From a virus, in IMG/VR virus record IMGVR_UViG_3300033153_004969, positions 13,615-45,512 of that record: DNA of 31,898 nucleotides; one strand, given 5' to 3'. The notes beneath the pieces are model-generated. The model did no database searches. It was given only the letters and a program-made list of their open reading frames with translations, and was not told the DNA's origin. How positions within the stretch are numbered: the first letter of the stretch is position 1; every line of letters starts with the position of its first letter. The translations under genes were made by a program, and so were the position numbers. Below, piece by piece: positions 1 through 31,898 of this stretch.

Positions 1-2
1 AA

Positions 3-509
3 TACAACCCAAAGAAGTACTGGAATCAAAGAGCTAACAACTGGAACATAGAGGCACCAATCTATTTCAGCAAGGCTGAAGCCAAGAGGGTTAAGAACGA
101 GATTAAAGACATGGGTGCCGAGAACGTTATAGACATCGGTTGTGGTAACGGGCAATGGTCAGAACACCTGCCAGACGACTACTACGGCATAGACATCTCA
201 GACAAGTTGGTAGACATCTGTAAGGCAAACTACCCAGACAAGAAGTTTGATAACAAGCGCATGGAAGACCTAACTGGTGATAAGAAATATGATGTAGCAT
301 TCTGTCACACAGTGTTCCTACACATACCAGAAAGCGGCATGAAGAAGGCAATCAAAGGACTCAAGGCTGTTGCTAACAAAGCAATCATCATAGAGCCAGA
401 GAACGCCAAGACAATCAACTACCAACACGGCCACGACTTCGAGAAGTGGTTTGACGTAGAGAAGAAGCTACCGATGAAAGATAGAACACTATATGTAGTA
501 AACCTATGA
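3..509 (+). CDS. Class I SAM-dependent methyltransferase, 5' end outside window
   Basis: The open frame runs in from the left edge, so the true start is outside the window; an internal ATG at 111 is unlikely to be the start because the upstream part (YNPKKYWNQRANNW) looks like the usual N-terminus of small methyltransferases. The glycine loop VIDIGCGNGQW is motif I of class I methyltransferases, followed by an acidic strand end (YYGIDIS) and a DVAFCHTVFLHI segment typical of motif IV. The protein should transfer a methyl group from S-adenosylmethionine; the substrate cannot be read from the sequence. The gene overlaps the next one by ATGA and lies at the head of sugar-handling genes, so a sugar or glycan O/N-methyltransferase is a reasonable guess. 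Confidence 0.8.
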   Translation, partial: YNPKKYWNQRANNWNIEAPIYFSKAEAKRVKNEIKDMGAENVIDIGCGNGQWSEHLPDDYYGIDISDKLVDICKANYPDKKFDNKRMEDLTGDKKYDVAFCHTVFLHIPESGMKKAIKGLKAVANKAIIIEPENAKTINYQHGHDFEKWFDVEKKLPMKDRTLYVVNL

Positions 510-1357
510 AGAAAACAGTAACAATTGGGATGTTGTCCTACAACAGACCGCTGTTCCTTGCCAACTCCATACCTCAGATATTCGAGAAGGCTGGATATGA
601 CTTTAAGTTCATCCTATGGGACAACAACTGTAACGATGAAACCAAGTTAGTAGAAACGGCACTAGCTGAGAAGCATGGATTTGAAGTGGTAATGAACTCA
701 GAGAACATAGGGTTGCAAGGGTTACCGAACCTAGTGAATCTGATGGACACTGACTACTATGTACTGGTAGAAGACGACATGATTTACTTCCCAGAGAACT
801 GGCTCAAAGACCTAGTAGTAGCATTTGAGACTACACCAGAACTAGAGGAAGGAGACTCTAAGAAAGATGCTGAGTGGGGAGTGCTGGCAACCATGTGTTA
901 CGTAGATGAGGTAAACAACGGTGGCATGTGGCCAGAGAGGTGGGGTAACGCAGTTGAATACAAGAAAGATGGAATACGCTACATCGGACACGTCAACGCT
1001 GCTGGAGGAGCTATGATAATGCGAACCGACCTTGCCAAGAAGTATATAACCACAGAGATGAGGTTCTTCACTAGAGGGATAGAGAGCTTCATTAAAAGGT
1101 TTGAAGAAAATGGTTACTTACTAGCTCATGTACATGACATCTGTATCTACCACGCAGCCAGTCCCTTCTACAACCAACTGTATAGAGAGCCCTGGGCAGC
1201 TAAGCAGGAGGGTGGAACCATAGAGGAGGGGTTCAAGGCGTTCGAGAAGATGGGTGACTTTAACTTCAAGGATAACGACTGGATACTCACCCTGCTAAAG
1301 AACGGACTATTTGAAGAATATGTAAAGAAACTTAAACCATTGGAGATAAAACTATGA
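506..1357 (+). CDS. GT-A fold glycosyltransferase (GT2-like)
   Basis: This 283-residue protein begins with a GT-A Rossmann-like strand (TVTIGMLSYNRPLFL) and has WDNNCND near residue 38 and the acidic metal/nucleotide-sugar motif VLVEDDMIYF, with EDD at residues 89-91. A later GHVNAAGGAMIMR segment fits the acceptor side of family 2-type transferases. It probably moves a sugar from a nucleotide donor to an acceptor in the cytoplasm; no membrane segment is seen. Start and stop are both coupled to neighbours by ATGA overlaps (506-509 and 1354-1357), so it is translated with the upstream methyltransferase and the downstream epimerase. Donor and acceptor are unknown. Confidence 0.85.
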   Translation: MKKTVTIGMLSYNRPLFLANSIPQIFEKAGYDFKFILWDNNCNDETKLVETALAEKHGFEVVMNSENIGLQGLPNLVNLMDTDYYVLVEDDMIYFPENWLKDLVVAFETTPELEEGDSKKDAEWGVLATMCYVDEVNNGGMWPERWGNAVEYKKDGIRYIGHVNAAGGAMIMRTDLAKKYITTEMRFFTRGIESFIKRFEENGYLLAHVHDICIYHAASPFYNQLYREPWAAKQEGGTIEEGFKAFEKMGDFNFKDNDWILTLLKNGLFEEYVKKLKPLEIKL

Positions 1358-2229
1358 AGTACAAAAGAGCATTGATTACAGGAGGAGAAGGATTTATAGG
1401 AATACATCTTAGTAAAAGGTTGCGCGAACTTGGGACTGATTCGATATGGATGGATACTAAAAGCAACAGGGACGTACGTGATGAACAAGAAGTTAAAGCA
1501 GCAATAGAATTGTTTAGTCCAGACATTATATTCTCACTAGCCTCTACTGCTGGCATTGACCGAGTAGCTGCTGACCCACAAGGAACCATTGAAACTAACA
1601 TCAATGGAGTCCAAAACCTCCTGAAGCACAAGGGGGGCGCAAAGCTGGTTCACTTCTCCACATCAGAGGCATACGGAGAGAGGGCCGACAGGAACAAAGA
1701 GACTGACGCTACTCACGTAGGAGCAGCAGGTAATCCACGTTGGACATACCAAGCCTCAAAGGTTTGTGCTGACCACCTAATACTAGCCTCAGATGACGAT
1801 GCTCTAGTAATCAGGCCATTCAACGTATTCGGAGACCACCAGGTAGGACACGGAGCCATAGCTGACTTTATAGACTGGGGGCTCAAGGGCGAAGGAATAA
1901 AGATATATGGAGAAGGAGACCAACTCAGAGCCTGGATATATATCGAAGATTTTCTAGACGCTGTACTGATGCTTGTAGAAAAGGATGCCAAGGGTATCTT
2001 CAACGTCGGCGACCCAAACAACCCCATAACCATTAAAGAGTTAGCGGAAGAGATTGCCAAAGAAACTGGTGGCGGTAGTGAACTCTACTACGAACCACTC
2101 AGAGAAGTGGACGTATTCTATCGTGTTCCAGACATCGCTAAGCTACAAGAGCTTACTGGATGGGAACCAACACGTTATTTCCTGGGAGCACTCAAGCAAG
2201 TAATTAATTTTAAGAGGCACAATGCCTAA
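1354..2229 (+). CDS. NAD-dependent NDP-sugar epimerase/dehydratase (extended SDR)
   Basis: The 291-residue product has the nucleotide-binding GGEGFIG motif at residues 10-16, the STS active-site strand at 102-104 and the catalytic YxxxK as YQASK (Tyr132, Lys136). VIRPFNVFGDHQ is the usual substrate-domain segment of this family. These are the marks of extended short-chain dehydrogenases acting on nucleotide sugars, such as UDP-glucose 4-epimerase or GDP/dTDP-hexose dehydratases; which reaction applies cannot be decided here. Length is slightly short for the family (about 310-340). It lies between two glycosyltransferases with 4- and 8-base overlaps, so it probably makes or converts the sugar donor they use. 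Confidence 0.9.
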   Translation: MKYKRALITGGEGFIGIHLSKRLRELGTDSIWMDTKSNRDVRDEQEVKAAIELFSPDIIFSLASTAGIDRVAADPQGTIETNINGVQNLLKHKGGAKLVHFSTSEAYGERADRNKETDATHVGAAGNPRWTYQASKVCADHLILASDDDALVIRPFNVFGDHQVGHGAIADFIDWGLKGEGIKIYGEGDQLRAWIYIEDFLDAVLMLVEKDAKGIFNVGDPNNPITIKELAEEIAKETGGGSELYYEPLREVDVFYRVPDIAKLQELTGWEPTRYFLGALKQVINFKRHNA

Positions 2230-2986
2230 AGTATCAGTAGTAATGCCAACGTATAACCGAGGTTATTGTTTAGCTGAGTCTATCCAGTCAATCCTTGACC
2301 AGACGTTTGAGGACTGGGAACTAATCATCGTTGACGATGGCTCTACAGATGACACAGAAGGCGTTGTAAGGGCCTTTAAGGACAAGAGAATCATATACAA
2401 GAAGCTAGACCATACGGGCCATATAGGGGCTGTGAGGAACGCTGGCAACGCACTAGCTAAGGCAGACATTATTGTGGTTCAGGATTCAGATGATATGTCC
2501 CACCCAAACAGACTAGGGGTAATTCTAAATCACTTTAAAGATAACGACGCAGATGTTGTGTATCACGCACTTACACAAGATTTCAATGGCAAAAAGACAC
2601 CAGTGGAAGCTATGGATTACGACCGAAAGAAGATACTCTTTGAGCAATACCTGCCAGGGCAGTGTGCCTACAAGAAGTCTCTATGGGAGAAGTATCCTTA
2701 CGATGAAGAAACCCTGGTGCTAGACGATATGATTCTACACACCCACTTCTCACTGAACAACGCTAAGTATGGATGTATAAAGGAATCTCTCTACAGCTAC
2801 AACGTTAAAGGAGATTCAATCAATAGATTCGGACAACTCGGAGACCAATTTGAAAAAGATATGTGGAAGTTCCTAGAGATGCTGTACAAGACGTATGGAA
2901 TCATAATGGAATACACACTAGACAAAAAAGATAAAGAAGGCAACGTAATTAACAGAAAGGTTCTAGTATGGAAAACAAAACCCTAG
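2222..2986 (+). CDS. Family 2 glycosyltransferase
   Basis: This is a textbook GT2 N-terminal domain: VSVVMPTYNRGYCLAESIQS, then LIIVDDGSTDDTE with the DDGS nucleotide-binding motif at residues 38-41, and VVQDSDDMSHPNR carrying the DxD-type metal motif at about 88-91. At 254 residues it is a single catalytic domain without membrane anchors. It should transfer a sugar from a nucleotide donor with inversion. It overlaps the epimerase upstream by 8 bases and the UDP-GlcNAc 2-epimerase downstream by 19 bases. The acceptor could be a virion protein, phage DNA or a host surface glycan; nothing in the protein decides this. Confidence 0.92.
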   Translation: MPKVSVVMPTYNRGYCLAESIQSILDQTFEDWELIIVDDGSTDDTEGVVRAFKDKRIIYKKLDHTGHIGAVRNAGNALAKADIIVVQDSDDMSHPNRLGVILNHFKDNDADVVYHALTQDFNGKKTPVEAMDYDRKKILFEQYLPGQCAYKKSLWEKYPYDEETLVLDDMILHTHFSLNNAKYGCIKESLYSYNVKGDSINRFGQLGDQFEKDMWKFLEMLYKTYGIIMEYTLDKKDKEGNVINRKVLVWKTKP

Positions 2987-3957
2987 CAATTATTGGTACC
3001 AGACCACAGTACCTAAAAATCTCACGCAAGTGGGCTGATGTTGTGGTTGATACTGGACAACACTACGACAAAGAGATGACCAATGACAGCCCTAAGATTG
3101 ACTACAACCTAAATACAACAGACCTCGGTGAAATGGTTAGCCAGTCCATAAGCATCATTGAACAAGAGAAGCCAAATATAGTGCTAGTGGTAGGAGATAC
3201 CAAGTCTACATACGCAGGTGCAATGGCAGCTAAGTACTGTGGTAAGTTCCTAATCCATTTAGAGGCTGGTATGCGCGTAGATGAAGACACCCAAGAGAAT
3301 AGAATCAGAATGGCAGTAGACAGACTATCTGACTGCTGGCTATGTACTAATGACCAATGTAAATACAATCTAGAGGATGAAGGGTTCATAAACAACATAG
3401 TTATTGTGGGAGACCCAGCATTTGATGCTCTCAGGATGACCACACCGCATGAAGGCAAGGAGTGGGAGAACACAGAGGAAGAACCATACAACCTGTTAAC
3501 CCTACATAGGGCAGAACTGGTAGATGACTTCAAGAAGTTCCAGGGAGTGCTAGACGCTCTAGGAGAGACCAAGAAGAACTTTATCTGGCCAATCCATCCA
3601 CGCATCAGACAGGAAGAGGTCAAGATACCAAAGAACATCAAACTAATAGACCCAACAGACCATAAGGGATTGTTACGACTGATGAACCACGCTGAGATGG
3701 TGGTCACTGATAGTGGTGGAGTCCAGAGAGAAGCTTACTGGCTAGTGAAACCAGTAATCATTATCAGAGAACATACAGAGCATCTTGAGATTATTGAAAG
3801 AAACTGTGGGGTCCTAACTGGATTTGATAAGAAACAAATTACCAAAGCTATATTAACCTTTAAGAGTGCTGGAGTACCAGAGCTCCCAATAACACAAACT
3901 CATGAAAGAATCGAAGCAACAATCGAAGACATTGAAGGGCTACCTGATACATGTTAA
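2968..3957 (+). CDS. wecB: UDP-N-acetylglucosamine 2-epimerase (WecB/MnaA family)
   Basis: The family converts UDP-GlcNAc to UDP-ManNAc in the cytoplasm. The sequence has the N-terminal IIGTRPQYLK strand-loop, DTGQHYDKEM, VVGDTKSTYAGA (Asp77), FLIHLEAGMR (Glu99), Glu110 in TQENR, LTLHRAE (His180) and the nucleotide-binding VTDSGGVQREAYW. These line up with the catalytic Asp/Glu/Glu/His set known for Escherichia coli WecB, so it looks active. It is 329 residues, shorter than the usual roughly 370, and the normal HRREN motif reads HRAEL. It overlaps the upstream glycosyltransferase by 19 bases and the downstream one by 56. It implies a ManNAc-type donor for the cassette. Confidence 0.9.
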   Translation: MENKTLAIIGTRPQYLKISRKWADVVVDTGQHYDKEMTNDSPKIDYNLNTTDLGEMVSQSISIIEQEKPNIVLVVGDTKSTYAGAMAAKYCGKFLIHLEAGMRVDEDTQENRIRMAVDRLSDCWLCTNDQCKYNLEDEGFINNIVIVGDPAFDALRMTTPHEGKEWENTEEEPYNLLTLHRAELVDDFKKFQGVLDALGETKKNFIWPIHPRIRQEEVKIPKNIKLIDPTDHKGLLRLMNHAEMVVTDSGGVQREAYWLVKPVIIIREHTEHLEIIERNCGVLTGFDKKQITKAILTFKSAGVPELPITQTHERIEATIEDIEGLPDTC

Positions 3958-5113
3958 TGACGGTGTAACCTACCACAGACATATAGCCCCAATTAAAGCC
4001 ATGGAAGGCTGGAAGTTTGAATACCCATTTTTTGATGGTGGTAGAACGGATATGAACGAACAAGAAGATGAGGAGATGCACACTCAAATCAAGAAGAGTG
4101 ACATCCTTGTTACCCAGAGAAATGATATAGACAGATACATAGCGGCTAGTCAGCTGATTCAAGCTGGATACAAGATACCTTGGGTATATGACACTGATGA
4201 TGACGTACACGCTGTCAGACCAAGTAACCCAGGGTTCAGGAGCTATGGGGTGAACTCACAGCACAAGAAGTGGGCAATCATGGCCATTGAGAGAGCTTTT
4301 GCCCTTACTGTTAGCACAGAGCCACTAAAGAAGGTGTATAAAGACCTCAACAAAAGGATTTACGTCTTGCCAAACGGTGTAGACCTAGCCAGGTGGGACC
4401 AACACCCTAGAGGCGAGAAGCCTAAAGACGAGATTAGACTCGGCATGCTGGTGTCAGCAGGACATTGGGAGAACATCAGGATGATAGAAGATGTCTTGAA
4501 AGAGATTCTAAAAGCATATCCAAATGTAATACTCTACACATATCTAGGCTATAAAACTGTCTACATGAAGGGTACCCCAAAGGACCAGATTAAATGGACC
4601 AAATGGGCATCAGCAGAAGACTGGCCAAAGATGTGTAAGGGATTGGCATTAGATATAGGGCTGGCTCCATTAGTAGAAAATGGTTTCAATATAAGCAAAT
4701 CTAATCTGCGCTGGCTAGAGAACACAGCCCAAGGGATACCAACCGTGGCATCAGATGTAGTCCCGTATAGGACAGCTAACGATGACGCTATCATGCTATG
4801 TAGAACGGAAACAGAGTGGTTTGATGCTATTAGCAAGCTAATAGAAGACGAAGAACTGCGCAGAACAGTGGCAGAGAACGCCAGGAAACAGGTAGAGAAA
4901 GAGTTTACCACTAAGGTGGTAGCCAAGAAGTATAATAAAGTATATAGAGAGATAATTAAAGACTTTAAGGAAATATATGGAGAACCCCACAGGGACGACA
5001 ACTACAGGGGAGTCAGCATCAAACGCATCGAGGATACTATCAAGTCCCGCGCAAAGGACATCCACGAAGGAAACGTCGGAAAGAGGAAGCGAAGCCCAGC
5101 AGTTTCCAAATAG
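3902..5113 (+). CDS. GT-B fold glycosyltransferase (GT4-like)
   Basis: The 403-residue protein has a GT-B layout. The N-terminal half includes YLIHVNDGVTYHRH and a WVYDTDDDVHA segment at about residues 94-103. The linker and C-terminal nucleotide-sugar domain start near LPNGVDLARW at 156-165 and contain DIGLAPLVENGFN followed by KSNLRWLENTAQGIPTVASD (about 266-285), the usual donor-binding block of family 4 enzymes. The start overlaps the 2-epimerase by 56 bases; the next in-frame Met is at residue 34 and would cut off the first strand, so 3902 is preferred although no good ribosome site precedes it. It closes the sugar cassette. Confidence 0.85.
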   Translation: MKESKQQSKTLKGYLIHVNDGVTYHRHIAPIKAMEGWKFEYPFFDGGRTDMNEQEDEEMHTQIKKSDILVTQRNDIDRYIAASQLIQAGYKIPWVYDTDDDVHAVRPSNPGFRSYGVNSQHKKWAIMAIERAFALTVSTEPLKKVYKDLNKRIYVLPNGVDLARWDQHPRGEKPKDEIRLGMLVSAGHWENIRMIEDVLKEILKAYPNVILYTYLGYKTVYMKGTPKDQIKWTKWASAEDWPKMCKGLALDIGLAPLVENGFNISKSNLRWLENTAQGIPTVASDVVPYRTANDDAIMLCRTETEWFDAISKLIEDEELRRTVAENARKQVEKEFTTKVVAKKYNKVYREIIKDFKEIYGEPHRDDNYRGVSIKRIEDTIKSRAKDIHEGNVGKRKRSPAVSK

Positions 5114-5132
5114 GGAGGGGATAGAACCGCCA

Positions 5133-5627
5133 ATGACTGAATATGAGCACTACGAGGGTAGTCCTTATTCTGTTACCTTCTTTGAGCTAGATGGTTATAG
5201 GATGGGTGATAGCAAGGAGTTCGACCAGTGGTATGTCAAAGCAGAGTCTATCGAGAGGTGGGCTAGAAGCCAGATAAAGACCAGGGGGCTAGAGGATAAG
5301 CTAGAAGTCTATGATTACCTGATACAGGAGACGGCAGACAAGCTCGGACTCTCACAGCACACCAACAAGCTAATGCTGCTAGACAGTATCTATAACCATA
5401 CCCAAAAGGATGTTAAACCTGATACGCGTGCTAAAATTAGAAGAGTAAGGGAGAAGCTGTCTAACGAGCACGAACAGAGCAAACAACGGCTGAAGACACG
5501 TCTGACCAATGAACAGAAAAAGACTGAAGAAGCTCTCTCACTAGCATTAAAAGATATTAGAAAGTTAAAGAGAGAGAAAAACGATGGGTTACGGAGTAGA
5601 CGAAAACCAGGCAGCAAAAAGTCTTGA
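5133..5627 (+). CDS. Hypothetical phage protein with coiled-coil, basic C-terminus
   Basis: The start at 5133 is chosen because GGGAGGGG at 5113-5120 is an ideal ribosome site, 19 bases after the previous stop; the open frame extends further upstream only inside the glycosyltransferase gene. The 164-residue product has a mixed N-terminal part (SPYSVTFFELDGYRMG) and, from about residue 95, a long charged helix rich in K, E and R that is likely a coiled coil, ending in RSRRKPGSKKS. No family is recognised. It overlaps the next gene by 44 bases and sits between the sugar cassette and the tail fibre, so a small virion or assembly role is possible. Confidence 0.7.
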   Translation: MTEYEHYEGSPYSVTFFELDGYRMGDSKEFDQWYVKAESIERWARSQIKTRGLEDKLEVYDYLIQETADKLGLSQHTNKLMLLDSIYNHTQKDVKPDTRAKIRRVREKLSNEHEQSKQRLKTRLTNEQKKTEEALSLALKDIRKLKREKNDGLRSRRKPGSKKS

Positions 5628-5952
5628 AGAACAGTTCGACTGGCAATTAGACCATAGCGTATCACCACCCAGATGGGTGGGGGGTATTGCAGGCCTAAAC
5701 ACCTCTGGTGCTTATGTAGCTATTACATCAACCACAATAGGCTCTGATGAGGCTCTAGACGTCAATAGTGTCTACGGCTTTTCAATTCCTATATATGACT
5801 ATCTGGCATTAACCTACGTTGCAGCTGGTAACGGTACTGGCGAAGTAGAAACAGTTGTGTATAAAGATGGTGGAGCGGGTGGCTCTACTGTAGCGACTCT
5901 TACTATTGCCTACAACTCAGACGACGAAATATCATCAGTAACTAAAACCTAG
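5584..5952 (+). CDS. Small beta-rich phage structural protein
   Basis: The 122-residue protein is rich in G, T, V and S with short beta-like strands; the end (GEVETVVYKDGGAGG then VATLTIAYNSDDEISSVTKT) resembles small proteins that often precede fibre genes in phage genomes, from memory rather than a search. The purine-rich AAAGAGAGAAAAACG before the ATG is a modest ribosome site, and the start lies within the end of the upstream gene. Its stop is directly followed by the ribosome site of the large fibre gene. No catalytic motif is seen. A role as fibre base or decoration protein is inferred from context. Confidence 0.7.
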   Translation: MGYGVDENQAAKSLEEQFDWQLDHSVSPPRWVGGIAGLNTSGAYVAITSTTIGSDEALDVNSVYGFSIPIYDYLALTYVAAGNGTGEVETVVYKDGGAGGSTVATLTIAYNSDDEISSVTKT

Positions 5953-5960
5953 GGGGCAAG

Positions 5961-8897
5961 ATTCCATTTAAATTCAACCCTTTTACAGTGAATCTGGACA
6001 AGGTAATAGATGATACTACCTTTAATTTTTACAATGGTGCTTTTCAGGAACATTTTAATGCTTTAGCCACCTCTAACGGCACAGTGATAACAATGACCCT
6101 TACAAACTCTGCTGGTGGAGATTACATGACTGAGCAGTGGTCTAGTGGCAACCGCAAGTTTGATGTTAGTGGTGGTGGTGCAACTATCGTACTTGAAGTT
6201 GGAACAGACACGGTTCCCAAGATGAACTACGTCTATAGGTTAGAGTCAGACAATATTTTAACTAGTAGTATATCAGGCTTCCCAACGGGTGTAGAACATA
6301 TTAAAATCTCATCTTTTTATGTCCAAAGCGCTACAGCGGTAGATACAGACGGTCCGCTAATCACTCACAACTGGAATGATGGACTGCAAGGTGACAATGG
6401 CCAAGGGCACATGGCTCACATGGCAGAGCGCATCCGTAGAGATGGAGCTTATTACTTCTCAGGACTAGGTCCTAACGGAACAGACCAAGCACCAGTTCAA
6501 TCGTATTTTGACTATGTAAGTGGAAGTGAGTCATACTTCAAAATGACATCTGGTGTTATTTATCAGATGCACGAACACACAATCTCAGCATTTGACTCAA
6601 GCCAAGCTGGAGACCATTTACAGGTTATTAACTGGTTTGGAGATTTCTTTCACGAAGTCAGCGACTTAACAGATATTGTAGACGATTCTACTGGCACGGG
6701 ATTGGCTAATAAATACTTCAACCTATTCTTCTTTGCAGTAGGCAACAAGGGTGGAACTCACTCACCTATGATGTGTCAGGTTCCAAATGGTAGCTATTCA
6801 ACTCAAACCGCTGCCGAGAATGATGTTGATGGTTATGATAATCTAGCGATGCCTAGAGAATTCGCATTAGATTCATCTACTGGAGTGCCAATTTGTAGAA
6901 TGACTTTAAGGTGGTCTGGTGCAAACCTCACACACATCTCTACAACTGACCTTAGAAGCGATGGTATTACAGCGGGTGGAGGAGGGACTGGCTCATTAGT
7001 TGAGTTCCCTGACAACCAATTTACAATATTTGATGACGGTGACGTAAGTAGGATTGCTACCTTTCAGGCCTCAGGTATTACTACTGGGAACACAAGAGAA
7101 TACACCTTCCCAGATGCAGACGGCATCCTTGCCTTAACCTCACAATCAGACGGAACAATAGACCATGGAGCGGACTTAGCAGGACTTACAGATGACGACC
7201 ACTCTGGTTATCTTTGGTTGGCTGGTAGAGCAGGTGGACAAGTAGCATACGGTGGTGTTAATGCTGGAGATGACTTAACTTTACACTCTGGGACTGCCGA
7301 CTCTAAAGACTTTATCGGTATATATGGTGGTGCTGGGTTGCTACTAAACGTAACCACTGGAGAACAGGTTACATTTGTTGAAAACGATACTGGATTTGCA
7401 AACTACAATAGAACTCTCGTTACAGTATCAACAGATGCCACAGACTCTAATTGGTGGAATTTTGCTGGAGACTCAGTAACTACTGGAACCGTTCTTAGGA
7501 TGGATGCATCTGCATTAACTGGTGCTGGTAAATACATAGACCTAGATGGTGATTTTTATGTTCAAGACGGAGGCGATGTCACTCAACAGGGAGACTTATA
7601 CTTAGCTGGTTCTAATAAAGAACTAAGATTCTACGAAGGTGCTAACTACGTAGGCTTTGAAGCACCTGCTTTAGCCGCTGACCAGATATGGGTGTTACCT
7701 AATGCAGATGGAGGAGCTAGTGAGTTCTTACAAACAGATGGTGGTGGTAACTTAACTTGGGCTGCTGGTGGAGGTGGAGGTGGAACTGACTGGGACATTA
7801 CAGCCGACGCAGGTGGAAGTTCGACCATAACTGATGAAGATATTTTAGATATTACTGGTGGAACAGGTATTGATACTACGCTTAGTGGTGCTGGCCCATA
7901 CCTTGTAACACTTGATTTCGATAGTACAGAAATAGGCACAACTACTTGGGGTAGTGGTTCTGATATCGATTGGACATTTAATGTCGGAGCAGTTACAACC
8001 GACCCATTGATAGAATTTATAGACGGTGGTGCAGACTCGATAGCAAGAATAACAGCAGACGACATAAGGTTGGCTTCCTCTGACATTACTATTGGTCAGC
8101 ACGCTGGAGTAAATCCCACAGTTAATATACCTTCTCGCTACTTCACCATAAAAAACGGTTCACAGGGCACAGCGCAGGAATTTAGAATGTACGATGGTGA
8201 TTATTTTGTTGGGTTCAAAGCCCATACAGGTATACCAGGACTCGTTGCTGATGTCATGTGGGAGCTACCAAAAGTAGATGGTTCCGATGGACAAGTGTTA
8301 ACAACGGATGGCTCAGAAATTTTGAGTTTTGAAGATACTGTAGACACATATTCCAAACGAGTAAAATGTCAGGTTATATCCTATGGTGCAGCCACATTAG
8401 AACCCACTGCTGGTAGACATACACTTGCAACAACACCCGCAACCCCAGCTATTGTTGGTGGACCAATCATTCCATACACTGGGATGGAAAAGGGCGACCA
8501 AGTTGTAGTAACTGCAACGCTCCCAGACACATATGTAACTGGAAGTGCAATAGTTCTTAGAATAGTATTCGGTGCTACTGTAGCTTCTGGCACAGCATCA
8601 ATTACACTAGATGGACACACACTGGGTACTGACCTGGTTGCTGGTAATGATGTAGACGCTAATATGGCATATCACGCTAACGATGCAGCAGTATCGCTAA
8701 CAGTTACAGCTGCAAATACTAACAAATTTTTGGTTAATTCAGCATTTGAAGTAACAGACGGTAGTGGTGAGCTAGATGATGGAACAGACCCAAATATTGA
8801 CCTTGTTGCTGGAGACGTAGTTTGGACAACTTTTGCTAGGTCTGATTCAGAAGCTGAACTATTAAGAATCTATTCTGTAGAATTTGCGTGGGACTAA
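5961..8897 (+). CDS. Large tail fibre / receptor-binding protein, probable ATT start
   Basis: Long low-complexity beta protein rich in G, D, T and S, as in phage fibres. Modules recur: RFYEGANYVGFEAP...WVLPNADG (about 7627-7710) and RMYDGDYFVGFKA...WELPKVDG (about 8184-8283), each followed by a 'TDG' segment, plus poly-Gly linkers near 7770. The conventional start would be GTG at 5988 (969 residues), but it has no ribosome site. The frame is open upstream and encodes IPFKFNPFTVNLD, a sequence I associate with the N-terminus of such fibres (usually MPFKFNPFTG), and AGGGGG at 5951-5956 is placed for ATT at 5961. I therefore extend it to 5961 (978 residues). The C-terminus ends in a beta-sandwich-like region likely to contact the receptor. 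Confidence 0.8.
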   Translation: MPFKFNPFTVNLDKVIDDTTFNFYNGAFQEHFNALATSNGTVITMTLTNSAGGDYMTEQWSSGNRKFDVSGGGATIVLEVGTDTVPKMNYVYRLESDNILTSSISGFPTGVEHIKISSFYVQSATAVDTDGPLITHNWNDGLQGDNGQGHMAHMAERIRRDGAYYFSGLGPNGTDQAPVQSYFDYVSGSESYFKMTSGVIYQMHEHTISAFDSSQAGDHLQVINWFGDFFHEVSDLTDIVDDSTGTGLANKYFNLFFFAVGNKGGTHSPMMCQVPNGSYSTQTAAENDVDGYDNLAMPREFALDSSTGVPICRMTLRWSGANLTHISTTDLRSDGITAGGGGTGSLVEFPDNQFTIFDDGDVSRIATFQASGITTGNTREYTFPDADGILALTSQSDGTIDHGADLAGLTDDDHSGYLWLAGRAGGQVAYGGVNAGDDLTLHSGTADSKDFIGIYGGAGLLLNVTTGEQVTFVENDTGFANYNRTLVTVSTDATDSNWWNFAGDSVTTGTVLRMDASALTGAGKYIDLDGDFYVQDGGDVTQQGDLYLAGSNKELRFYEGANYVGFEAPALAADQIWVLPNADGGASEFLQTDGGGNLTWAAGGGGGGTDWDITADAGGSSTITDEDILDITGGTGIDTTLSGAGPYLVTLDFDSTEIGTTTWGSGSDIDWTFNVGAVTTDPLIEFIDGGADSIARITADDIRLASSDITIGQHAGVNPTVNIPSRYFTIKNGSQGTAQEFRMYDGDYFVGFKAHTGIPGLVADVMWELPKVDGSDGQVLTTDGSEILSFEDTVDTYSKRVKCQVISYGAATLEPTAGRHTLATTPATPAIVGGPIIPYTGMEKGDQVVVTATLPDTYVTGSAIVLRIVFGATVASGTASITLDGHTLGTDLVAGNDVDANMAYHANDAAVSLTVTAANTNKFLVNSAFEVTDGSGELDDGTDPNIDLVAGDVVWTTFARSDSEAELLRIYSVEFAWD

Positions 8898-8898
8898 T

Positions 8899-9915
8899 AT
8901 GACTTTTCAATCTATATGGGGAGCATTAACAAACATAGGTAACGATACCGATACGACAGTTACCACTAATACTGTTTTTGTAACTGCTTCGGTTGGTAGC
9001 CCAAGTGTTTATAGATTTAGAGGCCTGACTATAAACTCTGGTGTTACAGCAACCTTCGGTCAAAATGATGCAATCGGGACATCTTATGCCGCTGTTGTTT
9101 TATGTAATGGAGATGTAACCATTAACGGGACAATCAACACTAGTTTCGTTGTGTCTATTCCTGGAGCCGTACCAGCGTTTAACTGGGACGGAGCTACCTC
9201 TGGTGGCGCTGGAAGTGCTGTGGCTGGTGGTACCGCTGGAACTGCAGCCGCGACAACCCCGACCATCGACCAACTACTACACGGAGACGAGACACAAACA
9301 GATTTAGACTATAGAAGATTTTATATATATGAACAATGGAAGAACGCAGGTGGAGGTGGGACTGGTTACGGCATTGATACTGCTATCGGTGGTTTCCCCG
9401 CTGGTGCAATAGTTATTGTTGCTAAGGGCAAAATAACAATGGGTTCATCTGGAACCATTGCAATGGGCGGAATTGCAGGACAAACTTCTATATCTGTAAA
9501 CCCCGCAGGGGGAGGTGGTGGTGGTGGCGGAGGTCTTGTTGGACTAATTTCATACCACAGTATAGTTATCCCATCTGGTGCTGTTGTGGACGCCTCTGGT
9601 GGAGCTGGGGGTTGGGGTAATCCAGCAGGAAGCTTTCTATATGTAGCTGGAGGTGGCGGAGGCGGAGGAGGCACCATCATGTCGGCTGCTCCAGTTGTTA
9701 CAGTTGGTGGAACTTTAAATGTTGCTGGTGGTATGGCTGGTATCGGAACACCTGGTCGTGGCAGAAGTGGCGTATATGGTGGTGGAGGTGGTGGTGGTTC
9801 TATAGGAGCTGGTGGTAGGGGCGGTCATACTGCCTTACCTGGTCCAGCTACACCTGGTGCTGCTGGTGTCAAACCAGTATTGACAGGCACAGTAAACCTA
9901 GGACTAGTAGCATGA
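8899..9915 (+). CDS. Glycine-rich phage adhesin / fibre tip protein
   Basis: The start is ATG 8899, one base after the fibre stop; an in-frame TTG at 8884 would lie inside the fibre gene. The first 150 residues are beta-like (FRGLTINSGVTATFG, VVLCNGDVTINGTI), as in phage glycine-rich surface proteins. From about residue 155 there are at least four poly-glycine blocks (for example GGGGGGGGG and YVAGGGGGGGGT) separated by short variable loops. In T-even-type gp38 adhesins, glycine-rich blocks pack into a polyglycine II sandwich and the loops between them bind the receptor; the arrangement here is similar but homology is not shown. The gene follows the main fibre and overlaps the next gene by ATGA. 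Confidence 0.75.
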   Translation: MTFQSIWGALTNIGNDTDTTVTTNTVFVTASVGSPSVYRFRGLTINSGVTATFGQNDAIGTSYAAVVLCNGDVTINGTINTSFVVSIPGAVPAFNWDGATSGGAGSAVAGGTAGTAAATTPTIDQLLHGDETQTDLDYRRFYIYEQWKNAGGGGTGYGIDTAIGGFPAGAIVIVAKGKITMGSSGTIAMGGIAGQTSISVNPAGGGGGGGGGLVGLISYHSIVIPSGAVVDASGGAGGWGNPAGSFLYVAGGGGGGGGTIMSAAPVVTVGGTLNVAGGMAGIGTPGRGRSGVYGGGGGGGSIGAGGRGGHTALPGPATPGAAGVKPVLTGTVNLGLVA

Positions 9916-10409
9916 AGTTTACCAAGGACAAGATACTGACAGATGATGGACTTGTTGTGATGCACAGCGATGAAACCCCAATGTGCAAACAAGTTATTCA
10001 GACATTCCACCAGAGAAAGAGTGTTTTAGAGCTTGGTCTTGGCATGGCAATAACAGCCAAACTCATAGATGAATTTATGAAACCAGAGATTCACGACATA
10101 GTTGAAGAAAGCCAAGAAGTTATAGATGAATACGGAGACAAGAAGTGGAACATCATCAAATGTAGTGATGCTGAGTTTGAACCAGACAAGAAATACGATT
10201 TTATACTATTAGATACCTTCCCAATGTGGAGCACACCCCTAGAGAAGTGGGTACCACACCTAAATCCAGGCGGAGTTATCACCTGGTTAGGATTTGTTAC
10301 TGGTAATGAAACTGGTAGAGATGACCTCCCCAGATACTACATGGACTGTGATGGGAGAAAATACACTCAATACTTCTATCAGGCGGAACCCCTTAAACCT
10401 GGTATATAA
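9912..10409 (+). CDS. SAM-dependent methyltransferase (spermidine synthase-like fold)
   Basis: This 165-residue protein contains a class I methyltransferase core: SVLELGLGMAITAK is the glycine loop (motif I), HDIVEESQEVIDEY gives the acidic residue after strand 2, and YDFILLDTFPMW with LNPGGVITW matches the motif IV/V region seen in spermidine-synthase-like enzymes. The ATG overlaps the adhesin stop (ATGA), so the two are co-translated. Its place between an adhesin and the adaptor protein suggests it modifies a virion protein or a surface sugar; the substrate is not visible. It is the second methyltransferase in the window. Confidence 0.8.
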   Translation: MKFTKDKILTDDGLVVMHSDETPMCKQVIQTFHQRKSVLELGLGMAITAKLIDEFMKPEIHDIVEESQEVIDEYGDKKWNIIKCSDAEFEPDKKYDFILLDTFPMWSTPLEKWVPHLNPGGVITWLGFVTGNETGRDDLPRYYMDCDGRKYTQYFYQAEPLKPGI

Positions 10410-10410
10410 T
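10405..10410 (+). promoter_or_regulatory. TATAAT box 7 bases before the adaptor gene start
   Basis: A perfect TATAAT lies at 10405-10410 inside GGTATATAATTAAGTC, immediately before ATG 10417. No convincing -35 box is seen at the right spacing and there is no ribosome site in front of the ATG. If used, transcription would begin at about the start codon, giving a leaderless message. Similar TATAATTA motifs occur at 12610 and 18127. Confidence 0.35.
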
Positions 10411-10416
10411 TAAGTC

Positions 10417-11097
10417 ATGGATAGCGGCGATATATTACTCGAAGTAGCAAGAAACACCAACCGAAACATTTCGGCCATTTCAGCCAATGGTGGTATAGAC
10501 CTTATTAACGCCTGGCAAAGAGACTGGTCTACTAGATGGCCTTACATGCCCTCTCTACAGACCTCAGCCACTGTTACGGTATCTGCCAATACAAGGACCT
10601 ACTCCTTATCTGCCAGTTTAGATAAGATTTATGATATGACAGTCCCAGAGTTCTCTGCCAAGCTAAAGAAGGTAACGATAGAACAGATGAACTCTTTTGC
10701 TCCATCAGCCAGCAGTGTGGTAGGCAATCCTAAGTACTGGGCACCATTCGGACGCAGACAGATTATACTTTTCCCTACACCTGCAGCAGCTTACGACATT
10801 AACTACTACATGTATGAGAACTACATCCCAGTATCTGCTACCAGCAACACCCCAATTTCAATAGACACTAAATACCATGACGGTGCAGTCTGGTATACAA
10901 CCTGGAGAATGGCACAACGCATGGGAGACCCAGGGACGCAAGAGACTGCTAAAAGGGAATACGACAGGATTTTTGATGCAGCCGTATCAGACATGGCAAC
11001 AAGGTTCGCAGGAGCCAACAGTGTAAAGGTCGGTGGAGACTATACCTCTAACGGGTTTGATGACGCGGATAAGGCGACCCGAATGTTCTGGAACTAA
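10417..11097 (+). CDS. Head-tail adaptor / tail tubular protein A-like
   Basis: The 226-residue protein looks like podovirus adaptor proteins that sit under the portal: an N-terminal helical part (INAWQRDWSTRWPYM), a beta insert with YSLSASLDKIYDMTVPE, a conserved-looking QIILFPTPAAAYDINYYMYENY strand pair, and a C-terminal helical part (DGAVWYTTWRMAQRMGDP then EYDRIFDAAVSDMATRF). This pattern of early helix, beta barrel and DGAV..Y helical tail is the family hallmark I rely on; no search was possible. It is followed one base later by the nozzle-like gene, which matches the order of tail tubular proteins A and B. No ribosome site is visible. Confidence 0.6.
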   Translation: MDSGDILLEVARNTNRNISAISANGGIDLINAWQRDWSTRWPYMPSLQTSATVTVSANTRTYSLSASLDKIYDMTVPEFSAKLKKVTIEQMNSFAPSASSVVGNPKYWAPFGRRQIILFPTPAAAYDINYYMYENYIPVSATSNTPISIDTKYHDGAVWYTTWRMAQRMGDPGTQETAKREYDRIFDAAVSDMATRFAGANSVKVGGDYTSNGFDDADKATRMFWN

Positions 11098-11098
11098 G

Positions 11099-12607
11099 AT
11101 GGCGGAACTAAAAGCAGCCAAATTTGTTGACTTCAAACAAGGCATCCAATCTGATACCGATGACTACGCTAACGGCGTAGATTTTATGTCTGGGGTGAAC
11201 TTTACTAAAGACCCTAATGTTTTCAGGTCTAATGTTCGCATGAGCGTGATGACAGAGGCAGCAGCCACAGATGACATCACAACCCTAATCACTCAGTTTG
11301 CCATGTATAACGAAGGCGCTGGAGCTATTATGTATGGTATAGGTGGGCAGAAGATATATGGACTTAGTGCATTTACTTCTGGTACTTGGACGCGTTTACA
11401 TACAGACGGAAACTCAGTGTCCAATGGAAGCATAGCTGTATTCGGAACCAATCTCTACTGGTCATCCAACGCCAAGTTGGGCAAGTATGTCGGTTCAACA
11501 ACTACGTGGACAGACTCTTTTAAGGATTTAGCGGTAAACGATGGCAGTTATCATCCACTAGTCAACTTCGCTGGAAAGCTTATGGTAGGTGCCGGTAGGT
11601 ACGTAGCCACACTAGATGCTGATGGAACAACTTGGGATGATACCGCACTCACACTGCCACTCAACTCTCGCATTTTTGATATGAAGGTATGGAACGACAG
11701 AATAGCCATACTGGTAGATGTTCTAACTGGTAAACGTGTGACCAAGATTTACTTCTGGGACGGTTCTTCTGATACCTATAACGAAGAGGTAACCATAGAT
11801 GAACCAACACCTAGAGCTCTCGTTGATTATTTCAACCATTTGATGGTGTTCAACAGAGACGGAAGAATATTTGAATATGATGGAGCTTCTCTAAACCTAG
11901 TGCGCTCACTACCCAACGTGTCCCCAGAGACGGGTGCAAGCCTTACGGTCAACCCTGGAGGCATCACAATACACAATAACGACCTATTGTTCGGCCTCAC
12001 AGGCACCAATTCAGACTTTAAAGATGGCGTATGGGCATTCTCTAGACTTGATGTCACCCATCCGATAGCACTAAACTACCACACCCCAACCTCTAACAGG
12101 AATCAGACAGACACTATAGGTGCAGTATTTGCAGCTAGCAGTGGAGACCTATACTTAGCCTGGCAGAGTGGAGCAGCTTATGGAGTAGACGTTTCAAACG
12201 CCAACAACTACCTTTTGTCATCCTGGGCAGCTGGTCCAACCCATACCCCACTTTCATATATAGACACAGTTCACCACTCCTTAGGAGACAGACTGCAAGA
12301 TGTAGTCATCATGGGTGTAGAAGTTCATGTAGCAGAGAAGCCTGCTGTAGTCGGGCTGTCTACAGGTTTAGACAGTACGGTAACAATTTTCACCAATCCA
12401 GACAAATCTGGAACCTATACAGAGCAAGACATCCTCTATGAACTCAACACTTGGGATAAGGTTCACTGGTTCAGTACCCCTGTAGAATGTCGCTCTATGC
12501 AGCTTAGATTGTCGCTTTCAAACCCAGTAGCTGGAGCAGGAGAGACTAACATCAGGGGCTATACAATCTATTACCAAGAGAGGGGCCCTCTTTTCGCCAG
12601 GGAGTAA
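11099..12607 (+). CDS. Tail nozzle / tail tubular protein B-like, beta-propeller
   Basis: The start is ATG 11099, just after the previous stop; the open frame to 11033 overlaps the adaptor gene and is not needed. The 502-residue protein is beta-rich with recurring strand patterns such as YGIGGQKIYGLSAFTSGTWTR, FGTNLYWSSNAKLGKYV, LMVGAGRYVATLDADG and MVFNRDGRIFEYDGAS, suggesting a multi-bladed propeller, then a C-terminal beta-sandwich (CRSMQLRLSLSNP). Podovirus nozzle proteins are built around a propeller, and the gene directly follows the adaptor, so a tail nozzle is the best call. A cell-surface binding propeller is an alternative. Confidence 0.6.
   Translation: MAELKAAKFVDFKQGIQSDTDDYANGVDFMSGVNFTKDPNVFRSNVRMSVMTEAAATDDITTLITQFAMYNEGAGAIMYGIGGQKIYGLSAFTSGTWTRLHTDGNSVSNGSIAVFGTNLYWSSNAKLGKYVGSTTTWTDSFKDLAVNDGSYHPLVNFAGKLMVGAGRYVATLDADGTTWDDTALTLPLNSRIFDMKVWNDRIAILVDVLTGKRVTKIYFWDGSSDTYNEEVTIDEPTPRALVDYFNHLMVFNRDGRIFEYDGASLNLVRSLPNVSPETGASLTVNPGGITIHNNDLLFGLTGTNSDFKDGVWAFSRLDVTHPIALNYHTPTSNRNQTDTIGAVFAASSGDLYLAWQSGAAYGVDVSNANNYLLSSWAAGPTHTPLSYIDTVHHSLGDRLQDVVIMGVEVHVAEKPAVVGLSTGLDSTVTIFTNPDKSGTYTEQDILYELNTWDKVHWFSTPVECRSMQLRLSLSNPVAGAGETNIRGYTIYYQERGPLFARE
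12576..12594 (+). terminator. Weak hairpin with T run at the end of the nozzle gene
   Basis: AAGAGAGG at 12576-12583 pairs with CCTCTTTT at 12587-12594 around a GGC loop (one G-T pair), and the T run is part of the stem. It lies inside the last codons of the nozzle gene, just before a TATAAT box at 12610. It may attenuate transcription, but the U tract does not extend beyond the stem. Confidence 0.25.
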
Positions 12608-12609
12608 GG

Positions 12610-12615
12610 TATAAT
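12610..12615 (+). promoter_or_regulatory. TATAAT box before the 59-residue ORF
   Basis: GGTATAATTAAG at 12608-12619 contains a perfect TATAAT whose last base is 10 bases before ATG 12625. No -35 match is visible. The same TATAATTA core precedes genes at 10417 and 18142. An AAGAGG ribosome site overlaps its downstream edge. Confidence 0.3.
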
Positions 12616-12624
12616 TAAGAGGTT

Positions 12625-12804
12625 ATGGCCAAACAATACAAAAAAGTTGAAGACGGAGAGATGGAAGTGAAAATTTCCTCTACTAAGACAAATACCAAGA
12701 CAGAAATCCATAACATAGAAGATATAACAGTAAGCAGAGACAGCCACAAAGAAGAGTACGAGAGATTAGACGACCTTCTGAAGGAGTGGGATAAGATTAA
12801 ATAG
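12625..12804 (+). CDS. Small charged protein in virion module
   Basis: A 59-residue ORF starts at ATG 12625 after AAGAGG and ends two bases before the next start. It is highly charged (MAKQYKKVEDGEMEVK at the start; KEEYERLDDLLKEWDKIK at the end) with a probable C-terminal amphipathic helix. Codon use looks like the neighbours and it fills the gap between two virion genes exactly, which supports it as real. No family is recognised; a small virion or scaffolding-type protein is possible. Confidence 0.65.
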   Translation: MAKQYKKVEDGEMEVKISSTKTNTKTEIHNIEDITVSRDSHKEEYERLDDLLKEWDKIK

Positions 12805-12806
12805 CT

Positions 12807-13934
<1,128 letters not shown>

Positions 13935-13949
13935 GAAGGAGCGGCAACT

Positions 13950-16928
13950 ATGGCTACGCTAAAGCAACTCCTAGAACAAAACAAACAAGGTTCCTCTAAC
14001 GACTACCAGCGAGCAGCAATAGCTGAACGCGAGTCTTTAATAAAACAAGTTGGCGGTAGAGTACCAGAGAAGAAGAAACCTAAGGTAGGTTTCCTTCAAC
14101 GTTTAAGTATTATAGGAGATAGTCTTGGTGCAGTCATCAGAACTGGCATCTTCGCAGCCATGACACCAGAGAAGGAATCAGTACTAGGTGCAGCAGCAGG
14201 AGCATTGGTTGATAGAACCAAACGTAAATACGGCTCAGACCTGCTAGATGAGATGGGTGTTACCAACAAATATGGTAAGGCTATAGGTGGCTTCGCTTTA
14301 GATATGGCACTAGACCCACTCTCATGGGTAACTGGTGGTGCTGGAGGGCTCTTCTTTAAAGGTTCTACAGTGATGAATAAAGCTGGCAAACTGCTTACTC
14401 TAAACAAGGCTGGAACCAAAGCATTACAACAAACACTGTCAAAAATACCAAAAGTAGTCAGACCAGCTGGTGTCACTCACCAAGGAGAAATTACTCGATT
14501 TGCCGAACTGTTAGGTAGGGAATCGAAACTAGCCGAAGCCTTTATAGATAAGGGTGGTATTAAGTTTATGGGTGCACAAACTCCATTAACAGCAGCCAAG
14601 CTGGGCAGACTAGCACAGGTGACAGGTATCTCATTGATGGCAAACAAATTCTCTAAAACAGCACTAGGCAAGGCTGGAACAGCTATTGCTGAACTTTTGG
14701 TACCTGATAAAAAATATGCAAACATGCTCAAGGCAGCCAACATAGGACCAGATGAAGCAAACCAACTATTGGCTTTAAGGGCTGGTTCCCGTGGTGCTAA
14801 GTCATTAGCCATAACCGACAGAACAGAGTTCCTCAAAGAGAACTACAAAACAGTAATCGAACACGCAGATACCATCGGGATAACCAGTGGAAACAAGGCG
14901 GAAAGGATTGCCCATGGCATGACGTACGCAGCTGAGGGTGACCAGGTAGCGGCACAAATAGCAAGGGAGTTTGGTGAAGGTCCACAAGGATGGGACAGAG
15001 CAGCGCAACAGCTATATGATGCTGAGTACGCAGCCCAAATTGAAAGAGGTACAAGCGTTAGAAAGGCCATAGTAGCTGCGAAGAAAAAGAAACAAAGACT
15101 TACAGACGGCAAGCTAATAATAGATGCCATGAATGGAACTGCATTTCCCCCAGCGTTACAAGACGTTTATCAGGGTGTCTTAAGAGAATACAAAGGCATC
15201 GCAGAGAGAGATAGAGCGCTAGGGTTCATCCGTAGCAAATTGGACGACTACATATATAGAGGGACAAAAAGAGTCACCCCTGGTGGTGGAGCATTCGGAA
15301 GAGTATCCAAAGCAGGTATCACAGGAACGCATGGCAAAGAGAGAGTCTTTGACACTATTTTAGATATAGATTTAGCAGCTAACTGGGAAAGAGAGTATGA
15401 CTTCTTTAAAGGAGTTACTATTCGTGGAACCACCAGTGACGTAAATGCTGTTAACAAACTTTATGTAAACAACCTAGCCAAGATGGCTGGGGTGCCAAAA
15501 GCAGCCAACAAAAGCATTCCGCCTGGTTGGGTAGACGGCTCATCACTCAAGATTCCTGGTGTTAAGGGAACATTCAAAGGCATCATGGTGCCACAAGCTA
15601 TAGCTGATGACCTTGTAAAAGCAACCAAACCATTCCTAGATACCACAGAAAGCAAAGCACTCCTCTCTGGACTAGAAACCTATATGAACCAATGGAAGAC
15701 AGGCGTAACTGTATACTGGCCAGCTTTCCACATTAGAAACGCTGTCTCTAACGTATTCAACGCCTCCTATCTAGGTGGTGCTGATATGAAGGTATTCACA
15801 GAGTCTATGAAATACCAGAAGGCCATATCCACAGGAGTTGGACTAGATGACATAGTAAAGGGTACTGGGCTCACAGTCAGACAATTACAAGAGGAAATGA
15901 TAAAGCACAACCTCTGGGGCTTTGGTGGACAGACCCAACAGGCACTCACTGGTCCACAAGGAGCAAGGATGCTAAACAGAGCACTGGGCAAGGGGAGTAA
16001 CAAGGTTCACGACTTTGCTATGGGCGTCGGTAACACTATAGAAACAAACTCTAAGATGGGCTCCTTTATAGACAGGCTTCGCAAGGGCGACTCACTAGAC
16101 AACGCCGCAATGCACGTCAAGAAGTTCTTATTTGATTATGACGACCTAACAGATTTTGAGAGAGGAACAATGAAACATTTGATTCCCTTCTATACATGGA
16201 TACGCAAGAACACACCACTACAGATTGAACAGATGTTAAAGAAACCAGGCAAGTTCCTTGGGCTTGGAAGGGCAATGGACGCAGCTGGTAGAGCCTTCGG
16301 TGAAGAACTAACCCCAGAAGAACAAGCAATGTTACCAGACTTCGCTATGGCTGGTATAGGGCTAGACAAAATAAACCTAGGCAAGGATAAGAACGGTAAG
16401 TTCAGAACCATCCTTTCCCTTGGTCTACCATATGAAGACCTGGACAAACTTGGTCAAGCTGGTAAAGAGATACTAGGTTCACTCACCCCACCACTTAAAT
16501 ACATCCTAGAGGAAATATCTGGTAAGGAGTTCTTTAGGAACAAACCGTTAGAGGAAGCCAACAAGGTATCACAGTCCACTGGGTATCTAATTGAGAACTT
16601 TGCATCAGACAAGGTAAAAGAGCTATTAAGTTTCAGCAAAAAAACTACAGACTTTGGCACAACCTACAGGCTCAACCCCAAACTGGTTCACTTCTTAGGG
16701 CAAGCACCTATTACACGTGCTGGTTCTACATTGAGAAAACTAGAGAGTCTAACCGACTCAGAACGAGACACTATCGGCACAGCCCTCAGTCTTATAGTTG
16801 GTATGAACACATACAACGCAGAGGCTACATCCTACTTCAGAAACCAAGAGAGATTAGAAGAACTCAATAAAGTAATAGACGAGTTATATCCAAAGATAAA
16901 GAAGTTTGAAAGGCTTTGGATACCATAA
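13950..16928 (+). CDS. Giant internal virion / DNA-ejection type protein
   Basis: GAAGGAG at 13935-13941 precedes the ATG. The 992-residue protein has an N-terminal basic segment (PEKKKPKVGFLQR), a hydrophobic glycine-rich region (about 55-140, including GGFALDMALDPLSW), a long helical middle, and a block around residues 720-770 reading KKFLFDYDDLTDFERGTMK then LIPFYTWIRKNTPLQ. That last block is one I recognise from very large phage internal or polyvalent proteins in many phages. It ends with helices (LEELNKVIDELYPKIKKFE). Short-tailed phages eject proteins of this size with DNA, and no separate tape measure is visible. A membrane-channel role is inferred only. Confidence 0.6.
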   Translation: MATLKQLLEQNKQGSSNDYQRAAIAERESLIKQVGGRVPEKKKPKVGFLQRLSIIGDSLGAVIRTGIFAAMTPEKESVLGAAAGALVDRTKRKYGSDLLDEMGVTNKYGKAIGGFALDMALDPLSWVTGGAGGLFFKGSTVMNKAGKLLTLNKAGTKALQQTLSKIPKVVRPAGVTHQGEITRFAELLGRESKLAEAFIDKGGIKFMGAQTPLTAAKLGRLAQVTGISLMANKFSKTALGKAGTAIAELLVPDKKYANMLKAANIGPDEANQLLALRAGSRGAKSLAITDRTEFLKENYKTVIEHADTIGITSGNKAERIAHGMTYAAEGDQVAAQIAREFGEGPQGWDRAAQQLYDAEYAAQIERGTSVRKAIVAAKKKKQRLTDGKLIIDAMNGTAFPPALQDVYQGVLREYKGIAERDRALGFIRSKLDDYIYRGTKRVTPGGGAFGRVSKAGITGTHGKERVFDTILDIDLAANWEREYDFFKGVTIRGTTSDVNAVNKLYVNNLAKMAGVPKAANKSIPPGWVDGSSLKIPGVKGTFKGIMVPQAIADDLVKATKPFLDTTESKALLSGLETYMNQWKTGVTVYWPAFHIRNAVSNVFNASYLGGADMKVFTESMKYQKAISTGVGLDDIVKGTGLTVRQLQEEMIKHNLWGFGGQTQQALTGPQGARMLNRALGKGSNKVHDFAMGVGNTIETNSKMGSFIDRLRKGDSLDNAAMHVKKFLFDYDDLTDFERGTMKHLIPFYTWIRKNTPLQIEQMLKKPGKFLGLGRAMDAAGRAFGEELTPEEQAMLPDFAMAGIGLDKINLGKDKNGKFRTILSLGLPYEDLDKLGQAGKEILGSLTPPLKYILEEISGKEFFRNKPLEEANKVSQSTGYLIENFASDKVKELLSFSKKTTDFGTTYRLNPKLVHFLGQAPITRAGSTLRKLESLTDSERDTIGTALSLIVGMNTYNAEATSYFRNQERLEELNKVIDELYPKIKKFERLWIP

Positions 16929-18118
16929 TGCCAGAAGAATCAATACAACAACTTAGGAAAGAATTTAAAGCCCATATACATACTGGGGTAGATACCAAGC
17001 GTGTTAAATATGCCAACCTAGAGGGCACCTCAGTAGACAATAACAACCTCTGGAAGACATTTACCGCTGACACTGGTTCAGCTTCAGCCAACAGTCCAAC
17101 AGACACATTCACATTCACAGGTGGTGAGGGTATAGATACATCTATAGCAGGCGATGTAGTAACCATAGCAGGAGAAGATTCTGCTGCAGGCAATAAAGGA
17201 ATAGTTATAGTTGCAGCTGGAGAGGGTATAGATGTTACGTATGGAGCTGGAACGGCTACAGTGGCTGGTGAGGACGCTACAACGGGTAACAAGGGTATAG
17301 CCAGCTTCGCTACAGCTGACTTCAACGTAACAGCAGGAGCAGTAGAGGCTAAAGACACCATAGTTAAATCAGTAGACAGCGACTCAGGAGCAGCGACACC
17401 TTCAGGACACGAAGTTACTATAGCTGGTGGTACTGGTATTACAACATCTGGCTCAGGTTCAACAATCACAATAGCAGCCTCTGGAGGAACAGATGTTCCA
17501 TCTTGGCTAACAGACAGTTTTTTCATGCAGGGACATTACAACGACGGGATGCAAGAAACAGGCGGAGCCTCTGTAATAAGGCTAGCACAGTTTACTCAAC
17601 TCAAACAAACATCAAATATATCCTCGCTATCAGATGGCGGAGGAAACATAGACGCCTGGGATGCGGACCACGAAATAACCTGCCCATTTTATTGGTGGTG
17701 GAATACTGGGGCTGGTTCTGGATGTGCTTATTTTATGTTGCTGACCGCCACTGGAGGCCAGCCAGCTTCTACCTCATCTGTATATACAGGAGCGCATATT
17801 GGGTTTATAACCGACAGTAGCGCAGCAGCTGGTGTTACCAAACTATATGCTAGCAACGCCGATGGAACCACCCAAACAAGGACAGACGTATCTGCATCAG
17901 CTTCAACAACAGCAACATGGTATAGATTAAAGGTTGTGTTTGATTCTGGGACTAATGTTAAGTTTTATATTGATGGTGCTCTTGTAGCCACACACACAAC
18001 CAACATGCCGTCTGGGAATGTAACAGTACCATTATTGTCTATAGGCTCTTATGTTTCAAACAATAATGTTAAAGCATGGTGTGGCAACAACTACACATGG
18101 AAGCATTCTATACCCTAA
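16928..18118 (+). CDS. Second tail fibre with repeats and LamG/lectin-like end
   Basis: ATG 16928 shares one base with the previous stop (TAATG), giving 396 residues. An N-terminal helix (ESIQQLRKEFKAHIHTGVDT) is followed by repeated fibre motifs: GGEGIDTSIAGDVVTIAGED then AAGNKGI, a second copy GEGIDVTYGAGTATVAGED then TTGNKGI, and GGTGITTSGSGSTITI. The last 200 residues look like a jelly-roll lectin (LamG/concanavalin type): WYRLKVVFDSGTNVKFYIDG is the characteristic strand pair, with ALVATHTTNMPS after it. Such domains bind glycans. The gene therefore likely encodes a second receptor-binding fibre, separate from the one at 5961. Confidence 0.75.
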   Translation: MPEESIQQLRKEFKAHIHTGVDTKRVKYANLEGTSVDNNNLWKTFTADTGSASANSPTDTFTFTGGEGIDTSIAGDVVTIAGEDSAAGNKGIVIVAAGEGIDVTYGAGTATVAGEDATTGNKGIASFATADFNVTAGAVEAKDTIVKSVDSDSGAATPSGHEVTIAGGTGITTSGSGSTITIAASGGTDVPSWLTDSFFMQGHYNDGMQETGGASVIRLAQFTQLKQTSNISSLSDGGGNIDAWDADHEITCPFYWWWNTGAGSGCAYFMLLTATGGQPASTSSVYTGAHIGFITDSSAAAGVTKLYASNADGTTQTRTDVSASASTTATWYRLKVVFDSGTNVKFYIDGALVATHTTNMPSGNVTVPLLSIGSYVSNNNVKAWCGNNYTWKHSIP

Positions 18119-18126
18119 ACCACTGA

Positions 18127-18132
18127 TATAAT
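18127..18132 (+). promoter_or_regulatory. Extended -10 TGATATAAT before the coiled-coil/membrane protein
   Basis: TGA at 18124-18126 followed by TATAAT at 18127-18132 is a consensus extended -10 element; ATG 18142 is 10 bases downstream and has no ribosome site. No good -35 is seen. It matches the TATAATTA boxes at 10405 and 12610. Confidence 0.4.
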
Positions 18133-18141
18133 TAGATAGCA

Positions 18142-18354
18142 ATGAAAGAAACAGAACTAACAGAAATAAAGGAAGACGTAAAAGAAAACAGAACCGACAT
18201 CAAGCTTATGCTTGGGAACCATCTTCCACACATGTCAGCCGACATAAAAGAAACCAAGACTAACGTCTCATGGCTTATGAAATTCTTTTGGGTAGTAGCT
18301 ACCGCATCCATCGGCTCACTCATTGCAGCCGTATTAACTTTGATTTTGAAATGA
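18142..18354 (+). CDS. Coiled-coil plus single-TM protein (XhlA/holin-like)
   Basis: This 70-residue protein has an N-terminal heptad-like charged helix (ELTEIKEDVKENRTDIKLML), a KETKTNVSWLMKFFW transition and one C-terminal transmembrane helix (VVATASIGSLIAAVLTLIL) ending in a single lysine. This arrangement is that of XhlA/hemolysin-type phage membrane proteins, which work with holins in host lysis. The similarity is in layout, not a proven family match. It closes the virion module and is followed by a promoter-like region. An alternative is a virion membrane-contact protein. Confidence 0.6.
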   Translation: MKETELTEIKEDVKENRTDIKLMLGNHLPHMSADIKETKTNVSWLMKFFWVVATASIGSLIAAVLTLILK

Positions 18355-18359
18355 GCTCC

Positions 18360-18388
18360 TTGACATAATTAGTATTGTATGTTAGGCT
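18360..18388 (+). promoter_or_regulatory. Sigma70-like promoter, TTGACA-N17-TAGGCT with extended -10
   Basis: TTGACA is perfect at 18360-18365. After 17 bases comes TAGGCT at 18383-18388, a 3/6 match, preceded by TGT (TGn extended -10) at 18380-18382. It would drive the leader and metallophosphoesterase gene downstream. Confidence 0.4.
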
Positions 18389-18473
18389 CCAAGTAATACT
18401 ATTGAACTTGGGGGTTCATGGAAAACATACAGAAATTTGAATATCGGACAGCAGAGATGCTGTCTGTAGTTTT
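18389..18473 (+). promoter_or_regulatory. Attenuator-like leader with mutually exclusive hairpins
   Basis: CCAAGT 18389-18394 can pair with ACTTGG 18406-18411. TGAAC 18403-18407 can instead pair with GTTCA 18414-18418, which sequesters the ATG of a short ORF; the two pairings share bases and exclude each other. Further on, GACAGCA 18447-18453 pairs with TGCTGTC 18458-18464 around GAGA, extended by two more pairs, followed by GTTTTG at 18469-18474, like a weak intrinsic terminator. Confidence 0.35.
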
Positions 18474-18495
18474 GTACTTTGGAGGTGTCCTATGA
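18418..18495 (+). CDS. Possible 25-residue leader peptide
   Basis: An ATG at 18418 preceded by GGGGG opens a 25-codon frame (beginning MENIQKFEYRT) whose TGA overlaps the metallophosphoesterase ATG at 18492-18495. The overlap and the hairpin inside the frame fit a translated leader coupled to the main gene. No sequence family is known. It may equally be chance. Confidence 0.3.
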   Translation: MENIQKFEYRTAEMLSVVLYFGGVL

Positions 18496-19670
18496 GGCGA
18501 ATCAATTGGACCCAACAGGAGATTGACTTTCTACTCGCAGAAGTAGATAAGAAGACTCCATACGCTAAGATTGCCTCACTGATGGGCAGCGAGTTTAAGC
18601 GTACATTCACATCAGACATGGTTAGGAACAGGGTTCATATACTTGGCAAGGCCAAGAAGAAAGAACCCAAGAAACTCCCGACCGTTGAGGAACAGGTGGA
18701 AGAACACCGCCTCAAGAAGAAAGTCAGCGAGAAGACCAAGCTGGAGAAGCAGTTGGTCGAAGAGGTTGAAAGGTTGGAGCGAGAGAAGACGCTGTGGTTT
18801 TCAATGGAAGACAACAGAACATCCTATCGCATCATACCCAGTAAGTCTCCCAAGGTAGAGGCAAGTGCCTTCCTTGTAATGTCTGACTGGCACATTGATG
18901 AGACGGTGAAACCAGGCACAGTCAACGGAATGAACGAGATGAACGAGAGGATTGCGGATGAGAGAATCCAAAACTTCTTCAACAACTCAATCGCTCTGTT
19001 GAAAATGGCTGGAGCAACCACGAAAATCAACAAGGTCGTACTGGCTATGCTCGGTGACTTCATTAGTGGTAGTATCCACGATGAGCTCATGGAAGCTAAC
19101 TGGTGTCGGCCAATTGAAGCAGTTATCTGGGTGGAGGAACGCCTAGTGGCTGGTATCAAGTTGATGCTGAAGGAAACCGACTTTGACTTCCTCGCTATAT
19201 GCCACACTGGTAACCACTCAAGGATTACCAAGAAGAAGCATATCGGCACTCAGACTGGTAACTCAACAGAGACCCTGTTGTACTACCACCTGAAGAGTAG
19301 GTTCAAAGACGAGCCACGGATTGATTTCGTCATTGCAGAAGGTTATCTGACCTACCTAGAGATAGGTAACAAGACAATCAGACTGCATCACGGAGATGGC
19401 TTCCGCTACAACGGAGGAGTTGGGGACATCTACCCAGGAGCTTATCGTTGGATTGGCAAGTCAAATGGCTCACGCCATGCAGACCTGGATGTCTTCGGAC
19501 ATCACCACGGCTACAGGAATGGAGGTAACTTCATCTGTAACGACTCACTCATCGGGTATACAGCTTACGCTGCCGAGAGAGGGTTCACCTTCCGCAGACC
19601 ATCACAGAGATTCTTCATGTACACCAAGCGTGGAGAAGTGATTGCAGAGTATCCAGTCTTCCTCGACTGA
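18492..19670 (+). CDS. Myb/HTH-like DNA-binding domain fused to calcineurin-like phosphoesterase
   Basis: Residues 4-52 (INWTQQEIDFLLAEVDK to VRNRVHILG) form a Myb/SANT or HTH-like three-helix unit, and 55-105 is a charged linker or coiled coil. The catalytic part shows the metallophosphoesterase signatures in order: SDWHID (Asp132, His134), LGDFISG (Asp189), GNHS (Asn241, His242), LHHGDGF and GHHHG near 335. These ligate two metal ions and hydrolyse phosphoesters. Phage enzymes of this class act on DNA ends, nucleotides or cyclic nucleotides; the attached DNA-binding domain favours a DNA substrate. GGAGG-type site TTTGGAGGTG precedes the ATG. Length is 392 residues. Confidence 0.85.
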   Translation: MRRINWTQQEIDFLLAEVDKKTPYAKIASLMGSEFKRTFTSDMVRNRVHILGKAKKKEPKKLPTVEEQVEEHRLKKKVSEKTKLEKQLVEEVERLEREKTLWFSMEDNRTSYRIIPSKSPKVEASAFLVMSDWHIDETVKPGTVNGMNEMNERIADERIQNFFNNSIALLKMAGATTKINKVVLAMLGDFISGSIHDELMEANWCRPIEAVIWVEERLVAGIKLMLKETDFDFLAICHTGNHSRITKKKHIGTQTGNSTETLLYYHLKSRFKDEPRIDFVIAEGYLTYLEIGNKTIRLHHGDGFRYNGGVGDIYPGAYRWIGKSNGSRHADLDVFGHHHGYRNGGNFICNDSLIGYTAYAAERGFTFRRPSQRFFMYTKRGEVIAEYPVFLD

Positions 19671-19674
19671 CCAG

Positions 19675-19703
19675 TTTGCACCCCATCCTAGGCATGATAT
19701 AAA
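19675..19703 (+). promoter_or_regulatory. Promoter TTTGCA-N17-TATAAA with extended -10
   Basis: TTTGCA at 19675-19680 (4/6) is spaced 17 bases from TATAAA at 19698-19703 (5/6), with TGA at 19695-19697 as an extended -10. It starts five bases after the metallophosphoesterase stop and would drive the operon of small genes from 19733. Confidence 0.5.
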
Positions 19704-19732
19704 ACTGCCTACCAATTTAACTAAGGAGGGGT

Positions 19733-20026
19733 ATGAAAGAAGCAGAAAAACGCAAACGTACACCAGTATTTTCAGGAGTATTACGATACTTCCCAGATGC
19801 AATTAGATATGTATCACAAGTATCTTTGGCTGGGAATGAACAACACCACCCAGACGAGCCACTACATTGGGATAGGAGTAAGTCCACAGACGAACTAGAT
19901 GCCCTTACCAGACACTTAATAGACGCTGGTAAAACTGATACAGATGGCATATTACATAGCGGAAAGATGGCTTGGAGAGCTTTAGCAGCCCTTCAAAAAG
20001 AGCTAGAAGATTTGAATAAGGAATGA
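19733..20026 (+). CDS. dATP/dGTP diphosphohydrolase N-terminal-type domain protein
   Basis: AAGGAGGGG at 19722-19730 is a strong ribosome site. The 97-residue protein reads VLRYFPDAIRYVSQVSLAGN, EQHHPDEPLHWDRSKSTDEL, DALTRHLIDAG and GILHSGKMAWRALAALQKEL, an all-helical pattern I recognise as the small domain annotated as dATP/dGTP diphosphohydrolase N-terminal (DUF5664-like) in phages. In that family it belongs to the MazG-like all-alpha nucleotide pyrophosphatase group. Here it stands alone, without a visible second domain. It shares the operon with a nucleotidase, so it may tune dNTP pools. Activity is inferred. Confidence 0.65.
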   Translation: MKEAEKRKRTPVFSGVLRYFPDAIRYVSQVSLAGNEQHHPDEPLHWDRSKSTDELDALTRHLIDAGKTDTDGILHSGKMAWRALAALQKELEDLNKE

Positions 20027-20054
20027 TGCACCTTACAACTAGGAGGTATCAAAA

Positions 20055-20309
20055 ATGAGTGTCTTAGACGTGGTTGGAATGCTACTCGTTCTAACATTTA
20101 ACTTCCTCTTTTTTGTGAGGAAGGATTACAGGCCATGGTACTTGGCGTGTGGGCTGGTAGTGATTACATTCTCTATCTGGCTCTACAACCCGAGCGCTAC
20201 TGGCGCCATCTGGTTCAACCTGATTTCTCTGGCGTGTATTTTGTATGGGATTTACAACCCACCAATACCACCAAAGCCGAAGGAGTCCAGATTCAAACCG
20301 CCCTTCTAG
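20055..20309 (+). CDS. Small membrane protein, three predicted TM helices
   Basis: An AGGAGG site lies at 20041-20046. The 84-residue protein has hydrophobic helices at about 4-20 (LDVVGMLLVLTFNFLFFV), 28-43 (YLACGLVVITFSIWLY) and 50-66 (AIWFNLISLACILYGIY), then a proline- and lysine-rich cytoplasmic-type tail (NPPIPPKPKESRFKPPF). No family is recognised. In this operon it could be an accessory lysis or host-modifying membrane protein; nothing decides this. Confidence 0.7.
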   Translation: MSVLDVVGMLLVLTFNFLFFVRKDYRPWYLACGLVVITFSIWLYNPSATGAIWFNLISLACILYGIYNPPIPPKPKESRFKPPF

Positions 20310-20324
20310 GGCAAAGGAGAACCC

Positions 20325-20498
20325 GTGAAGTACTATCTCAACTGTGCTGATGAAGATTGTGATTGCAAACATCTCATCCTAGTAGAGGTTGAGGTAGAAG
20401 GCGACACATTCTTAATGAGGCTGAGGTGTAACTTCTGTGACACCATTACTACTTTTAACTTGTGGGAAATCTACGAGGACAGAGGTGGTGATGCGTAA
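20325..20498 (+). CDS. Small Cys-rich protein, GTG start (zinc-ribbon-like)
   Basis: A GTG at 20325 follows AAAGGAGA at 20313-20320. The 57-residue product has CADEDCDCKH near the start and RCNFCDTI (Cys35, Cys38) in the middle, giving two cysteine clusters that could bind zinc. Its TAA overlaps the next ATG (TAATG at 20496-20500), so the two Cys-rich proteins are translationally coupled. No family is assigned. A DNA- or RNA-binding accessory role is possible. Confidence 0.7.
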   Translation: MKYYLNCADEDCDCKHLILVEVEVEGDTFLMRLRCNFCDTITTFNLWEIYEDRGGDA

Positions 20499-20689
20499 TG
20501 GATATCAAACTCAGCTGCTCTATTTGTAATTGTGAAGGATTCAAACTAGAGACGATACAGGTAGACACCAAGGAGGAGACAATCTTCCTACTGGGTGAAT
20601 GTCCATACTGTAATCGTTTTGTGCGAATCTCTCTCAATGAGACCATACAAGAGGCTTTAAAGGAGGCCGACAATGGAGACTGTTCTTAA
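20498..20689 (+). CDS. Small zinc-ribbon-like protein
   Basis: The 63-residue product has CSICNC near residue 7 and GECPYCNRFV near residue 34, the two knuckles of a zinc ribbon, and an acidic C-terminal helix (LNETIQEALKEADNG). The two ribbon proteins in tandem (this and the one at 20325) have the same general plan of strand, CxxC, strand, and acidic tail, and could be old duplicates. The start shares bases with the upstream stop. Function unknown. Confidence 0.7.
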   Translation: MDIKLSCSICNCEGFKLETIQVDTKEETIFLLGECPYCNRFVRISLNETIQEALKEADNGDCS

Positions 20690-20786
20690 AATCTTCGGCA
20701 TTGCCTGTGGGCTTGCCGTTGTCAGCTATGCCATCTATCTAACGGTAGCTGGCTACAACGACAAGGAGGACAACTGTGACTCGTGA
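20673..20786 (+). CDS. 37-residue single-TM membrane peptide
   Basis: AAAGGAGG at 20659-20666 precedes ATG 20673. The peptide is one hydrophobic helix (VLKIFGIACGLAVVSYAIYL) with a short polar tail. It overlaps both the upstream stop and the downstream GTG at 20776. Size and layout are those of phage membrane micropeptides; the function is not readable. Confidence 0.6.
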   Translation: METVLKIFGIACGLAVVSYAIYLTVAGYNDKEDNCDS

Positions 20787-20961
20787 GGAGTACAGGGCTC
20801 AGTTCAGAGCCGCACTTATCCATGGTGATGACCTAATGGCTGCGCTGTGGGAATGCCAAGTCCACCGCATCCACATGGGCAAAACCAAGGAAGACCTTGA
20901 CGACCTTCATGGAGAAGTTCTCCAAGAAGTCAGAGCAGAGGGTTATCCCATCTGCAACTAG
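20776..20961 (+). CDS. Small acidic helical protein, GTG start
   Basis: AAGGAGGA at 20763-20770 places the start at GTG 20776. The 61-residue product (TREEYRAQFRAALIHGDDLM, then HMGKTKEDLDDLHGEVLQEV) is helical and acidic, with no Cys cluster or membrane segment. Its stop is directly followed by the AGGAGG of the nucleotidase gene, so it belongs to the same operon. No family is recognised. Confidence 0.6.
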   Translation: MTREEYRAQFRAALIHGDDLMAALWECQVHRIHMGKTKEDLDDLHGEVLQEVRAEGYPICN

Positions 20962-20971
20962 GAGGTGCGTA

Positions 20972-21526
20972 TTGCGCATTGGAGTCGACATAGACGGCAC
21001 AATCTGCAACTTCTCCTATGCATTTTGCTCTATAGCCTGGGAAGTATTCGGCTATAAGACAAGGTGGAAGGAGCTGTCGCAGGGTGTACACCGTACACAG
21101 TTCTTGGAAGTCTATGACTACATGATTCGTGAAAACGTGTTTCTCTCCATACAGCCGTATGCAGGAGCCGTGGACACGCTGAAGTCGTGGAAAGCCCAGG
21201 GACATGAAATCGTCTACATTACCCGTAGGCGTCCAGGAAACGACCAGAACCTGCTGATTAAGCATGAGACCCAGACTAAGCTCTGGATTGTGCAGAATCA
21301 TTTCCCACCAGGAGATGTTATCTTTACGCAGGACAAGCTGGATTACTGTGAAGCTAATGCAATCCCAATCCTAGTAGAGGACTATCTGAAAGATGCCCTC
21401 GAATGGACTGGAGCATTCTTCGCAAGCTCAGGCACTAGGTTTAGGGTTTATCTTATTGATAGGCCTTGGAACCAGGGAGACTACCCTCACAGGATTAAAG
21501 ACCTGTCGGCGGTGGAAGTTGGCTAA
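20972..21526 (+). CDS. HAD-superfamily 5'(3')-nucleotidase, TTG start
   Basis: The start is set at TTG 20972, six bases after GGAGG at 20961-20965; the frame is open upstream but only through the previous gene. The 184-residue protein begins RIGVDIDGTICNF, the HAD motif I with nucleophile Asp6 and Asp8, then IVYITRRRPGN (motif II) and QDKLDY with LVEDYLKDAL (motif III/IV). This matches the 5'(3')-deoxyribonucleotidase-like group found in many phages, which removes phosphate from dNMPs. The neighbouring dATP/dGTP diphosphohydrolase-type domain would supply dNMPs, so both may shape the nucleotide pool. Confidence 0.8.
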   Translation: MRIGVDIDGTICNFSYAFCSIAWEVFGYKTRWKELSQGVHRTQFLEVYDYMIRENVFLSIQPYAGAVDTLKSWKAQGHEIVYITRRRPGNDQNLLIKHETQTKLWIVQNHFPPGDVIFTQDKLDYCEANAIPILVEDYLKDALEWTGAFFASSGTRFRVYLIDRPWNQGDYPHRIKDLSAVEVG

Positions 21527-21782
21527 GAGCAGAAAGGCCAGAAGGTCTAAAAGGGCTAGGAAGCGTAATGTCAGTGGACATCATGTAATCCCCAAAAGTC
21601 GCGGTGGTAGGGATGTAAGTGTAGTACGAATAAGTACGCGGGCACACGAAGCTTGGCATGTGTTATTCGGAAACGCTCTCCCCTACGAAGCGCAACTGTT
21701 AATTGACAAGTACTGGTCGACTCAAGAGGTCGACGACACTGTGGAAATCCCACGGCAGTGCAAGTGCTATTTCAGGCGCTAA
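21519..21782 (+). CDS. HNH-like protein, TTG start, central Asn missing
   Basis: A TTG at 21519 after GGTGGAAG opens an 87-residue frame overlapping the nucleotidase stop; a longer frame to 21393 is hidden inside that gene. After a strongly basic N-terminus (AKSRKARRSKRARKRNVSG) comes GHHVIPKSRGG, the first HNH half, then HEAWHVLFGNALP with His43 and His47. The spacing matches compact HNH endonucleases lacking zinc knuckles, but the usual Asn between the halves reads Val (DVSVVRIS). It may be a weakened or structural HNH relative. It is the last gene before a strong terminator. Confidence 0.6.
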   Translation: MAKSRKARRSKRARKRNVSGHHVIPKSRGGRDVSVVRISTRAHEAWHVLFGNALPYEAQLLIDKYWSTQEVDDTVEIPRQCKCYFRR

Positions 21783-21802
21783 AGGAGGCGGTACCTCTAA
21801 TC

Positions 21803-21830
21803 AGGAGGGGGTTTATAACCCCTTCCTTTT
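21803..21830 (+). terminator. Strong rho-independent terminator
   Basis: AGGAGGGGG at 21803-21811 pairs with CCCCTTCCT at 21819-21827 around loop TTTATAA, with one G-T pair, followed by TTTT and an AT-rich tail. It ends the operon that begins at 19733. The stem contains AGGAGG, but no start codon follows. Confidence 0.85.
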
Positions 21831-21841
21831 ACTTTAGATAG

Positions 21842-21882
21842 TATAATGAAGAGACATATATATTAAGCAAGAAGGAGATACA
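21842..21882 (+). promoter_or_regulatory. TATAAT promoter and leader, class shared with 25837
   Basis: TAGTATAATGA begins at 21839 with TATAAT at 21842-21847; ATATATTAAG follows, then AAGGAG and ATG 21883. The region at 25834-25880 has the same order: TAGTATAATGA, ATATATTAAG, GGAGG, ATG. No clear -35 is visible, because the upstream bases belong to the terminator. Confidence 0.5.
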
Positions 21883-22218
21883 ATGCCAAGAAAGGTATCA
21901 AGTAGAACAAACAGAGGAAAACGCAACAGAGCCTCTATTAAAAAGACCAAGCGAACAGTCAAAAACATTAAAGAGGACGCACGCAGAAGTGTCCGTTCTG
22001 CCGTAATAAAGACAAAGAAGTTTCTAAAGACGCCAGCCAGAAAAGCTGCTAGACGTAAGCAAGACGTTTTAAGAAGTGGCAAGCAGGGACCAATATCTGA
22101 TAGTGTTAGAGACTTGTTGATAAAAAGAAAGAACGCGGCCAGAGCTCGCGCTAGGAAGAACCAAAAGGTTGTTCTAGACCCCAAAAAACGCAAACAGAAA
22201 GCCAGAGACCAACGATAA
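21883..22218 (+). CDS. Very basic, histone-like protein
   Basis: AGAAGGAGATACA gives a strong start at 21883. The 111-residue product is about one-third Lys and Arg from end to end (RTNRGKRNRASIKKTKRTVK; TPARKAARRKQDVLR; KKRKQKARDQR), has almost no hydrophobic core, and lacks Cys. It resembles histone-H1-like or DNA-condensing tails by composition only. It has its own promoter-like leader, shared with the acidic peptide at 25881. Likely roles are packaging of phage DNA, binding of host DNA or binding of RNA. No motif distinguishes them. Confidence 0.65.
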   Translation: MPRKVSSRTNRGKRNRASIKKTKRTVKNIKEDARRSVRSAVIKTKKFLKTPARKAARRKQDVLRSGKQGPISDSVRDLLIKRKNAARARARKNQKVVLDPKKRKQKARDQR

Positions 22219-22248
22219 AAACAAAAGATATATCATTCAATCCCCAAG

Positions 22249-22350
22249 ATGATAGAGCTTATCAAAAAGACCTGGTTTTATATCAGGCTAGTGTGGAAGC
22301 ACGAAATGAAGAAAGCAATTAAATGGCTGGACAAGACATTCACAAAATAA
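22249..22350 (+). CDS. Possible 33-residue amphipathic peptide
   Basis: An ATG at 22249 opens a frame (start MIELIKKTWFYIRLVWKHE) that fills the 104-base gap after the basic protein and runs 28 bases into the peptidase gene. It is a mix of aromatic and lysine residues, like an amphipathic or membrane-active helix. The ribosome site is poor, so it may be chance. Confidence 0.3.
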   Translation: MIELIKKTWFYIRLVWKHEMKKAIKWLDKTFTK

Positions 22351-23177
22351 ATAGTGGCGGAGTACCCGACCTAGAAGACGGACGGGACTTTCCGTTTGAA
22401 GCATTCGTAGGAGCTGAGGGAGACTTCCCAACTACATACGATTGGCGTGACCAGTATCCAATTAAAAAGAAGGGTCAATGGAGGAGCTGGGCATGTACTG
22501 GTTTCACTACTTCTTCATACGCAGAGGTATTAAACTTTGCAGAAACAGGTGAATACCTAGAGCTATCACCGCGCTGGATATATGCATTCGTTTCACTAGG
22601 GATGTATCAGGGTGCCTACACCAGACACGCTGTTATGCGGTTGGTAAATGCAGGTGACGCCCCAGAAGCAATCTTCGGCAGTGAACCAATGACAGAAGAA
22701 CACATGACTGACACCTCTGGCTCTACCCCAGCTATAGAAGCTGAAGCTCTTATTTATAAAGCAAGACTGGCCACCTCTATTACAGATAAAGACAATTTTG
22801 AACTATTAAAACTTGCCATCTACCAGAACAAAGGGATTACCCTAGGTATCGGCAACCATGTTATGTATGCACCAGCTTATAATGAAGATGAAATAATTTG
22901 CCAAGACTCACTGTATGGCAACGATAGAGTAATCACTAGAGCTAATGTAGAGGCAGGCAAGCTACATAGCTTGTGGACTATAATTGATGAGGTAAACGAA
23001 GAGGAGAATGATATGACAGTAAATGAGGGAAATGCAAACGGCATTCTATATGCCATCACAAAAAAGGTCGACAACCCAGAGAAGAAAGCTCTGGCAGATG
23101 CTCTAAATAACGGTGACCAGAAGACGGCCACCAATATAATAGAGAACGCTATATTAAGTAAAATACAGGAGCTATAG
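22323..23177 (+). CDS. Papain-like (C1 family) cysteine peptidase
   Basis: The 284-residue protein has a short pro-like lead (DLEDGRDFPFEAF), then TTYDWRDQYPIKKKGQWRSW and ACTGFTTSSYAE. This is the papain active-site layout: Gln52 for the oxyanion hole and Cys58 as nucleophile at a helix start. The His is in IGNHVMYAPAY (His179), after strand GITLGIG, and QDSLYG (Asp195) stands where papain has Asn (usually NSWG). A C-terminal 55-residue extension (NPEKKALADALNNGDQKTA) is not part of the catalytic domain. No signal peptide is seen. The gene lies before a small membrane protein, so it could be the endolysin or a virion protease. Confidence 0.75.
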   Translation: MAGQDIHKINSGGVPDLEDGRDFPFEAFVGAEGDFPTTYDWRDQYPIKKKGQWRSWACTGFTTSSYAEVLNFAETGEYLELSPRWIYAFVSLGMYQGAYTRHAVMRLVNAGDAPEAIFGSEPMTEEHMTDTSGSTPAIEAEALIYKARLATSITDKDNFELLKLAIYQNKGITLGIGNHVMYAPAYNEDEIICQDSLYGNDRVITRANVEAGKLHSLWTIIDEVNEEENDMTVNEGNANGILYAITKKVDNPEKKALADALNNGDQKTATNIIENAILSKIQEL

Positions 23178-23178
23178 T

Positions 23179-23340
23179 ATGTTCGCAGGATACAAGACTT
23201 ATACTTTCGCTTTCTTGTTAGCTTTGTTGGTCATCGTACAAGCATGGGGTTGGATTGAATTCACACCAGAACTTTACGACACCTTATTCGCAGCCTTTGG
23301 GTTCGGAACAGCTTTCGGAATTCGCGACGCAATCAAGTAA
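23179..23340 (+). CDS. Small two-TM protein, holin candidate
   Basis: AGGAG at 23167-23171 precedes ATG 23179, one base after the peptidase stop. The 53 residues form a hydrophobic helix (TFAFLLALLVIVQAWGWI), a short ITP-like turn (EFTPELYD) and a second glycine-rich helix (TLFAAFGFGTAFGI) ending in RDAIK. Small phage holin-like proteins next to a lysin have this form. No sequence family is certain. It ends at a strong terminator. Confidence 0.6.
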   Translation: MFAGYKTYTFAFLLALLVIVQAWGWIEFTPELYDTLFAAFGFGTAFGIRDAIK

Positions 23341-23360
23341 GACAAAAAGAAATTATAAAA

Positions 23361-23392
23361 GAAGAGCACCCATTTCTGGGTGTTCTTTCTTT
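23361..23392. terminator. Bidirectional terminator between convergent operons
   Basis: AGAGCACCC at 23363-23371 pairs with GGGTGTTCT at 23378-23386 around loop ATTTCT, with flanking A-T pairs. A T-rich tract (TTCTTTCTTTCT) follows on the plus strand, and the minus-strand side has TCTTTTATAATTTC. It sits between the + gene ending at 23340 and the - gene ending at 23421. Confidence 0.8.
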
Positions 23393-23420
23393 CTTTCTAG
23401 GAACACAACGACGTTATGTT

Positions 23421-23633
23421 CTACCCGAGTAATACTTCTTCTAGTGTCAGTGTATCTAGGTTCAGAACCTCAGCATACTTGGCTAAGGTCTCTGGTCTAT
23501 TTTTACGCCCCCAGAGCTGCATAATCAGCTGGTACGGAATACCAGTCTTTTGAGTGAAGTCGTAGTAGCTGTTATAGCCAGCACTAATCACTAAATCTCT
23601 TGGGCTCTTTATTAGTTTCGCATCTGAGGTCAT
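23421..23633 (-). CDS. XRE/Cro-like helix-turn-helix protein
   Basis: The 70-residue protein has a DNA-binding layout: SPRDLVISAGYNSYYDFTQK, TGIPYQLIMQLWGRKNRPET and LAKYAEVLNLDTLTLEEVLL. The second helix-turn-helix segment followed by 'LAKYAEVLNL' is the usual end of XRE-family domains. It is the last gene of the minus module and overlaps the nuclease start region by 50 bases, so it may autoregulate the module or be a small repressor. A target cannot be read, although ACATGTA-type sites occur at minus-strand promoters. Confidence 0.65.
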   Translation of the reverse strand: MTSDAKLIKSPRDLVISAGYNSYYDFTQKTGIPYQLIMQLWGRKNRPETLAKYAEVLNLDTLTLEEVLLG

Positions 23634-23964
23634 CTATCTCCTTTTGCATATTTAATATATCTTCTAGGTGTACACAAGCAATGATAGGCTTTCCATTACT
23701 GTGAATCACTAACATGGGTGGGCTGTTGAGAGATGCCTGGCTTTCAGCCTGCTTCCAGAACTCATAGAACTTAATCTTTTCTTGGTTCTTGGCCTCTATA
23801 GTCCACGGAAATTGTGGACAGAAGACATCTCCCTTCAGTCTGAACGCACCACTACCTGCCATTCTAGTAGCTTGGTAGCCGAACTTGGTTTCAATCATCT
23901 TCGCGATGTCTTTCTCAAGTCGTTGGCCTTTTGCTTTTCTAGACCTGTATGTGTTCGCTGTCAT
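23584..23964 (-). CDS. PD-(D/E)XK nuclease, Hjc-like resolvase
   Basis: The start at 23964 (MTANTYRSRKAKG) is preferred because GGGGGA sits six bases upstream on the minus strand; ATG 23985 lacks a site. The 126-residue protein has the archaeal-type Holliday-junction resolvase pattern: RSRKAKGQRLEKDIAKMI with Glu17, then RMAGSGAFRLKGDVFC (Asp46) and TIEAKNQ (Glu57, Lys59), the PD-(D/E)XK core. Such enzymes cut branched DNA. It is in an operon with an OB-like protein and a RecB-like nuclease, which supports recombination or resolution before packaging. It overlaps the upstream gene's end by 26 bases. Confidence 0.75.
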   Translation of the reverse strand: MTANTYRSRKAKGQRLEKDIAKMIETKFGYQATRMAGSGAFRLKGDVFCPQFPWTIEAKNQEKIKFYEFWKQAESQASLNSPPMLVIHSNGKPIIACVHLEDILNMQKEIDDLRCETNKEPKRFSD

Positions 23965-24373
23965 CAGTTCCCCCAGTGGCTTCATCTCTTGCTATAGCGT
24001 CATCTATCTTATTCTGCTCATCGTCATAGCTCCCCTCAGGAGTTGTTAGCTTTTTAAGCATTTCCTTTATCTCTTTGGTGTCTTCATACATTTGGTAGAC
24101 AGTGTCTTCTAGTGATGTTGGTAGCTCACCATCCTGTAGACTGGCATCTTGTACATACCATCTAGAGGTAGTCTCTTGTCCTTGATAGTCATAACTACTC
24201 TCTCTAACCATCCATGCTACCTTGTCTCCAATCTTGAACTTACCTTCTGCTGAGTTGATGGTGTTTCTCTTATCACCAAACTCTATGCTGTACTTATAGA
24301 AAGGCTCACCCTTCTTGTTCTGTTTTTCTATCTTTTCTGTTATCTCTCCTTGTACGCTAATTACTTTGTCCAT
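23939..24373 (-). CDS. OB-fold/SSB-like protein with acidic tail
   Basis: The 144-residue protein begins with a probable five-strand OB barrel (ISVQGEITEKIEKQNKKGEP, FYKYSIEFGDKRNTI, KIGDKVAWMVRESSYD, SRWYVQDASL), followed by a charged helix (YQMYEDTKEIKEMLKKL) and a disordered acidic end (DEATGGTDDSEHIQV). SSB proteins end in a short acidic tail used to recruit partners; the end here is acidic but lacks the terminal hydrophobic tip. It is between two nucleases, which suggests single-stranded DNA binding. GAGGACACGT before the ATG is the ribosome site. Confidence 0.5.
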   Translation of the reverse strand: MDKVISVQGEITEKIEKQNKKGEPFYKYSIEFGDKRNTINSAEGKFKIGDKVAWMVRESSYDYQGQETTSRWYVQDASLQDGELPTSLEDTVYQMYEDTKEIKEMLKKLTTPEGSYDDEQNKIDDAIARDEATGGTDDSEHIQV

Positions 24374-24429
24374 ACGTGTCCTCTTTCTTAATTTACTCTC
24401 CTATAACTAATCGTTTTTAGCCCCTCTAG

Positions 24430-24461
24430 CCCCAAAGTAATGGTAGAGTACCTGTTTGGGG
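24430..24461. promoter_or_regulatory. Dyad in the gap upstream of the OB-like gene
   Basis: CCCCAAA at 24430-24436 pairs with TTTGGGG at 24455-24461. Inside, GGTA 24442-24445 pairs with TACC 24449-24452 around GAG. The AGCCCC tct AGCCCC direct repeat lies just beside it (24419-24433). It sits in a 119-base gap between two minus-strand genes and may be an intergenic RNA hairpin or operator. Confidence 0.35.
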
Positions 24462-24492
24462 GTTAACGTGCGCTACAGAGCCTCCTAGACGC

Positions 24493-25164
24493 CTAGATAT
24501 GCATCTTAGACTTGTAGTTGCTGTACTTATATTGGAAAGTGTCGGGTTCTGGTGGATTTGGGGGTGTTTTAGTTTCCCAACACTCGTTGAGCATATCCCA
24601 CTCAGCTAGCACCTCGGCCAACATCTCTGGATTTCTCTCTACTGGAATCTCTTCACGTCTGCCTTCGTTTCTACCAACATAGAACAGTCTTAGTTCGTCA
24701 GCCTCTTGTCCCATTATGTAATCGTAGGCTAGTAGCTGTTTAACATGATGGTCGTAGGGCTTGATGACTCCTCCACCCTCCTTCTTCATGTGACTGTATG
24801 CAAATGAGTTGACTGTCTTTATGTCGTAGAGTATTTTCTTGCCGTCTATCTCTACATAAATATCGTAATGACCTTTGACGTTGTATTCGTCTGAGCTAAC
24901 TGTGTCCTCCATACCCAGAATTTTAACCTTTTCACACTTTTTAGTCTCTTCTTGGATGAGTTCGTGGACTAGTGTGCCCATTTTCATCAACATCTGAGAC
25001 CTAGATAGGTCGTAGTCATCTATAGGGTCGGTAGCCGTGCCCAATCTTCTGTGGTAGGCATCAAATGGCATCCCTATAGACGACACGCGCCAATAGTCCT
25101 TGGGGAGCTGAGAATAAAACTCCTTAGAGATTACTCCGTCTAATTGTTCGCGAAGTGATGGCAT
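24493..25164 (-). CDS. PD-(D/E)XK superfamily (RecB/Cas4-type) nuclease
   Basis: The 223-residue protein carries the RecB-family motifs in order: GTLVHELIQE with His67, VKGHYDIYVEIDG with Asp101, ILYDIKTVNSF with Asp114 and Lys116, and HHVKQLLAYDYIMG with Gln143 and Tyr147 (the QxxxY motif). These are the metal- and DNA-binding residues of RecB/lambda-exonuclease-type enzymes. The four Cys that ligate the iron-sulphur cluster in Cas4/AddB are absent. It likely is a 5'-3' exonuclease of a phage recombination system with the OB-like protein and resolvase downstream. It starts directly after the TM2 gene stop. Confidence 0.8.
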   Translation of the reverse strand: MPSLREQLDGVISKEFYSQLPKDYWRVSSIGMPFDAYHRRLGTATDPIDDYDLSRSQMLMKMGTLVHELIQEETKKCEKVKILGMEDTVSSDEYNVKGHYDIYVEIDGKKILYDIKTVNSFAYSHMKKEGGGVIKPYDHHVKQLLAYDYIMGQEADELRLFYVGRNEGRREEIPVERNPEMLAEVLAEWDMLNECWETKTPPNPPEPDTFQYKYSNYKSKMHI

Positions 25165-25392
25165 TTATTCCTTTGGTGCTTTGTATTCTTCTGCACATTT
25201 AACTGCGTCGATGATTGCCCAGATAACTAACGCTGGGTATAGGATGAAACCTATGCCTATCACCATCGACATATACGATGCGACTGCTCCACCCAAGAAC
25301 AATAGTCCTCGGTTGAATTGCCCGCTATACATCTGTCCCAATCCTGGGATAAGGAAACTCAATATCCCTGCTAGTGTCTTATCTTTCTTCAT
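25165..25392 (-). CDS. TM2-domain membrane protein
   Basis: The 75-residue protein reads AGILSFLIPGLGQMYSGQFN, then RGLLFLGGAVASYMSMVIGI and LVIWAIIDAVKCAEEY. The GLGQMYSGQFNRGLLFL segment followed by a second helix ending in D is the TM2 domain signature, two helices joined by a short polar turn. Its function in bacteria and phages is poorly known. It is placed within a DNA recombination operon, which is unexpected; it could anchor a complex at the membrane. Its stop is adjacent to the nuclease ATG (no gap). Confidence 0.8.
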   Translation of the reverse strand: MKKDKTLAGILSFLIPGLGQMYSGQFNRGLLFLGGAVASYMSMVIGIGFILYPALVIWAIIDAVKCAEEYKAPKE

Positions 25393-25416
25393 AGTTCTCT
25401 TTCTTTAACAATATAT

Positions 25417-25767
25417 TTAACCTACGTCATCAGTACAGGTATCACAGAGAGAATAGCTCTCATCTCCGACCTGTTTGTAGTTATCAGTCTTGTTTCCACA
25501 TCTATCACAGGTTAGTGGTTGGACACGTCTCATCTTGTCGCACTTGTTGCAGACTTCTAGGTTAGCAACATCAGGCATCCATTTATGAGCACAGGCTGTC
25601 TTTTGACACTCTAGGCAGATGAAATACTTCATACCATCACTACCAGCCAGATAATCTAAACCATCAGGAGTAAATTTCTCTTCACAAAACCAACATGGTT
25701 TCTCATTAAGGTCTATACCCTTAGATACTTTCACGAATGATTTGTGGAACTCTGTTGCATAATCCAT
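25417..25767 (-). CDS. Multi-zinc-ribbon protein
   Basis: The 116-residue protein contains five CxxC knuckles: CWFC, CLEC (then CAHKW), CNKC, CDRC and CDTC, so at least two zinc ribbons are likely. The first 20 residues (DYATEFHKSFVKVSKGIDLN) are helical. It is the first gene of the minus-strand block and is preceded by a strong AAAGGAGAC site and a sigma70-like promoter (25797-25825). Zinc-ribbon proteins in this position are often DNA-binding or transcription accessory proteins. No specific family is known. Confidence 0.7.
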   Translation of the reverse strand: MDYATEFHKSFVKVSKGIDLNEKPCWFCEEKFTPDGLDYLAGSDGMKYFICLECQKTACAHKWMPDVANLEVCNKCDKMRRVQPLTCDRCGNKTDNYKQVGDESYSLCDTCTDDVG

Positions 25768-25796
25768 GATGTCTCCTTTCTTTATTAGCTAATTAG

Positions 25797-25825
25797 AAGG
25801 TATCATACATGTATTAAAAAAGCAA
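25797..25825 (-). promoter_or_regulatory. Minus-strand promoter with ATACATGTAT spacer palindrome
   Basis: On the minus strand TTGCTT (25820-25825) is 17 bases from TACCTT (25797-25802) with a TGA extended -10. The perfect palindrome ATACATGTAT lies in the spacer at 25805-25814. AAAAGGG precedes the -35. The promoter at 31404-31432 has the same plan and a TACATGTA core. Confidence 0.5.
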
Positions 25826-25842
25826 CCCTTTTCTAGTATAAT
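25814..25842 (+). promoter_or_regulatory. Divergent plus-strand promoter TTAAAA-N17-TATAAT
   Basis: TTAAAA at 25814-25819 (4/6) and TATAAT at 25837-25842 are 17 bases apart. The -35 abuts the minus-strand -35 (25820-25825), so the two promoters are back to back and likely to compete or be co-regulated. The leader downstream matches that of the basic protein gene at 21883. Confidence 0.5.
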
Positions 25843-25880
25843 GAGGGGGATATATTAAGAATAATGTGGAGGTACCAACA

Positions 25881-26048
25881 ATGGGAACCATGACACCAAT
25901 GACCACGAAGAATTTTAACCAGAGAGGTAACCCAATGGCAGAAGAAATTATTGAGGAGACTACCGAGGAAACTCCAGAAGAGGAAACTGTTGAGACTGAG
26001 AGTGACGACACTCCACTTGACGAAGAAGAAGAGACTGAGGTAGAATAG
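25881..26048 (+). CDS. Small highly acidic protein
   Basis: GGAGG at 25868-25872 places the start at ATG 25881 (55 residues); a GTG at 25866 is upstream but overlaps the ribosome site. After a Met/Thr-rich lead (MGTMTPMTTKNFNQRG) the rest is nearly all Glu, Thr and Asp (MAEEIIEETTEETPEEETVE). It is expected to be disordered and strongly negative. Its leader is the same class as that of the very basic protein at 21883, which suggests a possible partner or counter-ion pair. A host-target mimic of DNA is another option; no family is known. Confidence 0.6.
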   Translation: MGTMTPMTTKNFNQRGNPMAEEIIEETTEETPEEETVETESDDTPLDEEEETEVE

Positions 26049-26069
26049 TCTTACCCCCAAAACGCAGAG

Positions 26070-26094
26070 ACCCATTTGACAAGAATGGGTTTTT
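26070..26094 (+). terminator. Rho-independent terminator
   Basis: ACCCATT at 26070-26076 pairs perfectly with AATGGGT at 26084-26090 around TGACAAG, followed by TTTT to 26094. It ends the acidic-peptide transcript just before the replication leader. Confidence 0.85.
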
Positions 26095-26146
26095 GCTATA
26101 TGTTGCATGTGTTAATATGAGAGTATGAGAAATATAAAGGCATACA

Positions 26147-26216
26147 GTTCGTTAGCGAACAGCCCGACAGAAGTGTCGCCTACCTTTAGGCATCTCAGCA
26201 TTTGTGTTGGGCTTTT
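26147..26216 (+). promoter_or_regulatory. Structured RNA leader before replication initiator gene
   Basis: Three perfect local hairpins stand in a row: GTTCG 26147-26151 with CGAAC 26156-26160; CGACA 26165-26169 with TGTCG 26174-26178; GCCTA 26178-26182 with TAGGC 26187-26191 (base 26178 is shared, so coaxial or exclusive). A long-range alternative, AGCCCGACA 26161-26169 with TGTTGGGCT 26205-26213 and TTT after it, excludes the second hairpin and resembles an intrinsic terminator. Its end is 18 bases before ATG 26231. It may be an attenuator, riboswitch-like element or RNA used in replication control. No known family was recognised. Confidence 0.5.
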
Positions 26217-26230
26217 CGGCAAGGAGCATT

Positions 26231-26734
26231 ATGGCTAGGCCAAAGTTAGAGAATGGATATGTTAGATTAAGCAACGAATTGTTGTCGGCAATCGTTGTTG
26301 CAAAGCTAAGTGGAACGGAATACCAAATACTTTTTGGTGTTATTCGTAAAACTTATGGGTGGAATAAGAAGTCCGACTGGATAAGCTACTCCCAGCTTGA
26401 AGAAATCACTGGAAGGACACGAAGGGCAATAGCAAAGTCCCTTAGTAAACTAGTGAACAAAAGTATACTAGTCAAAGAACCCAATAGTGGGAAAAAGAAC
26501 CTCCTGAAGCTAAATAAAAATTGGGAGGAGTGGAAAGAACTAGGGAACAAAAATGCACTAGTGAACAAAAAGGTACTTACTAGGGAACTTTTGGTGTCTC
26601 AACTAGGGAACAAACGGACCACCACAATAAACACCAATACAAAATACACTAAACAAAAGGGAAATCAAGATTTCGGGGAAGCAGACCCATTAGCAAGATA
26701 CCCATTAAATGGAGATGGTAATGCAGGGGTTTAA
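26231..26734 (+). CDS. Replication protein O-type initiator
   Basis: AAGGAG at 26221-26226 sets the start at 26231 (167 residues); the frame upstream lies in the structured leader. The protein reads VRLSNELLSAIVVAKLSGTE, ILFGVIRKTYGWNKKSDWIS, YSQLEEITGRTRRAIAKSLS and LVNKSILVKEPN, which I recognise as the winged-helix N-terminal domain of phage replication protein O. In lambda, O binds origin iterons through this domain and recruits helicase through its C-terminus. Here the C-terminal half is short, low-complexity and rich in N, K and T, so helicase recruitment may be by another protein. It overlaps the HNH gene by 14 bases. Confidence 0.8.
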   Translation: MARPKLENGYVRLSNELLSAIVVAKLSGTEYQILFGVIRKTYGWNKKSDWISYSQLEEITGRTRRAIAKSLSKLVNKSILVKEPNSGKKNLLKLNKNWEEWKELGNKNALVNKKVLTRELLVSQLGNKRTTTINTNTKYTKQKGNQDFGEADPLARYPLNGDGNAGV

Positions 26735-27140
26735 CGGGGTGGGTACACCAGGCCCAGTTAGTGTTACTCGGGTAGATGGTAGCGAGTATGTGACTGAGGA
26801 TGAGAAGGATATATGGCGTGACCACTATCCAAAGTATTCCGACTATCTAAAAAGTGAACACTGGGCAAACATTAAGAAGAGATATAGGAAATCTAAAGCA
26901 CCAAAAGAGTGTGTGGTGTGTGGAAATAAAAAGTATCAACTCCACCATCGGACATATAAGCGTATAGGTCACGAACATCTTGGAGATTTTGTGGCTCTAT
27001 GTGGCAGGTGTCATCACGCTCTTCATAGACAACATAAGTATATGGATGAGTCATTGTGGCATTTCACCAATCAGTTTATTAAATTAAAAACGAAGCCCAA
27101 GAGATACCAGAAACGAAAAAGAAAGAAGAAAAGAAAATGA
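26721..27140 (+). CDS. HNH endonuclease
   Basis: The start at 26721 is chosen because GGAG at 26711-26714 is spaced for it; ATGs at 26709 and 26715 have no site. The 139-residue protein has the zinc-bound HNH core: CVVCGNKKYQLHHRTYKRIG, HEHLGDFVALCGRCHHALHR, that is CxxC, HH and CxxCH, with the metal-binding His. A very basic tail (KTKPKRYQKRKRKKKRK) should bind DNA. Such enzymes in phages are homing nucleases or packaging helpers. It sits between the initiator and tiny ORFs, and could be free-standing homing. Confidence 0.8.
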   Translation: MQGFNGVGTPGPVSVTRVDGSEYVTEDEKDIWRDHYPKYSDYLKSEHWANIKKRYRKSKAPKECVVCGNKKYQLHHRTYKRIGHEHLGDFVALCGRCHHALHRQHKYMDESLWHFTNQFIKLKTKPKRYQKRKRKKKRK

Positions 27141-27217
27141 TAATGTTCACTATAGGAATCATTACAGGTATAGCAATAACTCTGGGAGTAATACTAATTT
27201 ATATTGGGAGGAAATAA
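27137..27217 (+). CDS. 26-residue single-TM peptide
   Basis: ATGA at 27137-27140 joins it to the HNH gene. The peptide is a single hydrophobic helix (MIMFTIGIITGIAITLGVIL) with a GRK end. Its stop is within the ribosome site of the next ORF. Small phage membrane peptides of this type are common; function unknown. Confidence 0.55.
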   Translation: MIMFTIGIITGIAITLGVILIYIGRK

Positions 27218-27218
27218 G

Positions 27219-27332
27219 ATGAAGAACTATGAGTTAATTATGATGTTGCTAAGACTGGTGTCGGCACGAAAGATAAACCCTAAACAGGTGAATTGGTATA
27301 ACCTTGACCCCAAATTGTTTAACAAACATTAA
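27219..27332 (+). CDS. 37-residue small protein
   Basis: GGGAGG at 27206-27211 is well spaced to ATG 27219. The product (starting MKNYELIMMLLRLVSARKIN, ending DPKLFNKH) is helical and basic. Codon use and spacing fit the operon. No family is recognised. Confidence 0.55.
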   Translation: MKNYELIMMLLRLVSARKINPKQVNWYNLDPKLFNKH

Positions 27333-27373
27333 ACCCCTCTGCGACCATTAAATAAACATAAGGAGACTAAGAG

Positions 27374-27625
27374 ATAGACGTTGATAAAGAATATCGGGGA
27401 AAACTTAAAACCATTGGAGCATGGTTAATTTCTGGCAAAGACCATAAAGGCAACCAATTCAACTATGACGACTGGCGAAAATACAAGAACAAGCTAAATC
27501 TGATATACAATGGTACTGAAGAAATAACAGTAGCCCAAATAAATCAGGTGTTCAATGCCCCGAGTAATCAAATTAAAAGAAGCTTCCAAAATATCAAGGC
27601 TCCTAGCCGAAGGCAAGAGCGTTAG
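27374..27625 (+). CDS. Hypothetical protein, probable ATA start
   Basis: The frame 27371-27625 between a TAA and its TAG contains no ATG, GTG or TTG near its start. AAGGAGA at 27359-27365 is a strong ribosome site and points to ATA at 27374. The 83-residue product (beginning MDVDKEYRGKLKTIGAWLIS, then GKDHKGNQFNYDDWRKYKNK) looks like an ordered protein and not random sequence. It overlaps the next gene by 71 bases. No family is recognised. A conventional late GTG near 27549 would leave almost nothing. Confidence 0.5.
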   Translation: MDVDKEYRGKLKTIGAWLISGKDHKGNQFNYDDWRKYKNKLNLIYNGTEEITVAQINQVFNAPSNQIKRSFQNIKAPSRRQER

Positions 27626-27944
27626 AAAAGTTGCCGAGATAGTTAAAAGAAGCCCGAATGCTGTTCAGGCTGTTAAAACTAATTACCCTGAGCTAGTTGA
27701 TAACGCTAAAGAGAAATACAAAATCAAGATAGTAGAAGAATTACAACCCTCCATAGATACTGTGGTGGAGCTTAGAGATGGAGCTAAAAATGAGGGTGTT
27801 AGATTACAATCTGCGAAAACTCTCATAGATGAGGCTAAAGACATAGTAAATCCTGCCATGACTAACAAAATCTCTATGGTGTTCAACATCACAGATAAAC
27901 CTAAGATAATTAGAGAAGTCATACAATCAGAAGAAGCCGAATAG
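27555..27944 (+). CDS. HTH protein resembling terminase small subunit
   Basis: The 129-residue protein has an N-terminal HTH (ASKISRLLAEGKSVRKVAEI then VKRSPNAVQAVKTNYPELV), a helical middle and VVELRDGAKNEGVRLQSAKT followed by LIDEAKDIVNPAMT. The last segment is typical of phage terminase small subunits and related HTH proteins, which bind the packaging site through the HTH. The large subunit would normally follow, but the next genes are on the other strand, so the call is open; a transcription regulator is the alternative. It is the last gene of this plus-strand block and no strong terminator follows. Confidence 0.45.
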   Translation: MPRVIKLKEASKISRLLAEGKSVRKVAEIVKRSPNAVQAVKTNYPELVDNAKEKYKIKIVEELQPSIDTVVELRDGAKNEGVRLQSAKTLIDEAKDIVNPAMTNKISMVFNITDKPKIIREVIQSEEAE

Positions 27945-28015
27945 GCGATAACATACCAACTAGTTCACTTTAAACAGCCCCCTAGCGTTACGCTCTATTC
28001 AGCATTCCCCCATAT

Positions 28016-28312
28016 CTAAATCTGTTCTAACAGGCAGTCTATACATACCCCTGTGGTATTGCAACCACCTTCATTTTTAGCTACTATAACTCTAGGACAG
28101 TTGGCATATATATTGTCATAGTGTGAGCCATCAGACCTTTTATTCCTAACAATATATTTCTCCCCAAGATGTGGGCAGTTTACTCTTTCGGCACAATAAA
28201 TGGGTGTATCTGTTAGTAGTTCTAACTCGTTTTCTTCCCACAATCCACCACGCTTTAGAGTTGTGATTGTTTTGGGTTCATCCTTAAAGTCTTTCTTTTT
28301 TATTATTTTCAT
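28016..28312 (-). CDS. Cysteine-rich small protein
   Basis: The 98-residue protein starts with a basic stretch (MKIIKKKDFKDEPK). It then has YCAERVNCPHLGEKY, NCPRVIV, GCNTTGVCIDCLLEQI: six Cys in three groups that could hold zinc. Its start overlaps the lysozyme-like gene stop by four bases (28309-28312), so they are co-translated. No family is recognised. The convergent stop at 27944 lies 71 bases away with only a weak dyad between. Confidence 0.6.
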   Translation of the reverse strand: MKIIKKKDFKDEPKTITTLKRGGLWEENELELLTDTPIYCAERVNCPHLGEKYIVRNKRSDGSHYDNIYANCPRVIVAKNEGGCNTTGVCIDCLLEQI

Positions 28313-28803
28313 ATCATCCTTATTCCTTTAGTGCTATGTCCATAGAAGGTAACATTTCCCGCATACAGTTGGTATGTTCTATCTATATTCCATTTCCAGT
28401 CATTCCAAAACTTTGTGTCGCTAACTATTTGTGGGTGAAAGTAGCTATTTATTCCAAATCCCATATCAACACCAACAGTATTAGCCGAGCTGTCATGTAT
28501 GCGGTCATGTGTCCACAACCCATTTTCACCATTTAATGTGTAGATGAAATCAATATCGTAGTGGCTTATTTCCCACGCGTACTTAATCTTTTCATTTTGG
28601 GCATCACTTCCATTTAATAGGACTGGAAAACTACGCCAATCACCATATCTCTCAGTAGAGCTGACATCTAGTACTACTTGACTGTCTATCGTGGCTTGTA
28701 GAGCCTCTGAGTGCGTCATAATAGGCGCTGAGAGGGTTATAACTGCCACTATTACCATAAACAACAGAAACATTGCCGAAATGAATGATTTAAACAATCT
28801 CAT
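28309..28803 (-). CDS. Secreted lysozyme / lytic transglycosylase-like protein
   Basis: An N-terminal hydrophobic segment (SFISAMFLLFMVIVAVITLS) acts as signal or anchor; the rest should be outside the membrane. The domain has YAWEISHYDIDFIYTLNGEN, GLWTHDRIHDSSANTVGVDM, GFGINSYFHPQIV and WKWNIDRTYQLYAGNVTFYG. This is the lysozyme-like pattern: a Glu in 'NGENGLW', then a D-GFGIN strand and an aromatic W-N-D-R-Y end, as in soluble transglycosylase relatives that cleave peptidoglycan. The Glu is in a shifted context, so activity is not assured. It is on the early-type minus strand, not with the lysis genes. Confidence 0.55.
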   Translation of the reverse strand: MRLFKSFISAMFLLFMVIVAVITLSAPIMTHSEALQATIDSQVVLDVSSTERYGDWRSFPVLLNGSDAQNEKIKYAWEISHYDIDFIYTLNGENGLWTHDRIHDSSANTVGVDMGFGINSYFHPQIVSDTKFWNDWKWNIDRTYQLYAGNVTFYGHSTKGIRMI

Positions 28804-29005
28804 AATTTGGGTTTACTGAATATGTTGGTACACTCGTTTTGTGAAATGTGATAAACATAACCACATCACCAGTATCGTCATTGACCAGAGAGTATTTAAA
28901 ACCCCTGCCAACTTTTTCTAAATGGCTACCAGAGATATTGACTCCATGCTCTTTACCAAAATCAGTTAGATGAAACAGCGCCATATTTGCTAGTATTTCT
29001 TTCAT
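28790..29005 (-). CDS. Hypothetical small protein
   Basis: The 71-residue protein (MKEILANMALFHLTDFGKEH, then SLVNDDTGDVVMFITFHKTS) looks alpha/beta with no Cys or membrane segment. Its start has the ribosome-site sequence GGAGTTTAGTTATGAA, identical to that of the gene at 29196. It overlaps the lysozyme-like gene by 14 bases. No family is recognised. Confidence 0.6.
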   Translation of the reverse strand: MKEILANMALFHLTDFGKEHGVNISGSHLEKVGRGFKYSLVNDDTGDVVMFITFHKTSVPTYSVNPNYEIV

Positions 29006-29016
29006 AACTAAACTCC

Positions 29017-29196
29017 TTATTTAGTGTTTTTAGCATTGTCATATATAAAGTCAGCGACTTTCGTATAACTGTCCAATAGCTCTTGCTTGACTTGCGTATC
29101 TTCTGTTGTTGTGTCTGCTTCAGCGTCCAATACATTTAGACACTCCATAAGCTCATCTAACTCACTTCCCGCTTCTATTTCCATTTCGTTGTTCAT
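29017..29196 (-). CDS. Acidic 59-residue protein
   Basis: The ORF begins at 29196 on the minus strand with GGGAGTTTAGTTATGAAC, the same leader as the next gene. The product is acidic and helical (MNNEMEIEAGSELDELMECL; TTTEDTQVKQELLDSYTKVA). It fits exactly between its neighbours. Such acidic small early proteins are often host-protein binders; no evidence selects a target. Confidence 0.6.
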   Translation of the reverse strand: MNNEMEIEAGSELDELMECLNVLDAEADTTTEDTQVKQELLDSYTKVADFIYDNAKNTK

Positions 29197-29198
29197 AA

Positions 29199-29414
29199 CT
29201 AAACTCCCATATTATTATTTATATAATTCTCAAAGTCGCTACTAATTATCTTAGCTTGATACATCTTGATAGGGCGTAGAAACCTATTACTACTGGTATA
29301 CATATCTATTCTGTAATGCTTAAACCCTAAACGCTTTAAATTCTTTAGAAACAATTGATGTTTAGCTCTTTCAAACCAATCTCTATTGTCCATATCTCTA
29401 TTATTTGGTTTCAT
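29199..29414 (-). CDS. Basic, aromatic small protein
   Basis: The 71-residue protein ([40 protein letters not shown]) is basic and aromatic with a probable helix and beta pair. It overlaps the sigma-like gene stop region by 14 bases. A weak ribosome site (ACAAG) suggests coupling. No family is recognised. Confidence 0.55.
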
Positions 29415-29613
29415 CTTGTAGCCCTTTCAATGTAAATGCTCCGACCTTTATTAACCCTTTTTGTTCAATCTGTCTTATTCTTGCTCTGGTTACTCCAAAC
29501 CTTTTGCCTACTTCCTCTAATGTCTGGGGCGGTTTACCTGCTAGTCCCCACCTCATAGACAGTATTGTGGATTCTCTGGGCGTAAGGTATTCAAACTCTT
29601 TGAAGTTTTTCAT
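29401..29613 (-). CDS. Stand-alone sigma70 region 4-like protein
   Basis: The 70-residue protein is one sigma70 region 4 domain: [20 protein letters not shown] then [24 protein letters not shown], with HTH at about 31-53. Region 4 of primary sigma factors binds the -35 element and the beta-flap. Regions 2 and 3 are absent, so it cannot be a full sigma factor by itself. It might work with host polymerase or as a decoy for the flap or -35. It starts in the leader class ending AAGACAATG. A shared early-gene position fits a regulatory role. Confidence 0.85.
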
Positions 29614-29617
29614 TGTC

Positions 29618-29794
29618 TTATTCTTTATCTGGTTTACAAGCGTGGTTTAACTCACCACAATTATCACAAACTTGCTCTATGACTATTTGTTCTCTCTCAT
29701 CAAACTCACCATAGCCACTTGCGTCTAACCACTCAACAGCTTCCTTCTCTGTCTTAAACTCGCCTAAACTCTTTTTTACAAATACTTTATACAT
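29618..29794 (-). CDS. Small protein with CDNC zinc-binding-like end
   Basis: The start is placed at ATG 29794 ([20 protein letters not shown]), with AAAGG ten bases upstream; an earlier ATG at 29809 would sit inside the shared leader. The 58-residue protein has an N-terminal strand/helix pair ([20 protein letters not shown]) and a C-terminal [15 protein letters not shown] with three Cys and a His. It may bind zinc. No family is known. Confidence 0.6.
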
Positions 29795-29824
29795 TGTCTT
29801 GCCTTTCATTATTTATATAGGTAT

Positions 29825-29892
29825 TGAGAGCTTACTAGCTGTTTATTATTGCGACCTATCAGGTCAAGCATTATTCAGGTGTTCAGCTCTCA
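29825..29892. repeat. Inverted repeat enclosing a hairpin, between minus-strand genes
   Basis: TGAGAGCT at 29825-29832 is the exact inverse complement of AGCTCTCA at 29885-29892. Inside, GACCT 29853-29857 pairs with AGGTC 29861-29865. In RNA this could make a 68-base stem-loop in the 110-base gap between genes ending at 29905 and starting at 29794. No T run follows, so a simple terminator is unlikely. Confidence 0.5.
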
Positions 29893-29904
29893 TTTGTATT
29901 TAGA

Positions 29905-30216
29905 TTAGTGTACCCATGTCTTACTACAATTATCGCCACTCTCGTTTATGTACTCTCTTATATATGGCTTGTTATCTGTCTTGCTTCCTGATATGACTTC
30001 ATACACTCTGCTAAAGTCTGCGAAACTTCGTGCTGTTTTCTTTTCAATCAAAAGCTCTTTTCCGTCATATTTCTGTATTGTGAATACCCTGTAATAGTTT
30101 TGACCGCCTGTAAAACCATTGTCATGACCTATCACAACAGAATTGTCTTTACTCTGTCTTGCTAACATATAACCCATTAAAAGATATATGTATTTGTCGC
30201 CTTTGTATTCTTTCAT
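29905..30216 (-). CDS. Hypothetical protein
   Basis: The 103-residue protein (KYIYLLMGYMLARQSKDNS, VVIGHDNGFTGGQNYYRVFT, then SFADFSRVYEVISGSKTDN) is probably alpha/beta. It is preceded by AAGGGCAAGAC, close to the ATG, and by a TTGACT/TAGTAT promoter at 30251-30279, giving a leader of about 30 bases. No family is recognised. Confidence 0.6.
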   Translation of the reverse strand: MKEYKGDKYIYLLMGYMLARQSKDNSVVIGHDNGFTGGQNYYRVFTIQKYDGKELLIEKKTARSFADFSRVYEVISGSKTDNKPYIREYINESGDNCSKTWVH

Positions 30217-30250
30217 GTCTTGCCCTTCTTTTAATTGCTTACCTGTTTAT

Positions 30251-30279
30251 ATACTACATGTTCTAATTAAATTAGTCAA
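30251..30279 (-). promoter_or_regulatory. Minus-strand promoter TTGACT-N17-TAGTAT
   Basis: On the minus strand TTGACT (30274-30279) is 17 bases from TAGTAT (30251-30256). ACATGTA overlaps the end of the spacer and the first bases of the -10. It lies in the gap between genes at 30285 and 30216. It shares TTGACT and the ACATGTA core with the promoter at 31404-31432. Confidence 0.55.
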
Positions 30280-30284
30280 TGGTT

Positions 30285-30473
30285 TTATTTGCTAAAACTT
30301 GCTTTTACTTGTGCATTGTCTAAATAGTTATGTTTTGCCATAAAACTATTTTTAGCGTCTTTACAGGTCTTATAGCTATTTGTGCTCGTTTCATAGGTAT
30401 AATAGCCGTTCAAGTCTTTTAAAAATAGGTCTATTTTCTTATGTTTGCCACCATTTATTGCCATATTGTCCAT
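30285..30473 (-). CDS. Hypothetical basic small protein
   Basis: GGGAGATAAAGAC precedes the ATG at 30473. The 62-residue product (DNMAINGGKHKKIDLFLKDL, then YTYETSTNSYKTCKDAKNSF) is basic and polar. An internal Met at residue 4 could also start. No family is recognised. Confidence 0.55.
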   Translation of the reverse strand: MDNMAINGGKHKKIDLFLKDLNGYYTYETSTNSYKTCKDAKNSFMAKHNYLDNAQVKASFSK

Positions 30474-30556
30474 GTCTTTATCTCCCTATTTATCTTATAT
30501 ACTGCTCTCTACTAACTAAGCACAAAACATTTAATTTAATTTATATGGCGCTCACA

Positions 30557-30585
30557 ACCAGATAGTATATGAACGCCTATCTGGT
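30557..30585. repeat. 9-bp perfect inverted repeat after a minus-strand gene
   Basis: ACCAGATAG 30557-30565 is the exact inverse complement of CTATCTGGT 30577-30585, with an 11-base loop. It begins two bases after the stop of the gene at 30588 on the minus strand. No U run follows, so it may be an RNA-processing or stability hairpin or an operator. Confidence 0.6.
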
Positions 30586-30587
30586 AT

Positions 30588-30893
30588 CTATGCCTGTCCG
30601 TTTTCTTTACACTCTCTTTTAAGCCCGTCTGATACTTCCCACAAAATAGGGTAGTTATTTTCTCTTTCGTATAGGTAGTTGTTTTCTTTTGTATATTTTT
30701 TTGGCAACCAGTTATTTTCTGTTATAGCTGTCAAAGCCGTATCTCTATAACTCTCGCCATAACCATATTGGAATTCACAATATAGCTCTTTGCCGTCTTT
30801 CACTCTAGTTATCTTTACGCTGTGATAGGTGTTGCCGTTTACTTTGTCAAACCATTTAACAGCATTTCCAACAAACAAAACTTTGTTATTCAT
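30588..30893 (-). CDS. Conserved phage hypothetical protein
   Basis: The 101-residue protein (AVKWFDKVNGNTYHSVKITR, ELYCEFQYGYGESYRDTALT, then NYPILWEVSDGLKRECKENG) is alpha/beta and looks like a conserved family I have seen in phages and mobile elements: the WFDKVNGNTYHSV segment, the FQYGYG segment and the NYPILW end recur there. The function is not known to me. It starts after CGGAAAGAATAAC and is followed by an inverted repeat. Confidence 0.7.
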   Translation of the reverse strand: MNNKVLFVGNAVKWFDKVNGNTYHSVKITRVKDGKELYCEFQYGYGESYRDTALTAITENNWLPKKYTKENNYLYERENNYPILWEVSDGLKRECKENGQA

Positions 30894-30954
30894 GTTATTC
30901 TTTCCGTTTTGTGCCTAGTTATTAAAGACCAATCTATTTTCTGCGCTTACTCTC

Positions 30955-30979
30955 AGAGATAAACTCTAGGCTTATCTCT
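30955..30979. repeat. 8-bp perfect inverted repeat in minus-strand gap
   Basis: AGAGATAA 30955-30962 is the exact inverse complement of TTATCTCT 30972-30979, with loop ACTCTAGGC. It lies between the zinc-ribbon gene (stop at 30998) and the next gene (start 30893), like the repeat at 30557-30585. The minus-strand side lacks a U run. Confidence 0.55.
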
Positions 30980-30997
30980 AAGGTGTAAAGGTAGAAA

Positions 30998-31174
30998 TTA
31001 TCTCATGCCCTTAGCTTTCAAGCATTTAGTACACCAGAAGGCGTTGCCGTTGTCTTGCTCCCTCTTGCCTTTGCATTTCATACACTTTAATCTTTTAGGA
31101 ATATGCAAGAATTGTGCTGTTCTGGTAGCTCCTAGCTTTTCAAAGTTTGGTAGCAATCCGTTGTAATCACTCAT
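30998..31174 (-). CDS. Small zinc-ribbon protein
   Basis: The ORF starts at 31174 on the minus strand after GGAGAAAAAGAAT. The 58-residue protein has CMKC at residues 31-34 and CTKC at 48-51, a classic zinc ribbon, in a lysine-rich frame (HIPKRLKCMKCKGKREQ). Such proteins are often nucleic-acid binders. It belongs to a row of small genes with similar leaders. Confidence 0.65.
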   Translation of the reverse strand: MSDYNGLLPNFEKLGATRTAQFLHIPKRLKCMKCKGKREQDNGNAFWCTKCLKAKGMR

Positions 31175-31203
31175 ATTCTTTTTCTCCTATTTATCTATAT
31201 AAC

Positions 31204-31362
31204 TTATAACTGTTTTGCTAACATAATCGCTACAACATGATTGCTAAACGCTTTTTGTCCTAATATCTCTTTAGTATTCATGTCCTGAATAACTATCTCG
31301 TTTGACCAGTCTTTGACTGATACGATTGTATTCTTTTTCTTATTCACTTTACGATATTTCAT
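31204..31362 (-). CDS. 52-residue protein, first gene of the minus-strand block
   Basis: It starts at 31362 after AAGGAGCTAAGGAC. The product (MKYRKVNKKKNTIVSVKDWS, then QDMNTKEILGQKAFSNHVVA) is basic at its N-terminus with a short alpha/beta core and is of unknown family. It is first behind the promoter at 31404-31432, with a leader of about 35 bases. Confidence 0.6.
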   Translation of the reverse strand: MKYRKVNKKKNTIVSVKDWSNEIVIQDMNTKEILGQKAFSNHVVAIMLAKQL

Positions 31363-31403
31363 GTCCTTAGCTCCTTAGTTATCTATATATCTTTAACACT
31401 CTA

Positions 31404-31432
31404 ATTGTAATACATGTACTATATATAGTCAA
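31404..31432 (-). promoter_or_regulatory. Minus-strand promoter TTGACT-N17-TACAAT with TACATGTA
   Basis: TTGACT (31427-31432) and TACAAT (31404-31409) on the minus strand are 17 bases apart, a near-consensus sigma70 promoter. The spacer has TACATGTA. AAAAAGGG lies directly upstream of the -35, as at 25797-25825. It drives the block of small genes from 31362 down. Confidence 0.7.
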
Positions 31433-31484
31433 CCCTTTTTATAGACTTTATTTAGTACCATAACAACAACAAGCTACATGTTAC

Positions 31485-31513
31485 TTGCAACCCTAGTTAA
31501 ACTGATATATAGA
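31485..31513 (+). promoter_or_regulatory. Divergent plus-strand promoter TTGCAA-N17-TATAGA
   Basis: TTGCAA at 31485-31490 and TATAGA at 31508-31513 are 17 bases apart, with TGATATATAGA (extended -10 style) around it. It faces the right edge of the window, with no ORF of note in the remaining 385 bases, so it may serve a gene beyond the window or a non-coding RNA. Confidence 0.5.
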
Positions 31514-31898
31514 TGTTACATAGCTAATACTCTAAAACAAAGCATCAGATTGCTCTCTAAGCCACGATAACCATACATATAGTACTAAACTACCTTTACA
31601 GGTATCAACCTACTAACACGCCTTAAAGAGCCCACAATGAGCTCTCACGCTATACACTCTATAAGTCGGGCAATAACGGGTGGTACTCATAGCCAATCGA
31701 ATGTACATTGTCATACCAAACCCATTGCGACTAATCCCTAACTAACATACATACGGGGACAGATGTAACCATACTCACTTGATGCTTGTAAGCTAAACTC
31801 TCCCCTCTCCTCTCCTCACTCTCCTAACAGATAGGGGGACAACATAGGGGGTGGGGGTTAAGGAGGGGGGTATCCCGCACGAAGGATAGAATTTTTTA
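31514..31898. other. Non-coding AT/mixed region with G-quadruplex motif
   Basis: No ORF of reasonable size or ribosome site was found. The sequence has short repeated words (ATAACCATACAT and TGTAACCATACT; CATACATAC), a pyrimidine tract at 31796-31824, and four G runs: 31834-31838, 31847-31851, 31853-31857 and 31865-31870, spaced 8, 1 and 7 bases. This pattern fits an intramolecular G-quadruplex. It may be an origin, a packaging or terminal region, or a regulatory leader. Confidence 0.5.

Follow-up and report, generated by a model that had tools for sequence, protein, structure and literature searches.

A cassette of donor-sugar and glycosyltransferase genes linked to the capsid gene, and probably directed at a virion protein, in a phage lineage with N4-like capsid proteins

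The window analysed here is a stretch of 31,898 nucleotides taken from a 45.5-kb IMG/VR virus record. The open reading frames (ORFs) of the window were assigned to domains by Pfam and PHROGs matches, and the features that concern this study are as follows.

3 to 509, plus strand: methyltransferase domain, probably the C-terminal end of a fusion with GT2x (Methyltransf_25, 6e-12; the fusion starts upstream of the window, L003 11913)
506 to 1357, plus strand: GT2-like (GT-A) glycosyltransferase (Glycos_transf_2, 1.9e-7; EDD motif)
1354 to 2229, plus strand: SDR3, an extended SDR of the NDP-sugar epimerase/dehydratase/decarboxylase type (NAD-epimerase family, Epimerase, 1.4e-41; GxxGxxG and YxxxK)
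2222 to 2986, plus strand: GT2 glycosyltransferase, one of a conserved glycosyltransferase (GT) trio (Glycos_transf_2, 3.5e-32; its position after GT2x is conserved)
2968 to 3957, plus strand: non-hydrolysing UDP-sugar 2-epimerase, WecB/WbpI superfamily (Epimerase_2, 2.4e-61)
3902 to 5113, plus strand: GT-B glycosyltransferase, the final member of the conserved trio (phrog_7162, glycosyltransferase family, 1.5e-35)
4977 to 5627, plus strand: small protein with no assigned function, conserved beside the cassette (start more likely the ATG at 5134)
10417 to 11097, plus strand: SU10-type head-tail adaptor, marking the structural block downstream of the cassette (PF24175, 2.9e-19)

An earlier sequence-only reading had described five overlapping genes preceded by a methyltransferase, and all of these ORFs were found in place. 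The five genes from 506 to 5113 overlap successively by 4, 8, 19 and 56 bases, and the methyltransferase ORF overlaps the first of them by 4 bases. That reading had also credited every gene with intact catalytic motifs. This holds for the SDR, the two GT-A proteins (EDD and DSD), the 2-epimerase (GDT, LEAG, QENR and HRAE, with conserved residues D77, E99, E110 and H180) and the methyltransferase (DIGCGNG), but simple motif patterns did not find the canonical acidic signature in the GT-B protein.

The parent record shows that the window opens in the middle of the cassette. The complete module occupies record bases of about 6845 to 18727, between the gene of the major capsid protein (MCP) and the fibre and adaptor genes; it starts about 0.26 kb 3' of the MCP gene and about 6.8 kb before the window begins, and it comprises 12 to 13 genes in about 12 kb. 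Its upstream part encodes two SDRs, a short NDP-sugar dehydrogenase-like protein, a hexapeptide acetyltransferase, a DegT aminotransferase, a WbpB-like oxidoreductase and the two-domain GT2x, and the cassette has four glycosyltransferase proteins altogether. Thus the donor-plus-transferase set noticed earlier is indeed present in the late region, but it is about twice as large as was seen and does not begin at 506. At the window edge there is a scaffold gap of 7 N, in frame, with AATACAAC common to both its ends. In the relative L002, GT2x and the methyltransferase form a single ORF of 746 aa across the gap position. Most likely, what was read as a methyltransferase is the C-terminal portion of a larger protein that this gap interrupts.

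On the other side, the cassette had been said to lead directly into fibre genes. Fibre-like ORFs do follow it, but the small ORF at 4977 to 5627 sits between the cassette and a long fibre-like ORF. This small ORF has no Pfam or PHROG match; its homologues number 33 ORFs in relatives, mostly immediately 3' of the GT-B gene. A hairpin after the MCP gene was supported by folding and was missed by the terminator scan. The promoter scan gave chance-level results, and no tRNAs were found. Neither the adaptor protein nor the cassette nucleotide sequence matched GenBank phages, so that these include no close isolate. A search for the MCP in 285 genomes of one phylum gave no match, and, being without a positive control, is uninformative on the host. 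GT2x matches in six cellular genomes covered the N-terminal GT2 domain only.

The layout of MCP, donor genes, GT2x, GT2, 2-epimerase (in some), GT-B and adaptor (in some) was found in about 50 IMG/VR phage genomes. Because it recurs in so many separate contigs, it is more than chance. MCP lies upstream of GT2x in 73 loci, in several of which the GT2x open frame starts at most about 60 bases from the MCP stop, and GT-B is present in 48 of 52 cassette-positive relatives. The MCPs of cassette-bearing genomes share as little as about 25-30% identity. One change on the MCP tree accounts for where the cassette is present and where it is absent. GT and donor distances correlate with MCP distances at rho 0.47-0.75, compared with 0.60 for terminase and 0.44 for portal; the GT and donor genes thus follow MCP to much the same degree as terminase and portal. 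In addition, the 2-epimerases linked to MCP group into a single clade, separate from those of cells and of other phages. The link of the cassette to the capsid gene is at least as close as that to the fibres. The MCP model (pLDDT 78.5) has as its best PDB match the phage N4 capsid 9e99 (E 7e-15), by which the protein is predicted to belong to the N4-like HK97-fold capsid lineage.

These results bear on whether the cassette was recently inserted from a host polysaccharide locus or arose through chimeric assembly. The scaffold gap inside the cassette would suit a chimera, but the gene order is conserved in about 50 genomes, one ORF of L002 covers the gap position, cassette GC equals head-gene GC, and the 2-epimerase clade is separate from the cellular ones. 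No signs of recent transfer from a host were seen. In the refuting test set by the earlier reading, the two computable points, gene order in relatives and recent host transfer, both came out in favour of that reading. We therefore regard host transfer or chimerism as ruled out by the recurrence, the GC and the 2-epimerase tree, and give it virtually no credence.

As for the sugar, the 2-epimerase exceeds the PF02350 superfamily cut-off (208 vs 30.6) and falls below the curated cut-off of TIGR00236, the NCBIfam model of non-hydrolysing UDP-GlcNAc 2-epimerase (155 bits vs 210.15). Its top solved chains are UDP-GlcNAc3NAcA 2-epimerases, at 127 bits vs 124 bits for the next UDP-GlcNAc 2-epimerase. 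The best solved chains for the Gfo/Idh oxidoreductase are WbpB (85.6 and 79.9 bits), the next non-WbpB chain scoring 49 bits, and this protein is clearly WbpB-like, a candidate 3-dehydrogenase. It always occurs with DegT, acetyltransferase and 2-epimerase (12/12). The DegT aminotransferase is nearer ArnB (176 bits) than WbpE (96 bits), the hexapeptide acetyltransferase matches QdtC (75 bits) and the LPS acetyltransferase 3mqg (69 bits), and the nearest solved chains to SDR3 are 8vr2 and UDP-glucuronate decarboxylase. The cellular Wbp pathway for UDP-ManNAc3NAcA consists of WbpA, B, E, D and I (PMC10622841). WbpB-like, DegT, hexapeptide acetyltransferase and 2-epimerase genes co-occur here as well, although they lie in a phage head block, whereas the cellular pathway feeds O-antigen. 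The only candidate for the WbpA step is a short, diverged relative of 240 aa with a GGHC cysteine; since no full-length WbpA 6-dehydrogenase was found in the cassette, we do not class it as a complete Wbp pathway.

Because WbpB-, WbpE- and WbpD-like genes accompany the 2-epimerase, the donor is probably a 2,3-diamino (Wbp-type) sugar. The plain UDP-ManNAc of the earlier reading is probably not the donor. The donor might instead be a 4-amino-4,6-dideoxy sugar, made by an SDR 4,6-dehydratase, an ArnB/PseC-like aminotransferase and a NeuD/VioB-like acetyltransferase, with UDP-ManNAc made separately by the 2-epimerase; the overall function would be the same. The highest scores of DegT are indeed with ArnB and PseC models, SDR1 scores best with the LegB 4,6-dehydratase model, yet below its cut-off, the two acetyltransferases of many relatives would suit two pathways, and the lead of the 2-epimerase toward UDP-GlcNAc3NAcA enzymes is slight. 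The WbpB-like Gfo/Idh, present only alongside 2-epimerase, DegT and acetyltransferase, speaks against it, and we consider this donor a real possibility that on balance we doubt.

Taken together, it is probable that the cassette genes in the window form the 3' half of a glycan-assembly module linked to the capsid gene in a phage lineage whose capsid proteins are N4-like, and that this module acts in the cytoplasm, where it adds a sugar made by the phage, probably a 2,3-diamino sugar of the Wbp type, to a virion protein; we infer both the acceptor and the exact sugar. The MCP is the leading candidate acceptor. Soluble phage enzymes would turn UDP-GlcNAc of the host into at least one special nucleotide sugar by Wbp-like 3-oxidation, amination, N-acetylation and 2-epimerisation, and the SDRs may supply further sugars. 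The constant soluble trio (two-domain GT2x, GT2 and GT-B) would then build a short glycan on the virion protein during assembly. The glycan would probably act as a surface coat, probably methylated in this subclade by the fused methyltransferase. In the subclade with G000, and in essentially no other, the MCP carries a C-terminal tail of 19-45 aa, which is a candidate glycan site there. As a universal acceptor site the tail was rejected: it is absent from most cassette-positive genomes and is therefore not the general site. Against the main reading, fibre-like genes adjoin the cassette too, DegT resembles ArnB more closely than WbpE, and a short diverged protein is the one candidate for the WbpA step.

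The earlier reading had left a fibre, the capsid or a host glycan as the target. A tail fibre or other adsorption protein is an unlikely main acceptor in our estimation. Fibre-like ORFs lie 3' of the cassette in the window and interrupt it in L086 and L123, and the small conserved ORF connects the cassette with the fibre genes, but the constant left neighbour is MCP, at times nearly without a gap, and the fibre-like proteins of the window match one or two loci or none in relatives while the GT trio is kept. Remodelling of the infected host's surface glycan, as in Gtr-type conversion for receptor masking or superinfection exclusion, appears less probable still. The GT families do have weak-to-moderate matches to GtrB-like PHROGs, and phage nucleotide-sugar genes are commonly read as host-directed (PMC10980836). 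In contrast, the cassette enzymes look soluble: their families have no membrane segments save one GT-B outlier, and between MCP and GT-B there is no multi-pass protein, no flippase-like or GtrA-like protein and no membrane-anchored transferase. We disfavour host-glycan remodelling because of this lack of a membrane component; co-inheritance and linkage with the capsid gene are also unexpected of a host-directed accessory. That the transferases glycosylate phage DNA bases is very improbable. DNA glucosylation is not known to go with a donor pathway of several amino-sugar enzymes beside the capsid gene. No hydroxymethylase, TET-like or thymidylate-synthase-like partner was present among the ORFs scanned, which did not take in every small ORF, and we rejected DNA modification on that basis, although passages of PMC12619734 cite reports of virus GTs that hypermodify DNA.

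Capsid glycosylation in phages has a reported precedent. Passages of PMC12619734, PMC11256854 and PMC12691614 cite Freeman et al. 2023 for virion glycosylation in mycobacteriophages such as Che8, where phage GTs are likewise thought to act on the capsid protein. Capsid C-terminal glycans are reported there (PMC12619734), and an extra C-terminal MCP tail exists in the present subclade. In contrast to the mycobacteriophages, the present locus has a multi-enzyme donor pathway, lies behind MCP and belongs to another phage lineage; Maravista, a relative, is described as having its GTs near the far end of the genome and not behind MCP. The complete 40-kb genome of the metagenomic podovirus ctQWt234 (MW202801.1, Manatee Spring) has GT, methyltransferase, NodB-like and GT genes between MCP and the stabilisation protein, but no nucleotide-sugar synthesis genes among the annotated products of that interval. 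The isolated phages Paenibacillus API480 and Pseudoalteromonas vB_Pun_Y3, whose MCPs are related, share the order TerL-portal-scaffold-MCP but have no annotated sugar gene at the junction behind MCP. In Streptomyces phage Zuko the layout is another: genes for a GT and a UDP-glucose dehydrogenase precede the terminase. Giant viruses, which infect eukaryotes, have glycan pathways with virus-encoded nucleotide-sugar and GT genes. The polysaccharide clusters of larger phages also encode both kinds of gene, but those covered here (L220-L259) are not linked to MCP, and the 2-epimerases in them lie outside the present clade. The set, earlier called unusual, is so in comparison with the isolated phages examined, but within its own lineage it is the rule.

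Phage virion glycosylation is already known, from few cases that are treated as exceptions. From the present locus it would seem that a widespread phage lineage retains a glycan module no less faithfully than its capsid gene, with donor genes that appear to vary like a serotype cassette. The set has long been passed on together with the capsid gene, so that sugar-coating appears central to the construction of the virus. We tentatively suggest, at a little short of an even chance, that in the whole lineage of these uncultured podovirus-type phages capsid glycosylation is an ancestral core of virion construction, in which the donor pathway and the dedicated GT trio co-evolve with MCP and members vary the sugar coat by exchanging donor genes. 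GT2x, GT-B and the MCP tail are concrete genes for testing coat variation of phages in nature, and the locus warns against classing such genes among the host-directed "LPS" auxiliary metabolic genes.

The methyltransferase and the five overlapping genes behind it, which the sequence-only reading had described in the window, were all recovered, with overlaps of 4, 4, 8, 19 and 56 bases. Their families are methyltransferase, GT2-like, extended SDR, GT2, Epimerase_2 and GT-B, where the labels SDR, GT2 and methyltransferase are superfamily-level assignments only. The claim that catalytic motifs are intact in all of them held for most, but simple pattern searches of the GT-B protein found no canonical acidic signature. 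The capsid-linked glycan module to which these genes belong is real and conserved, and about half of it had been seen. The edge of the window (bases 13615-45512 of the 45.5-kb IMG/VR record) cuts the cassette. The upstream part of the record (locus L003) carries terminase, portal, putative scaffold and major capsid protein (MCP; match to phrog_1357, 5.5e-51) genes, and a strong hairpin with a T run, that is, a terminator (L003 6605-6635; z = -4.5), lies between the MCP gene and the cassette. The upstream cassette genes, and a second example of one family from a relative, are as follows.

L003 6845-7765: SDR1
L003 7747-8469: short dehydrogenase-like protein
L003 8450-9016: hexapeptide acetyltransferase
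L003 9051-10061: DegT aminotransferase
L003 10058-11083: SDR2
L003 11119-11916: Gfo/Idh
L003 11913 to about 13607: two-domain glycosyltransferase GT2x; the window cassette genes come next
L086 6955-7668: second example of the short NDP-sugar-dehydrogenase-like family

This last family (about 240 aa, conserved GGHC motif) occurred in 40 of the fetched loci. A predicted small protein family (window 4977-5627, start probably 5134; 33 loci) usually lies directly 3' of the GT-B gene, and in some loci after the 2-epimerase or the adaptor instead. Paenibacillus phage API480 has an annotated terminator in the corresponding position behind its MCP.

Between GT2x and the methyltransferase lies a 7-N scaffold gap (L003 13608-13614), immediately ahead of the first base of the window. 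The reading frame is open across this gap, the octamer AATACAAC is common to both of its ends, so that the flanking contigs probably overlap, and all three domains lie within a single 746-aa ORF in the relative L002. We therefore think it most likely that the "methyltransferase gene" encodes the last part of a GT2x-methyltransferase protein with three domains. In the high-confidence structure model of GT2x (pLDDT 92.9), the first half showed a GT-A fold resembling SpsA, AvpGT and chondroitin synthase; the second half gave a weak Glycos_transf_1 match.

Relatives were collected by protein-guided peptide-pattern scans of IMG/VR, which found GT2x in 63 contigs, MCP in 60 and 2-epimerase in 54; these counts are a sample and not exhaustive. 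Gene maps built from iterated HMM labelling of ORFs gave the recurrent order TerL - portal - MCP - [variable donor genes] - GT2x - GT2 - (2-epimerase) - GT-B - (small ORF) - adaptor, where GT2x has the fused methyltransferase in some relatives and not in others. The MCP gene was upstream of GT2x in 73 loci (some share a contig) at a median distance of 3.1 kb, and in several loci no more than about 60 bases lie between the MCP stop and the start of the GT2x open frame. No upstream MCP was seen in four loci labelled GT2x: L211 is cut off before reaching it, as the overlapping locus L135 shows, and the other three (L136, L217 and L218), which lack such an MCP upstream, are either true exceptions or mislabelled. 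After overlapping loci were merged and the window's genome was included, 52 genomes were scored as positive for the cassette, 12 as negative (no cassette in 7 kb or more of downstream sequence) and 29 as undecided. The recurrent map and the 52 positive genomes show that the gene order is kept in relatives, a point in favor of the proposal.

In an 88-row MCP tree, which is enriched for positives because many came from the GT2x scan, 49/49 positives used fell on one side and 12/12 negatives on the other (change count 1). The MCP scan alone gave the identical split, but with few long positives. Two isolates whose MCPs are related, Paenibacillus API480 and Pseudoalteromonas Y3, have no annotated sugar gene behind the MCP, and ctQWt234, a complete deposited metagenomic podovirus, has other glycan genes at the same junction. 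The site that follows this MCP gene therefore acts as a glycan locus specific to the lineage. In L113 and L124, the portal gene is preceded by the SDR, short dehydrogenase and DegT genes, and GT2x, GT2 and GT-B are still behind the MCP; that is, the donor genes move and the transferases stay put. In the larger phage contigs (L220-L259, many >40 kb), a 2-epimerase sits within unrelated polysaccharide-type clusters, to which no MCP of the present kind is linked.

Pairwise identities of GT2x, GT2, GT-B, 2-epimerase, DegT, SDR, Gfo/Idh and the short dehydrogenase tracked MCP identity (Spearman 0.47-0.75; for comparison, TerL 0.60 and portal 0.44), where each p = 0.002 is the floor of 500 permutations and rank correlations ignore phylogenetic dependence. 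Twenty MCP-linked 2-epimerases and that of L219, itself MCP-linked, formed one clade (SH-aLRT 99) separate from 29 other-phage and 40 cellular sequences, the latter being half of the best 80 of one scan. Cassette and head genes have the same GC content (0.440-0.445 and 0.442, respectively). These three results argue against recent transfer of the set from a host surface locus, the alternative that had been set against the proposal.

The cellular Wbp pathway converts UDP-GlcNAc to UDP-ManNAc3NAcA by a 6-dehydrogenase, 3-dehydrogenase, aminotransferase, N-acetyltransferase and 2-epimerase (PMC10622841). Comparing the cassette with this pathway, Gfo/Idh is a predicted WbpB-like 3-dehydrogenase, DegT is nearer ArnB, the acetyltransferase matches QdtC and then 3mqg, and UDP-GlcNAc3NAcA enzymes rank first, by a small margin, among the solved relatives of the 2-epimerase. 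Gfo/Idh was found only alongside DegT, acetyltransferase and 2-epimerase (12/12 genomes; Fisher p-values uncorrected for relatedness). The 240-aa dehydrogenase-like protein keeps the GGHC motif, and its family match is weak and part-length. Since the normal enzyme of the first step is missing from the cassette, the donor may be UDP-ManNAc3NAc, or the host may supply the uronate; a second sugar may be added via the SDRs. In other bacteria, secreted proteins are reported to carry a Wbp-type sugar at their C-terminus (PMC7468200), a precedent for protein linkage only.

Elsewhere in the window, the protein of 16916-18118 matches a baseplate wedge tail fibre connector family and contains a Laminin_G_3/concanavalin-like lectin domain; it is a possible sugar-binding adsorption protein. 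The exonuclease (phrog_284), dATP/dGTP diphosphohydrolase N-terminal domain protein and NT5C-type nucleotidase of 18492-21526 suggest nucleotide-pool manipulation.

Except for one GT-B above the cut-off, a simple hydropathy test found no transmembrane segments in the cassette enzyme families, and the relatives have no multi-pass protein between MCP and GT-B. For these reasons the acceptors left would be cytoplasmic (virion protein, DNA or small molecule), and among these a virion protein is favored by the linkage and co-inheritance with the capsid gene. The MCP was modeled with an HK97 fold, nearest N4. In a 21-row MCP clade, that of G000, the C-terminus is extended by a tail of 19-45 residues, a low-confidence region of the model, and nearly all other members are without it. 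Because a report on mycobacteriophages describes glycans at the C-termini of capsid and tail-tube proteins (PMC12619734), we consider this tail a candidate glycosylation site in the G000 subclade only. Known here from its genes, the module has a donor pathway and a locus of its own and belongs to a phage lineage other than that of the mycobacteriophages, but would most likely operate much as their virion glycosylation does.
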